Source: Enterobacter chengduensis
GTDB lineage: Bacteria; Pseudomonadota; Gammaproteobacteria; Enterobacterales; Enterobacteriaceae
Length of the DNA: 64,000 nt
Assembly: GCF_001984825.2 (NCBI RefSeq)
Contig: NZ_CP043318.1
Coordinates: 1,922,001 to 1,986,000 of the forward strand
Reading direction: 5' to 3'
Positions within the stretch are counted from its first letter, which is position 1; every line of letters begins with the position of its first letter. Shown here one piece after another: positions 1-64,000 of the stretch. The notes beneath the pieces are model-generated. The model was given only the letters and a program-made list of their open reading frames with translations. It made no database searches and was not told where the DNA came from. A program made the position numbers and the translations under genes.

Positions 1-139
1 GGTCATAGCACACCACCTGATACTCCGGCTCCAGCGCGGCCAGCTGCGGCAGCCAGTAGCTGCCGCTGCCGCCGAGACCGGAAATCAAGACCACCACGGG
101 CGTACCCTCATACGGCGGCGGTGAGACGGAGAGTTTCAT
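1..139 (-). CDS. rutD: RutD, putative aminoacrylate/carbamate hydrolase (partial)
   Basis: This is the first 46 codons of RutD; the rest lies beyond the window edge. The start codon is at 139 on the minus strand, seven bases after the rutC stop. The visible N-terminus begins [14 protein letters not shown] and continues with the [14 protein letters not shown] stretch of an alpha/beta hydrolase oxyanion region, matching E. coli RutD from the first residue. In the Rut uracil-degradation pathway it is thought to speed hydrolysis of a toxic intermediate (aminoacrylate or carbamate) in the cytoplasm. It is co-directional with rutC, rutB and rutA as one operon. Catalytic residues are outside the window, so activity cannot be judged. 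Confidence 0.93.
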
Positions 140-146
140 GGTTGCC

Positions 147-533
147 TCACTTCGCGATGTGCGCAACGGTGGCGATTTCCACCAGCGCGTCCGGCTTCAC
201 CAGCCCGCACTGAATGCAGAACCGGGCCGGTTTATCGCCGGGGAAGAACTCGGCGTAGATTTCGTTAATCGCGGCGTAGTTTTTCCAGTCGGTGATAAAG
301 ATGCTGTTGAAGGTCACATCCTCCATGGTGCCACCCGCCGTTTCGATCACGGTTTTGATCGTCTCCAGCACGTGGCGGGTTTGCGCCTTTGGGTCGTTGA
401 TAAACACCACGTTGTTGTCTTTATCGAACGGCAGCGTGCCGGAGACATACACCACCCCGTCGGCGAGCGTGCCGGGGACGAACGGGGCGATGGGCGTGCT
501 GGTGCCCGGCGGAATAATCACGGATTTCGGCAT
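147..533 (-). CDS. rutC: RutC, RidA-family 3-aminoacrylate deaminase
   Basis: A 128-residue protein of the RidA/YjgF/UK114 family, of usual full length. It acts in the Rut pathway, where it helps deaminate or reduce the aminoacrylate peracid made from uracil. The family pattern is clear: a [12 protein letters not shown] segment near residues 22-33, a central block on aminoacrylate-binding strands, and a C-terminal [22 protein letters not shown] block that carries the conserved Arg and Cys region. It sits between rutB and rutD in the same direction with short gaps, so it is transcribed from the rutA promoter. Identity is secure; the exact reaction is taken from the E. coli literature. Confidence 0.95.
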
Positions 534-544
534 AGCATATCTCC

Positions 545-2325
<1,781 letters not shown>

Positions 2326-2445
2326 CACGAACCTCTTTTCACTACGTTGCAGGTACTGACGTTTTTGCAAAGGGAGTGCCAGTTTTGAAAATGACTTTGT
2401 TATTAATGTGTTAATCGAAGGTTGGCGTATTGATGCGGTTAAAAG

Positions 2446-2461
2446 TGGACTAACTGGTCAA
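2446..2461. promoter_or_regulatory. RutR-type operator between rutA and rutR
   Basis: The 16-base stretch TGGACTAACTGGTCAA fits the RutR consensus TTGACCA-NN-TGGTCAA at 12 of 14 defined positions; the right half is perfect and the left half has two mismatches. It lies between the divergent rutA and rutR starts, where RutR is known to repress the rut operon in the absence of uracil or thymine. The site is read directly; binding is inferred. Confidence 0.7.
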
Positions 2462-2568
2462 AAACATTGCACAGAAAACAGGCATTCATGCGCGATGGGA
2501 GTGCAGAATGTCGTGGCGAGACGGGGGTTTTGCTATGCTGAGGGCAACGCAGAATAAGGAGAGCGGGA

Positions 2569-3207
2569 ATGACGCAAGGCGCAGTGAAAACACCAGGTAA
2601 ACGTTCGCAGGCGGTGAGCGCCAAGAAGCAGGCGATCCTCAGCGCGGCGCTGGAGACGTTTTCACAGTTTGGCATTCACGGCACGCGGCTGGAGCAGGTA
2701 GCGGAGCAGTCCGGGGTCTCCAAAACCAATCTGCTCTACTACTACCCGTCGAAAGAGGCGCTGTATGTCGCGGTGATGCAGCAGATCCTCGATATCTGGC
2801 TGGCGCCGCTGAAGGCGTTCCGCGCAGAGCTGGCCCCGCTGGTGGCGATAAAAGAGTACATCCGCCTGAAGCTGGAGGTGTCGCGCGATTACCCGCAGGC
2901 GTCGCGCCTGTTTTGTCTTGAGATGCTGCAGGGCGCGCCGCTGCTGCAGGCTGAACTGACGGGGGATTTAAAACAGCTGGTGGACGATAAGTCGGCGATT
3001 ATTGCCGGATGGGTCGCCAGCGGAAAGCTGGCACCGGTCGACCCGCAGCATCTGATCTTTATGATTTGGGCCGCCACCCAGCATTACGCTGACTTTGCGG
3101 CCCAGGTTGAGGCGGTCACCGGGAAAACGCTGCAGGACGAAGCGTTTTTCCACAGCACCCTGGAAAACGTGCAGCGGATGATTATTGAAGGGATCCGCGT
3201 GCGCTAG
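2569..3207 (+). CDS. rutR: RutR, TetR-family regulator of pyrimidine catabolism
   Basis: A 212-residue TetR-family repressor with an N-terminal helix-turn-helix (about residues 20-65; ALETFSQFGIHGTRLEQVAEQSGVS followed by KTNLLYYYPSKEALY) and a C-terminal ligand domain. In E. coli RutR binds uracil or thymine and controls rut, carAB and other pyrimidine genes. It is divergent from rutA. A GGAGAGCGGGA ribosome site precedes the ATG. The YYYPSKEALY block and the divergent rut operon make the assignment firm. Confidence 0.95.
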   Translation: MTQGAVKTPGKRSQAVSAKKQAILSAALETFSQFGIHGTRLEQVAEQSGVSKTNLLYYYPSKEALYVAVMQQILDIWLAPLKAFRAELAPLVAIKEYIRLKLEVSRDYPQASRLFCLEMLQGAPLLQAELTGDLKQLVDDKSAIIAGWVASGKLAPVDPQHLIFMIWAATQHYADFAAQVEAVTGKTLQDEAFFHSTLENVQRMIIEGIRVR

Positions 3208-3209
3208 TT

Positions 3210-3246
3210 CCCCTCACCCTGGCCCTCTCCCCAGAGGGGAGAGGGA
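3210..3246. repeat. GC-rich palindromic repeat, copy 1
   Basis: An imperfect palindrome with arms CCCTCTCCCC and GGGGAGAGGG just after rutR. A second copy of the same sequence lies at 9655-9693 after putP. Both sit just downstream of a gene, so they may act as 3' stem-loops or terminators; this is a dispersed intergenic repeat typical of enterobacterial chromosomes. Confidence 0.6.
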
Positions 3247-3262
3247 AGAGTTCTCTGCCTCG

Positions 3263-3655
3263 TCAGCCCGGCGGGAGAGGGCAGCTTAAGTCGCCCTCTT
3301 CACACTGCATCAGCGAGGCCAGAAACGCTTCGCGCTCCACGGTTTTTTCCGCCAGGCACTGGTTCACAATCATCGGCTGTACGCTCCCGCCTTCCGTCCC
3401 CGAACCGATAAACGCGCAGTCCGCGTCGCGCAGGGTAATCCACGCCTGCTGCGCTTTTTTCAGCAGATCGCGCTGGGGGGCTGCCGCGCGTTTGATGGCG
3501 GCCTGATAGGTCTGGTTGAGCTTTTTATCAGCAGCCTGGTACTGCTGCGCGCTGCAGGTATTCAGCTCAAGCTGGGTGGTCGCTTTGTCGCACTCGTCGG
3601 CCAGCGCGCTGGCGCTCAGCAGCAGTGCGGCACCTGCGAGAAATACTCTTTTCAT
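3263..3655 (-). CDS. Periplasmic DUF1311 / LprI-N-like protein
   Basis: A 130-residue secreted protein with a signal peptide (MKRVFLAGAALLLSASALA, cleavage likely before DECDK). The mature part has the DUF1311 pattern: a Cys in DECDKATTQLELNTC, a YQAADKKLNQTYQ helix, KAQQAWITLRDADCAF, and further Cys residues, suggesting disulphides. This family overlaps with the N-terminal domain of the lysozyme inhibitor LprI; the role here is unknown. Three ATGs lie at the 5' end; the one at 3655 is chosen because GGAGG ends five bases before it. It sits alone between rutR and putA with REP sequences upstream. Confidence 0.8.
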   Translation of the reverse strand: MKRVFLAGAALLLSASALADECDKATTQLELNTCSAQQYQAADKKLNQTYQAAIKRAAAPQRDLLKKAQQAWITLRDADCAFIGSGTEGGSVQPMIVNQCLAEKTVEREAFLASLMQCEEGDLSCPLPPG

Positions 3656-3675
3656 CATCCCCTCCATGTAAAAAA

Positions 3676-3743
3676 GCCGGATGCGCTGCGCTTATCCGGC
3701 CTACGGTGATTTTGTCGCCCCGGTTAGCGTAGCGCCACCGGGG
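3676..3743. repeat. Pair of REP palindromes (BIME-like)
   Basis: Two different REP-type palindromes lie side by side between the DUF1311 gene and putA: GCCGGATG-CGCTGCGC-TTATCCGGC at 3676-3704 and a CCCCGGTTAGCGTAGCGCCACCGGGG unit at 3717-3743. Such elements are extragenic, can bind gyrase or IHF, and stabilise 3' ends of transcripts. The second may also serve putA, whose stop codon is only a few bases away. Confidence 0.8.
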
Positions 3744-3756
3744 AAAGTTTACACGA

Positions 3757-6700
3757 TTAACCGATGGTCATCAGGCTGGCGTTACCGCCTGCCGCCGCGG
3801 TGTTGACGCTGAGCGAGCGCTCCACGTACAGACGCTCCAGCAGCAGGTTGGTTTCCCCGCGCGCAAAGCCCTGCACCGATACAATCGCCCCGCTGCGGGC
3901 CGCGACCTGCTCGCACAGTTCGCGCAGCTGGTCGGAATCACCGTGATAAATGACGGCATCAAACGGCTGGGTCAGCAGCGCATCGGCCTTCGCGAAGCGA
4001 ATGCGGGCCGAGACCGCTTTCGGCAGCTGTTTCGCCAGGTCGCGATGCAGCGCGTCTTCCGGCCACAGTACCTCACACCCGGTTGCCATCGCGGCCGCCA
4101 GCTGCACCAGCGCGTCCTGCTCGTTATCCGCCACGCAGAGTACGCGCTCGCGCGGCATCAGCGTCCAGGTGTTGCGCTCGCCGGTTGGCCCCGGCAGCAG
4201 ACGCTGCGTGCCCGCCTGCGCCAGCTCGCCATACTGCTGGGCAACGGCCCGCAGCTCAGGACGTTTTTCCGCCCAGGCGATCAGCGCCTCCAGCGGCTGG
4301 GTGAGCACGGTTTTCAGCTGCGCATCGACCGGATAGTCTGCGTCCTGACGCGCCAGCGTCACGCCCAGGGCGTTCTCCGGACGGTTCGCCAGCAGACGGT
4401 ACAGGTAGAGAGGACCGCCCGCTTTCGGACCGGTGCCGGAAAGGCCTTCACCGCCGAACGGCTGCACGCCCACGACCGCGCCAACCATGTTGCGGTTGAC
4501 GTACAGGTTGCCCACTTTCGCGCTGCCGGTCACCTGGGCGATAGTCTCGTCAATACGGGTATGCACGCCGAGCGTCAGGCCATAGCCGGAGGCGTTGATC
4601 TGCTCAACCAGCTCGTTCAGGTTGTTACGGTTGTAGCGCACCACGTGCAGCACCGGGCCGAAGACCTCTTTTTTTAGCTCGTCGAAGCTTGCCAGCTCGA
4701 TCAGCGTTGGCGGCACAAAGGTGCCACTCCGCCATTCGCGGGCATCTTCGCTGCTCTCACGCACCGCCTGGAACACCGGACGCCCTTTCGCGCGCATGGC
4801 CTGAATGTGGTTTTCAATATTGGCTTTGGCTTCCGCGTCGATCACCGGCCCGATGTCGGTGGTGAGACGGCCCGGGTTACCCATGCGGCATTCGGCCATC
4901 GCGCCGCGCAGCATCTTCAGCGTGTGGTCCGCCACGTCGTCCTGCAGGCAGAGCACGCGCAGGGCGGAGCAGCGCTGACCGGCGCTGTCGAAGGCGGAGG
5001 CCAGCACGTCGACCACCACCTGTTCCGTCAGGGCAGAGGAGTCCACGATCATGGCGTTCATGCCGCCGGTTTCCGCGATGAGCGGCGTAGGACGGCCCTG
5101 CGCATCCAGGCGGGTGGCAATGTTGCGCTGCAGCAGAGTGGCCACTTCGGTCGAGCCGGTAAACATCACGCCGCGCACGCGGTTATCGGAGGTCAGTCTG
5201 GCACCCACGGTTTCACCGCGGCCCGGCAGCAGCTGAACCACGCCCGCCGGTACGCCCGCTTCCAGAAGAATGTTGATGCCCTGCGCGGCAATCAGCGGGG
5301 TCTGCTCTGCCGGTTTTGCCAGCACGCTGTTGCCAGCGGCCAGGGCGGCGGCAATCTGGCCGGTGAAAATCGCCAGCGGGAAGTTCCACGGGCTGATACA
5401 GACGACCGGGCCGAGCGGGCGGTGGGTTTCGTTGTCGAAATCATCGCGCACCTGACCGGCGTAGTAGTGCAGGAAGTCGACCGCCTCGCGCACTTCGGCG
5501 ATGGCGTTGCTGAAGGTTTTACCCGCCTCGCGCACCAGAATGCCGATAAGCTGTTGCTTCTGGTCTTCCATCAGCACCGCGGCGCGTTCCAGAATGGCGG
5601 CGCGCTCCTGCGGCGGGGTGGCGAACCAGATTGGGGCGTTATTCACCGCGCTGTCCAGGGCCCGTTCCACTTCCGCGTCGGTGGCTTCCCGCACGTAGCC
5701 GACGATGTCTTTTGGCTCTGCCGGGTTAATGACCGGCTGCATGTCGCCGTCCTCAACGGACTGCTCGAGGATCGGCTTCGCCTGCCATTTCTGCAGGGCG
5801 CTGTTGAGCAGGGCAGAGGAGAGGGACGCCAGACGGTGTTCGTTGGCGAGGTCCAGACCCGCCGAGTTGACGCGGCCTTTGCCGTACAGCTCGCGCGGCA
5901 GGGCAATCTTCGGATGCGGCAGGCCAATCTGGCCTTCCTGCGCCGCCATCTTCTCAACGGCCTGCACCGGGTCGGCCACCAGCTCGTCGAGCGGCAGGGT
6001 GGTGTCGGCGATGCGGTTCACGAAGGAGGTGTTCGCGCCGTTTTCCAGCAGGCGACGCACCAGGTACGCCAGCAGGGTTTCGTGGGTGCCTACCGGGGCA
6101 TAGATACGGCACGGGCGGTTCAGCTTGCCGTCCGCCACCTTACCGGTCACCTGCTCGTAGAGCGGTTCGCCCATGCCGTGCAGGCACTGGAACTCGTACT
6201 GGCCCGGATAGTAGTTCTGCCCGGCCAGGCTGTAGATCGCCGCCAGGGTGTGGGCGTTGTGGGTAGCGAACTGCGGGTAGATCAGGTTCGGCACGCCGAG
6301 CAGCTTTTTCGCGCAGGCGAGGTAAGAGACGTCGGTGTAAACCTTGCGGGTATAGACCGGATAGCCTTCCAGCCCTTCCATCTGGGCGCGCTTGATTTCG
6401 CTGTCCCAGTAGGCGCCCTTGACCAGACGGATCATCAGGCGACGGCGGCTGCGGCTGGCCAGGTCGATCAGATAGTCAATAACGAACGGGCAGCGCTTCT
6501 GGTACGCCTGGATAACGAAGCCAATGCCGTTCCAGCCCGCCAGCTCTGGCTCGAAGCACAGCTTTTCCAGCAGATCGAGGGAGATCTCCAGACGGTCGGC
6601 CTCTTCGGCGTCGATGTTAATGCCGATATCATACTGGCGCGCCAGCAGGGTCAGGGACTTCAGGCGCGGGTAAAGCTCCTCCATTACCCGATCGTACTGC

Positions 6701-7719
6701 GCGCGGCTGTAGCGCGGGTGCAGGGCGGAGAGCTTAATGGAGATGCCCGGGCCTTCATAAATGCCGCGGCCGTTGGAGGCTTTACCGATGGCGTGGATCG
6801 CCTGCTGGTAAGAGACCATGTAGGCCTGCGCGTCGGCGGCGGTCAGGGCCGCTTCACCGAGCATGTCGTACGAGTAGCGGAAGCCTTTGTCTTCCAGCTT
6901 GCGGGCGTTCGCCAGCGCTTCGGCAATGGTTTCTCCGGTGACGAACTGCTCGCCCATCAGGCGCATCGCCATGTCCACGCCTTTGCGGATCAGCGGTTCG
7001 CCGCTCTTGCCGATGATGCGGTTCAGGGAGCGGGAGAGGTTAGCTTCGTTATGGGTCGACACCAGCTTGCCGGTAAACAGCAGGCCCCAGGTCGCCGCGT
7101 TGACGAACAGCGACGGGCTGCGGCCAATGTGCGAATGCCAGTTGCCGTTGCTGATCTTGTCGCGGATCAGCGCGTCGCGGGTGGCTTTATCCGGAATACG
7201 CAGCAGCGCTTCCGCCAGGCACATCAGCGCCACGCCTTCCTGTGAGGAGAGGGAGAACTCCTGCAGCAGCCCCTGAACCATCCCGGCGCGGCCGGTGGCG
7301 GTTTTCTGGTTGCGCAGCTTGTCGGCTAACTGATAGGCCAGGTCGTGGGCCCGGGCGGCAATGGCTTCCGGCAGGCGGGCCTGCTCCAGCAGCATCGGCA
7401 CGGCGTCGGTTTCGGCACGGCGGTAGGCGCCGGTAATGGCGGCGCGGCTGACGGACTGCGGCAGGATCTGCTCGGCAAACTCGAGGAACGGCTGATGGCT
7501 CTCGTCGCCAGCGGCGGGCGCTTCCTCGCTTTCATTGGCCGCACCGGCCAGCAGGGCAGGCAGCTCCGGCAGGCCCTCGTCGCTCTCGAGCCTTTCGAGA
7601 TAGTTAAAAATCGCCTGCTTAATTAACCAGTGCGGCGTGCGGTCAATGCGGGTTGCTGCGGTCTTAATCCGTTCGCGGGTGGCGTCATCCAGCTTCACCC
7701 CCATGGTGGTCATACCCAT
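3757..7719 (-). CDS. putA: PutA, trifunctional proline dehydrogenase / P5C dehydrogenase / repressor
   Basis: A 1320-residue protein that oxidises proline to glutamate in two steps and also represses put genes when not membrane-bound. Domains in order: ribbon-helix-helix DNA-binding domain (about 1-47, TTMGVKLDDATRERIKTAATRID), FAD proline dehydrogenase barrel (about 260-610, with LIRLVKGAYWDSEIKRAQ-type signature and final RxxR region), P5C dehydrogenase (about 650-1130) with general-base Glu in LIAETGGMNAMIVD and catalytic Cys in SAGQRCSALRVL, and a C-terminal domain. The start MGMTTMGVKLDD matches E. coli PutA. It diverges from putP across an operator-rich region. Full length and intact. 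A very long open frame on the opposite strand is only a GC-driven shadow. Confidence 0.98.
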   Translation of the reverse strand: MGMTTMGVKLDDATRERIKTAATRIDRTPHWLIKQAIFNYLERLESDEGLPELPALLAGAANESEEAPAAGDESHQPFLEFAEQILPQSVSRAAITGAYRRAETDAVPMLLEQARLPEAIAARAHDLAYQLADKLRNQKTATGRAGMVQGLLQEFSLSSQEGVALMCLAEALLRIPDKATRDALIRDKISNGNWHSHIGRSPSLFVNAATWGLLFTGKLVSTHNEANLSRSLNRIIGKSGEPLIRKGVDMAMRLMGEQFVTGETIAEALANARKLEDKGFRYSYDMLGEAALTAADAQAYMVSYQQAIHAIGKASNGRGIYEGPGISIKLSALHPRYSRAQYDRVMEELYPRLKSLTLLARQYDIGINIDAEEADRLEISLDLLEKLCFEPELAGWNGIGFVIQAYQKRCPFVIDYLIDLASRSRRRLMIRLVKGAYWDSEIKRAQMEGLEGYPVYTRKVYTDVSYLACAKKLLGVPNLIYPQFATHNAHTLAAIYSLAGQNYYPGQYEFQCLHGMGEPLYEQVTGKVADGKLNRPCRIYAPVGTHETLLAYLVRRLLENGANTSFVNRIADTTLPLDELVADPVQAVEKMAAQEGQIGLPHPKIALPRELYGKGRVNSAGLDLANEHRLASLSSALLNSALQKWQAKPILEQSVEDGDMQPVINPAEPKDIVGYVREATDAEVERALDSAVNNAPIWFATPPQERAAILERAAVLMEDQKQQLIGILVREAGKTFSNAIAEVREAVDFLHYYAGQVRDDFDNETHRPLGPVVCISPWNFPLAIFTGQIAAALAAGNSVLAKPAEQTPLIAAQGINILLEAGVPAGVVQLLPGRGETVGARLTSDNRVRGVMFTGSTEVATLLQRNIATRLDAQGRPTPLIAETGGMNAMIVDSSALTEQVVVDVLASAFDSAGQRCSALRVLCLQDDVADHTLKMLRGAMAECRMGNPGRLTTDIGPVIDAEAKANIENHIQAMRAKGRPVFQAVRESSEDAREWRSGTFVPPTLIELASFDELKKEVFGPVLHVVRYNRNNLNELVEQINASGYGLTLGVHTRIDETIAQVTGSAKVGNLYVNRNMVGAVVGVQPFGGEGLSGTGPKAGGPLYLYRLLANRPENALGVTLARQDADYPVDAQLKTVLTQPLEALIAWAEKRPELRAVAQQYGELAQAGTQRLLPGPTGERNTWTLMPRERVLCVADNEQDALVQLAAAMATGCEVLWPEDALHRDLAKQLPKAVSARIRFAKADALLTQPFDAVIYHGDSDQLRELCEQVAARSGAIVSVQGFARGETNLLLERLYVERSLSVNTAAAGGNASLMTIG

Positions 7720-8142
7720 GCCAAAGCTCCTGTTGTGCTTTTATCGTATTTGGTCGTTAGCGTGAAATATCCACCATGTTGCAACTTTGTGCAACCGTGT
7801 TAAATGTGACCTGGTTTGCAACCCAGAAAATGAATGGATTGTTAACGAATGGTTAGCTGGAAAAACGCGCTGACGGTTTTGCCGGAAGTCAGTTTTTATG
7901 CGGGAGTTAACAGTTTTAAAAGGTGCAACCCGTAAAAGCGTGAGCAAGTGCAACCTATAGGAAACTCGTATCAAACCGGGGATGAATTTGATGTAAATGC
8001 AGTGTTAAATCGTTTGTCAGCGGGAGGCGCATACGGCAGGATAGCGCGCCTCATCGAAACACAAGATACCGTCACCACGTTCCGGTGATCATATAACAAG
8101 GCAGCCCGGACGGCTGTCGCTCGACACTTTTGGAGAATTTGC
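7720..8142. promoter_or_regulatory. putA-putP divergent control region with PutA-operator motifs
   Basis: This 423-base region separates putA and putP. Five TGCAAC motifs (complement GTTGCA, the core PutA-binding motif) are present: 7780-7785 (within the palindrome GTTGCAAC 7778-7785), 7790-7795, 7817-7822, 7924-7929 and 7949-7954. They fall in two clusters, one close to putA and one nearer putP, which fits the known looping or multi-site repression by PutA. No gene is seen here. Confidence 0.75.
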
Positions 8143-9651
8143 ATGGCTATTAGCACACCGATGCTGGTGACATTTCTCGTTTATATTTTTGGCATGATCC
8201 TGATAGGGTTTTTGGCGTGGCGTTCAACGAAAAACTTTGACGACTACATTCTGGGCGGACGCAGCTTAGGCCCGATGGTGACCGCGCTGTCTGCGGGCGC
8301 ATCGGACATGAGCGGCTGGCTGCTGATGGGCCTGCCGGGCGCGATTTTCATCTCCGGTATCTCGGAAAGCTGGATCGCCATCGGTCTGACCGTGGGCGCG
8401 TGGATCAACTGGAAGCTGGTGGCAGGCCGCCTGCGCGTGCACACCGAGGCCAACAATAACGCCCTGACGCTGCCGGACTACTTCACCGGACGCTTTGAAG
8501 ATAACAGCCGCATCCTGCGCATCATCTCGGCGGTGGTTATCCTGCTGTTCTTCACCATCTACTGCGCCTCCGGCATCGTGGCGGGCGCGCGTCTGTTCGA
8601 AAGCACCTTCGGCATGAGCTATGAAACCGCCCTGTGGGCCGGTGCGGCGGCGACTATCCTGTATACCTTCGTGGGCGGGTTCCTGGCGGTAAGCTGGACC
8701 GACACCGTGCAGGCGAGCCTGATGATCTTTGCCCTGATCCTGACCCCGGTGATTGTGATTTTCACCGTTGGCGGCTTTGGCGAATCGCTGGAAGTGATCA
8801 AGCAGAAGAGCATTGAAAACGTCGACATGCTGAAAGGCCTCAACTTCGTGGCCATCGTGTCGCTGATGGGCTGGGGTCTGGGCTACTTCGGCCAGCCGCA
8901 CATTCTGGCGCGCTTTATGGCGGCGGATTCTCACCACACTATCGTTCACGCGCGCCGCATCAGCATGACGTGGATGATCCTGTGTCTGGCGGGGGCGTGT
9001 GCGGTCGGCTTCTTCGGTATTGCCTACTTCAACAACAACCCGGCCCAGGCGGGCGCGGTGAACCAGAACGCGGAGCGCGTGTTCATCGAGCTGGCGCAGA
9101 TTCTGTTTAACCCGTGGATTGCCGGCATCCTGCTCTCCGCGATCCTGGCGGCGGTGATGTCTACCCTTAGCTGCCAGCTGCTGGTTTGCTCCAGCGCGAT
9201 TACCGAAGACCTCTACAAAGCCTTCCTGCGCAAGAACGCGAGCCAGAAAGAGCTGGTGTGGGTCGGGCGCTTTATGGTGCTGGTGGTGGCGCTGGTGGCG
9301 ATTGCCCTGGCGGCCAACCCGGAAAACCGCGTGCTGGGCCTCGTGAGCTACGCGTGGGCGGGCTTTGGTGCGGCGTTTGGTCCGGTGGTGCTGTTCTCCG
9401 TCATGTGGTCACGCATGACCCGCAACGGCGCGCTGGCGGGGATGATCATCGGCGCGGTGACCGTCATCGTCTGGAAGCAGTTCGCGTGGCTGGGCCTGTA
9501 CGAAATCATTCCGGGCTTCATCTTCGGCAGCATCGGCATCGTGGTCTTCAGCCTGCTGGGTAAAGCCCCGTCTGCCTCCATGCAGAAGCGCTTTGCTGAA
9601 GCAGACGCGCACTACCACTCCGCGCCGCCGTCTAAGCTGCAGCCTGAATAA
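8143..9651 (+). CDS. putP: PutP, sodium/proline symporter
   Basis: A 502-residue inner-membrane symporter of the SSS family that imports proline with sodium for degradation by PutA. About 13 hydrophobic segments run through the protein. Family hallmarks include the N-terminal DDYILGGRSLGPMVTALSAGASDMSGWL block (sodium site residues Asp and Ser), and the SSAITEDLYKAFLRK block near residue 350. A TTTTGGAGAATTT ribosome site precedes the ATG. It is divergent from putA and shares its operator region. Full length. Confidence 0.98.
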   Translation: MAISTPMLVTFLVYIFGMILIGFLAWRSTKNFDDYILGGRSLGPMVTALSAGASDMSGWLLMGLPGAIFISGISESWIAIGLTVGAWINWKLVAGRLRVHTEANNNALTLPDYFTGRFEDNSRILRIISAVVILLFFTIYCASGIVAGARLFESTFGMSYETALWAGAAATILYTFVGGFLAVSWTDTVQASLMIFALILTPVIVIFTVGGFGESLEVIKQKSIENVDMLKGLNFVAIVSLMGWGLGYFGQPHILARFMAADSHHTIVHARRISMTWMILCLAGACAVGFFGIAYFNNNPAQAGAVNQNAERVFIELAQILFNPWIAGILLSAILAAVMSTLSCQLLVCSSAITEDLYKAFLRKNASQKELVWVGRFMVLVVALVAIALAANPENRVLGLVSYAWAGFGAAFGPVVLFSVMWSRMTRNGALAGMIIGAVTVIVWKQFAWLGLYEIIPGFIFGSIGIVVFSLLGKAPSASMQKRFAEADAHYHSAPPSKLQPE

Positions 9652-9654
9652 TCC

Positions 9655-9693
9655 ACCCCCTCACCCTAACCCTCTCTCCAAAGGAGAGAGGGG
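9655..9693. repeat. GC-rich palindromic repeat, copy 2
   Basis: Second copy of the palindrome seen at 3210-3246, with arms CCCTCTCTCC and GGAGAGAGGG, three bases after the putP stop. It can form a stable hairpin and may act as the putP 3' end. Confidence 0.6.
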
Positions 9694-9765
9694 ATAAACC
9701 TCTCTTGCTAAATTCTGCAATTTACGTTGATATCGCTGTGCTTATAACAATGAGGATAGCGAAGC

Positions 9766-10185
9766 ATGACAATCAAAACAGGGTTAATGGCAGGGGCATT
9801 ATTGCTGCTGGCAGGATGCACCGTACCGTCGCAGCACGCGGCGGTGGAGACCTGCAAAGCGGATAACCAGATGCAGCAAACCACGCTCTATTTCGGCTTA
9901 AACCGTCCTGCCGGGGCGCAGATTACCCCCAACGAGTGGCAGCAGTTTGTTGACCTGGACGTGACGCCGCGCTTTCGCGATGGCTTAACGGTATTTGATG
10001 CCCGGGGGCAGTGGCTGGGGAACGACGGAAAAGTGGCGCGCGAGCCGAGCAAAGCGCTGATGCTGATCCACGGAAAAGATGCGCAGAGCGAGAAGAACAT
10101 CGAGGCGTTACGCGGGATTTATAAGTCACGCTTCGCGCAGGAGTCGGTGATGCGGGTCGATCAGCCGGTGTGCGTGCAGTTTTAA
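9766..10185 (+). CDS. Predicted lipoprotein, DUF3574-like
   Basis: A 139-residue lipoprotein. The N-terminus MTIKTGLMAGALLLLAGC ends in a clear lipobox (LLAGC), so Cys18 is the likely lipidated residue; Thr at +2 suggests transfer to the outer membrane. The mature part (QQTTLYFGLNRPAGAQITPNEWQQFVD, then GLTVFDARGQWLG and a short C-terminal Cys) resembles the DUF3574 family, for which no function is known to me. It is a single gene followed by a terminator, between putP and the nucleoside transporter. The gene has no obvious operon partner. Confidence 0.8.
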   Translation: MTIKTGLMAGALLLLAGCTVPSQHAAVETCKADNQMQQTTLYFGLNRPAGAQITPNEWQQFVDLDVTPRFRDGLTVFDARGQWLGNDGKVAREPSKALMLIHGKDAQSEKNIEALRGIYKSRFAQESVMRVDQPVCVQF

Positions 10186-10186
10186 T

Positions 10187-10220
10187 AAAAACGGCGGGAT
10201 AACCCGCCGTTGTTGTTTTG
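10187..10220 (+). terminator. Rho-independent terminator after the DUF3574 gene
   Basis: AACGGCGGG-ATAA-CCCGCCGTT followed by TTGTTTTG forms a strong stem with a T-rich tail directly after the stop codon. Confidence 0.8.
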
Positions 10221-10250
10221 TAGGCCGGGTAAACGCAGCGCCACCCGGCA
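10221..10250. repeat. REP palindrome
   Basis: A single REP unit (GCCGGGT...GCGCAGCGCC-like core...ACCCGGC) placed between the convergent lipoprotein gene and the nucleoside transporter gene, five bases from the latter's stop. Confidence 0.7.
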
Positions 10251-10255
10251 ATACA

Positions 10256-11440
10256 TCAGAGCACCAGCCCCGCAAAGCTCGCCGACAGCAGGCTCACCAG
10301 CGTCGCGCCGTAGACCAGACGCAGGCCAAAGCGCGATACCACGTTACCCTGCTGCTCGTTCAGGCCCTTAATCGCCCCGGCCACGATGCCGATGGACGCG
10401 AAGTTCGCGAACGACACCAGGAAGACGGACAAAATGCCCAGCCCGCGCGGGGACATCTGGTGCGCGATTTTTTGCAGCTCGATCATCGCCACAAACTCAT
10501 TCGCCAGCAGCTTGGTCGCCATAATACTGCCCGCGTTTAGGGCATCGCTCAGCGGAATACCCACCAGCCACGCCAGGGGATAAAATACATAGCCCAGGAT
10601 CTGCTGGAAGCTCATGCTGAATACGCTGGAGAAGAGGGCGTTGACGGCGCTAATAAGCGCGATAAAGCCGATCAGCATCGCCAGGATAATCATCGCCACC
10701 TTAAAACCGGCCAGAATATACTCGCCGAGCATTTCGAAGAAGCTCTGGGATTCGTGCAGTTTTTCCAGCTTAACCTCCGGCTCCGCTTCCGGGCGCGCCG
10801 GGTTGATGACGGAGAGAATAATAAAGGTGCTGAACATGTTCAGAATCAGCGCCGCAACGACAAATTTGGCGTCGAGCATGGTCATGTAAGCGCCGACAAT
10901 CGACAGGGAGACCGTCGACATGGCGGTGGCCGCCATGGTGAACAGGCGACGCGAGGAGAGATCGCCCAGCACGCCCTTGTAGGCAATGAAGTTTTCCGAC
11001 TGGCCGAGGATCAGCGAGCTCATCGCGTTAAACGATTCCAGCTTGCCCATACCGTTCACTTTCGACAGCAGCGTACCGATCGCCCGAATAAAAATCGGCA
11101 GGATCCGCCAGTGCTGAAGAATACCGATCAGCGCGGAAATAAAAATAATCGGGCAAAGCACGCCGAGGAAAATGAACGCCAGCCCTTTTTCACCCATTCC
11201 GCCAAAGACAAAATTGGTGCCTTCGCCGGCAAATTTCAGCAGGGATTCAAAGAAGCCGGAAACGTATTTAATCAGGAATAAGCCGCTTTCGGCGTGCAGG
11301 AAAAAGAACGCCAGGGCAATTTCAATGACAATCAGCTGTAAAACATAACGAATGCGAATTTTTCGGCGGTCGAAACTCACCAGCCAGGCCAGCGCAAGAA
11401 TAATGACCAGCGCCAGCAGGAAATGGACAATCTTAAACAT
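10256..11440 (-). CDS. NupC-family concentrative nucleoside transporter
   Basis: A 394-residue inner-membrane protein of the CNT family, which imports nucleosides with protons. It is close to E. coli NupC over its whole length: [23 protein letters not shown] at the N-terminus, the [10 protein letters not shown] loop, the QSENFIAYK motif near residue 147 that contributes to the nucleoside site, and NEFVAM plus [14 protein letters not shown] motifs in the C-terminal half. About ten membrane segments are visible. It is probably a NupC paralogue rather than NupC itself, since nupC lies elsewhere in relatives; the substrate range is not known. It diverges from efeU. Confidence 0.85.
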
Positions 11441-11615
11441 GGTTTATTTTCACTTGGTTTTCGAGGCGGATATTTAGCCACAGCGCTGATTAACCGTAAA
11501 TGGGCATTTTCGCTATAACTTATAAACCTGAACGTTACGCAGGTAACTATTATCACGCTTGGCGTTTACAACTCGTCATCAAAACACCACACATTTCGCT
11601 TGTGTTTCTTTCTGC

Positions 11616-11634
11616 CGTAATGATAATCACTATC
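11616..11634. promoter_or_regulatory. Fur box upstream of efeU
   Basis: The 19-base stretch CGTAATGATAATCACTATC matches the Fur consensus GATAATGATAATCATTATC at 16 of 19 positions. It lies about 60 bases before the efeU start, as expected for an iron-repressed operon. Confidence 0.85.
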
Positions 11635-11691
11635 ACAAGAATTTACCTTTCTTTGCATCAGTTGACCGCGATAAACATTTAAGGTGTCGGC

Positions 11692-12525
11692 ATGTTTGTT
11701 CCATTTCTCATTATGTTACGTGAAGGGCTTGAAGCTGCCCTCATCGTGAGCCTCATCGCCAGTTATCTGAAGCGAACCCAGCGCGGACGCTGGATTGGCG
11801 TCATGTGGATTGGCGTATTCCTTGCCGCGGCGCTCTGCCTGGGCTTAGGTGTCCTCATCAACGAAACCACCGGCGAGTTCCCGCAGAAGGAGCAGGAGCT
11901 GTTTGAGGGGATTGTCGCCGTGATTGCGGTCGTCATCCTCACCTGGATGGTGTTCTGGATGCGTAAGGTCTCGCGTAACGTGAAGGTGCAGCTGGAGCAG
12001 GCGGTGGATAACGCGCTGCAGAAAGGCAATAACCACGGCTGGGCGCTCATTATGATGGTCTTTTTCGCCGTGGCGCGCGAAGGGCTGGAGTCTGTTTTCT
12101 TCCTGCTGGCGGCGTTTCAGCAGGATGTGGGGATCTGGCCCCCGCTGGGCGCCGTGCTGGGTCTTGCCACGGCGGTGGTGCTCGGTTTCCTGCTGTACTG
12201 GGGCGGTATCCGCCTGAACCTGGGCGCGTTCTTCAGGTGGACCAGCCTGTTCATTCTGCTGGTGGCGGCCGGGCTGGCGGCAGGGGCGATCCGCGCCTTC
12301 CACGAAGCGGGCCTGTGGAATCATTTCCAGGACGTGGCGTTCGACCTCAGCAACGTGCTCTCCACACATTCTTTGACCGGCACCCTGCTCGAAGGCATCT
12401 TCGGCTATCAGGAAACGCCGAGCGTCAGCGAAGTGGCGATGTACTTTATTTATCTGGTTCCGGCGCTGGTGCTGTTCGCTATGCCGCCGCGTGCCGGCAC
12501 CCAAGCGACGCGCGTCGCGCCGTAA
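11692..12525 (+). CDS. efeU: EfeU, ferrous iron permease
   Basis: A 277-residue inner-membrane permease of the OFeT/Ftr1 family, which brings iron across the inner membrane. Seven hydrophobic segments are visible. Both REXXE iron motifs are present: REGLE near residue 9 and REGLE near residue 125. The gene is intact, unlike the frameshifted copy of E. coli K-12. It starts the efeUOB operon, behind a Fur box, with efeO following after 40 bases. Confidence 0.97.
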   Translation: MFVPFLIMLREGLEAALIVSLIASYLKRTQRGRWIGVMWIGVFLAAALCLGLGVLINETTGEFPQKEQELFEGIVAVIAVVILTWMVFWMRKVSRNVKVQLEQAVDNALQKGNNHGWALIMMVFFAVAREGLESVFFLLAAFQQDVGIWPPLGAVLGLATAVVLGFLLYWGGIRLNLGAFFRWTSLFILLVAAGLAAGAIRAFHEAGLWNHFQDVAFDLSNVLSTHSLTGTLLEGIFGYQETPSVSEVAMYFIYLVPALVLFAMPPRAGTQATRVAP

Positions 12526-12565
12526 TCATTGATTTAGTGACAACATACTTTTAAAGGGAAGAGTC

Positions 12566-13693
12566 ATGGCAATTCAGTTCCGTCGTAGTGCGTTATGCGC
12601 AGGCATTGCCGCGCTGTTCGCTTCCGCATTCTCCGCCTGGGGCGCGGATGTTCCACAGGTTAAGGTCACCGTTAACGACAAGCAGTGTGAGCCGATGACC
12701 CTCACGGTGAACAGCGGCAAAACCCAGTTCATTATTCAGAACCACAGCCAGAAGGCGCTGGAGTGGGAGATCCTGAAAGGGGTGCTGGTCGTCGAAGAGC
12801 GCGAAAACATCGCCCCTGGCTTCAGCCAGAAGATGACCGCCAACCTGCAGCCGGGCGAGTATGAGATGACCTGCGGCCTGCTGACCAATCCTAAGGGTAA
12901 GCTGATCGTCAAAGGTGAAGCGACGGCCGATGCGGCGAAAGGCGCTGCGGTGCTGAGCCTGGGCGACGCGATTACCGCCTATAAGGCATACGTTACCCAA
13001 GAGACGGCGGATCTGGTGGCGGGCACCAAAGCCTTTACCGATGCGGTGAAGGCCGGGGATATCGAAAAGGCGAAATCCCTCTACGCGCCAACCCGTCAGC
13101 ACTACGAGCGCATCGAGCCGATTGCCGAGCTATTCTCTGACCTTGACGGCAGCATTGACGCCCGCGAAGACGACTACGAGCAGAAGGCCGCCGATCCGAA
13201 ATTCACCGGCTTCCACCGTCTGGAAAAAGCCCTGTTTGGCGACGGCTCCACCAAAGGGATGGAGAAATACGCCGAGCAGCTGAACGGCGACGTGCTGGAG
13301 CTGCAAAAGCGCATCAGCGAGCTGGCCTTCCCGCCGTCAAAAGTGGTGGGCGGCGCGGCCGGTCTGATTGAAGAAGTGGCCGCGAGTAAAATCAGCGGTG
13401 AAGAGGATCGCTACAGCCACACCGATCTGTGGGACTTCCAGGCCAACGTCGACGGCGCGCAGAAAATTGTCGAACTGCTGCGCCCTCAGCTGCAGAAAGA
13501 GAACGGCGAACTGCTGGCCAAGGTGGACGCCAACTTCAAAAAAGTCGATACCATTCTGGCGAAGTACCGCACCAAAGACGGGTTTGAAACTTACGATAAG
13601 CTGACCGACGCGGACCGTAACGCGCTGAAAGGCCCGATTACCGCCCTGGCGGAAGATCTCTCCCTGCTGCGCGGCGTACTGGGTCTGGACTAA
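12566..13693 (+). CDS. efeO: EfeO, periplasmic iron-uptake protein
   Basis: A 375-residue periplasmic protein with a signal peptide (cleavage after FSAWGA, about residue 26). It has an N-terminal cupredoxin-like domain (about 30-115) followed by an M75 peptidase-like domain (about 125-370) with the conserved [12 protein letters not shown] and [10 protein letters not shown] helices carrying the HxxE metal site. It is thought to bind iron and hand it to EfeU. Its length equals the E. coli protein. Five bases separate its stop from efeB. Confidence 0.97.
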
Positions 13694-13698
13694 GCACG

Positions 13699-14982
13699 AT
13701 GAACAAGAATGGCAAGTTCGACGAGGTAGAACCTTCCCGTCGTCGGTTGTTAAAAGGGGTAGGGGCGCTGGGCGGCGCGCTTGCCCTTGCAGGCGGCTGC
13801 CCGGTGGCGCATGCGGCGAAACCGCAAAGCGCGCCCGGCACGCTGTCACCCAATGCCCGCATGGAGACGCAGCCGTTCTACGGCGATCATCAGTCGGGTA
13901 TTCTGACGCCGCAGCAGGCGTCGATGATGCTGGTGGCCTTTGATTCGCTGGCCAGCGATAAGGCCGATCTGCAACGCCTGTTCCGCCTGCTGACGACGCG
14001 CATCGCGTTTCTTACCGTCGGCGGGCCGGCACCGGATACGCCGAACCCGCGCCTGCCGCCGATGGACTCCGGCATTCTGGGGCCGTTTATCGCCCCGGAT
14101 AACCTGACCATTACCGTGTCGCTGGGGGAATCGCTGTTTGATGCGCGCTACGGGCTGGCAAAGCAGAAGCCGAAAGCGCTGCAAAAAATGACGCGCTTCC
14201 CGAATGATTCTCTCGACGCGGCGCTGTGCCACGGCGACCTGCTTCTGCAGATTTGCGCCAATACCCAGGATACGGTGATCCACGCCCTGCGCGACATCAT
14301 CAAGCACACGCCGGATCTGCTCAGCGTGCGCTGGAAGCGGGAAGGGTTTATCTCTGACCACGCTGCGCGCAGTAAAGGGAAAGAGACGCCGGTGAACCTG
14401 CTGGGCTTTAAGGACGGTACGGCCAACCCGGACAGCCACGACGGTGCGCTTATGAAGGAGGTGGTGTGGGTCACTGCCGACCAGGGCGAACCGGCATGGG
14501 CGGTGGGGGGCAGCTATCAGGCGGTGCGGATTATCCAGTTCCACGTGGAGTTCTGGGACCGCACGCCGCTCAAAGAGCAGCAGACCATTTTTGGCCGCGA
14601 CAAGCAGAGCGGGGCACCGCTCGGCATGAAGAACGAGCATGACGTGCCCGACTACGCCAGCGATCCCAATGGCGACACCATCGCGCTGGACAGCCATATT
14701 CGTCTGGCTAATCCGCGCACCAAAGAGACGCAGTCCAGCCTGATGATGCGTCGGGGATACAGCTACTCGCTCGGCGTGACCAACTCCGGCCAGCTCGATA
14801 TGGGGCTGCTGTTCGTCTGCTATCAGCACGATCTGGAAAAAGGCTTCCTGACCGTGCAGAAGCGGCTCAACGGCGAAGCGCTGGAAGAGTACATAAAGCC
14901 TATCGGCGGCGGCTATTTCTTTGCCCTGCCGGGCGTGCGCGACAGCAGCGCGTATCTGGCTCAGGGTCTTATTGAAGCCTGA
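13699..14982 (+). CDS. efeB: EfeB, Tat-exported DyP-type haem peroxidase
   Basis: A 427-residue periplasmic haem peroxidase (deferrochelatase/peroxidase). The N-terminus has a twin-arginine signal, [15 protein letters not shown], consistent with folded export. Dyp-type landmarks are the [10 protein letters not shown] motif near residue 235 (distal Asp and haem contact) and a proximal His region near residue 328. It oxidises ferrous iron or extracts iron from haem for EfeO and EfeU. It is the last gene of the operon and is followed by a terminator. Confidence 0.97.
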
Positions 14983-14987
14983 TAATC

Positions 14988-15021
14988 GTCCCCGCAATCG
15001 TTCGCGGGGACATTATTTTTT
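14988..15021 (+). terminator. Terminator of efeUOB
   Basis: GTCCCCGC-AATCGTT-GCGGGGAC followed by ATTATTTTTT forms a strong stem-loop with a T tract, directly after the efeB stop. Confidence 0.85.
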
Positions 15022-15205
15022 CCTATGACTATCTTGTTGTTATATTTCTGTAATATTCCTATATGAGACTGAATTCGCTGCAGGAGCAGTCTTAAAAGTT
15101 GCATCAAGGTAAAATAAATGTTGCATTTATGATAACTCCTGATGTACTTAAGATAAGACAGCGGTAGTTCCCGGCAGTGATGCTGAATCACTATGGAGAT
15201 CGCGT

Positions 15206-16270
15206 ATGGTTGCGTCCTGTACTGGACAAGGTAAACATAACAACCGCAGCACCCGGCGCGGAGGCTCAGACTCCGGCAGCGATTTCCTCACCACTCAATT
15301 TTCCCCCCTCCCTCAAGAATCTGATTCGACCGACGTGCTGAACGGTGCGCGTAGCTGTTCCGTATCGTCATCCGATAGTGCAAGCAATGGCTTACAAGGA
15401 AGCCAACCCTCTGATGTTCGTGCGCATAATCGCGCCAACGCTGGCGCGTGTGATGAATACCAACAACTCAAGGTGCTATCCATGGGAAGACAAAAAGCAG
15501 TGATCAAAGCTCGTCGCGAAGCAAAACGTGTGCTGAGACGGGATTCACGTAGCCATAAACAGCGTGAAGAAGAATCGGTCACCTCGCTTGTGCAGATGAG
15601 TGGCGTAGAAGCAATTGGCATGGCCCGAGACAGCCGTGATAATTCTCCAATTGTGGCGCGCAATGAGGCTCAGGCGCACTACCTGAATGCTATCGAGAGT
15701 AAACAGCTCATCTTTGCAACCGGTGAAGCCGGATGCGGGAAAACCTGGATCAGTGCGGCCAAAGCGGCGGAAGCGCTGATTCATAAGGACGTGGAGCGCA
15801 TTATTGTTACCCGTCCGGTACTGCAGGCGGATGAAGATCTCGGCTTCCTGCCCGGCGATATTTCGGAGAAGTTTGCCCCGTACTTCAGGCCCGTCTATGA
15901 CGTGCTGGTGAAGCGGCTGGGCGCATCCTTCATGCAGTACTGCCTGCGACCAGAGATTGGCAAGGTGGAAATCGCGCCGTTCGCCTACATGCGCGGACGT
16001 ACATTTGAAAATGCGGTCGTCATTCTTGACGAGGCTCAGAACGTGACCGCTGCGCAAATGAAGATGTTTTTAACGCGCCTCGGGGAAAACGTGACGGTTA
16101 TTGTTAACGGCGACATCACCCAGTGCGACCTGCCGTCCGGCGTGAAGTCCGGGCTGAGCGACGCCATGTCACGTTTTGAGGAAGATGAGATGATTGGTGT
16201 GGTACGCTTCACGAAAGAGGACTGCGTGCGCTCGGCGCTGTGTCAGCGGACGCTGCAAGCCTACTATTAA
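15206..16270 (+). CDS. phoH: PhoH, phosphate-starvation-induced ATPase
   Basis: A cytoplasmic P-loop ATPase of the PhoH family. The conserved core has a Walker A motif in ATGEAGCGKTWIS (about residue 175 of the long form) and a Walker B in VVILDEAQN. The long reading of 354 residues has the same length as annotated E. coli PhoH and a GGAG ribosome site. However, its first 92 residues are low-complexity and Ser-rich, and a second start at 15482 (MGRQKAVIKARREAKRV) also has a good AAGGTG site seven bases upstream. The short form contains everything that is conserved, so the 5' end is uncertain. The cellular role is unclear. Confidence 0.9.
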   Translation: MVASCTGQGKHNNRSTRRGGSDSGSDFLTTQFSPLPQESDSTDVLNGARSCSVSSSDSASNGLQGSQPSDVRAHNRANAGACDEYQQLKVLSMGRQKAVIKARREAKRVLRRDSRSHKQREEESVTSLVQMSGVEAIGMARDSRDNSPIVARNEAQAHYLNAIESKQLIFATGEAGCGKTWISAAKAAEALIHKDVERIIVTRPVLQADEDLGFLPGDISEKFAPYFRPVYDVLVKRLGASFMQYCLRPEIGKVEIAPFAYMRGRTFENAVVILDEAQNVTAAQMKMFLTRLGENVTVIVNGDITQCDLPSGVKSGLSDAMSRFEEDEMIGVVRFTKEDCVRSALCQRTLQAYY

Positions 16271-16285
16271 GTGTGCAGACGTGCG

Positions 16286-16318
16286 TAAGGCCCGGGAGAC
16301 CGGGCCTTACGCTTTTGA
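16286..16318 (+). terminator. Terminator after phoH
   Basis: TAAGGCCCGG-GAGA-CCGGGCCTTA with a short T-rich tail, between phoH and the convergent cluster; it may serve both directions. Confidence 0.75.
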
Positions 16319-16323
16319 CGCAG

Positions 16324-17592
16324 TTACGCTGGAAGATAATCGCCTTCTAGCGCCATGAGCATGCCTGTTTCTTCCATCCCCGTGATTGCCTTAGCATCAC
16401 GTTCCAGCTGAGCCCGATCGGAATGAAACAAGACAACCCTACCGTAGGAGGTGACTAAGTCGACCGTCTTTTCCAGATAATCGCCCGCGTTGTATTTGCA
16501 TACCGTAAAGCCATAACTTTCTAGCGAATTACAACGAGATTCGATCTCCACTGACTTAACGGTCCCGGCATGCTTAGAGGTAAGAAAATACTCTGCAGCG
16601 TACTGCTTTAACACCGGTTGAAGCGCTGTTTTATCGGCGAATTCGCGCGGCGAGATCCGCACGAGCAGACTTAAATCGATCAGAGAGTGAGAATTACAGG
16701 CTTCAACGAGACGTGGACCCAGCCCGCCATGCATTCGTGCTCCTGACTCAACCAAAACTGGCCCCTTGTCAGAGAGGATTACCTCGTTGTGGGACGTACC
16801 ATGACGAATGCCGAGTGAAGTCAATACCGTTTTGACATAGCTAACAAGTTCTGGGTGAGCATCAACCGGTTCAGCGATCATTTGTTGATAGATAGGAACC
16901 CCGTTGATTTCGTGTTTAATATATTTAAACAGGTTAACAATAAAATGTTCGCCCTGGCTGCTCACCGCGTCCACAACATATTCAGTACCGTCAATTCTCT
17001 GCTCGATCAGCAGTTCCGCATTTTTATTTCCTGAATAATCGCGCGTGTCGATCAGCGCATGGAATGCTTTTTTAACGTCTGAGATAGTTTTGCAGAAGAA
17101 AACGCCTTCCGTACCAAAAGAACAGACGGGTTTAACCACATATTCATCAAATGGGTGAGTTGCACACCATTGCAGGATCTCATCCAGACTACCGGATTTA
17201 TGGTGCGGAATATAGCGGATGCCGTCCTGCATGAGTTGTCGCTGCATCAGATATTTATCGCGTCGTGCAAGACTCTTTTCCGGTACGTTAGGTAAAAGAT
17301 TCCAGTGGCTGCACAGTTTGTCGAAAACCGCGACACCCGGCTCTGAGCCACAGACGATAAAGTCTGGCGCATGACCGAGAGCCCGCTCAATGAGCTGAAC
17401 GGTTTCCTCGAAATCACGACTGTAAAAGACCTTGCTATAATCTTCCTGACGAAATGTTGCCATCACCGCAGAGGGAAGTTGATTATTGGTAATCAGCGCA
17501 ATGACATTGTATCCGTAGAGTGTTTTTATGCGGTTGGCATAGGCTGCGCCACTGGAAAAAGGGTCAACAACCAGAACTGTTTTATTCTGCAT
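16324..17592 (-). CDS. ATP-grasp ligase of a putative biosynthetic cluster
   Basis: A 422-residue ATP-grasp protein resembling the BacD-type L-amino acid ligases and related carboxylate-amine ligases. Visible parts: an N-terminal pre-ATP-grasp domain (1-115), a lid region with conserved Lys in DEYVVKPVCSFGTEGV (about 150), and the metal-binding end VLVESGARMHGGLGPRLVEACNSHSLIDLSL (about 275-305). The family joins a carboxylate, activated as acyl phosphate, to an amine or amino acid. It is the last gene in the cluster, 23 bases after the reductase. A similar role in building an amide or dipeptide product is inferred; the substrate is not known. Confidence 0.8.
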   Translation of the reverse strand: MQNKTVLVVDPFSSGAAYANRIKTLYGYNVIALITNNQLPSAVMATFRQEDYSKVFYSRDFEETVQLIERALGHAPDFIVCGSEPGVAVFDKLCSHWNLLPNVPEKSLARRDKYLMQRQLMQDGIRYIPHHKSGSLDEILQWCATHPFDEYVVKPVCSFGTEGVFFCKTISDVKKAFHALIDTRDYSGNKNAELLIEQRIDGTEYVVDAVSSQGEHFIVNLFKYIKHEINGVPIYQQMIAEPVDAHPELVSYVKTVLTSLGIRHGTSHNEVILSDKGPVLVESGARMHGGLGPRLVEACNSHSLIDLSLLVRISPREFADKTALQPVLKQYAAEYFLTSKHAGTVKSVEIESRCNSLESYGFTVCKYNAGDYLEKTVDLVTSYGRVVLFHSDRAQLERDAKAITGMEETGMLMALEGDYLPA

Positions 17593-17615
17593 TTTATATC
17601 CTTGGCTTAATGAAT

Positions 17616-18644
17616 TCAGAGAGTCTCAATAACAATATCTTTCTCGGAGTAAGAGCAGCAGGCGAGATGAATATTTTCCTGGTGGTCTTTTGTCGACAAA
17701 CAGAAATCGGGAACAGTTTGTACTTCGCCGCCGATCAGACGGAATTTACAGCTGCCGCATATTCCTGAACGACACATATTCCTGATGGGAATGCCGTGCT
17801 GCATAAGGTTCTCAAGAACCGTTGCGCCCGCCGTTACGTTGATTTCCCGGCCCATGTTTTGCACAGTGAGGCGAGCGGGGGAAATCACCGGTTCGCTGTC
17901 ACTTAGCTTCAACGCTGGTGCGCTGCTAAATGCTTCAACGGCGATGGTTGTCTTCGGAAAGTGTTGCTGGAGCGCGGTCATCATCGTTTGTGCAAAACCG
18001 ACGCTACCACAGATTATGGCGATATCAGGAATAACGCCTTTCACGTCCCGACCCACCTCAATGCGGCCTGAATTAATAAATTCGCTGTGCCTGATCGGCG
18101 AGGCGCGGGTGACGTTTATCCGTAGCGTGAACCAGTTGCTGCGCAGATGAAGATCGAGCAACTCATTAAGGCAGGGCATGGACTTCAGATCTGTACAGCT
18201 TAATTGTAATACAACATTTTTTTGAGCTACGGTGTATCCATAATGTCTGAAGCTTTCACGTAGTAATGCGAGAGGCAGCGTGATGCCTATACCATTTGCC
18301 ATCAGTAACACGTTTGTTTTATCACGTAGGGTATTAAACGTTATCTCCCCGCCATGTTCTGTAACCTCTACTTCTTTTTTATTCAGCAACAGTCGGGAAA
18401 GCGTTGCAGATGCATGCCCCTCGCCTTTATCTTCAATAATAACGTCATAGTATTCTCCTTTTTCACTGTTCACTACCGTATAACAGCGATGAAAAGAAGC
18501 ACCAGATGTATCCCTGAAAAGGAAGTTTAAGTATTGTCCGGGATAAATATCTTTTTCCCGGGACACGTCTTTATCAACGGGGATCAGCCTGAACATTCTG
18601 ATACGTTGCGTTAAAAATGTTGATTCAGCACAAATCAGTTTCAT
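17616..18644 (-). CDS. Flavin/2Fe-2S oxidoreductase (electron donor)
   Basis: A 342-residue reductase with a ferredoxin-NADP-reductase-like domain (about 1-235; FAD motif HRCYTVV near residue 52, nucleotide-binding GIGITLPL near 118, ICGS near 215) followed by a plant-type 2Fe-2S ferredoxin domain (about 255-342) with Cys pattern CRSGICGSC plus a last Cys in HLACCSY. This is the build of Class IA/IB oxygenase reductases, passing electrons from NAD(P)H to an oxygenase. It follows the AurF-like gene by 18 bases, so it very likely reduces that diiron enzyme, and perhaps the second diiron oxidase too. Confidence 0.85.
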   Translation of the reverse strand: MKLICAESTFLTQRIRMFRLIPVDKDVSREKDIYPGQYLNFLFRDTSGASFHRCYTVVNSEKGEYYDVIIEDKGEGHASATLSRLLLNKKEVEVTEHGGEITFNTLRDKTNVLLMANGIGITLPLALLRESFRHYGYTVAQKNVVLQLSCTDLKSMPCLNELLDLHLRSNWFTLRINVTRASPIRHSEFINSGRIEVGRDVKGVIPDIAIICGSVGFAQTMMTALQQHFPKTTIAVEAFSSAPALKLSDSEPVISPARLTVQNMGREINVTAGATVLENLMQHGIPIRNMCRSGICGSCKFRLIGGEVQTVPDFCLSTKDHQENIHLACCSYSEKDIVIETL

Positions 18645-18661
18645 TTTTTCTCACCGTGTCA

Positions 18662-19567
18662 TTACAGACCGATTCGTGAAATGACGGTTTCCGCTGAGTC
18701 GAGATAGATATTTATCTCATTACAGCTTTCTGTATCCGCAATAATGTCTCGGGCGTGAGGCATCCCTGCAAGACGGAATGCCGTCTCCCACGCGCCGAGT
18801 TCATTATTCGCAAAGAGTTCGGCAGTGCTGAGCATGGTATCTCTGAGATATTTCCGTTCGCTCTGGCCGAGCTCTCTGACAATATCATAGGCAACATAGC
18901 TAAAGACGCTTGAGTGGCTCCATTCGTCTTCAGCGTGAATCCGGGTAACCTCATGGCAGATTTTTTGGATACTGTTATCGGTGGCCATCACTTTAAGATA
19001 ATCGGTTATCAGCGTCTCACTGGCGCAGGCGATAGCGAAGCGGGTAAGGCGTCTTTGCCAGTCTGCATTGCACGCGGCCAGCGTTTTTTGCCGCCAGTCA
19101 ATAAGGTTAAAATCTCTGTAATTCAGCGGCTCAATCTTGCGTCGGTCGTAGATGTAGTTACTCGCCAGCAATGACATTCGCGTGTGCAGAGCTTCGTCCA
19201 ACAGCGCTTCAGACATAACGTCCTGCAATAATGCCCGATTCGGAGAATTAACCGGCGGGCACTTAATAATGTCTTCACAGGCGGGAGTGACAATATCGCA
19301 TTCGATATAGATCGTTTTGAGATTATAAATCCCCCATGCGTAGGACAGACAACGGTCCTTGATATCGTCAGGTGCTTCTCGCCAGGCATCATGCTCTTTG
19401 AAGGGCAGCAAAGACATGCTGAAATCTTTTTTATCTGGATCAAATTCGAGTTCAGTATATTCGTAAGGGCCTTTATTAACTGCTGCCCGGTTTTTCCAGA
19501 GAGCCGACAGTTTATTGAGCATTAGCGCAACATTCTGACTATCGGGCACGGCAAAATCAGCGGTCAT
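18662..19567 (-). CDS. AurF-like diiron N-oxygenase
   Basis: A 301-residue helical protein with the metal-ligand pattern of AurF-family arylamine N-oxygenases. Ligand motifs: DEALHT (about residues 117-122), a Glu in ACASETLITDYLK (about 180), and HAEDEWSH near residue 211, which gives the HxxxExxH spacing of AurF. AurF converts p-aminobenzoate to p-nitrobenzoate; relatives make nitro or N-hydroxy groups in chloramphenicol and obafluorin. The protein is followed by its probable reductase. Its substrate is unknown; an arylamine or amino-acid amine is plausible given the N-acetyltransferase encoded nearby. Confidence 0.8.
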   Translation of the reverse strand: MTADFAVPDSQNVALMLNKLSALWKNRAAVNKGPYEYTELEFDPDKKDFSMSLLPFKEHDAWREAPDDIKDRCLSYAWGIYNLKTIYIECDIVTPACEDIIKCPPVNSPNRALLQDVMSEALLDEALHTRMSLLASNYIYDRRKIEPLNYRDFNLIDWRQKTLAACNADWQRRLTRFAIACASETLITDYLKVMATDNSIQKICHEVTRIHAEDEWSHSSVFSYVAYDIVRELGQSERKYLRDTMLSTAELFANNELGAWETAFRLAGMPHARDIIADTESCNEINIYLDSAETVISRIGL

Positions 19568-19598
19568 AAAATACTCCGATTAATGACAAGTGATAATA

Positions 19599-20786
19599 TT
19601 AGCTTTCGTGTTTTACACGTATCAGGCTCATGAAGAGGGCGCCGGTGAGGGCCAGCATCGCTGAAATCATCAGCGTCTGCTCCCAGTGACCTTTATCCAG
19701 CAGATCGCCGTATAAAATGGCTGACAACGCACTGCCTAAATAAAAAGAGAGCTGACGAATACTTGTTGATAACAGCGTTCTTTCTTTCGCGAAGCCGGTT
19801 ATCGCAAGCGTATCCAGGAGGGGCATCAGGCAGTAATTAAGAAGAAGTCGCAGGAAATAGAGTACAATAAAAATAAAAACGGGAACATGCAAAGACTGAG
19901 AGTACAGACAACCAGCCGTTAATATTCCTGCAATAATAATCGTGGGCTTTAGTGAAAATCGCTTGACCAGTAAAGGGGCAAACAGGGCACCGATGATACT
20001 GACAATTTTGTCTCCACCCATTATTAATGAAATTTCGCTGATATTCATGCTGTACGCAAGATTAAATACGATATTCACGAACCGAAAGATGAGCGTAATG
20101 GATGCGCCAAGCAGTGCTGCAGCGATAAAGAGCACGGCAAAGTTATACCACTCCAGCTCCTTTTTTTCCACCATACGTCGGGTGTCACTTTCAGGTTCAG
20201 AGATACCCTGAATCGATTTAATGCGAAAATAGATCATTAGTAAGGAAGCCATAAATGATGCTACAAGAATTCCCTGATAGTGACCTAATGCTTCGCCACT
20301 CAAATAGTGAGTAACCGCGCTGACTATAACTGAACCTGTCATCGCCGCACCCAGATAGGCAACAAAAAAGCAGCTGAAAAGCGTAGTTCTGCTTTCAGGG
20401 TTAATATTCGATCCCATCAGAGAATTCCCGAGTGACAGAAGGGCAATCATTCCGGAAAGAATAAGCCCTAACGTAATGGCACTTCCCCATACCGAGGTGA
20501 GAACGGGTAGCAGAATAAAAGGTAGGCTGTAAATAAAAGCGGAAATCAGCAGTAAACGCTTTTGAGAAACACGCCTGCTGATGTAAATCAGCGGAATCAC
20601 CGCGGCGGCCATCATTGCCATGGCGATGGCATAGATATGACCTGTCGCCGCTTTATCTACGCCTCGCGCGTCGAGATAAAAGTTATAAACGGCGTCGAAC
20701 ATACCATTACTGAGTCCCATTAGAAAGGTAGCAATCAAAAAATTGCGCGCCGCGGAACTGAATTTTTTTATATCAGCGAACATCAT
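19599..20786 (-). CDS. MFS transporter, likely exporter of the cluster product
   Basis: A 395-residue membrane protein with about 12 hydrophobic segments and a long central loop around residues 185-205 (KSIQGISEPESDTRRMVEKKE), the usual layout of the major facilitator superfamily. The loop between segments 2 and 3 has a basic YISRRVSQKR run as in other MFS proteins. Its start overlaps the preceding hydrolase stop by four bases, so the two are translationally coupled. Location in a biosynthetic operon suggests export of the product or self-resistance; this is inference. Confidence 0.82.
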   Translation of the reverse strand: MMFADIKKFSSAARNFLIATFLMGLSNGMFDAVYNFYLDARGVDKAATGHIYAIAMAMMAAAVIPLIYISRRVSQKRLLLISAFIYSLPFILLPVLTSVWGSAITLGLILSGMIALLSLGNSLMGSNINPESRTTLFSCFFVAYLGAAMTGSVIVSAVTHYLSGEALGHYQGILVASFMASLLMIYFRIKSIQGISEPESDTRRMVEKKELEWYNFAVLFIAAALLGASITLIFRFVNIVFNLAYSMNISEISLIMGGDKIVSIIGALFAPLLVKRFSLKPTIIIAGILTAGCLYSQSLHVPVFIFIVLYFLRLLLNYCLMPLLDTLAITGFAKERTLLSTSIRQLSFYLGSALSAILYGDLLDKGHWEQTLMISAMLALTGALFMSLIRVKHES

Positions 20787-21349
20787 ACTTCCCTTTTTGC
20801 AACGTCAATGAATAAAGCGCCGGTGAATGTCTCAAATAAACGTTCCCCCTCTGACCATTGCCCGTATCCCGCAGCGGTATGCAGATGACCTGCTCCCGGA
20901 ATCATGCGGGTTTCGCATCCCCACTGCCGTGCGAGAACGCGCGCGCGATCTTCACTGAGGTGTTCATCGTTATCGCTGTGTATTAGCAGGGAGCGAATTC
21001 CCAGCGATGTTGAAGGCAGAGGACGCTGCTGTTTTAAAGGTTCTAACGCGGTTTCTGCGTCTACGTCTGCCGGTGCCACGAGGATTAGCGCCCGTACTTT
21101 ATTACTGGCACAAGACGTAGCCCACTGGGCAACGGTAACCGCACCGCAGCTATGTCCGAGCAATACGATATCGCCTTCGGTTTCGGCGATGGTGCGGTCA
21201 AGCCTGGCAATCCATTCGGATCGTGAAGGATTATTCCAGTCGTCCTGCTGGACGCGAACAGCGTTGCTGTATTTACGCTCTATCCAGCTCTGCCAGTGCT
21301 CGGGCCCTGAGTTTGTGTAGCCCGGAACGAGGAGGTAGGTGGTTTTCAT
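20783..21349 (-). CDS. RBBP9/YdeN-family serine hydrolase
   Basis: A 188-residue alpha/beta hydrolase of the small RBBP9/YdeN type. Landmarks are LLVPGYTNSGPEHWQSWIE at the N-terminus, the nucleophile elbow GHSCGA (Ser near residue 67), an acidic residue in LLIHSDNDEH, and a C-terminal His in GAGHLHTAAGYGQW. The family has serine hydrolase folds with poorly known substrates. In this cluster it might release or trim an ester or amide intermediate. It overlaps the MFS gene by four bases and lies 12 bases after the N-acetyltransferase gene. Confidence 0.85.
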   Translation of the reverse strand: MKTTYLLVPGYTNSGPEHWQSWIERKYSNAVRVQQDDWNNPSRSEWIARLDRTIAETEGDIVLLGHSCGAVTVAQWATSCASNKVRALILVAPADVDAETALEPLKQQRPLPSTSLGIRSLLIHSDNDEHLSEDRARVLARQWGCETRMIPGAGHLHTAAGYGQWSEGERLFETFTGALFIDVAKREV

Positions 21350-21361
21350 GGGTGTTTCGCC

Positions 21362-22141
21362 TTAAGAGAGTTGTTCTGATGGAATACTGAGTCCGAATCG
21401 TGAGAAGAGAAGCTCCGCCAGTTTTTCTTTATTTGTTATCTCCTCAGAGAGGGACGTCACCCCCTTTACTTCGGTGAACACATTATTGCGCAGGCTTATT
21501 CTGCCCTGCGGTGTAGGCAAGCTCGCCACCTTATTTGTGTTAAGAAGGCTTTCGGGATGATGTAGGGTATAAAAGTGAGCCATTTGGATATCAGGTTCCA
21601 GCGCGTCCGTATCGTGGAAAGCGTAGATTGCCTCCCAGACGGCATCGGGTTTACTCATCTCTTTTACAGAAACTACCCAGCCATAGACCGGATGGCGGTT
21701 TACTCTGGTTGAGAGGAAGGCGTGGTGATGGGTGTAATCTTCAGAAAGCAAAATCGGTGCCCGTGGCCCTTTAGCGCCAAAACCGATATCGAAAATCCAC
21801 TGTTGGTTATTAAGGGTTACAATAAAAAACTGGTGTGTGGCAGGCGTGGTATGGGGGATGAGTACTCTGGCTAAACGTTTACGAAAAACAATACCCGCAT
21901 GTTTAAACAGCGCTTCCAGCAATAGTGCAAATTCAAAGCAGATTCCACCCCTGTGATTGACCATTATGTTGCTGGCAATCTCATCATAAGAGAGTTTTTT
22001 CACAGCATTTTCTTTCATTCCAAAATTTTCAAAGGGAATAGAATAAAAATGCGCATTATGCAGTTGGGTGAGAAAATCAATATCTGCGGTCGGCGCTATA
22101 GTGAGTTTTAGTTTCTTAAGATAAACATCAAGATACTTCAT
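21362..22141 (-). CDS. Arylamine N-acetyltransferase-family protein
   Basis: A 259-residue member of the NAT family, which uses a Cys-His-Asp triad to move acyl groups from CoA to arylamines, hydrazines or arylhydroxylamines. The Cys lies in NHRGGICFEF (about residue 69), the His in ATHQFFIV (about 108), and the Asp in WIFDIGFG (about 123). The length is normal. Some relatives act as amide synthases closing macrolactams (rifamycin RifF type). Presence beside an AurF-like N-oxygenase suggests arylamine or hydroxylamine chemistry in this pathway; that link is inference. Confidence 0.88.
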   Translation of the reverse strand: MKYLDVYLKKLKLTIAPTADIDFLTQLHNAHFYSIPFENFGMKENAVKKLSYDEIASNIMVNHRGGICFEFALLLEALFKHAGIVFRKRLARVLIPHTTPATHQFFIVTLNNQQWIFDIGFGAKGPRAPILLSEDYTHHHAFLSTRVNRHPVYGWVVSVKEMSKPDAVWEAIYAFHDTDALEPDIQMAHFYTLHHPESLLNTNKVASLPTPQGRISLRNNVFTEVKGVTSLSEEITNKEKLAELLFSRFGLSIPSEQLS

Positions 22142-22255
22142 AAATCCACCATCAAATAATCAACAGCACAATTTTATTTATGACAAGGAGAGATAGTTCC
22201 CACGAGAGGAACTATCTTCGGTATTAATTGTAAATAAGGTAATTCTGTGTTGCGG

Positions 22256-23278
22256 TTACTGAGTTATTGTATCCAGCAGCCCATCGTAATAATCTGCGCA
22301 AGACTGCAGGCGAAGTATCGCGCCAGAAATAATATCATTCGCCGCTTCCGGTTTTTTCATTAACAATGGCTTAATAACGTTGTTTAGCCACCCGTCGGCA
22401 TGGTCAACGTCAATTTCAATATGTTCAGTATAGTAGAGTGCATGTTTTTCATTGATGCCCAGACGCTTAATACCTCTGACAAGCTTTGTATATTGTGGAG
22501 GATCGAGTAGCTCTGTGACGGCCATCGCGCCGATTGATTTATAATAATGCTGACGATTGGTCGCTCCCAACATAAACACATTATAACCTGTATATCCTTG
22601 CCAGGTATAAAGATTGGTAAATCGATCGTCTGGAAGAGATATATTACGTTGTGTTAACAGATGTTCATATAAACCGACATGTGTCCGATTTGGATCGCCA
22701 TTGCCAGACTCATCCCAGAGGTTTTTACAAATTTCTGCTCTTGTTTGCGGTAAAGAACCCGGGAGCATTAGCGCAACAAGGTCAAAAAACAGAATATTTA
22801 ACGCACTGTCACTTTTGAAAAAATAATCCATCTGTTCTACGGAAGCCGTAGATTCAAGAAAATCAAAAATCGGATGGCAGGAAGCGCGATGAGACTGGCA
22901 GAGCTCAATAAGCTGGTGTGAGAGGTTTTCACCTTTGCCGATCGTTATTTTGGGCACCCGGCTCATTTCATAAGACAGCCAGTGCGTTTGAATTTCTTGT
23001 TTTAATGCCAGCAGCAGTGGATGATATTGGTTTCCAGCCGCAGCGGACTGCGGTTCTGCAAGAGAGAGATTATTAAGTATAAAAAGCGCATGTTGAAGTT
23101 CTTTGCGCGCGAGCAGATTACCTTCGGAATATGCCTGGCCTGAGAGCGCACGGCAGGTATCCAGGATTTGCTCTTCTGTAATGCCTTGCTGCTGTAAAAG
23201 ATCGGCGGGATTAGGAGTATTCGCCAACTGAAGAACGACTTCGTTTAAGGGCGCGTCGAAACGCCTGCTATTGCTCAT
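22256..23278 (-). CDS. Haem-oxygenase-like diiron oxidase (HDO family)
   Basis: A 340-residue all-helical protein of the iron-containing redox enzyme type (Haem_oxygenas_2 / HDO fold). Metal-ligand motifs are visible: HPIFDFLE (about 145), NLWDESGNGDPNRTHVGLY (about 200), and YYTEHIEIDVDHADGW (about 295). HDO enzymes use a transient diiron site for N-oxygenation, C-C cleavage (BesC, UndA), N-N bond formation (SznF) or, for CADD, p-aminobenzoate synthesis. The start at 23278 (MSNSRRFDAPL) is chosen over a 21-residue longer TTG start. It is probably the first gene of the biosynthetic operon. Reaction and substrate are not known. Confidence 0.78.
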   Translation of the reverse strand: MSNSRRFDAPLNEVVLQLANTPNPADLLQQQGITEEQILDTCRALSGQAYSEGNLLARKELQHALFILNNLSLAEPQSAAAGNQYHPLLLALKQEIQTHWLSYEMSRVPKITIGKGENLSHQLIELCQSHRASCHPIFDFLESTASVEQMDYFFKSDSALNILFFDLVALMLPGSLPQTRAEICKNLWDESGNGDPNRTHVGLYEHLLTQRNISLPDDRFTNLYTWQGYTGYNVFMLGATNRQHYYKSIGAMAVTELLDPPQYTKLVRGIKRLGINEKHALYYTEHIEIDVDHADGWLNNVIKPLLMKKPEAANDIISGAILRLQSCADYYDGLLDTITQ

Positions 23279-23493
23279 GGTGTGTTTGAACCTGCTATGT
23301 GAGATACAGGCAAAAGCTATCACATCTAAAACTATACGCAACAGTAAAGTTGTTATAATGTTAAAAAATTAAAGAATATAGTTATATATTATTGATTTTG
23401 AAGGGTTTTTATCTTGTGCTGTGTGTTGTTGTTTTTTAACATTAATAAAGTGACGCAATAACTATACTCATCGGTCTACTTGCGGGAAGTCTC
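23279..23493. promoter_or_regulatory. Probable promoter/operator region of the biosynthetic cluster
   Basis: A 215-base AT-rich gap between the TetR gene and the HDO gene, both on the minus strand. It contains a 9-base inverted repeat, TATAGTTAT at 23377-23385 and ATAACTATA at 23458-23466. These are good candidates for TetR operator half-sites controlling the operon. Promoter location is inferred from the gap; no boxes are assigned firmly. Confidence 0.4.
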
Positions 23494-24069
23494 TTAAAAG
23501 ACCTTGCTCTCAGCAAGGATTAGCGATTTTGCAGCAATCCATGCCAGATCGATAGCCTGATACTCGCGGGTCATTGAGGGGCTGAGGGAGGCAATAATTG
23601 CGCCATCAATCAGAATCATGATCGTTAGCGCGAGACGCTCCGCTGGCTCTGGCTCTATCGCTTCTTTAAGCACATCCGTTATGGTTTGGACCAAATCGGT
23701 TTTCAGTTCATCGTTAATCTGCAAAATAAGCGGGGAGGTGGCCCCCAGTTCTGTTACAGCACGTGAAAACATACATCCGTTAAAATCGGGACCGGCTATC
23801 CAGGAGGCATAATAATCAAAGATGCCTTTCAGCTTCAGGCGAGGTGTGGCGGCAGTAGAGATTATCTGCGCAATTTCGCTTAAGAAAACCGTTTTTCGAA
23901 TGCTGAGAACTTCCGTTATTAATGACTCTTTGTCCGGGAAGTATTTATAAAAAGTCATTTTTGAAACATCGCCCGCCTGAGCAATTTTTTCTATGCTCGG
24001 GCTGACATAACCGGATTCGTTGAAAATGTTATTCGCTGCACTGATTATTTTCATTTTTGTATTACGCAT
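23494..24069 (-). CDS. TetR-family regulator of the biosynthetic cluster
   Basis: A 191-residue TetR-family protein. The N-terminal helix-turn-helix (about 8-55) reads IISAANNIFNESGYVSPS, then IEKIAQAGDVSKMTFYKYFPDKESL, typical of the family. The C-terminal ligand domain has ILIDGAIIASL near residue 155. It lies upstream of, and in the same direction as, the biosynthetic genes, and is a likely pathway-specific repressor sensing a product or precursor. AT-rich like the rest of the cluster. Confidence 0.85.
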   Translation of the reverse strand: MRNTKMKIISAANNIFNESGYVSPSIEKIAQAGDVSKMTFYKYFPDKESLITEVLSIRKTVFLSEIAQIISTAATPRLKLKGIFDYYASWIAGPDFNGCMFSRAVTELGATSPLILQINDELKTDLVQTITDVLKEAIEPEPAERLALTIMILIDGAIIASLSPSMTREYQAIDLAWIAAKSLILAESKVF

Positions 24070-24223
24070 AAATTTTTCTCTGAATCCAGTAAAAATCCGA
24101 CTTATTATAGGGTTATTTAAGGTGAATTATACACGCTATATCAAATGTCGAACAATTTCTTTACATTTTATGCCTCTAACCGTTAACGCTGGGTTCCCCT
24201 TCGTGGTTGTAAGAATATATAAG
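24070..24223. other. AT-rich spacer between TetR gene and tRNA repeat region
   Basis: A short AT-rich stretch holding the presumed promoter of the TetR gene. No gene or integrase remnant is seen. It ends at the first terminator of the tRNA-repeat module. Confidence 0.4.
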
Positions 24224-24250
24224 AAAAAAGCCCGCATTTTCATGCGAGCT
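24224..24250 (-). terminator. Terminator, end of tRNA-Ser copy-1 module
   Basis: On the minus strand AGCTCGCAT-GAAA-ATGCGGGCT followed by six T. It is nearly the same as the terminators at 24404-24432 and 27337-27365. Confidence 0.8.
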
Positions 24251-24262
24251 CTTCTTCAAATA

Positions 24263-24400
24263 TGGCGGTGAGGGGGGGATTGACTCGCTTCGCTCGCCCT
24301 GCGGGCAGCCTGTTCGCTTCGCTCTCAGTCTGTCCAACTGGCTGCGCCAATTGTCGAACCCCGGTCGGGGGTTCTCATCCCCCCTGCATGTGTGCAACAT
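24263..24400 (-). repeat. rtT-like repeat with tRNA-Ser 3' tail, unit A
   Basis: A 138-base unit downstream of tRNA-Ser copy 1. Its end (24263-24281, TGGCGGTGAGGGGGGGATT) is identical to the last 19 bases of the tRNA gene including CCA, then diverges. It also carries a GAACCCC-GGTC-GGGGGTTC hairpin near 24356. A close copy is at 27378-27500. E. coli tyrT is followed by rtT repeats built the same way, each holding a 19-base tRNA tail. Confidence 0.75.
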
Positions 24401-24403
24401 ACG

Positions 24404-24432
24404 AAAAAAAAGCCCGCATTTTCATGCGAGCT
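24404..24432 (-). terminator. Terminator of tRNA-Ser copy 1
   Basis: Stem AGCTCGCAT / ATGCGGGCT with an eight-T tail on the minus strand, 12 bases after the tRNA CCA end. Confidence 0.85.
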
Positions 24433-24444
24433 CTTCTTCAAATA

Positions 24445-24532
24445 TGGCGGTGAGGGGGGGATTCGAACCCCCGATACGTTGCCGTATACACACTTTCCAG
24501 GCGTGCTCCTTCAGCCACTCGGACACCTCACC
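24445..24532 (-). tRNA. tRNA-Ser (anticodon GGA), copy 1
   Basis: An 88-base class II tRNA gene with encoded CCA (TGG at 24445-24447 on the plus strand). The 5' end reads GGTGAGGTGTCCGAG, the anticodon loop is CTGGAAAG (anticodon GGA at 24496-24498), the long variable arm and the TTCGAATC T-loop are present. It matches E. coli serW/serX. It is identical to the copy at 27560-27647. Confidence 0.96.
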
Positions 24533-24669
24533 ATATTGTTTTGCTGCCTGACTGCTTGGGGGGCAACGGGGCGCTACTATAGGGAGTTGCGCTAAAACGG
24601 TCAAGCAGATTTTCTGTATTCGTGTGCGTTCGGTTAAGCCTTAATCAGCTCATGCCGCAGTACGGGTTA

Positions 24670-25347
24670 TTAGCGCTTTGAATCGAGCACTTCGCTGTTT
24701 TTAACCACTTCCTGCGCTTTGCCGTAGCTTTCGATCAGCAGTTGGTAAGCCGGGAAGATATGGGTATATACCTCAGCCCATTCAGCCGCGTCTTCACGGT
24801 TCCAGGTACGCTGGATCTCAGAGGTCACCGCCGCCGTGTCCATCGGGACCACGCCTGCCTGCACGACGCGCGCCAGCGTGATCTCCTGTGCCATTTTGCT
24901 GTAGGTACCGGAGGCATCAATCACCGCAAACACCTTATACCCGTCCGCAACCGCGCTGATTGACGGGAAGGCCATGCAGACGCTGGTGATAGTGCCTGCG
25001 ATAATCAACGTCTTGCGTCCGGTCGCTTTCACCGCCGCCACAAACTCCGGATTATCCCAGGCATTGATCTCACCTTTACGGGCAACGTATTGCGCATGCG
25101 GCGCGTTGGCGTGGATCTCCGGGATAAGCGGGCCGTTTGGCCCCTGCGGAACGGACGCGGTGGTGATCACCGGGATCTTTGCCAGAGTCGCGATTTTAGC
25201 CAGCGCAGCCGCACGGGCGCGCAGTTCCGGCATGGGCATATCCCCAACGGTCTGGAACAGGCCGCTTTGGTGATCGATGAGCAACATCACCGCATCGTTA
25301 ACATCGATAACCGGACGCGTGCCGTTAAAATTCGCAGGTGTAGACAT
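24670..25347 (-). CDS. Isochorismatase-family (YcaC-like) cysteine hydrolase
   Basis: A 225-residue isochorismatase-fold hydrolase. Key residues: Asp in VMLLIDHQSGLF (about residue 26), Lys in ARKGEINAWDNP (about 92), and nucleophile Cys in GTITSVCMAFPS (about 125). It resembles YcaC-type hydrolases, whose substrates are not well defined. An AGGAGAAG ribosome site precedes its ATG. It follows the pirin gene by 20 bases on the same strand and both diverge from a LysR regulator, forming one small catabolic or detoxification unit. Confidence 0.88.
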   Translation of the reverse strand: MSTPANFNGTRPVIDVNDAVMLLIDHQSGLFQTVGDMPMPELRARAAALAKIATLAKIPVITTASVPQGPNGPLIPEIHANAPHAQYVARKGEINAWDNPEFVAAVKATGRKTLIIAGTITSVCMAFPSISAVADGYKVFAVIDASGTYSKMAQEITLARVVQAGVVPMDTAAVTSEIQRTWNREDAAEWAEVYTHIFPAYQLLIESYGKAQEVVKNSEVLDSKR

Positions 25348-25367
25348 GTTCTTCTCCTTTATTACCT

Positions 25368-26228
25368 TCAGATCTGGCCGAAGCGGCCTGAGTTGAAATC
25401 ACGAATGGCTTCGTTGATTTCGCTTTTACTGTTCATCACAAACGGGCCATAGCCCACGATGGGTTCATTCAGCGGCTCGCCCGCCATCAGCAGCACTTTT
25501 GCGTCGCTGTTCGCCTCCAGGTGCAGCTTGTCGCCTTCCTGGCTCAGTACGACCAGCTGGGCTTCTCCTGCCTGAGCCGTACCGTTCACCGTGATGTTGC
25601 CTTCCAGCACGACCAGCGCGGTGCTCCAGCCTTCGGGCTGGTTGAGCGTCAGATGGCTTCCCTGATTAAGCGCGATATCCCAGACGTTCAGCGGCGAGAA
25701 GGTGTGCGCCGGGCCGGTAACCTCGTCGTAACGACCGGCAATAACCCGCAGCGTTCCACCGTTGTCAGGCAGCGTCGCCACCGGGATCGCATCCTTCGTT
25801 ATGCTCTGGTAGCCCGGCACCGCCAGCTTGTCTTTCGCCGGCAGGTTGACCCACAGCTGCATCATTTTCAGCTCGCCGCCTTTCTGCGAGAACCCGGCGG
25901 AGTGGAACTCCTCGTGCAAAATGCCTGCGCCTGCGGTCATCCACTGCACGTCGCCGGGGCCAATGATGCCGCCTTTACCGGTGGAGTCGCGATGCTCCAC
26001 TTCACCGGAATAGACGATGGTGACCGTTTCAAAACCCCGGTGAGGATGCTGGCCTACGCCGCGTTTCGCACCGTCAGCGGGAAAGGTGTACGGGCCCGCG
26101 TAGTCCAGCAGCAGGAACGGGCTGAGAGACTCGCCGTGCGTCTGATACGAGAACATTGAACGGACCGGGAAACCGTCTCCCACCCAGTGCTGGCGGGGAG
26201 CGGTATAAACGCCGGTAATGTTTTTCAT
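25368..26228 (-). CDS. Pirin-family bicupin (YhhW/quercetinase-like)
   Basis: A 286-residue pirin with two cupin domains. The N-terminal metal site is visible in GVGQHPHRGFETVTIVYSGEVEHRDS (His residues around 58, 60 and 102 area, Glu 63 region), and GGIIGPGDVQWMTAGAGILHEE carries the remaining ligands. Start at 26228 (MKNITGVYTAPRQHW) has AGGAG six bases upstream; a longer open frame exists but runs through the LysR promoter. Pirins may act as quercetin dioxygenases or regulators. Likely co-transcribed with the isochorismatase gene and controlled by the divergent LysR protein. Confidence 0.9.
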   Translation of the reverse strand: MKNITGVYTAPRQHWVGDGFPVRSMFSYQTHGESLSPFLLLDYAGPYTFPADGAKRGVGQHPHRGFETVTIVYSGEVEHRDSTGKGGIIGPGDVQWMTAGAGILHEEFHSAGFSQKGGELKMMQLWVNLPAKDKLAVPGYQSITKDAIPVATLPDNGGTLRVIAGRYDEVTGPAHTFSPLNVWDIALNQGSHLTLNQPEGWSTALVVLEGNITVNGTAQAGEAQLVVLSQEGDKLHLEANSDAKVLLMAGEPLNEPIVGYGPFVMNSKSEINEAIRDFNSGRFGQI

Positions 26229-26337
26229 GATTAACTCCTGATGTTCTGTTGATGTAATTAGCTTATATTCAGGTTTAATATCCCGGTAGATAGTGAAAAT
26301 GGTATTCACTGTTCTAAAAATAGAACGATGAGGATGT

Positions 26338-27243
26338 ATGCAAGATCTCAATGACTTCGTCTGGTTTGTGAAGGTGGTGGACAGCGGTGGCTTTGCGGCG
26401 GCGGGAAGGGCGCTCGATCTGCCCAAGTCCAGGCTAAGCCGCCGGATCGCGCAGCTGGAAGAACGCCTTGGCGTGCGGCTCATTCACCGAACAACCCGGC
26501 AGTTTACGGTGACCGAGGTCGGGCAGACCTTTTATCAGCACTGCAAAGCGATGATGGTGGAGGCCGAAGCCGCCGAGGAAGCCGTTGCGGCACTGCAGGC
26601 CGAACCGCGCGGTGTCGTCAGGATCACGTGCCCGATAACCCTGCTGCATGTCCACGTGGGTCCGATGCTGGCCAGATTTATGGCGCGCTACCCCGGCATC
26701 AATCTTCAGCTGGAGGCGACCAACCGGCGGGTCGACCTGGTGGGAGAGGGGGTGGATATCGCGATTCGCGTCCGCCCGCGTCCGTTTGATGACAGCGACC
26801 TGGTGTTAAGGGTGCTGGCTGACAGGGGGCATTGTCTGGTGGCCGGGCCGGCGTTACTTCAACGCATGGGAGAACCGGTCGCCCCGTCAGAACTCAGTGC
26901 CTGGCCTGGGTTAAGCACGAGCGAGGGTAAACATATCCATAAATGGGAACTCTGTGGCCCCGGCGGCGCCAGAGCGGAAATCCATTACCATCCCCGGCTG
27001 ATCACCACCGATATGCTCGCGCTGCGTGAAGCTGCCATGGCGGGCATCGGCGTGGTGCAGCTGCCGATTTTAATGGTGAAGGATCAGCTTGCGTCCGGAG
27101 AGCTGGTTCGGGTACTTGAGGCATGGGAACCGCGACGGGAAGTGATTCACGCCGTTTATCCGTCAAGGCGCGGTTTGCTGCCGTCCGTCAGAACGCTGGT
27201 AGATTTTCTGACCGCAGAGTACGCGAAGATGGTTGAAGAGTAG
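26338..27243 (+). CDS. LysR-family transcriptional regulator
   Basis: A 301-residue LysR-type regulator. The N-terminal winged helix (about 1-60) reads DLNDFVWFVKVVDSGGFAAAGRALDLPKSRLSRRIAQLEERLGVRLIHRTTRQF, and the rest is a periplasmic-binding-like effector domain. It diverges from the pirin gene across 109 bases, the typical LysR arrangement, so it probably controls the pirin-isochorismatase pair. The effector is not known. Confidence 0.9.
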   Translation: MQDLNDFVWFVKVVDSGGFAAAGRALDLPKSRLSRRIAQLEERLGVRLIHRTTRQFTVTEVGQTFYQHCKAMMVEAEAAEEAVAALQAEPRGVVRITCPITLLHVHVGPMLARFMARYPGINLQLEATNRRVDLVGEGVDIAIRVRPRPFDDSDLVLRVLADRGHCLVAGPALLQRMGEPVAPSELSAWPGLSTSEGKHIHKWELCGPGGARAEIHYHPRLITTDMLALREAAMAGIGVVQLPILMVKDQLASGELVRVLEAWEPRREVIHAVYPSRRGLLPSVRTLVDFLTAEYAKMVEE

Positions 27244-27250
27244 TTTTTGT

Positions 27251-27279
27251 AGGTCGGGTAAGCGCAGCGCCACCCGACA
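27251..27279. repeat. REP palindrome
   Basis: A REP unit (GTCGGGT...GCGCAGCGCC...ACCCGAC) directly after the LysR gene. Confidence 0.7.
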
Positions 27280-27302
27280 TATACGGCGCAGGGGAGCTTT
27301 AA

Positions 27303-27333
27303 GATTCTCATCCCCCCTGCATGTGTGCAACAT
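27303..27333 (-). repeat. Truncated rtT-like repeat
   Basis: These 31 bases match the distal part of unit A (24370-24400) almost exactly but the rest of the unit is missing, cut at the junction with the LysR side. This suggests the pirin block replaced or entered an existing repeat array. Confidence 0.55.
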
Positions 27334-27336
27334 GCG

Positions 27337-27365
27337 AAAAAAAAGCCCGCATTTTCATGCGAGCT
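27337..27365 (-). terminator. Terminator inside tRNA-Ser copy-2 module
   Basis: Same stem as 24404-24432 with eight T on the minus strand. Confidence 0.8.
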
Positions 27366-27377
27366 CTTCTTCAAATA

Positions 27378-27500
27378 TGGCGGTGAGGGGGGGATTGACT
27401 CGCTTCGCTCGCCCTGCGGGCAGCCTGTTCGCTGCGCTCTCAGTCTGTCCAACTGGCTGTCGCCAGTTGTCGAACCCCGGTCGGGGGTTCTCATCCCCCC
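27378..27500 (-). repeat. rtT-like repeat with tRNA-Ser 3' tail, unit B
   Basis: A close copy of unit A. Bases 27378-27396 repeat the last 19 bases of the tRNA gene, followed by the same CGCTTCGCTCGCCCTGCGG segment and GAACCCC...GGGGTTC hairpin. It differs from unit A at a few positions (for example CTGTCGCCAG against CTGCGCCAA). Confidence 0.75.
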
Positions 27501-27518
27501 CTTTCGGAGAATATAAAA

Positions 27519-27546
27519 GAAAAAAGCCCGTACTTTCGTACGAGCT
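27519..27546 (-). terminator. Terminator of tRNA-Ser copy 2
   Basis: Stem AGCTCGTAC-GAAA-GTACGGGCT and six T on the minus strand. The stem differs from the copy-1 terminator by compensating changes (CAT/ATG to TAC/GTA), showing that the structure is kept. Confidence 0.85.
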
Positions 27547-27559
27547 CTCATCTTAAATA

Positions 27560-27647
27560 TGGCGGTGAGGGGGGGATTCGAACCCCCGATACGTTGCCGT
27601 ATACACACTTTCCAGGCGTGCTCCTTCAGCCACTCGGACACCTCACC
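27560..27647 (-). tRNA. serX: tRNA-Ser (anticodon GGA), copy 2
   Basis: An 88-base tRNA-Ser gene with encoded CCA, identical to the copy at 24445-24532. It lies 232 bases upstream of the divergent ghrA, the place of serX in E. coli, so this is the copy most likely equivalent to serX. Confidence 0.96.
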
Positions 27648-27879
27648 ATATTGTCATCCCGTTGTTGTCGGGACGGGCGCTAATGTAAGGAAAAGCCGAA
27701 CTCCCGTCAACTCACTTTTTCAGTAATTTAGCGCGTTTAGACAAACTTCAGGCAACATGATTCTTAAATGTGCTGAAAGCGTCTTTTTTATCAGCAACAC
27801 AGTCGCGCAATAAATTTGATATGCTGACCCTCCAGTGAAAAAGCAAAATAAATCAGCGCAATAAAAGGCAGGAATAACT

Positions 27880-28818
27880 ATGGATATACTTTTCTATCAC
27901 CCCACGTTCGATACGGCATACTGGATCAAGGCGCTTACGGCGGCATTACCCGGCGCACGCGTTCGCGAGTGGAAGCGTGGCGATAATGAACATGCTGACT
28001 ATGCGCTGGTCTGGCATCCTCCGGTAGAAATGCTCCAGGGCCGCAAGCTGAAGGCTGTTTTTGCCCTGGGCGCAGGCGTGGATTCCATTCTGAGCAAACT
28101 GAAGGCACACCCTGAAATGCTGCCAGAAGAGATCCCCCTTTTCCGCCTGGAAGATACCGGAATGGGCCAGCAAATGCAGGAATATGCCGTGAGCCAGGTG
28201 CTGCACTGGTTCCGCCGCTTTGATGACTATCAGGCCTTTAAACAGCAGGCCCACTGGGAGCCGCTCCCGGATTACCGTCGCGAAGACTTTACTATCGGGA
28301 TCCTCGGTGCAGGCGTGCTGGGCTCAAAAGTGGCTGAAGCACTCGCTCCGTGGGGCTTTCCGCTGCGATGCTGGAGCCGCAGCCGTAAGGACTATCCGGG
28401 CGTAGAAAGCTTTGCCGGAACGGATGAACTTCCGGCGTTTCTTAAAGGCACGCGCGTGCTGATCAACCTGCTGCCAAACACGGCGGAAACGGTAGGGATC
28501 ATCAATGAAGCTCTGCTTAACCAGCTCGTCGACCAAAGCTATCTGATGAACCTGGCGCGTGGGGTGCATCTGGTCGAGTCCGACCTGCTGAAGGCGCTGG
28601 ATAGCGGAAAGCTGAAAGGCGCGATGCTGGATGTCTATAGCCGCGAGCCGCTGCCCGCGGAAAGCCCGCTGTGGACGCATCCGCGCGTGGCGATGACTCC
28701 GCACGTGGCTGCCGTGACGCGTCCGGCAGAGGCGGTGGCGTATATCTCCCATACCATCAGCGAAGTGGAAAAGGGCAACCCGGTCACCGGCCAGGTCGAC
28801 AGACGGCGCGGCTACTGA
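27880..28818 (+). CDS. ghrA: GhrA, glyoxylate/hydroxypyruvate reductase A
   Basis: A 312-residue NADPH-dependent 2-hydroxyacid dehydrogenase that reduces glyoxylate to glycolate and hydroxypyruvate to glycerate. The Rossmann motif [16 protein letters not shown] lies near residue 141; catalytic Arg in [12 protein letters not shown] (about 227), Glu in VYSREPLP (about 256) and His in TPHVAAVT (about 275). Full length and same order as E. coli (serX, ghrA, ycdX). A terminator follows at once. Confidence 0.97.
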
Positions 28819-28819
28819 G

Positions 28820-28848
28820 AGAAACCCGGCGTTCGCCGGGTTTTTGCT
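28820..28848 (+). terminator. Terminator after ghrA
   Basis: AACCCGGCG-TT-CGCCGGGTT followed by TTTGC. Confidence 0.8.
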
Positions 28849-28902
28849 AATATTCGCCGCTGATAACTGCTATCCTTTGGAAAAACCGCAGAGGAGAGAG
28901 AG

Positions 28903-29640
28903 ATGTATCCCGTTGACCTGCATATGCACACCGTCGCCAGCACCCACGCGTATAGCAACCTCCATGATTATATCGCCCAGGCAAAGCTGAAGGGCATTAA
29001 GCTTTTCGCTATCACCGATCATGGCCCGGACATGGCGGATGCGCCGCACTACTGGCATTTTGTGAATATGCGTATCTGGCCACGTCTGGTGGACGGCATT
29101 GGGATACTGCGCGGCATTGAGGCAAACATCAAAAATACCGACGGTGAGATCGACTGCACCGGCCCGATGCTGACGTCGCTCGACCTTATCCTCGCCGGTT
29201 TCCATGAGCCGGTTTTCCCCCCGCAGGATAAAGAGACCAACACCGCGGCGATGATTGCCACCATTGCCAGCGGCAATGTGCACATTATCAGCCATCCAGG
29301 TAACCCGAAGTACCCCATTGATATTCAGGCCGTCGCGCAGGCGGCAGCGAAGCACCGCGTGGCGCTCGAGATCAACAACTCCTCCTTCGTTCACTCGCGC
29401 AAGGGCAGTGAAGCTAACTGTCGTGAGGTGGCCGCTGCCGTGCGTGATGCCGGCGGCATGGTGGCGCTGGGCTCCGATTCGCATACCGCGTTTACGCTGG
29501 GTGATTTCAGCGAGTGCCTTAAGGTGCTGAATGATGTCAACTTCCCGGAAGGGCAAATCCTCAACGTCACCCCACGCCGCATGCTCGATTTCCTCGAGTC
29601 GCGCGGCATGGAGCCGATTGACGAATTTGCCAGTCTTTAA
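28903..29640 (+). CDS. ycdX: YcdX, PHP-domain phosphatase
   Basis: A 245-residue PHP-family metallophosphatase with a trinuclear zinc site. Metal-binding motifs include [11 protein letters not shown] at the N-terminus (His 7 and His 9), AITDHGPD near residue 40, HIISHPGNP near residue 130 and GSDSHTAF near residue 192. In E. coli it is linked to swarming motility together with YcdY. The ribosome site GAGGAGAGAG is strong. It is followed by ycdY after 21 bases. Confidence 0.96.
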
Positions 29641-29661
29641 TTGTGTAATGGAATAATAAAA

Positions 29662-30216
29662 ATGAACGAGTTCTCCATCCTTTGTCGCGTGCTGGGTACG
29701 CTCTATTATCGCCAGCCGCAGGACCCGCTGCTGGTTCCGCTTTTTACGTTAATTCGTGAAGGCAAACTGGCGCAGAACTGGCCGCTGGAACAGGATGATT
29801 TACTGGAACGTCTGCAAAAAAGCTGCGATATGCAGCAGATCGCGACGGACTACAATGCGCTGTTCGTCGGCGATGAGTGCCGCGTTTCGCCATACCGTTC
29901 CGCCTGGCAGGAAGGGGCGACGGAAGCGGAAGTGCGTGCATTCCTTTCCTCGCGCGGTATGCCGCTGAGCGATACGCCAGCCGATCATATCGGTACGCTG
30001 CTGCTGGCTGCCTCCTGGATCGAAGACAACGCCGGGGATGATGAGAACGAAGCCATCGAAACCCTGTTCGAAACGTATCTGCTGCCGTGGGTGGGAACAT
30101 TCCTGGGTAAAGTAGAAGCGCATGCCGCCTCGCCATTCTGGAGGACGCTGGCACCGCTCACCCGCGACGCGATCGCGGCGATGTGGGATGAGCTGGAAGA
30201 AGAGAGTGAAGAGTGA
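29662..30216 (+). CDS. ycdY: YcdY, TorD-family chaperone of YcdX
   Basis: A 184-residue TorD/DmsD-like redox-enzyme maturation chaperone. The start at 29662 (MNEFSILCRVLGTLYY) matches E. coli YcdY; the longer reading begins inside the ycdX-ycdY gap. The TorD hallmark YNALFVGDECRVSPYRSAW lies near residue 68 and the PADHIGTLLLAASWIED block near residue 108. Known to help insert zinc into YcdX. Acidic C-terminus. Confidence 0.95.
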   Translation: MNEFSILCRVLGTLYYRQPQDPLLVPLFTLIREGKLAQNWPLEQDDLLERLQKSCDMQQIATDYNALFVGDECRVSPYRSAWQEGATEAEVRAFLSSRGMPLSDTPADHIGTLLLAASWIEDNAGDDENEAIETLFETYLLPWVGTFLGKVEAHAASPFWRTLAPLTRDAIAAMWDELEEESEE

Positions 30217-30312
30217 TTTAAATCACACAAATTCTGCAACTCAACATTTCAATTTGCACATAATGTGCTTCTGATCGCATTTCTATGGTGCGCTTCTGCT
30301 AAGATGCGCGCC

Positions 30313-30795
30313 ATGAACATATTACTTTCTATCGCAATAACGACGGGCATTCTCTCCGGACTCTGGGGATGGGTGGCCGTGTCTCTCGGATTGCTCAGCT
30401 GGGCCGGATTCCTTGGCTGTACGGCCTATTTCGCCTGCCCGCAGGGGGGCGTCAAAGGGCTCTTCATCTCAGGCTGCACGCTGATGAGCGGGGTTATCTG
30501 GGCGCTGGTCATCATGAAAGGCAGCGCGCTGGCGCCGCATCTGGAGATGCTGGGATACATCATGACGGGCGTGGTTGCCTTCCTGATGTGCATCCAGGCT
30601 AAGCATCTGCTGCTGTCGTTTGTGCCGGGAACCTTTATGGGGGCGTGCGCGACCTTTGCGGGGCAGGGTGACTGGAAGCTGGTGGTCCCCTCCCTGGCGC
30701 TGGGGTTGCTGTTTGGCTATGCCATGAAAAACAGCGGTCTTTGGCTGGCGTCGCGGCGGGAGAAAGCGCAAAACGTCACGGCCGTGAGTGAATAA
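30313..30795 (+). CDS. ycdZ: YcdZ, DUF1097 inner-membrane protein
   Basis: A 160-residue membrane protein with five to six hydrophobic segments, starting MNILLSIAITTGILSG as in E. coli YcdZ. A GCGCGCC stretch upstream has no clear ribosome site, but conservation starts exactly at this ATG. The function is unknown. It shares a terminator with the convergent csgG gene. Confidence 0.93.
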   Translation: MNILLSIAITTGILSGLWGWVAVSLGLLSWAGFLGCTAYFACPQGGVKGLFISGCTLMSGVIWALVIMKGSALAPHLEMLGYIMTGVVAFLMCIQAKHLLLSFVPGTFMGACATFAGQGDWKLVVPSLALGLLFGYAMKNSGLWLASRREKAQNVTAVSE

Positions 30796-30830
30796 AAAAG
30801 GCGAGATAATCATCTCGCCTTTTTTACGCG
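30794..30830. terminator. Bidirectional terminator between ycdZ and csgG
   Basis: AAAAAAGGCGAGAT-AATC-ATCTCGCCTTTTTT is a perfect stem with A and T tracts on each side, suiting both convergent genes. Confidence 0.9.
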
Positions 30831-30837
30831 CTTCCCG

Positions 30838-31671
30838 TCAGGATTCCGGAGGTACTGACATATCGCGGTATTTCACCAGGATCGGATTCTGCACGTCCGC
30901 TTTGTTTTGCAGATCCCACAGCCCGCGGTCAATACCGTCGTTGATTAAGAAGATCACGCCGGTTTCAATGGCTGACATCAAACACATCATGACCGGCTCG
31001 TTAGAGGTGTAGCCAATTTCACCCTCCAGCAAACGCTGGTAATCGATGAAGCGGAATACCCCCGCCTGGACTTCATAAGACAGGATGGTTTTACTGGTGT
31101 TCACCGAAGAGAGCACTTCGCCGGTGCTGACGTTGACCACGCGCAGGTTAACCGCGATTTGGTCGAGCTGGTACTGGGTATCCGCACCAATACCGAAGTA
31201 CCGCGCGCCCACACCCCCCGATTTAACGTTACTTTCGTAACCAATTATCGACCCTTCAATCATCACGTTCGCCGCCGCCAGAGATTGCAGAGGCGTACGG
31301 TTGTTGTCCGCGACGGTGCCATTTTCCTGTGCGGCACGAATAATTTTGCGCTCATTCAACAGGTTCTGCAGCCCCTGACGCTCAAGGGGAATAAACCAGT
31401 GTGAATCCTTAAGCGCGGTAACCAGCATCGCGGTGGCGCTTTGCGGCACGGCCGTGGAGAAGTTACTTGCCGGGTAAGGTTTAAATTGCCCGGTTTCATC
31501 CTGAATATTGTACACGGAGACAAATATTTTCCCCGTAGGAGAAGGTAAATGCGTTAAATCACGATAACTTTGGGCCCGAGGCATTAATGTCGGTTTTGCA
31601 GCTTCTTTGGGTGGAGCAGTTAAACAACCGCTCAATAAGCACACTGCAACAAATATCAGGAAGCGCTGCAT
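30838..31671 (-). CDS. csgG: CsgG, curli secretion channel lipoprotein
   Basis: A 277-residue outer-membrane lipoprotein that forms the nonameric pore for CsgA and CsgB. The signal MQRFLIFVAVCLLSGC ends in a lipobox (LSGC, Cys16). The conserved YNIQDETGQFKPYP constriction-loop region lies near residue 72 and the C-terminal EPVMMCLMSAIETGVIFLINDG block near 233. Last gene of the csgDEFG operon. Full length. Confidence 0.98.
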   Translation of the reverse strand: MQRFLIFVAVCLLSGCLTAPPKEAAKPTLMPRAQSYRDLTHLPSPTGKIFVSVYNIQDETGQFKPYPASNFSTAVPQSATAMLVTALKDSHWFIPLERQGLQNLLNERKIIRAAQENGTVADNNRTPLQSLAAANVMIEGSIIGYESNVKSGGVGARYFGIGADTQYQLDQIAVNLRVVNVSTGEVLSSVNTSKTILSYEVQAGVFRFIDYQRLLEGEIGYTSNEPVMMCLMSAIETGVIFLINDGIDRGLWDLQNKADVQNPILVKYRDMSVPPES

Positions 31672-31697
31672 GATTGTTGTCCTTATTTCGTTGTTGT

Positions 31698-32111
31698 TTA
31701 GAAGTTAGTTGAATCGTTTTGTAGACCGGAAACCTGAATGGTTGAGACTTTCCCGGTTTTACGATCGGTCACGTTCAGCTGAAGCTGTCCGTCCCGGTTG
31801 GCGATATCAACAATAAAGTCGTTGGTCACCATTCGGCCGGGTTTACCGGTATTAATATTGGTGAGCAAACCGCCTAAAATCTGCGACTGGATAGCCTGGG
31901 TGAAGTTGTCCAGTGCGGAGGGGGTATCCACGCTATAATCCTTGTAGCTTGGGTCCTTATAGGAGTTTTGCGCCTGAGCCTCATTCAGCAGAAACGCGCC
32001 GTTGTTAGGGTTACCCCCGAAGTTAGGGTTACGGAACTGAAACGTCATATTTCCGGCCCAGCTTATCGGTGTGATCAGCATTATTGAAACAACTGCATAT
32101 GCAATACGCAT
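31698..32111 (-). CDS. csgF: CsgF, curli assembly factor
   Basis: A 137-residue secreted protein with a signal peptide ending SWAGNM (cleavage after Ala near residue 19). The mature N-terminus [19 protein letters not shown] is the segment that plugs the CsgG pore. The rest helps anchor the CsgB nucleator at the surface. Between csgE and csgG in the operon. Confidence 0.97.
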
Positions 32112-32134
32112 GACAGCCTCCAGATATCGGTTCG

Positions 32135-32524
32135 CTAGAACTCGTCTTTTGCTAAATCGCGGGTGCTTAATAGCGCTTTATCTATTTGCAGGCGATTAAT
32201 AGCGTCTTCGGATTGTGCCAGTGCCAGGGCTACGTTTTTATCGAAGTCGAGTTTGGTCGGAAATAAAAACGTTTGATATATAACGTCCTGATTAGCCGTT
32301 ATCGTTATCCAACTTCCCCATCGTGCACTGGGCCGCTCGTTGATTGTTATATTACCCGTATAGGTACTGTCCCATTTGTCGCTGAAGGCACGGTAAAAGC
32401 TGTGCCCGATCGACGAGACGGTGTGGTCTGTTAACAATCCGGGAACTTCGACCTCGACGGCCTTCAGATTCCCAGCAGCGAGCAGGAAACCCGCTGCGGC
32501 GATCCAACTCAACGTGCGCTTCAT
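32135..32524 (-). CDS. csgE: CsgE, periplasmic curli adaptor
   Basis: A 129-residue periplasmic protein with a signal peptide (to about residue 22, [13 protein letters not shown]). It caps CsgG from the periplasmic side and gives substrate specificity. The central [36 protein letters not shown] region is close to E. coli CsgE. Four bases separate its start from the csgD stop. Confidence 0.97.
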
Positions 32525-32528
32525 GTGA

Positions 32529-33179
32529 TTAACGCCTGAGGTTATCGTTTGCCCACGAAACCGCCTGAGTTCGGTTTTTCACAGCTATCTTCTTGAAAAG
32601 ATTATAAAGGTGCGTCTTTACCGTATTTTCGCTGATAAATAACGAACGGGCGATTTCAATATTTGAAGCACCAATGCGTAGCTTATTCAGGATCTCTTTC
32701 TCACGGTGCGTGAGCAGTGCTGACTCTGAACTGTTATAGCGATAATTTCCGGAGTGCGTGATGAGATAGCTGGCAAGCTTTTGCGAGAAATAACACTCTC
32801 CGCGCAATATACCCTGCAGGCCCTCAACAACCCGGTCTTCTTCTTCCGTGACGTAGAATACGCCATTGATATGCGGCCAGCTTTCAATATCTCTAAAAGG
32901 ATACTCATCAGGGGTGTTCAATAATAGCACGCGGATATTATTGTTTTTCCTGCTTAAAATATCTTGCCAGTAATGGATAAGCTTTTTATCAGCTTCCATC
33001 ATATCGAACAGAATGATGCTGCCAGGTGCAATATCATCAAAAGAACGTTGAATATTATGCAATTTCCCGTTCAGTGATAAAGATTGCTTTAAATGTTGTA
33101 ATAACGCTGTCGCTTGCAAAGAAGGTTTTGTGATCAACAGTAATGTATGACCATGTAAACTATGGACTTCATTATACAT
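32529..33179 (-). CDS. csgD: CsgD, master biofilm regulator
   Basis: A 216-residue LuxR/FixJ-type regulator that turns on csgBAC and cellulose-related genes. The start at 33179 ([14 protein letters not shown]) matches E. coli; the longer frame runs into the promoter. N-terminal atypical receiver domain (1-140) and C-terminal LuxR helix-turn-helix (about 150-210; [43 protein letters not shown]). First gene of csgDEFG. In E. coli its expression rises with c-di-GMP; note the two EAL proteins encoded in the element 15 kb away. Confidence 0.98.
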
Positions 33180-33944
33180 GATGAAACCCCACTTTTTTTT
33201 TGGCACCTGGCAGCTGGCCTCCTTTTTAACCGAGGCCCCCAGAAGTACTGACAGATGTTGCACTGCTGTGTGTAGAATCAGACCATAACCTCCACAGGGA
33301 GGTAAATATAAAACCAATTTCGTACATCTAATTTCAATCTAGCTTTTACGAAGTTTAAATCAAGTGTTAAACGTGTAACAGAATGTAAAAATCAATATTA
33401 ATTTGTGAAAATTGATTGTATGGAATGATAGAAATTGATGCGAAAGTTGTACACTCTAATACAACTGCACAGATTTTAAAAATCATACAAATATTTTTAT
33501 CTGCATGATTTTAATGTTTATTTATTATTTTTTTACAAGGTTGATTCAGTATGAGTTGCCGATTATTTCTAAGTCCAAAATTGAGTGGCTGCCTGCCTTA
33601 AGAAAACGGGCTTGGTGTCACGCTTGAGAAAAAACCCTCTTCTGCCGCTACGTTTAAACAACGCGGAAGGAAGCATGGACAGCCTTCGTCTCGTTGTACA
33701 ACCCCACGGTTCGCGATCTGCAATAAAAAATATAAGCTGGCCTGATTAAAGTGATTTTTGATGAAAAATACGACTTTGTGGTGAGCCGATAAATAAAAAT
33801 AAGGCGCGCGGGTGAGATATTTAAAATGTTTCAGCGGACATACTCTTCACCGTAACGACGCGTTAACACAATACGAAACGTTTTTACAAGTAACACGGTT
33901 GTACGGTTATGGCGTGATTCAATAACCAGGTCCAGGGTGACAAC
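33180..33944. promoter_or_regulatory. csgD-csgB divergent control region
   Basis: A 765-base AT-rich intergenic region, nearly the size of the E. coli csgD-csgB region, known there to bind many regulators (OmpR, CRP, IHF, H-NS, CsgD). It includes the long 5' leader of csgD (33180-33330), with a purine/pyrimidine-rich stretch CCTCCACAGGGAGG near 33289-33302 that can fold. No gene is seen. Individual operators were not assigned. Confidence 0.7.
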
Positions 33945-34400
33945 ATGAAATACACATCGTTATTTATGGTGTTAACATTACTGGGTGCGCCTGGATTTGT
34001 AACCGCAGCGAATTCAGATTTAGCCAATGCTGAATATAACTTTGCGGTGAACGAATTAAGTCTTTCATCATTAAATCAGGCAGCCATTATTGGTCAACAG
34101 GGAGTTTTCAATAACGCTCAGGTTCGCCAGGAAGGTTCAAAACTTCTATCCATTGTTTCCCAGGATGGGGCAGGAAACAGAGCGAGAGTTGATCAATCAG
34201 GGAGTTACAATATTGCCTGGATCGCTCAGAGCGGTAACGGGAATGATGCAGGTATTACGCAAGATGGATACGGTAATAGCGCGAAAATTATCCAGCAAGG
34301 GTCGGGTAATAGAGCAAATATTACGCAGTACGGTACGCAGAAAACCGCAGTTGTAGTGCAGAAACAGTCGCAAATGGCGATTAACGTTATTCAACATTAA
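33945..34400 (+). CDS. csgB: CsgB, curli nucleator
   Basis: A 151-residue secreted amyloid protein. A signal peptide runs to about residue 21 (GFVTAANSD). Five imperfect 22-residue curlin repeats follow, each with the pattern of alternating hydrophobic residues, QxGxxN and Q; the last repeat (TAVVVQKQSQMAINVIQH) is less regular, as in E. coli CsgB. It nucleates CsgA polymerisation at the cell surface. Operon csgBAC. Confidence 0.97.
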   Translation: MKYTSLFMVLTLLGAPGFVTAANSDLANAEYNFAVNELSLSSLNQAAIIGQQGVFNNAQVRQEGSKLLSIVSQDGAGNRARVDQSGSYNIAWIAQSGNGNDAGITQDGYGNSAKIIQQGSGNRANITQYGTQKTAVVVQKQSQMAINVIQH

Positions 34401-34441
34401 TGCTTTCGCGACGACTTTAATCAATCCGACGGGGGTTTACC

Positions 34442-34894
34442 ATGAAATTTTTCAAAGTGGCAGCGCTTGCAGCAATCGTAGTTTCTGGTAGTGCTATGGC
34501 TGGTATGATTAATCAAGGCGGCTGGGGTGATGATCATGGTCATGGTGGTTACGGTGGCCCAAATTCAACCCTGAATATTTATCAGAACGGTGGCGGTAAC
34601 TCTGCGGTAGCCCTGCAGACAGATGCCAGAAATTCCGTCCTGAATATTAGCCAGACCGGTGGCGGTAACGGCGCCGACGTTGGTCAGGGTTCTGATGACA
34701 GTAAAATTAACCTGAGCCAGAACGGTTTCGGCAACAGTGCAACTCTTGATCAGTGGAACAGTAAAAATTCCAAAATGAACGTTAGCCAGTCCGGCGGCTT
34801 TAACGGTGCCCTCGTAGACCAGACTGCTTCGAACTCGACTGTTAACGTTACCCAGATTGGTTTCGGTAACCACGCGACAGCCCATCAGTACTGA
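34442..34894 (+). CDS. csgA: CsgA, major curli subunit
   Basis: A 150-residue amyloid subunit. Signal peptide (MKFFKVAALAAIVVSGSAMA), then a 22-residue N-terminal secretion signal rich in Gly and His (GDDHGHGGYGG), then five SxxxxxQxGxxNxAxxxQ repeats starting at STLNIYQNGGGNSA. All repeats keep the stacking Gln and Asn. Starts 42 bases after csgB and is followed by a strong terminator. Confidence 0.98.
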   Translation: MKFFKVAALAAIVVSGSAMAGMINQGGWGDDHGHGGYGGPNSTLNIYQNGGGNSAVALQTDARNSVLNISQTGGGNGADVGQGSDDSKINLSQNGFGNSATLDQWNSKNSKMNVSQSGGFNGALVDQTASNSTVNVTQIGFGNHATAHQY

Positions 34895-34908
34895 TACTGA
34901 AATCTGTG

Positions 34909-34941
34909 CTACAAAAAACAGGGCTGATGCCCTGTTTTTTT
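34909..34941 (+). terminator. Terminator between csgA and csgC
   Basis: AAAACAGGGC-TGAT-GCCCTGTTTTTTTT directly after csgA; it probably keeps csgC expression lower than csgA. Confidence 0.85.
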
Positions 34942-34954
34942 TCGGGAGTTCATC

Positions 34955-35287
34955 ATGAATACCTTAATTCTCCTTGCCGCCCTGTCGAGCCAGATAACCT
35001 TCAAAACGTCGCAGCAGGAAAATATGACCACCATCATTCCGCAGGTCACTCTGGCACAATCGTGTGATTGTCAGGTTCAGATCGTTTCTGTGCGTGAAGG
35101 GCAGGGGGGACAAAGTTCTTCCAGACAGCAAAACACGCTTTTTATTCCCGCTAATCAGACGATTGATTTAATGCGCCTGAGTTTAAATATAAGCGCGGGT
35201 GACACGGTAAGCATCGTTGTCACCGTTACAGACGGTAAAGCGCTACATTTATCACAGCAGTGGTCGCCAGCGGAACGATCGCTATAA
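34955..35287 (+). CDS. csgC: CsgC, periplasmic curli amyloid inhibitor
   Basis: A 110-residue periplasmic beta-sandwich protein with a short signal peptide (MNTLILLAALSSQ). The CDCQVQIVSVREGQGGQSSSRQ segment holds the conserved CxC pair. It keeps CsgA from forming amyloid in the periplasm. Last gene of csgBAC, with csgA terminator just before it. Confidence 0.93.
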   Translation: MNTLILLAALSSQITFKTSQQENMTTIIPQVTLAQSCDCQVQIVSVREGQGGQSSSRQQNTLFIPANQTIDLMRLSLNISAGDTVSIVVTVTDGKALHLSQQWSPAERSL

Positions 35288-35447
35288 ACATTCATGAAAT
35301 CAATATGTTGCGAATGTGGCGAGGCTGCGCCGTTGGGCTATGCTGATATCAGGGACCTGGTTGTTATGTTCCGTACGTGAAACTTCGTTTGCCATAAATG
35401 AAGCGCGTTTACCCCTCATGGACGATTTTCATTGAGGAGTACTTATA

Positions 35448-35768
35448 ATGAACAACGCATTTGCTCGACTCGCGGCAGGTCTGGGTCTGTTCGTTTCTGC
35501 TTTCAGTATACCGGCCTATTCGGCCACCGTTGTTGACGGTGGCGTGATTCATTTCCGCGGAGCCATTGTCGCAGACCCTTGTGAAGTCACTCCGCAGAAG
35601 CAACAGTTTGCCATGTCATGTCCAATAAATAACCGTATGCAAACGCGTATGGTCAGCTATGAAGAGGCGCTTAACGGGAAAGTGAGCGACTCAAGCCTGG
35701 CGACGCTTAATATGAAATACCTTAATCCTGAAAAAACGCTCGCGGTTGTCGAAATCCAATATCGCTAA
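35448..35768 (+). CDS. ymdA: YmdA, small secreted fimbrial-like protein
   Basis: A 106-residue secreted protein. The signal peptide ends AYSATVV (about residue 26). The mature part begins with the strand pattern GGVIHFRGAIVADPCEVTP, typical of type 1 pilin subunits, and has two Cys residues as in pilins, but it lacks most of the pilin fold. It sits in the place of ymdA between csgC and ymdB. Function unknown. A GAGGAG ribosome site lies just upstream. Confidence 0.82.
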   Translation: MNNAFARLAAGLGLFVSAFSIPAYSATVVDGGVIHFRGAIVADPCEVTPQKQQFAMSCPINNRMQTRMVSYEEALNGKVSDSSLATLNMKYLNPEKTLAVVEIQYR

Positions 35769-35874
35769 TGCGTACTCTCCCGCCCTGCGGTGGAAGAGGA
35801 TTTTTTCTGATAGTTTTTTCTCCCGGTCTCCTCTGCGATACACTTAAGAAAAAGGCGGGTTGCAGAGGGGCTTT

Positions 35875-36417
35875 ATGAAACCGCAAATTGAAATTATTCA
35901 TGGCGATATTACGACAATGCACGTCGACGTTATCGTCAATGCGGCCAATCCATCCCTGATGGGGGGAGGCGGCGTGGACGGGGCTATCCACCGGGCTGCC
36001 GGACCGCAGCTGCTGGAAGCCTGTAAAATTGTCCGGCAACAGCAGGGCGAGTGTCCTCCCGGTCACGCGGTCATTACCCTGGCGGGCAACCTGCCTGCCA
36101 GAGCGGTTATTCATGCCGTAGGGCCCGTCTGGCATGGCGGGGATCGGCACGAAGCGAGTATTCTGGAAGAGGCTTACCGGAACTGTCTGCGACTGGCCGC
36201 CGACAACGGCTATAAAACGATGGCATTCCCGGCCATTAGCACCGGCGTGTATGGTTACCCTAAGGCCGCCGCCGCAACCATCGCCGTCGAAACCGTTTAC
36301 CGCTATTTATCTTTAAAACCGCTGCCAGAGAAGGTCATTTTTGTCTGTTTCGACGACGATACCCTGCATCTTTATCAGCGGCTTTTGACCCAGCGCAGAC
36401 AGGAGCTGGAAAGCTGA
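35875..36417 (+). CDS. ymdB: YmdB, O-acetyl-ADP-ribose deacetylase (macrodomain)
   Basis: A 180-residue macrodomain protein. The start at 35875 ([13 protein letters not shown]) has AGAGG just upstream and matches E. coli; a frame opening five codons earlier is not supported. Hallmarks: [28 protein letters not shown] near residue 20 and [13 protein letters not shown] near residue 118. It removes acetyl groups from O-acetyl-ADP-ribose and in E. coli inhibits RNase III and affects biofilm. Confidence 0.96.
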
Positions 36418-36421
36418 AGCC

Positions 36422-36452
36422 AACGCGGCGCATCGAATGCGCCGCGCTGTTT
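36422..36452. terminator. Stem-loop between ymdB and opgC
   Basis: ACGCGGCGCATT-like arms (AACGCGGCGCAT-CGA-ATGCGCCGCGCT) form a strong stem in the short gap between the convergent genes, acting as a terminator for one or both. Confidence 0.65.
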
Positions 36453-37590
36453 ACGCGGCTTTCGCCGGTGGTTTTCCTGAGAAGAGGAAACGCAGGAGTG
36501 GGATCCGCAGGTGGATTTCGTAAAGGACGATCGCCACGCCCACCACAAACACCAGCCCGGTAAAGAAGCCCAGCGTGTTGGAGGCGATGTGCGGCGTGAT
36601 GTAAGCCCCGAAGAAAAGCGTCAGCGGGTGATGCACCAAATAGATAAACAGTGACGCATTCACGAAGTAGGTCACGCGGCTGGACTTGAAGTTAAGCAGA
36701 CGGTGGCCCAGCGCGAAGACCACGTTCACCATCCACAGGCCCAGCAGCATCGTGATCACGCTTTCCGTTTCATACATCCAGGCGTCGCCGCTGCCGTAGC
36801 GCTGGTTCAGCAGATAGGCCGCGAACGCGAGGGTGGCCCCCAGCGCGCACCACGGTGACGGGGTGATAAACAGCGATTTAAGTTTGGGATAAATAAAGGC
36901 CAGCGCGCCGATTAAAAAGAACGGAATGTAGAACAGCGACTGCATCACGACAAAGTTAAATAATCCGTCGCTCAAAATCGGCGGATAAACGATGAGCAGG
37001 GTCCGTCGCACGGCGGCATAGGCAATCCCCAACAGCAGGAAGAGCACCGACAGTCTACCCATCGTCACGTTAGCGAAGAAGGCGTCGGCTCTCGTGCTTA
37101 GATGGTGGCGCAGGCGGCTGAAAATCAACAGGCTCACCGTGGTGAGCACCACCAGCACCAGCAGGAACCACAGGTGAGACACCAGTTCCCAGACCAGCGT
37201 ATTGTACTTTTCATACGGCGTAAGGTTCGGCCAGTTCTCGGCCTTGCCCTTTACGTATTGCAACATAATGAACTGGGGCAGCGTCAGCAGCGGAATGGCG
37301 GTCAGCATGGGGATCCCCACGCGCTCTACGCGCACTTTCCACCAGCGTTTGAGCGGATATCGCAGAAACAGCATGTAGGAAAAATAGCCGGAAATGACGA
37401 AAAACACCTGCATACGGAAGGCGTGAATAAAGTCATTAAACAGCGTCAGCCACCAGGAGGGCATCGCGCTATTCACGTGCCAGGTGTGACTGGAGTAAAT
37501 CAGTGATATGTGAAAAGGGATCCCCAATAGCATCAGCCATGCCCGGATCGAGTCGAGGAAATATTCACGTTCTGTTGGTGTTGTGCTCAT
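36451..37590 (-). CDS. opgC: OpgC, glucan succinyltransferase
   Basis: A 379-residue inner-membrane acyltransferase-3 family protein with about ten hydrophobic segments. It adds succinyl groups to osmoregulated periplasmic glucans. The family His lies in [18 protein letters not shown] near residue 23, and [19 protein letters not shown] near residue 52. Divergent from opgG, as in E. coli. Confidence 0.95.
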
Positions 37591-41930
<4,340 letters not shown>

Positions 41931-41940
<10 letters not shown>

Positions 41941-41958
41941 GCGAAGCGCCACCCGCCA
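41931..41958. repeat. REP palindrome overlapping the opgH stop codon
   Basis: GGCGGGT-AAGCGAAGCGCC-ACCCGCC; the opgH stop TAA at 41938-41940 is part of the REP. Confidence 0.7.
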
Positions 41959-41967
41959 GATAAAATA

Positions 41968-41995
41968 CCGGCTTAATCGCCGGTATTTTTTTAGA
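41968..41995 (+). terminator. Terminator after opgH
   Basis: ATACCGGC-TTAA-TCGCCGGTAT followed by seven T. Confidence 0.85.
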
Positions 41996-42003
41996 GGTGA
42001 CTC

Positions 42004-42231
42004 ATGAAAATACTCATCGTCGTACTGATGGCGTGCCTGCTGAGCGGCTGCGGCAGCATCATCAGCCGCACCATACCAGGGCAGGGCCATGGGAATCAGT
42101 ATTACCCGGGCGTGAAGTGGGATGTCCGCGATTCCGCATGGCGCTACCTGACCGTGCTCGATCTGCCGTTCTCGCTGATTTTTGACACCCTCTTACTGCC
42201 CATTGACGCCAGCCACGGCCCGTACGAGTAG
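42004..42231 (+). CDS. yceK: YceK, DUF1375 lipoprotein
   Basis: A 75-residue lipoprotein. Signal MKILIVVLMACLLSGC has a lipobox LSGC (Cys16). The mature part PGVKWDVRDS...LTVLDLPFSLIFDTLLLPIDAS is the DUF1375 pattern. It is an outer-membrane lipoprotein of unknown role in E. coli. Ribosome site AGAGG precedes. Convergent with msyB, six bases apart. Confidence 0.93.
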   Translation: MKILIVVLMACLLSGCGSIISRTIPGQGHGNQYYPGVKWDVRDSAWRYLTVLDLPFSLIFDTLLLPIDASHGPYE

Positions 42232-42237
42232 CGTCAG

Positions 42238-42627
42238 TTAACGCTCGTCCCACTCATCGGCCGCGGTTTGACCTTCTTCCGTATCCAGCGGCGGCTCGAG
42301 CTGAAACTCACCTTCATCCCACTCGTGCAGGGTGTTCTCTTCCAGCCACTCCTGCCGCAGCTCAATCTCGTCGTAATCGCCATCAAAAACGGCCTGCGCA
42401 CCTTCACCGCTTAATATCGGCAAACATTCCCCTTCTTCGCCTTCGTCGGCAAAGAATTCGGCCTGCCACATAATATCCCCGTCCTGTAGAACGTATTTCT
42501 GGATATTAAGCTGCTGCACGTCGGCATCTTCTTCCTCAACGCCGGGGTTATCGGCGAGGAACTCTTCACGAGCGGCATCAATCGCTTCTTCCAGCGTACT
42601 ATAGAATACATATTCTTTATCGGACAT
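42238..42627 (-). CDS. msyB: MsyB, acidic stress-associated protein
   Basis: A 129-residue, very acidic cytoplasmic protein close to E. coli MsyB, known as a multicopy suppressor of secY and secA defects and an RpoS-linked gene. The start at 42627 (MSDKEYVFYSTLEEAID) has GAGGAA upstream. The C-terminal half WDEGEFQLEPPLDTEEGQTAADEWDER is characteristic. Its promoter straddles the left junction of the integrated element. Confidence 0.94.
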   Translation of the reverse strand: MSDKEYVFYSTLEEAIDAAREEFLADNPGVEEEDADVQQLNIQKYVLQDGDIMWQAEFFADEGEEGECLPILSGEGAQAVFDGDYDEIELRQEWLEENTLHEWDEGEFQLEPPLDTEEGQTAADEWDER

Positions 42628-42658
42628 AATGAGTTCCTCATTGATTATGTTTATCAAA

Positions 42659-42687
42659 TGTATAGGTGCATGAATGCGAACTGTCAA
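42659..42687 (-). promoter_or_regulatory. Hybrid sigma70 promoter for msyB at the element junction
   Basis: On the minus strand: -35 TTGACA (42687-42682), 17-base spacer, -10 TATACA (42664-42659). Predicted start near 42652, 25 bases before the msyB ATG. The -10 is host DNA, the spacer holds the 11-base attachment repeat, and the -35 lies inside the element, within the first codons of the recombinase gene. Confidence 0.65.
42670..42680. repeat. Left attachment repeat (attL core)
   Basis: ATGAATGCGAA, identical to 56466-56476. The recombinase ATG (42674-42676) is inside it, and the AGGTG ribosome site of the recombinase (42664-42668) is in the host flank. Confidence 0.7.
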
Positions 42688-44509
42688 AGCCTACATTTAT
42701 AGTAGGGTATCGAGCTTACAGCAGGTTGATGCTTTTGGCTTAGATCGCCAGATCAGTACAGTATTAGACTTCCTCGAAAACGCTAAACTGCCCACCGAAT
42801 TAGGGTATCAACTTGATCCAAGCAATTACGAAGTACTGGAAAGTGATAAAGGTCTGTCAGGGTACAAAGGGCATAACTTTACCAAAGGTTCTTTAGGTCA
42901 GTTTAAGCGGCGTGTAGAGGCAGGGGAGATAACTGAAGGTTGCTTGCTAATCGAGTCTGTAGACCGCTTTTCACGTAAGCAAGGCTACGATGCTATCGAT
43001 GAGTTTACTTTTTTAATCAAACGTAACATTGATATTGTAGAGGTTGAGACTGGACAAATTTACAGCTACAAACTCGACCACAAGTTATCCGCATTATCCA
43101 CCAGTATCGAACGTGCTCACCAGGAATCGAAAAGAAAAGCCCGTATCAGTAAAAAATCATGGAACAGACGAAAAGAAGAATCATTGTCTACGGGTGTTGC
43201 TCTTAACAACAATACACCTGACTGGCTTTCTCTCAGCCACGATAAAAAGTCATATGAGATTGACCCTCAGAAGTTACAAACGATAACCAAAATTTTTGAG
43301 TGGTATAGTGATGGCTATGGTGTGACAGAAATCGTGAATCGGCTTAACGGGGAAGGCGATAGATACAATGGCAGAGGGTGGAACACGGTCACAGTCTATA
43401 ACAAGTTGAGGGATCGCCGCCTAAATGGGTATCTAATCGGCAAGTACTCAACCATCCTGAAGAAAGAAAATGAAAGTACCAGTGACGCTGAAAAGCGAAT
43501 CTTGGGAAATATTAAGATTAAGAAAGAAGCAAATGATAATGCAATACGTATCTATCCAGTAGTTATTGATGATGAGTTGTTTTCAAAAATTCAATCTATG
43601 ATGGATAGAAATGTATCCTCCAAAAAGCAAAGAAGTACTACAACGAAGCAAAGAAATCTCTTTAACGGTTTAACTAAGTGCCATGAATGCGGTAGCCCAA
43701 TGATCGTTCAAAGTATGTCTAATGGTGGGCAGTACTTGAGGTGTTATAGACAACGTACAAAAGATGAGAAATGTAACTCAAAAATGCTTCGGTACTTTGA
43801 AAGTGAGAAGGTGCTATTAGGGCACATTAAAAATCTCAATATTGATGAAATCTATAATGATCAAAAACAGAGTCAATCTTTAGAAGTACTGAAAAGGAAA
43901 CTGTCAGATATTAATGAAAAAATAGTGTTGCTGAATGATAAGGTCAGGAGTGCCAGCGATGAAGATGAACTCTTTGCTATCATGGAATTCAAAAGAAAAC
44001 GCATTATAGAAAAAGATGAATTAACTGAAAAGATAAGTGCACTTGAAAACGAAAGTGAAATTTTTCGTTTGGATTATAACTATGATGTAGAAAAGCTCAC
44101 AGACCAGGACAACACAGTACTTAGAAGAAAAGCTAACGAGCATATAGCGAAGGTGATTTCCTCAATTAAGTGTCGAAGAATTGATTCTAGTTACATTGGT
44201 GCTTACTATCTCTATGATATTACCTACCATAGAGAAGTGCTTAAGCATATCCTGATTACCGATAACAGTGGCAAGTTGATTAGTGAAATAGCCATATCAG
44301 AAAAAGATAACGAACGTACTTATCAGGTAAGAGAAGGTGGTAAAACTGTTTTCAAGGTAGAATCGAATGGTAATGCCTGGGTATTGTATGCAAGTAGAAC
44401 TAAAACAATAGATGATTTACTCTATTACATAACTACAATGATGGTTGGAAGAGAGCCAGATGAGTTTGTATACCAACTGAACGAAGATCAGATCGAATGG
44501 ATTGACTAG
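42674..44509 (+). CDS. Large serine recombinase (integrase of the element)
   Basis: A 611-residue large serine recombinase. N-terminal resolvase domain (about 1-150) begins AYIYSRVSSLQQVDAFGLDRQ, with the nucleophile Ser in SRVSS and the catalytic Arg region in ESVDRFSRKQGYD; a Recombinase domain (about 190-300; WYSDGYGVTEIVNRLNGEG) follows, then a zinc ribbon with CHECGSPM and CYRQRTKDEKC (about 335-375), and a coiled-coil C-terminal region (about 395-470). This class integrates and excises phages and mobile islands at short att sites. It starts within the left att repeat and has AGGTG five bases before its ATG. AT-rich, unlike the host genes beside it. Confidence 0.93.
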   Translation: MRTVKAYIYSRVSSLQQVDAFGLDRQISTVLDFLENAKLPTELGYQLDPSNYEVLESDKGLSGYKGHNFTKGSLGQFKRRVEAGEITEGCLLIESVDRFSRKQGYDAIDEFTFLIKRNIDIVEVETGQIYSYKLDHKLSALSTSIERAHQESKRKARISKKSWNRRKEESLSTGVALNNNTPDWLSLSHDKKSYEIDPQKLQTITKIFEWYSDGYGVTEIVNRLNGEGDRYNGRGWNTVTVYNKLRDRRLNGYLIGKYSTILKKENESTSDAEKRILGNIKIKKEANDNAIRIYPVVIDDELFSKIQSMMDRNVSSKKQRSTTTKQRNLFNGLTKCHECGSPMIVQSMSNGGQYLRCYRQRTKDEKCNSKMLRYFESEKVLLGHIKNLNIDEIYNDQKQSQSLEVLKRKLSDINEKIVLLNDKVRSASDEDELFAIMEFKRKRIIEKDELTEKISALENESEIFRLDYNYDVEKLTDQDNTVLRRKANEHIAKVISSIKCRRIDSSYIGAYYLYDITYHREVLKHILITDNSGKLISEIAISEKDNERTYQVREGGKTVFKVESNGNAWVLYASRTKTIDDLLYYITTMMVGREPDEFVYQLNEDQIEWID

Positions 44510-44529
44510 TACTGGAGAGAATTATTAGT

Positions 44530-44676
44530 ATGTGGATTAACCTGCTTATAGATATGATACTTGGTATTGGCCTAGTGTGCGGTCTTGGTTGGTTAATCCT
44601 TAGATTTTGGCCTTACATCTTCAGTGTAGTATTCATACTGGCGACGATCTATGAGTTGTGGAGCATTTTCATATGA
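44530..44676 (+). CDS. Small membrane protein, 48 residues
   Basis: A 48-residue open frame 20 bases after the recombinase, with a GGAGAG site about ten bases before ATG. It begins MWINLLIDMILGIGLVCG and contains two hydrophobic stretches ending in ELWSIFI. No family is recognised. It could be a small membrane protein carried with the recombinase. Its stop overlaps the next tiny frame by ATGA. Confidence 0.45.
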   Translation: MWINLLIDMILGIGLVCGLGWLILRFWPYIFSVVFILATIYELWSIFI

Positions 44677-44756
44677 ACAATGTAACCATATCCCTGAAGG
44701 GTTTATTGAAAAATACAAAGTTGAGTAATGATAGTATTTCTCTTTTAAAAATGTAA
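44673..44756 (+). CDS. Tiny open frame, 27 residues, coupled to the small membrane gene
   Basis: MNNVTISLKGLLKNTKLSND... and ends in LLKM. Its ATG overlaps the stop of the preceding gene (ATGA), which can couple translation. No family is recognised and it may be chance. Confidence 0.2.
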   Translation: MNNVTISLKGLLKNTKLSNDSISLLKM

Positions 44757-45268
44757 CTAACAATCGTTACATGTATTTTTGTGATAAATCTAACGTTACT
44801 TCCAAAGTACATAGTGATGTACTTGAAAGTAGTCTATAGTTAAATTGACAATAATAATAAAGTAGTATCAGTTGAGTAGTTAGCAGTACTTTGATGATAG
44901 TTGTCATGGGACGTAAGCGAAATACGATACATTTTTTTGCCCTGCTAGTATTTGATGGTATTAGCAGGGTGTTTTTATGTTTGAAGAACAATAGTAAAGC
45001 TAACTATTTATAACGTTGAATAGTACAAGCCATGATAAATCGCAAGGCAGACTATCTAATTTTCCGATAAGTATTTGATTATTGTAAAAACAAGATTTTA
45101 CGTTTTAAGTTTAATTTTGGTCTCGTGTACGCTCGTATGCGAGGCTTTTTTGTATATGGTAATGCGTTGATATGGTTTTGTAATAGAGCCTCTCAAAACG
45201 CGTCACAGCAAAAATTTGCGTTAAGTGATTTGTGAGGGTGACTGATATCAGGCGATGTGAGATTTTTC
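44757..45268. other. Non-coding AT-rich region with a terminator-like hairpins
   Basis: No convincing gene. It holds a stem CCTGCTA...TAGCAGG followed by TGTTTTT (about 44940-44977) and a CTCGTATGCGAG-GCTTTTTTG stem-loop near 45132-45153, both looking like plus-strand terminators of short untranslated transcripts. A minus-strand open frame here has no ribosome site and was left out. Confidence 0.4.
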
Positions 45269-45298
45269 TTGGTGAAAAAACCTTCTATTTGATATAAT
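45269..45298 (+). promoter_or_regulatory. Sigma70-like promoter for a structured RNA
   Basis: -35 TTGGTG (45269-45274), 18-base spacer, -10 TATAAT (45293-45298, perfect). It points at the hairpin array that starts about 45 bases downstream. Confidence 0.5.
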
Positions 45299-45304
45299 AA
45301 CAAT

Positions 45305-45425
45305 CAATCCAAAACTCCTGTTGGTGAAAGGTAGTACTGAAATGAGGTTGCCGCCTCTACCGTTTGCCGACGGTTAAAGGTACATTACCTTCTTATAGCC
45401 CCTGGAAGGATTCAGGGGCTATAGT
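45305..45425 (+). ncRNA. Candidate structured non-coding RNA with four consecutive hairpins
   Basis: Between 45344 and 45422 four hairpins follow without gaps of more than a few bases: GAGG-(TTGCCG)-CCTC (45344-45357), ACCGT-(TTGCCG)-ACGGT (45359-45374), AAGGTA-(CAT)-TACCTT (45377-45391), and a perfect ten-pair stem ATAGCCCCTG/CAGGGGCTAT around loop GAAGGATT (45395-45422). The first two share the same six-base loop. A good promoter lies just upstream and no reading frame crosses it. The last hairpin lacks a long T tract, so where the RNA ends is unsure. Confidence 0.5.
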
Positions 45426-45509
45426 ATTGAAATGTTCCAACCTGGTATGTTCATATCAGTACTTCTATTACAATAACTCACATGATTACCCCTCTTTATA
45501 TAAATAAAT

Positions 45510-45533
45510 GTATACAATACAGGAGGCGTATAC
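45510..45533. promoter_or_regulatory. GTATAC repeat pair flanking a ribosome site
   Basis: GTATAC occurs at 45510-45515 and 45528-45533, on both sides of the AGGAGG ribosome site of the small membrane gene at 45534. The same hexamer occurs twice in tandem at 45958-45969 before the ribbon-helix-helix gene, suggesting shared control. Confidence 0.4.
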
Positions 45534-45704
45534 ATGCTAAAACTTTTAATTGAATTCTTACTATTCCCAATCTACACAATACTAGTATTGATGTTTATGA
45601 TTCTCACAGTACTAGCACTTCCAATAAAGATACGATTTGTAGAACGTTACATAAGACAATACATAAATAAAAGTACTAATGTAATACGCAAGAAAAAAAC
45701 CTAA
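45534..45704 (+). CDS. Small membrane protein, 56 residues
   Basis: A 56-residue open frame with an excellent AGGAGG site seven bases before ATG. It has one or two hydrophobic segments (residues 2-31; LIEFLLFPIYTILVLM, FMILTVLALP) and a basic tail (IRKKKT), so it is likely an inner-membrane protein with its C-terminus in the cytoplasm. No family recognised. GTATAC sites flank its ribosome site. Too short for usual gene finders but well supported. Confidence 0.6.
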   Translation: MLKLLIEFLLFPIYTILVLMFMILTVLALPIKIRFVERYIRQYINKSTNVIRKKKT

Positions 45705-45989
45705 GAATTTTGGATCGGGTGATTTTTTCACGGTATAATGTAGGTATCTACAACATATTTGGGACAGACACAAAAAATGTCCTATAATATAGATATGGCT
45801 TTTTGAATGATCGAAAACGTTCACGTAGCCGAACTGCGAAGTATAATTCAATTCTCCAGCCATCAGAGACTAAATAGATGGTAACATTATAATTCTCCTA
45901 TATTGCTAAAGTATAGCCCCCTAAAAAGGGCTATCTTTTTTGCTTGGGATAAATAACGTATACGTATACAAATTACATGAGTTAATTAA
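45705..45989. other. Non-coding region with promoter and hairpins
   Basis: A promoter-like TTGGAT (45710-45715), 18 bases, TATAAT (45734-45739) points right. Downstream is a GGACA...TGTCC stem and an ATGGCT...AGCCAT long-range pairing, then a terminator-like AGCCC...GGGCT with TTTTTT near 45914-45941. This could be a second short RNA of about 190 bases. No gene is seen. Ends with the tandem GTATAC motif at 45958-45969. Confidence 0.35.
45958..45969. promoter_or_regulatory. Tandem GTATAC operator-like motif
   Basis: Two direct copies of GTATAC head to tail, 20 bases before the ribbon-helix-helix-like gene. A typical autoregulatory position for such a repressor; binding is inferred. Confidence 0.4.
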
Positions 45990-46163
45990 ATGAAGAATAA
46001 TAAATCTAAGGATAGAAAAGATAACGTAATAACCGCACGTTTATCTAATTCACAGGTTGAGGTACTAAAGAAATTGATTGATGAAGGTAAGGTATCAAAG
46101 GGTACTCTATCTTCTGCTGTAGGTTACTTAATTGATCAGTACATTGTACTAAACAGTAAGTAA
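45990..46163 (+). CDS. Small ribbon-helix-helix-like DNA-binding protein
   Basis: A 57-residue protein. After a basic N-terminal stretch (MKNNKSKDRKDN) it reads VITARLSNSQVEVLKKLIDEGK then VSKGTLSSAVGYLIDQYI, the strand-helix-helix layout of CopG/Arc-type repressors. It is likely a dimeric transcriptional regulator of the element. The ribosome site is weak. Tandem GTATAC motifs lie just upstream. The assignment rests on pattern only. Confidence 0.5.
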   Translation: MKNNKSKDRKDNVITARLSNSQVEVLKKLIDEGKVSKGTLSSAVGYLIDQYIVLNSK

Positions 46164-46241
46164 TTAATTGGTTGTCTACTAACCACACAATAAGTAGAAA
46201 CGCGATTACAGGAAGTAACGCGGGTAATATGGAAGTTATAT

Positions 46242-46715
46242 ATGAAAATATGGAAAGAAACGAAATATGAATATTATGTGGTAAGTAATGAAGGTGATGT
46301 ATTCAATACTAAGACAGAAACACTACTAAAGCTAACCCCTTCAAAATCTAATGGGTACTACAAAGTAACACTATCTGTCAAAGGTGGTGATAGTAGAACT
46401 GTAGAAGTTCATCGACTAATCGCAGAAACTTTTATTGAACGTGATGAATCATTGAAATTAGTTGTTGATCATATTGATGGTAATCCTCTAAACAATCACG
46501 TGGATAACCTACAATGGATTACACAAAAAGAGAATATGGCTAAAGCGAAAAATAAACGTAGCTGGAATAGATTCACCGAAGAAGAGAAAGTACAAATTAT
46601 TGATGCGTGGAATACTGGAAAGTACTCATACATTGGGATTACATCTCACTTCAATCAACTATGGAACCGTAATACTACACGACATAGTTACACAAGAATT
46701 ATCAAAAAAGCATAA
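46242..46715 (+). CDS. HNH endonuclease with NUMOD4 motif
   Basis: A 157-residue free-standing HNH endonuclease of the phage type. NUMOD4 motif at the N-terminus (IWKETKYEYYVVSNEGDVFN), then the HNH_3 motif (VHRLIAETFI, then VVDHIDGNPLNNHVDNLQWITQKENM about residues 85-112) with the metal-binding His-Asn-His pattern, then a C-terminal helix-turn-helix-like part. Such enzymes spread as homing endonucleases or nick DNA in phage packaging. Not inside an intron here as far as can be seen. Confidence 0.88.
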   Translation: MKIWKETKYEYYVVSNEGDVFNTKTETLLKLTPSKSNGYYKVTLSVKGGDSRTVEVHRLIAETFIERDESLKLVVDHIDGNPLNNHVDNLQWITQKENMAKAKNKRSWNRFTEEEKVQIIDAWNTGKYSYIGITSHFNQLWNRNTTRHSYTRIIKKA

Positions 46716-46769
46716 TAACTTAGGGGCTATCATGTAGGAGTGACAGCCCCATATTAAGGGGGAATTATA

Positions 46770-47240
46770 ATGGCAAGAAAAGAAACAATACACAATAATC
46801 AAATGATCCAGAATGAACTACGTTTAATTTGCTTTAATTCACTATCTAGTGAAGCAAAAGAAGTAATGCGTGGGATAATCCAGAAAAGTACTTTTCTAGG
46901 TAAAAACCGTGTACCGGAAGAAGATGTATTTGCGATAGTAAAGAATGCTCCTGAATTCAGTGAAGTTATGGTATTTGAACATCTAAAACTATTCAGACAG
47001 AATAAAAATCAAAACTATCCAGATAGTAAATCATCGCGTGAAAAGTACAAACGCATAGCAACCCTAGTATCACAGGCGTTTGAAGTACTAGTAAAGGAAG
47101 GGAAATCCCTTAATAGAATGAAGCAATACAAACCAAAGAATACCGTAACTGAAGAACATGTAGCACTAGTTGAACTGCTAAAAGATGAAGGTGCGGATCT
47201 TATTACCTTAATTGAACGACTAGTAGCAATGAATAAGTAA
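46770..47240 (+). CDS. Hypothetical protein, 156 residues
   Basis: A soluble, mostly helical and charged protein starting MARKETIHNNQMIQNELRLICFNSL. It has a GGGGGAA ribosome site. A KRIATLVSQAFEVLVKEGKSLNRM helix pair lies around residues 90-115 and the tail VALVELLKDEGADLITLIERLVAMNK may be a coiled coil. No family recognised. It lies between the HNH gene and a region with repeated ATACGGTT motifs. Confidence 0.6.
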   Translation: MARKETIHNNQMIQNELRLICFNSLSSEAKEVMRGIIQKSTFLGKNRVPEEDVFAIVKNAPEFSEVMVFEHLKLFRQNKNQNYPDSKSSREKYKRIATLVSQAFEVLVKEGKSLNRMKQYKPKNTVTEEHVALVELLKDEGADLITLIERLVAMNK

Positions 47241-47260
47241 TTGATTTATATGGGAGTAAT

Positions 47261-47322
47261 AACCGTAACTATAACCGTATTGTATACGTCGAAAATACGG
47301 TTATTATGAGTAAAATACGGTT
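47261..47322. repeat. Repeated ATACGGTT motifs (iteron-like or operator)
   Basis: Exact copies at 47295-47302 and 47315-47322, an inverted copy AACCGTAT at 47273-47280, and a near copy AACCGTAA at 47261-47268, with GTATAC (47282-47287) in the middle. Spacing is 20 bases between the two direct copies. Confidence 0.45.
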
Positions 47323-48090
47323 GATGCCACAATATATAGTAGTTAAACCAATTGGTTACATACCATATATTGATTCCCGTAACTTAATATAATATACACT
47401 TTAAAGTAAATGCCTTACTTGTCTATTCAGTCTCATAGATCCTAACTCGCTTTGCTCGTTAGTCTCTGTAAAACCAAAAAGATAAGATCGTAAACTTGCG
47501 TTTTCTCGCTAGTCACTCGAAGAACGCCACGTCTTTTGTTTTTGTCTATCGACTACTGAAGGAAGTGAAAACCTATACTGTTTGGGGTCTGCCGTCTTTT
47601 GGAGTAACTACGCGGGCTTTGCCCTTGTCGGGTTATCGGGCTGTTTAAGCCCTTTCTATTAATCACTCTACTACTGGTACAGTACTACCAGAACTAAGGA
47701 CTTATCAGATGACGAGGCAGCATACTTCCAACAATCTTTAGTTAACTTGGAGTTAGATACAATAATCCGAGCAATGAATATCTTTCCTAATCATCTAAAA
47801 ATAGAATTACCAGATAAACCCATATAACTCTTAAGACCAAATTATAGTTTCATTATTACTGATTAACATTAAGAAACCATAAGGAAAGATGATACTTGCG
47901 TAAATGATGAAATACAATCTTAAACCCCTTGAGAACCGGATATTTGAGACAAGTACCCAATTTACGTTCAAAACCTTGAAAATATGTAAAATTCTTGTAT
48001 ATTTATAAACATAGGCTGATAACAAATAAAATATATTAACTTATTCTCATTTAGATTATGTACAATACTGAGCCAAGGGAAATGATTGAT
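47323..48090. other. Region without an intact gene; possible remnant of a gene
   Basis: No full gene. At 47665-47827 a frame with no start codon reads like a protein C-terminus (TKDLSDDEAAYFQQSLVNLELD and ends LKIELPDKPI) and is probably a remnant. Several CTCG-rich hairpins lie near 47445-47530. The last 60 bases before 48091 hold the likely promoter and ribosome site of the EAL gene. A minus-strand frame at 47831-48025 has no support. Confidence 0.35.
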
Positions 48091-48777
48091 ATGAAACATT
48101 TTTTAATAGTGGAGCCGTTAGTAGACCCAGTATCCATGAGGTTAAGAGGTGTGGAAATCCTAACTCGCACCCAAGATCAGGATGGTAAGTTCTTTCCGCC
48201 GGATACTGCCATTGACAGCATGAGCAATGAAGAAAGATGCTTGTTACTCAGAGAGCAAATCAATGCTATCAGACAAAAAAGTGAGTTCTTCACAAAGAAC
48301 AATCTGTTATGTAGCCTCAATGTTAATAGGGATATGATCGAATGTATTATTCGAACACCAGAGAAGGATTGCCTACTAAGGGGTATGGATTATGTGCGGC
48401 TTGAAATTTCTGAGAGTCTGGCCACATGTGAAGTTCACACCCGTACTAAGCTAATAGAAACACTATGCTTTAGATTTGGAAAGGTATGGCTGGATGACAT
48501 GGGGGCAGGGTACTGTGATATAAACATGGTCGATACGAATCACTATGAACTAATCAAGATTGACCGTGATTACTTCTGGCGGGAATCCAAGAAAGAACAG
48601 CCCTTTAAAGGTCTTGTACTCTATAAAAAGAAATGTGACAAAATTGTCTTTGAGGGCGTAGAGACAGATGAACAACTTGAACTAGCAAGGCGTTTAGAGG
48701 TGTGGGGTGTACAAGGTTACTTGTTTAACTCTTGTAAACTAATAGATATTGAAAGTCTGGCACTTCGCTATGACTAA
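48091..48777 (+). CDS. EAL-domain protein 1 (c-di-GMP phosphodiesterase-like)
   Basis: A 228-residue EAL-only protein. Start at 48091 (MKHFLIVEPLVDPV) aligns with the second EAL protein at 51415; AAGGGA lies upstream; earlier ATGs exist at 48058 and 48082. Motifs: EILTR in place of EALLR, NVN (about 85), RLEISES (about 112), WLDDMGAGY (about 140), IKIDRDYF (about 158), FEGVETDEQL (about 190), QGYLF (about 212). All metal and catalytic positions (E, N, E, DD, K, E, Q) appear kept, so it may cleave c-di-GMP. No sensor or membrane part. Confidence 0.82.
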   Translation: MKHFLIVEPLVDPVSMRLRGVEILTRTQDQDGKFFPPDTAIDSMSNEERCLLLREQINAIRQKSEFFTKNNLLCSLNVNRDMIECIIRTPEKDCLLRGMDYVRLEISESLATCEVHTRTKLIETLCFRFGKVWLDDMGAGYCDINMVDTNHYELIKIDRDYFWRESKKEQPFKGLVLYKKKCDKIVFEGVETDEQLELARRLEVWGVQGYLFNSCKLIDIESLALRYD

Positions 48778-49006
48778 TATATGCCTATATAAGGCTGACA
48801 CTTTAATATCTAGAATCGTTATGTGCTATAAAATTCTTGCCCTTGATAATGGTATATATGAGATATATCGCTTGAGTGAAAGCAGCGATCATTCGTTTAC
48901 TCAGTTAGCCCGGACTATCCTTAGTACACATGAGGTTTTACTAACTAATCCTCAGACGTATCCCGACATTTCATATATAGACTATATTATGTTCTACGTA
49001 CCCTAG
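48770..49006 (+). CDS. Hypothetical protein, 78 residues
   Basis: Starts eight bases before the stop of the EAL gene (MTNICLYKADTLIS), indicating coupling. It reads as a small soluble protein with a C-terminal SYIDYIMFYVP. It has no known family. It may be part of a small operon with the EAL gene and the next unknown gene. Confidence 0.4.
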   Translation: MTNICLYKADTLISRIVMCYKILALDNGIYEIYRLSESSDHSFTQLARTILSTHEVLLTNPQTYPDISYIDYIMFYVP

Positions 49007-49019
49007 TTAAGGAAGAAAA

Positions 49020-49619
49020 ATGAATTATAATAAATGTGACTATTCTGCTATAGAATTAGTGGATGGTGTAATCTTTCGCATGAAAGATGATATTATTGGC
49101 TTTTATAAGTTATTTGATAATGAGAGGTATTACTATTATCATTTTGAGGATGGTGTCTATACACGTACTGATGGTTTAGTAACTATAGAGAAGGGTGATC
49201 TTTTTTCTAATCTACTAGCACTGAGTACAGAGAGTTTCATTAATATCTCAGACCAAAATATAGAAAAGCCTAAGAGTGAATTCCGTAGTGCTTTTTTATA
49301 TTTCGATAGTTTACGAGTCAGCATTGAAAGTAATGACGGAAACATGTCAATAAAGTCCTTTGATTATAAAACTGATACTGAAATTCAAACTTATAATGAT
49401 GTACTACAGTTCTATAATCAAATCATTGATAATAAATGTGCGTATTATGGAAGACCCGACTTTGAAAATGATATTCTTATCAATTCATTACGTCATGTTG
49501 GGGTTCCTATCGATCAGGTTAAGGAACATCTAACCAAATTTGATATGTTTTGTAGATTGGTTATTCCTGAATACCAGTATCCAATCGCACCAACAGAGAT
49601 AAAACAGCTTAGCTATTAA
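49020..49619 (+). CDS. Hypothetical protein, 199 residues
   Basis: A soluble acidic protein starting MNYNKCDYSAIELVDG, with AAGGAAG seven bases before ATG. The N-terminal half is rich in Tyr and beta-strand-like (YKLFDNERYYYYHFEDGVYT). No family recognised. Follows the 78-residue gene by 13 bases, so the three genes from 48091 may be one operon ended by the terminator at 49626. Confidence 0.6.
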   Translation: MNYNKCDYSAIELVDGVIFRMKDDIIGFYKLFDNERYYYYHFEDGVYTRTDGLVTIEKGDLFSNLLALSTESFINISDQNIEKPKSEFRSAFLYFDSLRVSIESNDGNMSIKSFDYKTDTEIQTYNDVLQFYNQIIDNKCAYYGRPDFENDILINSLRHVGVPIDQVKEHLTKFDMFCRLVIPEYQYPIAPTEIKQLSY

Positions 49620-49625
49620 TTTTCT

Positions 49626-49664
49626 CAATGCCTTTACTACTTGGTAAGGGCATTGAGCTTTTGG
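49626..49664 (+). terminator. Terminator of the EAL-1 operon
   Basis: CAATGCC-CTTAC-type stem: CAATGCCTTTACTACTTGGTAAGGGCATTG arms pair nearly fully, followed by AGCTTTT. Confidence 0.7.
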
Positions 49665-49785
49665 ATTAACTTTAAAAAAACTTATCGATAATCTTATATG
49701 GCTTTACCTCTATATCATACCTAAAGTACACTCATAACCTCACGCCCCCCACTATGGGTAGGTTTGTTGAAGGTGTGGGTGTGGC

Positions 49786-50232
49786 GTGAAGCTACCATAC
49801 GACAGCCCTCAGTACTGTTACTCCCCCTTCAGTTTACATGGAAGTAAAGAAATTCTACATAAGGCCGATACTACCCATTGTGATTTAGAGGATGTTGAAA
49901 CAACCTCTTGTATTCCAGATAGTTCACAAGGGTTACTAATGGGGAAAATTATTGTAGTTTTATTGGTGCTCATCGCTTTGTATTTCAAAATCTCAGGTGG
50001 AGATGTTAAGCATGAAGCACAGCACGAAGAACCGTCTACCCAGCTCACCAATCAAGAGTTACAGGACGCTAAGGATTTCGCTCAGGCTCTTATCCAGCGT
50101 GATTACACATGCGATAAAGTCACTACGTTTAGCAATGCGAACTTCTCAGGCCGTATAGATGTATGGTGTGATGATCAATACCAGTATGAGATTATAAAGC
50201 CTGGTGGACGCTGGCAGGTAGTAGCGAAGTAA
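49786..50232 (+). CDS. Hypothetical single-pass membrane protein
   Basis: A 148-residue frame starting with GTG. It has one hydrophobic segment near residues 52-68 (GKIIVVLLVLIALYFKI) and a C-terminal domain with two Cys in YTCDKVTTF and DVWCDDQYQYEIIKPGGRWQVVAK. A shorter start at 49939 (MGKIIVV) would give a 97-residue protein with an N-terminal anchor and is possible, though no ribosome site is seen for either. No family known. Confidence 0.5.
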   Translation: MKLPYDSPQYCYSPFSLHGSKEILHKADTTHCDLEDVETTSCIPDSSQGLLMGKIIVVLLVLIALYFKISGGDVKHEAQHEEPSTQLTNQELQDAKDFAQALIQRDYTCDKVTTFSNANFSGRIDVWCDDQYQYEIIKPGGRWQVVAK

Positions 50233-50338
50233 TCTGAAAATTTCAGTACTAAGCCCTGTATGATGTGAATCTACAGGGCTTTTTCAATTTGTAAATGATA
50301 TTATCATTCAGAACTTGCCTATAGTGAAGAGTGGTAAA

Positions 50339-50779
50339 ATGAAAATTACTGTTGAAAATATCTCTGAGATGTTCGAGGGAACGAAAGAACTATTGATTGG
50401 TGGGCTGATCACGGCTGTCACTGGTTTGATTATTATAATTGGTCCAAATGGCAATGAATATGTAAAAGTGCCTTTGATGTTTGTTGCGATATTTCTAATT
50501 ACTATAATACCTGGTTTTATCGCGATGCTTTTCTCACCATTAACAAAACTGACAGCAAAGATTTTTGATATTAAAAGTAGCAATATACTTTGCCGCCTGT
50601 TTTCATTTTTGTATTTCCTACTGTATTGGTTTGTAACGCTTTCAGTGTTCAACTTTATAATTAGATATGTATTAAATGTACACCCAATAGAAGATGGTAT
50701 GAAAATATGCTTTGCTATTGGGTGCTTTATTGTCGCAGTAGTACAAACAAGAAGATTTTACACAATACTTATTAAGTAA
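50339..50779 (+). CDS. Hypothetical membrane protein, 146 residues
   Basis: Start at 50339 (MKITVENISEMFEG) with AAGAGTGG upstream. Four hydrophobic segments: around residues 20-35, 43-65, 85-105 and 120-135. No family recognised. Single gene in the element followed by a stem ATGCCCC...GGGGCA near 50786-50840. Confidence 0.6.
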   Translation: MKITVENISEMFEGTKELLIGGLITAVTGLIIIIGPNGNEYVKVPLMFVAIFLITIIPGFIAMLFSPLTKLTAKIFDIKSSNILCRLFSFLYFLLYWFVTLSVFNFIIRYVLNVHPIEDGMKICFAIGCFIVAVVQTRRFYTILIK

Positions 50780-50786
50780 TTGAATA

Positions 50787-50842
50787 TGCCCCAATAACAT
50801 GAACTGTCCTACTCAATGGGGCCGTCAATGTGTAGGGGCATT
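50787..50842. terminator. Long stem-loop between convergent genes
   Basis: TGCCCC near 50787-50792 pairs with GGGGCA near 50835-50840 and the downstream TTTTTT suits the plus-strand gene. Confidence 0.45.
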
Positions 50843-50844
50843 TT

Positions 50845-51159
50845 TTAGAATGGCAGTTCTTCTTGCCCACAGAACCAATCATCAGCATGTTGTTCAACCC
50901 CACGGCGTTCAGCATGTAGATAAACTAGAGCATCCAATACCTTGTTAAATGGTGTCTCGCTAATCAGTACAAAACAATCCCTTTCCACCGTTCCCAGCCA
51001 GAACACCCCACCTACAGAACCTTCAAATATCACCCGATCACCAAACTTTAATTGCTCAAGAACACTTCCCCGATAACAGACCATGAACCAAACCCCAGCG
51101 TGTGAGAACTGATGAACACCTCTACGTATGGATGGATCGTAACCGTTCTTATTGCCCAT
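50845..51159 (-). CDS. Hypothetical protein, 104 residues
   Basis: A soluble protein with a strong GGAGGG site seven bases before its ATG (MGNKNGYDPSIRRGVH). It has a beta-rich middle (FGDRVIFEGSVGGVFWLGTVERDCFVLIS) and ends DDWFCGQEELPF. No family recognised. It is divergent from the second EAL gene across 255 bases that contain the heptamer array. Confidence 0.6.
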   Translation of the reverse strand: MGNKNGYDPSIRRGVHQFSHAGVWFMVCYRGSVLEQLKFGDRVIFEGSVGGVFWLGTVERDCFVLISETPFNKVLDALVYLHAERRGVEQHADDWFCGQEELPF

Positions 51160-51303
51160 TTCTTAGCCCTCCAAACGAAACCAAGAATACTGTAATTATA
51201 TACATCACCAAATAAAACACCACAAAATAAATAAAAACGATCATTTTCAATAAGTTTAGCAATTTTCTATAGTGCGGTTAGTCTTTCATTGATATCTACA
51301 ACG

Positions 51304-51387
51304 ATCAATAATCAATAATCAATAATCAATAATCAATAATCAATAATCAATAATCAATAATCAATAATCAATAATTAATAATTAATA
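51304..51387. repeat. Heptanucleotide tandem repeat (12 units)
   Basis: Ten perfect ATCAATA units followed by two ATTAATA units, 84 bases, ending 28 bases before the ATG of EAL-domain protein 2. Such pure 7-base arrays mutate by slippage. It lies where the promoter of the EAL gene must be. Confidence 0.95.
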
Positions 51388-51414
51388 ATTAACCAATTAT
51401 AGAGATAAGCAGGG

Positions 51415-52089
51415 ATGATCAATACAACCTTCATAGCAGAACCAATCATGACAACATCAGGCCAACTGGTAGGTTGTGAATTGTTAACCCGTTTCCATTG
51501 CCAGGACTTGCCTGTACTGAACAGCAAGTACTTCATCATGGCCATGACGGTCGAAGGGAAGAAGGAACTACTGAAACAACAATTAGAGACAGTAGAAGTT
51601 CATGCGTCATGGTTCAGAGAACACCGGCTTTTCTGTACCGTGAACGTTGATACCGTACAGGCACGGCTATGTGTATTTGACAGGGATATTATTCAGCTAT
51701 TGGATAAGCTGGATTTCATCAGGCTTGAGATCTCAGAGAACTTTGAAGGGCTTGTACTCGGTATCAATCATCCAGTACTTAAAAAACTGTTAAACGTGGG
51801 CTATCGATTGTTCCTTGATGATCTTGGTTCCGGTCGGGCTAACGTTACGGCGTTAACTACTGGATGCTATGAGGCGGTCAAGATCGATAGGGCGTTCTAC
51901 CGTGAGGAAGTACAGAAACCTACATTCAACATACTGATGAAGAACATCATGAAGTATTGCCCCTATGTAATCGTAGAGGGAGTAGAGCAACGCCAAGAGC
52001 TAACAGTATTACGCGATGCTGGAGTAACGGCGGTTCAAGGATATCTATACCGTTCAGTTCCTTTCCATAAAGTTAATAATTTGCAATAG
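51415..52089 (+). CDS. EAL-domain protein 2 (c-di-GMP phosphodiesterase-like)
   Basis: A 224-residue EAL-only protein related to the one at 48091. Motifs: ELLTR (EAL position, about residue 21), VNVD (about 80), RLEISENF (about 106), FLDDLGSGRAN (about 138), VKIDRAFY (about 155), VEGVEQRQEL (about 187), QGYLY (about 210). Metal and catalytic positions look complete. No sensor domain or signal peptide, so probably cytosolic. Expression may vary with the heptamer array directly upstream. GC is higher than in EAL-1, suggesting a separate arrival. Confidence 0.85.
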   Translation: MINTTFIAEPIMTTSGQLVGCELLTRFHCQDLPVLNSKYFIMAMTVEGKKELLKQQLETVEVHASWFREHRLFCTVNVDTVQARLCVFDRDIIQLLDKLDFIRLEISENFEGLVLGINHPVLKKLLNVGYRLFLDDLGSGRANVTALTTGCYEAVKIDRAFYREEVQKPTFNILMKNIMKYCPYVIVEGVEQRQELTVLRDAGVTAVQGYLYRSVPFHKVNNLQ

Positions 52090-52144
52090 ATCTCATTAAA
52101 TGAAGCCCTACCAATTCCAAGCTTGGTAGGGCATCAATTAACAA

Positions 52145-52654
52145 TTAATTGAAATTATAAGATAATATTTCTCCAGTTTCGCCATTAAATTTGCATGAAT
52201 ACTGGACATTCTTATACGCACCAAATCCATTCTGAGCTTGAGCCTGATCACCATACATTTCAATCACTTTTGAATCTTTACTAACCCATGCGTAAGTTAC
52301 AAAAGCAGGGTTGGTAATCGAATCCTTCCATTTAAAATCATACTTAGCTAATTTCTCGATAGCCCGTTGACATTCATAAACAGGATTATGGTGATTTTTT
52401 GCGTAGCCAATCGGGTTTTTATCTTCTTCCGATTTACGTGCTGCCAGTTGAGCATCTTCTTTTGCTTGACCTTCCTGCCCCCAAATACCAAAAATTGCAA
52501 CAGAGGAAACAAAAAATACAGGTATTGCCAGTAATAAGCCTACAAAAATGATACTACCTTTCTCCCAATTTTTTTTCGTACCTTTATGCTTAACCCATTG
52601 ATAGGCAGCTATAGCTATTGCTGCGGCTATGAACAGACTTGCTTGTAGATTCAT
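52145..52654 (-). CDS. Hypothetical membrane protein, 169 residues
   Basis: Start at 52654 with AAGGA six bases upstream. Two hydrophobic segments at the N-terminus (ASLFIAAAIAIAAYQWV and SIIFVGLLLAIPVFFVSSVAIFGIWG), then a soluble charged part with two Cys (YECQRAIEKLAKYDFKW, VQYSCKFNGETGEILSYNF). The C-terminal part resembles small periplasmic domains of phage or island proteins but no family is named. Likely exposes the soluble part to the periplasm. Confidence 0.6.
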   Translation of the reverse strand: MNLQASLFIAAAIAIAAYQWVKHKGTKKNWEKGSIIFVGLLLAIPVFFVSSVAIFGIWGQEGQAKEDAQLAARKSEEDKNPIGYAKNHHNPVYECQRAIEKLAKYDFKWKDSITNPAFVTYAWVSKDSKVIEMYGDQAQAQNGFGAYKNVQYSCKFNGETGEILSYNFN

Positions 52655-52714
52655 ATTCATTCCTTGCGATAAAAAGAACTATAAAATTGTCATTCTGGAA
52701 TCAATTGCTATCAT

Positions 52715-53125
52715 TTATTTGGTATTCTTTTCAAGCATTTCTATGATTAGCCTTTTAGTTTCGATAGAGCACAAAGCAACATAAGTTTCTTCATCATTAG
52801 CATTAATCTTTTCGATGCGAGAACTAAGTTCTTTGATGAATGAATTACTTCTAATTAAATCAACAACTGAGTTAGCAAATTCTTCTTTTTTCTTTTGAGA
52901 GTAAAGAGAAGGCATGAGATTACTCACAGCAGCCACTGTGGTATTCCATTGTTGTGGTGTTACTGCTTCCTCAGTAGCTTTCCGTAAATCTTCTTCTTTT
53001 TTCTTTTTAAAAAAACGTTTAAAACCAAATGTCAAAGTAAGAATAATAGCGTTGATGATTTGCTCTTGAACAGACTTTGGCAACTTTGTGAACAACTCAA
53101 AGAACTTTAAAATCGCAGCCAGCAT
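52715..53125 (-). CDS. Hypothetical protein, 136 residues
   Basis: A basic, helical protein starting MLAAILKFFELFTKLPKSVQEQIINAIILTLTFGFKRFFKKKKEEDL, with one possible membrane-associated helix (about 20-37) and a lysine cluster. The rest is helical and ends LIIEMLEKNTK. No family recognised. Next to the previous gene on the same strand, 60 bases apart. Confidence 0.6.
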   Translation of the reverse strand: MLAAILKFFELFTKLPKSVQEQIINAIILTLTFGFKRFFKKKKEEDLRKATEEAVTPQQWNTTVAAVSNLMPSLYSQKKKEEFANSVVDLIRSNSFIKELSSRIEKINANDEETYVALCSIETKRLIIEMLEKNTK

Positions 53126-53309
53126 AAAACTAACCTCGTATGTGTGTAGATCGAAAAGATTATCATGAAGTACTGAAATATTTCAATCACCAAAAATGGT
53201 AAATAAACAAAATAGGTTCTCTTTGGACCTTAAAACACTGCGTAGATTTCGACGCACTTTGTTTTAAATATATGTGAAAAAATAATAAAGAGGCGAAACG
53301 ATAAACAAA

Positions 53310-53398
53310 ATGAGTAAGAACATTAGCATGAATCAGCTTGCGAAGCAGTACGGGTATAACGAAAGCACAGTTCGCGAATGGAAAGCACAGGGTATGCC
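53310..53398 (+). pseudogene. 5' fragment of a small helix-turn-helix protein cut by an IS
   Basis: The frame reads MSKNISMNQLAKQYGYNES, then TVREWKAQGMP, a MerR/Nu1-like helix-turn-helix start as found in terminase small subunits and small phage regulators. It enters the IS at 53399 and would end at 53420 with a few IS-coded residues. Broken gene. Confidence 0.6.
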
Positions 53399-53469
53399 TG
53401 ACCTGCTCCCCGTTGATTAGTACACCCCGATGTTAGTAATGTCTTCATAAGCCACATGAGGACATCCCC

Positions 53470-53733
53470 ATGAAGAAGCGTTTTTCCGACGAACAGATCA
53501 TCAGTATTCTCCGCGAAGCCGAAGCTGGGGTACCCGCCCGTGAACTCTGCCGCAAGCATGCCATTTCCGATGCCACGTTTTACACCTGGCGTAAGAAGTA
53601 TGGCGGTATGGAGGTGCCTGAAGTTAAGCGCCTGAAGTCGCTTGAGGAAGAGAACACCAGACTCAAGAAGCTGCTTGCCGAAGCCATGCTGGATAAAGAG
53701 GCGCTTCAGGTGGCTCTTGGGCGAAAGTACTGA
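53470..53733 (+). CDS. IS3-family OrfA
   Basis: 87 residues with the transposase_8 helix-turn-helix ([44 protein letters not shown]) and a leucine-zipper-like tail ([25 protein letters not shown]). Frame is +1 relative to orfB, so the transposase is made by -1 frameshift. Confidence 0.93.
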
Positions 53734-53756
53734 CGACAGACCAGAAGCGGGAAGCC

Positions 53757-54590
53757 GTGATGTTGATGTGTGATGCGACCGGTCTGTCGCAACGTCGTGC
53801 CTGCAGGCTTACAGGTTTATCCCTGTCGACCTGCCGCTATGAGGCTCACCGTCCGGCTGCTGATGCGCATTTATCAGGGCGCATCACTGAGCTGGCACTG
53901 GAGCGCAGGCGTTTTGGCTACCGTCGTATTTGGCAGTTGCTGCGCCGTGAAGGGCTTCATGTTAATCATAAGCGCGTGTACCGGCTTTATCACCTCAGTG
54001 GCCTGGGCGTAAAACGCAGAAGACGTCGTAAAGGGCTGGCAACAGAACGTCTGCCGCTGCTCCGTCCGGCGGCGCCCAATCTGACCTGGTCGATGGATTT
54101 CGTCATGGACGCACTTTCCACCGGTCGCAGGATCAAGTGTCTTACCTGCGTCGATGATTTCACAAAGGAATGCCTGACGGTCACTGTTGCCTTTGGGATT
54201 TCAGGCGTTCAGGTCACGCGTATTCTGGACAGCATTGCACTGTTTCGAGGCTATCCGGCGACGATAAGAACTGACCAGGGGCCGGAGTTCACTTGCCGTG
54301 CACTGGATCAATGGGCCTTTGAGCATGGTGTTGAGTTGCGCTTAATCCAGCCGGGCAAGCCAACGCAGAACGGATTTATTGAGAGCTTTAACGGACGATT
54401 TCGCGATGAATGTTTGAATGAGCACTGGTTCAGCGATATCGTTCATGCCAGGAAAATTATTAATGACTGGCGGCAGGATTATAACGAATGCCGCCCGCAC
54501 TCCACGCTGAATTATCAGACACCGTCTGAATTTGCAGCGGGCTGGAGAAAGGGTCATTCTGAGAATGAAGATTCCGACGTTACTAACTGA
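53757..54590 (+). CDS. IS3-family OrfB transposase (DDE)
   Basis: 277 residues from a GTG; in the living element it is made as an OrfAB fusion through the frame open from 53721. DDE integrase core: Asp in [11 protein letters not shown], Asp in [11 protein letters not shown], Glu in [15 protein letters not shown], plus HTH_21 at the N-terminus ([16 protein letters not shown]). Looks intact. Confidence 0.93.
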
Positions 54591-54619
54591 GTGTTGTATC
54601 TAATCGTGGGGGCAGGTCA

Positions 54620-54772
54620 TTTCATCATCATACAACACCTAAAGTAAATGAGGATGATGTATTGATGGTTGAACTAATGAAAGAACAAGTAGAAGTAAAG
54701 GTACTATTATCTTACAACCACATCTTTAAAGGTCATCGCGTAGTTTCTTGTGTTTGCCAAATACAAGGATAA
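54620..54772 (+). pseudogene. Open frame after the IS, possible 3' part of the cut gene
   Basis: The frame is open from the IS end and reads HHHTTPKVNEDDVLMVELMK then EQVEVKVLLSYNHIFKGHR and VVSCVCQIQG; an internal ATG at 54665 would give 35 residues. It may be the tail of the gene begun at 53310 or a separate small gene. It ends four bases before the holin-like gene. Confidence 0.35.
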
Positions 54773-54775
54773 CAT

Positions 54776-55078
54776 ATGTTAAGTATTATCATTGACCTTA
54801 TCAAAAGCGGTATAAGTCTTATCAGTAAGAACAAAACCGAAGTTGCTAAGTCAAAAGACGAACTTGAAACTGAAAAAACAAGTGAAGCACAGGAAACAAA
54901 CCGTGAAGAGATCAAGGCTGGAAAAGGCTGGAGATCATTTTTAGGTTATGCGTGTACTGGTATTCTTGTTTATAACTATATCTTAGTACCTATCTTAGAT
55001 TACTTTGGTATCGTTTTATTCTCATTCCCACTATCTGATATTATTAGAATTATCATTCTATTACTTAGTGGTAACTAA
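54776..55078 (+). CDS. Holin-like (3TM) membrane protein
   Basis: A 100-residue protein with an amphipathic N-terminus, a charged middle (about 20-48) and two or three C-terminal hydrophobic segments. GWRSFLGYACTGILVYNYILVPILDYFGI is the pattern of 3TM phage holins. AAGGA lies seven bases before ATG. A lone holin-like gene without an endolysin beside it is unusual. Role inferred from pattern only. Confidence 0.55.
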   Translation: MLSIIIDLIKSGISLISKNKTEVAKSKDELETEKTSEAQETNREEIKAGKGWRSFLGYACTGILVYNYILVPILDYFGIVLFSFPLSDIIRIIILLLSGN

Positions 55079-55079
55079 A

Positions 55080-55106
55080 CTCAAAGCCCCACAAGGGGCT
55101 TTTTTA
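55080..55106 (+). terminator. Terminator after the holin-like gene
   Basis: AAAGCCCC-ACAA-GGGGCTTTTTTATT, directly after the stop codon. Confidence 0.85.
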
Positions 55107-55310
55107 TTATTCCCAAAAAACAGTAGTTTGTCCTCCTGGTTCATCAACTTCTGTTTTTTTAACTCTTGCCACTGTTTGATTGGTTTTTTTGTCTATAATT
55201 TCAACAGGGGTTTCTGTAATTGAATCTTTGTGCCCTCGTTCTTTGCTAAGACCGTATTTAAAAACATACTTTTTTTCGGGGTACTTTTTATGAAATTCCG
55301 AATCAGTCAT
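55107..55310 (-). CDS. Hypothetical protein, 67 residues
   Basis: Start at 55310 (MTDSEFHKKYPEKK) six bases after GGAG; longer starts exist. A small soluble, Lys/Glu/Thr-rich protein with no known family. It lies at the end of, and 26 bases downstream of, the lipoprotein gene on the same strand. Confidence 0.5.
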   Translation of the reverse strand: MTDSEFHKKYPEKKYVFKYGLSKERGHKDSITETPVEIIDKKTNQTVARVKKTEVDEPGGQTTVFWE

Positions 55311-55335
55311 GGTCATCTCCAAGTGTAGAAAGTAG

Positions 55336-56357
<1,022 letters not shown>

Positions 56358-56465
56358 TGTATTTTACTTTACGCTTCTTCCATCGTGGCGTACATGGTCA
56401 TTGGTGTCTCCCTGTTTTCCAGAAGGTTTCAGGGAAAGAATAGCTGAATATATGATTCTGCAAGT

Positions 56466-56476
56466 ATGAATGCGAA
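56466..56476. repeat. Right attachment repeat (attR core)
   Basis: ATGAATGCGAA, identical to 42670-42680. 22 bases separate it from the mdtG stop. Confidence 0.7.
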
Positions 56477-56497
56477 AATAAGCTTCAGGCGTTCGTC

Positions 56498-57715
56498 TTA
56501 TTCCGCCACCGGCCGTAGCGCGCGGGATAAACTGAGCCACGAATAAATGGCATTGAACAACACCACGCCCGCCGTCACGATAAAAACGGCGCGGAAACCG
56601 AAGCTGGCGGAGATCCCGGCTCCGAGCAGCGGTCCGGTGACGTTACCGATATCGCGGAATGACTGGTTATAGCTAAAAATACGCCCCGCAATCTGGTTCG
56701 TGGAGTTGTAGACCAGCAGGGTCTGTACGGCGGGCAGTAACGCGCCGTCGGCAGCACCCAGCAAAAAGCGCAGGACGCCCAGCTGCCAGGGCGATTGCAC
56801 CATCGACATCGGGATCAGCAGCAGGACGGAAATCACCAGCGCGCAGATCAGGATTTTTTCCGGACCAACGCGATCCCCCAGCTTGCCCAGCCTCGGGGCG
56901 CTCAACAGCGCCGCCACGCCGGGCACGGACGCAATCATCCCGCTGATGAATGCAATATTGCTCACGTTACCCGCCAGATCGCGCACGTACAGCGTCAGAA
57001 TGGGGGCAATCGAACCGGTCGCCACCTGAATAATCAGGGTCGTCACGAAGAGGCTGAGCACCAGTCTGGGATTCTTAAGCGAGGTCAGCACCTCCCTGGC
57101 GTGGAGCATCTCTTTTTTGGCGACGGGCGTGAATTTTTCACGAATACAGAGCAGGGTGACGATAAAGCACAGGAACAGCACGCTGGCGGTGATAAAGAAC
57201 ACCGGGCGCAGGCCGTAGTTATCCGCCAGCAATCCACCGGCAAGCGGCCCCAGCAGAGCGCCGCTCACGCCGCCGGTGGAGAGCGTGCCCAGCGCCCAGC
57301 CGCTTTTATGGCGGGGTATCTGCGTGGCAATCAGGGCATTCGCGTTGGGAATAAATCCCCCCAGCAAGCCCAGCAGCGCGCGCAGGATCAGAAACTGCCA
57401 GACGTTTTGCGCCACGCCCATCAGCGCCATGATGATGGCCATCCCCAGCGCCGAACGCAGCAGCATGATTTTTCGACCCTTGCGATCGGCCAGGCCACCC
57501 CAGAAAGGAGAGGCTATCGCGGAAAAGAGAAACGTGATGCTGAAGACCAGGCCAGACCACATATTGAGCGCGCCGTGGCCCGTCACGCCCAGCTGTTCGA
57601 CGTAGAGCGGCAGGAAGGGCATGATCAGGCTAAACGCCGCGCCGGTAAGAAAACAGCCAAGCCAAGCAACCGTGAGGTTACGCTTCCAGTTTATGGGGGC
57701 ATCTGAGGGTGACAT
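56498..57715 (-). CDS. mdtG: MdtG, MFS multidrug efflux transporter
   Basis: A 405-residue MFS exporter giving resistance to fosfomycin and deoxycholate in E. coli. Start at 57715 ([13 protein letters not shown]) matches E. coli. Twelve hydrophobic segments, motif [15 protein letters not shown] near residue 75. Upstream of msyB in the ancestral order, now split by the element. Confidence 0.95.
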
Positions 57716-57857
57716 AACTATCCGCATAATGAGGTGCAGAGCACCTGAAGCATAAGGTAATAAGCCTGCTAATTATGCGCCTGGGTTATGATTGCCGCAA
57801 TGCGGGTGAGCTTTTAAAGCTAAAATGGGATGCGGCCCGGACGGGGCCGCATGAGGA

Positions 57858-58784
57858 TCAATAGCGGGACGGCGTGCCCTGTGGTCGCGTTTTAAAGCGA
57901 CGGTGTAGCCACATATACTGCTCCGGCGCGAGCATGATGCACTTCTCCACGACGCTGTTCATCCAGCGCGCGGTGGTTTCCGCATCGTCGAGCGGCGGCG
58001 CGAGCTCCGGCTCCAGCATCATCAGCTCGTAGCCTGACCCATCCGGCTTACGGCGGGGAACAAAAGGCACGATGGCCGCTTTTGACATGCGCGCCAGCAT
58101 CCAGGTTCCGGTCGTGGTGGCGGCCTCTTCAACGGCGAAGAAGGGAACAAATACGCTGGCCTGTGGGCCATAATCGTGGTCGGGGGCATACCAGACCACT
58201 TCACCGGACTTCAGCGCGCGGATCATCCCCTTCAGATCCTTCCGGTCGATCATGCTTTTGTTGGAGCGCATGCGGCCGTTGGTCTGGATGAGATCGATGA
58301 CCGGGTTATCGTTTGGGCGATAAACGCCGATGCCGGGCGCCTGCATGCCGAACATGCGGGCACCAATTTCCAGCGTCAGAAAATGGACGCCGATCAGCAG
58401 AACGCCCGTCTGGTTGGCCTGAAGCGTGTGCACCGGATCCATACCGGTTCCCGTTACCTCGCTCCAGCGAGCCATGCGTTTGTCCGGCCAGAACCACGCC
58501 ATACCGGTTTCCATGAGCCCCATTCCGACGGATTCGAAATTCTTCGTGACCATATCGTGACGTTCTGATTCGCTCATCTGCGGAAAACACAGCTCAAGAT
58601 TGCGGTACGCGATTCTGGCGCGGCGCTTCATAAACGCCTGCGCGAAACGGCCCAGAGATTTACCCAGCCGGAAAATAACGGGGTAGGGAAGCTGTACCAG
58701 TAGCCATAAAAAGCCTATGCCAAGCCAGGTCAACCAATAGCGGGGATGCAAAAGGGCAGCAGTAAATTTTGGTAACTGGGTCAT
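57858..58784 (-). CDS. lpxL: LpxL, lauroyl acyltransferase
   Basis: A 308-residue inner-membrane enzyme that adds laurate to Kdo2-lipid IVA. One N-terminal membrane segment ([18 protein letters not shown]); the HX4(D/E) active site is [10 protein letters not shown] near residue 133, with GVYRPNDNP near 155. Full length and in the conserved position beside mdtG, divergent from trhO. Confidence 0.97.
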
Positions 58785-59005
58785 GTCTTTCCTGTGTGTA
58801 AACGTCCTGTTTTGCTAGTGTCTCATTTTTTGAGACGTAGCCAAAATATCTGCTTTCGAAACGTGCACGAATACAGCAATTGTTATCCCTGATTAATCAG
58901 GGTGAGTGAAATGTAGCGTAAATTGTGTGGATGTAAATTGGTTTTGTTTGCTATATGATGCCGACCGATTTTTCATTCTCTCTAACGATTCCAGGACTGT
59001 ACACC

Positions 59006-60055
59006 ATGCCAGTGTTACACAACCGCGTATCGAATGAGATGTTAAGAGCGCGCATGTTGGCTGAAACCGAACCGCGCACGACCATCTCATTCTATAAATA
59101 CTTCACCATTGACGATCCGCAGGCGACCCGCGATGCGCTCTACCAGGCGTTCACCGCGCTGAACGTCTTCGGCCGCGTCTACCTTGCCCGTGAAGGCATC
59201 AACGCGCAGATTAGCGTACCGGAAAGCAACGTCAGCGCCTTCCGTGACGTACTCTATCAGTTTGACCCGGCCCTTAACGGCTTGCGCCTGAACATTGCCC
59301 TGGATGATGACGGCAAATCCTTCTGGGTGCTGCGCATGAAGGTGCGTGAACGCATCGTGGCGGACGGTATCGACGATCCTGAGTTTAACGCGGCGGACGT
59401 CGGTGAATACCTGAAGGCGGCGGAAGTCAATGCGATGCTGGACGATCCGGATGCCGTGTTCATCGATATGCGTAACCACTACGAGTACGAAGTGGGGCAT
59501 TTTGAGAACGCGATGGAAATCCCGGCCGATACCTTCCGCGAACAGCTGCCGAAAGCGGTTGAGATGATGCAGGAACATAAAGATAAAAAGATCGTTATGT
59601 ACTGCACCGGCGGTATCCGCTGCGAAAAAGCCAGCGCGTGGATGAAGCACAACGGCTTTAGTAAGGTCTGGCATATTGAAGGCGGCATTATCGAGTACGC
59701 CCGCCGCGCCCGCGAGCAGGGGTTACCGGTACGCTTTATCGGGAAAAACTTTGTCTTTGACGAGCGTATGGGTGAGCGTATTTCGGAAGATGTGATTGCC
59801 CAGTGCCACCAGTGCGGCGCGCCGTGCGATACCCACACCAACTGCAAAAATGACGGGTGTCATCTGCTGTTCATTCAGTGCCCGGCCTGTGCCGAGAAGT
59901 TTAACGGCTGCTGCAGCGAGCTGTGCAGCGAAGAGAGCGTCCTGCCGGAAGAAGAGCAGCGTCGCCGTCGCGCAGGGCGTGAAAACGGCAACAAGATTTT
60001 CAATAAATCACGCGGCCGTCTGAACACCAAGCTGGGTATCCCTGACCCGGAATGA
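59006..60055 (+). CDS. trhO: TrhO, oxygen-dependent tRNA uridine-34 hydroxylase
   Basis: A 349-residue protein (formerly YceA) that hydroxylates U34 of tRNAs. Start at 59006 ([13 protein letters not shown]) matches E. coli. N-terminal acylphosphatase-like domain, central rhodanese domain with active Cys in [13 protein letters not shown] (near 190), and a Cys-rich C-terminus ([20 protein letters not shown]). Followed by a terminator. Confidence 0.96.
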
Positions 60056-60058
60056 TAA

Positions 60059-60094
60059 TAACGCCCGGCAAGGTAAAAACCTGCCGGGCGAATC
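60059..60094. terminator. Terminator between trhO and yceI
   Basis: CGCCCGGCAGG... arms: CGCCCGGCAAGG-TAAAAA-CCTGCCGGGCG, a strong stem between convergent genes. Confidence 0.8.
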
Positions 60095-60096
60095 TA

Positions 60097-60675
60097 TTAT
60101 GATTTCTGCTGTACACCTTCAACGGAAATAATCAGCTCCACGTCCTGAGACGCCGGGCCTAAATCCGTTGTGATATTAAAATCTTTCAGATGAATTTTCC
60201 CTGCCGCTTCAAACCCTGCGCGTTTACCGCCCCAGGGATCGTCACCCTGACCCAGTAATTTAGCATCAAGCGTGACCGGTTTTGTTACGCCATTAAGCGT
60301 CAGGTTGCCGGTAATATTCAGCTTATCGCCGTCTTTCTTTACGTCCGTGGAGGTGAAGGTTGCCTGTGGGAATTTCGCGACATTCAGGAATTCCCCACTG
60401 CGCAGATGCTTATCGCGCTCTGCATGGTTTGTGTCGACGCTGTTCGTATTAATGGTCACATTGACCTTATCGGCCGCGGGATTTTTATCGTCAAAGGTGA
60501 ACGTGCCGTCAAAATCCTTAAAGGTGCCGTATAGCCAGCTGTATCCCAGGTGCTGAATACGGAAATTGACGAAGGCGTGCTGGCCCTCTTTATCAATTTT
60601 ATAATCCGCAGCCACGGCGGAACCGGCGGTAAATAACAGAGAACCCAGTGCGATACCCAGCAGGTGTTTTTTCAT
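60097..60675 (-). CDS. yceI: YceI, periplasmic lipid-binding-like protein
   Basis: A 192-residue secreted protein with a signal peptide ([20 protein letters not shown], cleavage near VAA). YceI lipocalin-like fold: [36 protein letters not shown]. Start at 60675 matches E. coli. In E. coli it rises at alkaline pH and binds isoprenoid-like lipids in relatives. One base after yceJ, so co-transcribed. Confidence 0.96.
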
Positions 60676-60676
60676 T

Positions 60677-61255
60677 TTATGCTCCAGAGTCAGCTGACGA
60701 GCGGCCAAGCATGCGCTTAAGCGTATCGTCTTTATCAATAAAATGGTGTTTAAGGGCGGCAAGCCCGTGCAGTACGGACAGAATGACGACGCTCCACGCA
60801 AGCCAGAGGTGAATAACCCCTGCCGTATCCGCCTGAGCGCCCGCATCGCTGAGCGTTGCCGGGACGTCAAAAAGTCCAAAGACGCTAATCGGCTTACCGT
60901 CAGCCGTCGAAATGAGATAGCCGCTAATCAGGATGGCAAACAGCAGCGCGTAGAGGGCAATATGCGCGGCGACTGCACCGACGCGAGTCAGTTTGCTGTG
61001 GGTCTTCGGCGCGGCGGGCGGCGGGGAAATATGCCGCCAGATGACGCGGAAAACCAGCCCCAGCATCAGGAGGACGCCAATGCTTTTATGTAACTCCGGT
61101 GCATGGTGATACCAGCCATCATAATAGCTGAGCGTGACCATCCAGAGTCCAAGTCCAAACATACCGTAGACGGCAAGAGCAAATATCCAGTGCAAACCTA
61201 TGGATATTATTCCGTAGCGTTGGGAGGCGTTACGCAACTGCATTAGAATGTCCAT
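60677..61255 (-). CDS. yceJ: YceJ, cytochrome b561-family protein
   Basis: A 192-residue inner-membrane dihaem cytochrome b561 with four hydrophobic segments and the four conserved His ([35 protein letters not shown]). Electron carrier of uncertain partner. First gene of the yceJ-yceI pair. An internal start at 61243 (MQLRNASQ) is possible. Confidence 0.93.
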
Positions 61256-61451
61256 TTTCAGATTAACAGGGAGTTAAAAATGAACGGGGCGGCAAAATAT
61301 TGCAACTGAAAAAAGAGTATATGGACCGTTATTTTATTTATATCAGCGATTTTGAAAAGGATCGGTTAATGTAATTCAGTGAGGTCGGGCAAGATGAAAT
61401 TAAGAGTTTCAGCTAATATAAATTAACGTCAATTATTGTCAGTCCGGCTTT

Positions 61452-61565
61452 TCAGTAAAATACAATGTAAACAAAATCAATAATGGCCAGCAGCGCCCAC
61501 AGCAAGATATAGAGCATAAAATGCTCGCGAATATTGTTCATCAGAAAGTTAACGATCCTGCGCAT
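61452..61565 (-). CDS. yceO: YceO, small hydrophobic protein
   Basis: A 37-residue frame: MRRIVNFLMNNIREHFMLY then ILLWALLAIIDFVYIVFY. It matches the C-terminal part of E. coli YceO (46 residues; [28 protein letters not shown]). One membrane segment. Between yceJ and solA, as in E. coli. Easily missed because of its size; biofilm and acid links in E. coli are weak. Confidence 0.8.
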   Translation of the reverse strand: MRRIVNFLMNNIREHFMLYILLWALLAIIDFVYIVFY

Positions 61566-61593
61566 AACGCCCCGTAATGCCGTGTGAATGAAA

Positions 61594-61622
61594 CGGGCCC
61601 CGGCACGTCCGGAGCCCGCGGC
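61594..61622. terminator. Stem-loop after solA
   Basis: CGGGCCCCGGC-ACGTCC-GGAGCCCG imperfect stem directly after the solA stop. Confidence 0.5.
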
Positions 61623-61625
61623 GGA

Positions 61626-62744
61626 TTATCCGTTAAAACGCGAGAGGGAGAACGGCGTTAGATCAAACTGCGGCGTAATGCCCTGGGCAAACTGCGCGGC
61701 GATTTCACCGAGCACGGAAGCAAACTTAAAGCCGTGGCCGCTCAGCCCGGTGACGATCATTGTGTTGTCATGCCCCGGCAGCGTATCAATGATAAAGTCC
61801 TCGTCCGGCGTGTTGTCGTAGGTACAGGCTGCGCCATACAGCAGGCCGCCGACGCCCGGAAGGATCGTGCGCAGGAACGTGAAGGCTTCTGAGCCATCCT
61901 GTGGAACGGCGCCGAAAGGTTTACGCTCTTCAGGGGAGGAGATCGCCTGGCCCCCGTTGTGTTTACCGATTTTCAGCGCGTCCTTCTCTGAGGGGAAGCC
62001 GTAGAACTGATCGCCATTCGGCAATTCGCCGGTGAAGGCCGGGAATTTATTCTGCGCGCTGTAGCGACCATCTGACTGGAACCAGGAGAAGACCTTGCGC
62101 ACCGGCTGGATTGGCAGCTCCGGCAGCAGGCGAGTGACCCATGTTCCTGCGCTGACCAGCAGGCGGGATGCTGAATAGTCGCCGTCAATCGTTGTGACCG
62201 TAACGCCGTTTTCGTCATGGGTGATGGTTTCCACCGGACAGTTAAACAGCTGCGCACAGCCGGCTTTCGCCGCAAGATCGATCCAGGTTTTGATCGCCGT
62301 TTCACAATGCAGCACGCCGGAGTGGGCTTCGAAGAGGGCGATATAATCATCCGGGACGGTAATTTCAGGCCAGCGCGCGGTAATACCCGTTGCGTCCAGT
62401 TTCTCCACGTCCAGATTAAAGGCCTTCGCGCTGCGCTCGACGCTGGCGAGAAATTCAGAATGGGCAGGGCCCAGGTTGACGACGCCGGTACGCTCGAAGA
62501 TGCGATCCTCGGTCTGCTTCGCCAGCTCATCCCACAGCGTCTGGGCGCGCAGCACCAGCGGCACGTAGCGCTCGCCTTCTCCGTACGCATGGCGCATGAG
62601 GCGAGTATCGCCATGATGGCTACCCTCCGAATGAGGAGGAAGATGGGCATCGATCATCAGGACCTTCAGCCCTGCCTGCGTCGCGTAATAACCGGCGGCA
62701 GAGCCCACGGAGCCGCTACCAATAATGATTAAGTCGTATCTCAT
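61626..62744 (-). CDS. solA: SolA, N-methyl-L-tryptophan oxidase
   Basis: A 372-residue FAD enzyme of the sarcosine-oxidase family, demethylating N-methyl amino acids such as N-methyl-tryptophan. N-terminal GxGxxG dinucleotide site [16 protein letters not shown]; covalent flavin Cys region [14 protein letters not shown] near residue 308; C-terminal [15 protein letters not shown]. Start at 62744 (MRYDLIIIG) chosen; two residues longer is possible. Confidence 0.95.
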
Positions 62745-62860
62745 ATGCATCTCTTAAACTGACGTTTTGTTAGCAGAGTAATTAACAACGCGGGCTTAGA
62801 CAAGGGAGAAATAAATAAGGCACCGCGAGGGTGCCTGTAGAGAGAAAAGTGGGCATAAGC

Positions 62861-63115
62861 TTAGTGCCGTTTATACTCATTTTCCTGATAGTCGCCAGAT
62901 TCTATTTTTGCAATACCTGCCTCTAAAATAGAAATAAACTGACGGGCGACGTCTGTTGTTAGCCACAGCGTCTGTCCAACTTCCGCTTCGTCACGGTTAA
63001 GTTGATTCGGGGTCTGGTAGTGCAAACGCAGCATCAGCGCATCGTAGCTATCTACGGTACTGATATCCCAGCCGACAAGTGGATGGGTCTGGATCACTTC
63101 ACTATTCTTTTCCAT
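62861..63115 (-). CDS. bssS: BssS, biofilm regulator
   Basis: An 84-residue protein nearly identical to E. coli BssS, linked with AI-2 signalling and biofilm through indole. VIQTHPLVGWDISTVDSYDALMLRLHYQTP and TLWLTTDVARQFISILEAGIAKIESGDY are diagnostic. Start at 63115. Good confidence. Confidence 0.96.
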   Translation of the reverse strand: MEKNSEVIQTHPLVGWDISTVDSYDALMLRLHYQTPNQLNRDEAEVGQTLWLTTDVARQFISILEAGIAKIESGDYQENEYKRH

Positions 63116-63342
63116 TATAACCCCCTTAATGCGTGTTAGAAGACAACGGCTCTGAGGTTCAATGCATGTTTTTCTGAAGGCATCTTCAGTATATCAAGTA
63201 ATAAGGGTTCCGACGGGAAAAATAAACAGGTAGCAACACATTTTCCTGCTTTTTAGGATTGTTCGAGCAATAAAACACCATCTTGTTCACGATTCTTAAA
63301 GAAGATGCCGAATTAATTTGAACTTACCGTGTTTTAGACGAA

Positions 63343-63372
63343 AAAAAGCCGGGGCGACCCGGCAAAAAAACA
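63343..63372 (-). terminator. Terminator of dinI
   Basis: On the minus strand GCCGGGTCG-CCCCGGC followed by TTTTTTT, just after the dinI stop. Confidence 0.8.
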
Positions 63373-63388
63373 CAATGAGGGAGCAGTG

Positions 63389-63634
63389 TTAATCTGTGAT
63401 AAACCAGTCGTCTGCGCTTTCCCACGTTTCCTGCAGGATTTCGCTGATGCGGTCTTTATCTTCTTTCGCGGCACCCATTACTGAGAGGTTGTTTGCCGCG
63501 GCGTAGCGCACCGTGACGGCACCCGCGTTGTCGGGAAAGGTGTTGTTAATACGACGGGATAATTCGCCGGCCAGCGCGTCAAGCGCGCCGGCAGGCAGAA
63601 CGGTAGTTTTGGCAATGGTGACTTCAATACGCAT
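63389..63634 (-). CDS. dinI: DinI, RecA-binding SOS protein
   Basis: An 81-residue protein that stabilises RecA filaments and modulates SOS. Start at 63634 (MRIEVTIAKTTVLPAG) matches E. coli. Ends in ILQETWESADDWF, the acidic helix that mimics DNA. A perfect LexA box lies 22 bases upstream. Confidence 0.97.
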   Translation of the reverse strand: MRIEVTIAKTTVLPAGALDALAGELSRRINNTFPDNAGAVTVRYAAANNLSVMGAAKEDKDRISEILQETWESADDWFITD

Positions 63635-63655
63635 AAATGCCCCCTGTGTAATATA

Positions 63656-63671
63656 CTGTTTATTTATACAG
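63656..63671. promoter_or_regulatory. LexA box upstream of dinI
   Basis: CTGT-TTATTTAT-ACAG, a perfect CTGT-N8-ACAG SOS box, flanked by TA on the left as in the extended consensus. 22 bases before the dinI start codon. Confidence 0.9.
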
Positions 63672-63708
63672 GCATATTGTCGGTTTGACAACCAGGGGCA
63701 TTGATTTT

Positions 63709-64000
63709 TTAACGTTTTACCGTCCAGCTTACGGTCTCGCCCGCCAGGAACGGGATCAGCGTGTCATCCGTCAGCGCAATAGACTCCTCAACGTGGCTCG
63801 CTTTACGCTCCAGTTCGATGAAGGTGTCGTTGGCCGGCAGGCCGTAGAAGCGCGGGCCGTTAAGGGAGCAGAACGCTTCGAAATATTCCAGCGCGTTCAT
63901 CTCTTCAAATACGGTCGCGTAGCTGGCAAGTGCCGTTGGGGCGTTGAAGCAGCCTGCGCATCCGCAGCTCGCCTCTTTACGGTGGCGGGCGTGAGGCGCG
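63709..64000 (-). CDS. pyrC: PyrC, dihydroorotase (partial, C-terminal part)
   Basis: The last 96 codons of class II dihydroorotase, which closes the pyrimidine ring. The start is beyond the right edge; the M at 63900 is internal. Visible: [32 protein letters not shown], including the conserved His-Lys region that contacts the substrate, and the C-terminus [21 protein letters not shown]. Order dinI-pyrC matches E. coli. Confidence 0.96.

What the first reader, a model, noticed from the sequence alone, without database searches (positions are those of the whole stretch)
16324..24069. Candidate undescribed biosynthetic cluster for an N-oxygenated or N-acylated metabolite
Eight same-strand genes between phoH and a tRNA-Ser: TetR regulator, haem-oxygenase-like diiron oxidase, arylamine N-acetyltransferase, small serine hydrolase, MFS exporter, AurF-like diiron N-oxygenase, FNR/2Fe-2S reductase, ATP-grasp ligase. 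Tight spacing (a four-base overlap, gaps of 12-31 bases through most of the operon) and AT richness against the backbone point to one transferred unit. It pairs two different diiron families with an amide ligase but no NRPS or PKS. I do not recognise this combination as a described pathway.
Basis: partly seen in the sequence, partly recalled or inferred. Interest (0 to 1): 0.8.

Follow-up and report, generated by a model that had tools for sequence, protein, structure and literature searches.

The report
Known antibiotic operon plus oxidase module
Six of these eight genes match an antibiotic-making gene set already described in Pantoea (PNP-2), lying beside a separate two-gene oxidase unit, and one of its enzymes resembles a kind proposed to add oxygen to the side-chain nitrogen of glutamine, which suggests what the antibiotic may contain.

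Summary
The eight genes are real and intact, but they are not one undescribed cluster. The last six (NAT, serine hydrolase, MFS, AurF-family oxygenase, FNR/2Fe-2S reductase, ATP-grasp) match the Pantoea Natural Product 2 cluster, pnp2A-F: a Pantoea plasmid copy has the same order, the published length (5,784 bp) and nearly the published GC. The first two (TetR and a haem-oxygenase-like diiron enzyme, HDO) are a separate module: not found in five PNP-2 loci with upstream DNA, and found without PNP-2 in six other Enterobacterales loci. The HDO is closest by sequence and fold to the lysine N-oxygenase HrmI. The ~7.9 kb lies between phoH and tRNA-Ser, where five of ten same-genus genomes have only about 31-145 bp.

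The useful new point concerns mechanism. The "AurF" is 65% identical to an Alcaligenes DnfA-type enzyme and only 27-29% to AurF and CmlI. DnfAB is proposed (and disputed) to N-hydroxylate glutamine's amide. PNP-2 has no DnfC-type amidotransferase but has an amino-acid ligase, so I predict that its product carries a glutamyl (or asparaginyl) hydroxamate. This is inference, at about 45%.

The parts
16324..17592 (-). ATP-grasp ligase, pnp2F equivalent; L-amino-acid-ligase/dapdiamide-synthase-like
   Evidence: Pfam ATP-grasp_4; NCBIfam PRK07206 subfamily 313.8 bits (cutoff 302); DdaF 194 bits (cutoff 840, not met); PDB 30vh L-amino acid ligase 156 bits; 70% identical to the Pantoea copy
17616..18644 (-). 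FNR-type reductase with C-terminal 2Fe-2S, pnp2E equivalent; presumed electron donor of the diiron oxygenase
   Evidence: 50% to the Pantoea copy, 32% to the reductases beside dnfA-type genes (L006, L007); 2Fe-2S motif CRSGICGSC...C present
18662..19567 (-). AurF-family diiron N-oxygenase of the DnfA branch, pnp2D equivalent
   Evidence: Pfam AurF 163.5 bits; 65% to Alcaligenes DnfA-type P0098, 27% AurF, 29% CmlI; tree; ligands E89, E125, H128, E184, H211, E215, H218
19599..20786 (-). MFS exporter, pnp2C equivalent
   Evidence: Pfam MFS_1; 79% to the Pantoea copy
20783..21349 (-). small serine hydrolase (DUF1234/RBBP9 type), pnp2B equivalent; GHSCG nucleophile motif, no signal peptide seen by eye
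   Evidence: Pfam Ser_hydrolase 186.8 bits; PDB 3bdv; 70% to the Pantoea copy
21362..22141 (-). arylamine N-acetyltransferase homologue, pnp2A equivalent; the Cys, His and Asp of the NAT triad (triad recalled) line up with Salmonella NAT by eye
   Evidence: Pfam Acetyltransf_2; alignment to 1e2t; 54% to the Pantoea copy
22142..22255 (-). 114-bp gap between the two modules, with a perfect 10-bp inverted repeat at 22191-22217 and no strong T run
   Evidence: folding z-score -1.63, 12 of 200 shuffles fold as well (weak)
22256..23278 (-). haem-oxygenase-like diiron enzyme (HDO), HrmI-like; separate module
23494..24069 (-). TetR regulator that travels with the HDO
   Evidence: Pfam TetR_N; a 40-44% relative stands next to the HDO in L009, L019, L024 and L038
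16309..24223 (.). approximate extent of the inserted segment between the phoH end and the tRNA-Ser/RtT repeats
   Evidence: comparison with 10 same-genus phoH loci and repeats

Best explanation
Genes 16324-22141 are a copy of the PNP-2 antibiotic operon (identity about 0.93). A TetR-regulated HrmI-type HDO module (22256-24069) sits upstream and is a separate unit (about 0.8). Likely working: the DnfA-type oxygenase (pnp2D) with its reductase (pnp2E) N-hydroxylates a side-chain amide, most likely glutamine, to the gamma-hydroxamate; the ATP-grasp ligase (pnp2F) joins this amino acid to another as a small peptide; the NAT and serine hydrolase add or remove an acyl group (tailoring or self-protection); the MFS protein exports it. 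The product would be a hydroxamate-bearing antimetabolite. Shown: gene content, order, family and branch. Inferred: every chemical step (substrate choice about 0.45). The HDO probably N-oxygenates the side-chain amine of lysine or a like amino acid, and is probably not needed for PNP-2.
For: Same six genes in the same order in Rouxiella, Ewingella, two Pectobacterium and Pantoea plasmids, 61.9-67.1% nt identity. The Pantoea AR8b copy is 5,784 bp and 41.87% GC against the published 6 genes, 5,784 bp, 41.89% GC (PMC11350110). CFSAN047154, whose region I read, is named in print as carrying PNP-2, and the NAT on the plasmid island is matched to Pnp2A (PMC11213898). pnp2E is called a predicted ferredoxin reductase, our fifth gene. 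Branch: 65% to Alcaligenes P0098, whose residues fall exactly at the seven published DnfA ligand numbers; tree: PNP-2 six rows 99/99, Dnf plus PNP-2 nine rows 91/99, AurF/CmlI set apart 98/95. SaAmOx/TsnB7, also AurF-family, yields glutamyl hydroxamate in E. coli (PMC13418202). No amidotransferase among the eight genes. HDO. Modules apart.
Against: Robinson 2020 is not held and its record MN329808 was not compared, so identity rests on length, GC, order, strain names and later papers. That DnfA acts on glutamine is disputed: it binds hydroxylamine and not glutamine, and direct evidence is said to be lacking (PMC11440038). SaAmOx is only 28% identical to the window enzyme, and its place in the tree is unsure. 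The 91/99 support lies under the tree tool's own 95/80 mark, and long branches meet. The reductase is only 32% identical to the Dnf ones, and pnp2E is reported truncated in Proteus, which weakens its role. NAT, AurF and ligase families would equally suit an aminobenzoate. Of the five PNP-2 loci without HDO two are near-identical Pantoea plasmids (99.4%) and two are Pectobacterium. The HDO has no exporter of its own here, which could mean that it uses the PNP-2 one.
Confidence: 0.55

Rival explanations
1. Aminobenzoate route: pnp2D N-oxygenates an arylamine such as p-aminobenzoate (as AurF does), the NAT acetylates it, and the ATP-grasp joins it to an amino acid, giving an N-oxygenated aminobenzoyl-amino acid.
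For: AurF and NAT Pfam families; the residue aligned with AurF Arg96 (its role as substrate-carboxylate contact is recalled) is Lys in 121 of 121 rows (window plus the 120 listed of 194 homologues), so a carboxylate-bearing substrate is possible.
Against: The DnfA-type branch is by far the closest; the NCBIfam AurF and NAT equivalog cutoffs are missed widely (101.8 against 620; 101.7 against 493); no aminobenzoate-making family among the eight genes.
Confidence: 0.2
2. One eight-gene pathway: the HDO supplies an N-oxygenated building block that the PNP-2 enzymes use, under the TetR regulator.
For: Same strand, one inserted segment, no exporter of its own beside the HDO here; an AurF relative (P0003, 97%, unnamed) and an HDO relative (P0122, 90%, E. 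bugandensis) list the same longest contig length, 968,810 bases, so the two genes may be linked in another strain.
Against: No credible HDO hit in 5 of 5 PNP-2 loci with upstream DNA (the sixth, L002, is cut short); HDO without any PNP-2 gene in 6 of 6 Enterobacterales loci read; wide gaps only around the HDO; the six-gene cluster is reported cloned and expressed in E. coli (PMC7744662).
Confidence: 0.18
3. A Dirammox-like hydroxylamine or N2 pathway.
For: DnfA-type oxygenase at 65% and a reductase.
Against: No DnfC amidotransferase or MocR regulator among the eight genes, while both lie near the relatives in L006 and L007; NAT, ligase and MFS exporter instead; the PNP-2 product is an antibacterial.
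Confidence: 0.04

Closest known systems
[quoted passage not shown] agglomerans Tx10
   Same: Six genes, order, family of each gene, lowered GC; Enterobacter already among reported carriers
   Different: The window copy is preceded by a TetR-HDO module; 65% nt identity to two Pantoea plasmid copies; it lies between phoH and tRNA-Ser
DnfA/DnfB of Dirammox (Alcaligenes)
   Same: 65% identical oxygenase, same seven ligands, adjacent FNR/2Fe-2S reductase
   Different: No DnfC amidotransferase, no MocR regulator; NAT, hydrolase, MFS and ligase instead
TsnB7/SaAmOx glutamine amide oxygenases (trichostatin, benzohydroxamic acid)
   Same: AurF family, all ligands; product chemistry proposed here
   Different: 28% identity; small accessory protein (TsnB6) and AsnB-like transferase (TsnB9) instead of a reductase and a ligase
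HrmI/BelK lysine N-oxygenases (hormaomycin, belactosin)
   Different: One ligand position is Asp where HrmI has Glu; no Fe/2OG partner gene among the eight
DdaF dapdiamide synthase
   Same: ATP-grasp amino-acid-ligase family, 194 bits
   Different: Far below the DdaF cutoff (840)

Membership tests
PNP-2 biosynthetic cluster | six genes pnp2A-F, syntenic, as one run | tested here: met
   length and GC of the Pantoea copy match; the Tx10 record itself not compared
PNP-2 biosynthetic cluster | pnp2A a NAT homologue and pnp2E a ferredoxin-reductase homologue | tested here: met
PNP-2 biosynthetic cluster | nucleotide divergence under the survey's limit (60%, as far as the passage shown reads) | tested here: met
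   34.6-34.7% divergence from two Pantoea plasmid copies (passage)
PNP-2 biosynthetic cluster | makes the broad-spectrum antibacterial | not testable with these tools
   needs a bioassay
DnfA-type diiron oxygenase | seven ligands at DnfA spacing and grouping with DnfA | tested here: met
   (one extra residue between the first and second ligand; group support 91/99)
Dirammox dnf cluster | DnfC amidotransferase beside dnfAB | tested here: not met
   no GATase family among the eight proteins
AurF/CmlI arylamine N-oxygenase | NCBIfam AurF cutoff and grouping with AurF/CmlI | tested here: not met
   101.8 against 620 bits
glutamine amide N-hydroxylase | forms L-glutamic acid gamma-hydroxamate | not testable with these tools
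   needs an enzyme assay
HrmI-type lysine N-oxygenase (HDO) | HDO fold with N-terminal helical part | tested here: met
HrmI-type lysine N-oxygenase (HDO) | 3H/3C metal ligands | tested here: met
   ligand positions assigned by alignment and recalled HDO motifs; first carboxylate is Asp157, where HrmI has Glu; Asp157 is invariant in A2 but only at 90% or more in A1, which adds four loci
HrmI-type lysine N-oxygenase (HDO) | accepts L-lysine | not testable with these tools
   needs an enzyme assay; the HrmI structure paper was not held
DdaF dapdiamide synthase | NCBIfam equivalog cutoff | tested here: not met
   194 against 840 bits

The most novel reading that the evidence does not exclude
In this lineage two unrelated diiron N-oxygenase families work in one NRPS-free pathway: the DnfA-type enzyme makes a glutamyl hydroxamate, the HrmI-type HDO makes N6-hydroxylysine or 6-nitronorleucine, and the ATP-grasp ligase joins them into a doubly N-oxygenated dipeptide antibiotic, a new PNP-2 congener.
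Probability: 0.1. Interest if true: 0.8.

Novelty: new variant of a known kind. Interest (0 to 1): 0.48.

Why it matters
PNP-2 is described as broad-spectrum and occurs in several Enterobacterales genera, and the passages that I could read give no structure. Recognising its oxygenase as DnfA-type links an antibiotic operon to Dirammox and trichostatin hydroxamate chemistry and gives a simple test: look for glutamyl hydroxamate. If right, it also offers a case where a DnfA-type enzyme works without DnfC, which bears on the disputed question of what DnfA acts on. The TetR-HDO modules are a further set of small orphan pathways.

Tried and rejected
Undescribed eight-gene cluster: rejected after PNP-2 was found. 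AurF-type arylamine oxygenase by name: downgraded after the Dnf comparison. E. coli and plasmid megablast with the whole region: best coverage 4% and 5%, and the rows shown (20 of 5399 and 20 of 49) lie in the tRNA-Ser/RtT part of the query; TetR-HDO DNA has no match in the E. coli set. Genome samples were thin. AurF query: 1 of 60 relatives and 0 of the 36 in the genus; 4 of 394 order genomes (one is PNP-2, on a contig of the same length as that of L004, and three are the 37% group); 0 of 369 class genomes at E <= 1e-60 (the tool says that an empty answer shows nothing). HDO query: 2 of 394 order genomes, 1 of 61 genus genomes. Six HDO loci were read, chosen from 55 plasmid records and three genomes with hits. 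The HDO alignment used 34 of 60 proteins found, mostly full-length ones picked by hand. dN/dS could not be given because dS was saturated for 7 of 8 genes. HrmI pocket comparison: paper not held. Promoter scan: 11 sites against 12.8 expected; terminator scan: 14 against 8.3 (sd 3.1), one of them the RtT hairpin; neither decides anything. A weak TetR hit (35.6%, E 1e-6, short) lies about 5 kb from the L003 cluster on the other strand. That the PNP-2/DnfA link is not in print rests only; one search found 8 papers and none of them holds both a PNP-2 term and DnfA. That no PNP-2 structure is in print rests and the passages read. Lossen-type chemistry after O-acetylation of a hydroxamate by the NAT was considered and left as speculation.

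Literature seen: passages of PMC11350110, PMC7744662, PMC11213898, PMC9478400, PMC9136411, PMC11440038, PMC11160463, PMC12575085, PMC13418202, PMC5719088, PMC9570785, PMC13185094 and PMC13108848; outline and abstract too for PMC9478400 and PMC11440038; section 11 of PMC13108848 whole. Other papers only as search listings. Robinson 2020, Miao 2023 and Kudo 2017 not seen, cited through the others.
Full report
Observation. The close packing is real but concerns only the last six genes (gaps of 12, -4, 31, 17 and 23 bases). The HDO is 114 bp from the NAT gene, and TetR is 215 bp from the HDO if the HDO starts at the ATG at 23278. The segment is AT-richer than its surroundings. It is an insertion: of 10 same-genus genomes read at phoH, five have the phoH end and the tRNA-Ser/RtT repeats about 31-145 bp apart, five show beyond phoH DNA that matches nothing in the window, and none shows this cluster. 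I see no recombinase gene inside it. The host is probably Enterobacter: the nearest named proteins are from E. bugandensis (AurF 97%, HDO 90%). The window's own assembly is not held.

What the six genes are. A relative of the AurF gene in Rouxiella, Ewingella and two Pectobacterium contigs sits in the same six-gene run NAT-hydrolase-MFS-AurF-FNR-ATP-grasp, and so it does on Pantoea agglomerans plasmids. In the two other loci, Andreprevotia and Pseudomonas, only the oxygenase and reductase are shared. The Pantoea AR8b copy measures 5,784 bp at 41.87% GC. The published PNP-2 cluster of P. [quoted passage not shown] The same paper names strains CFSAN047153 and CFSAN047154 as PNP-2 carriers, and I read the CFSAN047154 copy. 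A second paper matches the NAT of that plasmid island to Pnp2A of a six-gene antibiotic cluster (PMC11213898). PNP-2 is listed for 38 Enterobacter, 30 Pantoea, 27 Proteus, 25 Serratia, 18 Providencia and 10 Pectobacterium genomes. [quoted passage not shown] coli and that antiSMASH did not identify it in Tx10 (PMC7744662). The primary paper is not held, and I have not compared the reference sequence.

What the oxygenase is. The 'AurF' protein has only 27-29% identity to AurF and CmlI, but 65% to an Alcaligenes protein (P0098) that carries E88, E123, H126, E182, H209, E213 and H216, the exact published ligand numbers of DnfA. In a 17-row tree the six PNP-2 proteins group at 99/99, they and three Dnf-type proteins at 91/99, and AurF, CmlI and two others apart at 98/95; 91/99 is under the tool's own mark, several deep branches are long, and the tool warns that such joins may be false. 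The loci of the 55-66% relatives L006 and L007 carry a MocR-type regulator and a class-I amidotransferase near the oxygenase-reductase pair, and L006 a pyridoxal-type kinase too, which resembles the published dnf layout. PNP-2 keeps the pair and lacks the amidotransferase.

How it most likely works (inference). [quoted passage not shown] Against this, DnfA binds hydroxylamine and not glutamine, and direct evidence is said to be lacking. For the AurF-family enzyme of the trichostatin type, glutamyl hydroxamate was detected on expression in E. coli (PMC13418202), and the gene with that protein accession lies in L039. With no DnfC- or TsnB9-type enzyme to strip or transfer the hydroxylamine, but with a ligase of the L-amino-acid-ligase group, the simplest reading is that the hydroxamate amino acid is kept and ligated. 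The NAT and the serine hydrolase would add or remove an acyl group. The MFS protein would export the product. [quoted passage not shown] Every chemical step is unproven. I give about 0.45 to the glutamine (or asparagine) amide reading, 0.2 to an aminobenzoate route, and the rest to other substrates.

Novelty. The core is a known cluster in a known genus. The variant features are the TetR-HDO neighbour and, as interpretation, the DnfA-type assignment of pnp2D, for which I found no statement in the papers searched. Interest is moderate: an antibiotic without a structure in the papers that I could read becomes directly testable.

Noticed in passing
window 24440-24539 and 27555-27654, with RtT-like repeats at 24224-24344 and 27339-27459: Two tRNA-Ser(GGA) genes identical over 100 nt, with near-identical (99% over 121 nt) RtT-type downstream repeats, 3.1 kb apart: a segmental duplication at the insertion site.
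   Followed up: partly
window about 42674-56000: AT-rich stretch (33.6-39.6% GC per kb from 43 to 53 kb) that begins with a large recombinase-like ORF (42674-44509) and holds an IS3-like transposase ORF (53757-54590), both judged by eye: looks like a separate integrated island.
   Followed up: no
L009 9038-12572 (Klebsiella aerogenes plasmid pC9_001): TetR - HrmI-like HDO - putative Fe/2OG enzyme (BtnX-like, 266 bits; HxD motif by eye) - LysE exporter: a compact orphan pathway on a plasmid typed as conjugative, recalling the HrmI/HrmJ and BesC/BesD pairings (recalled).
   Followed up: partly
   Followed up: partly
L007 8427-9566: Next to a dnf-like locus in Pseudomonas sp. T1-3-2, a MOSC protein resembling 6-hydroxyaminopurine reductase (177 bits, cutoff 294).
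   Followed up: no
   Followed up: no
   Followed up: no
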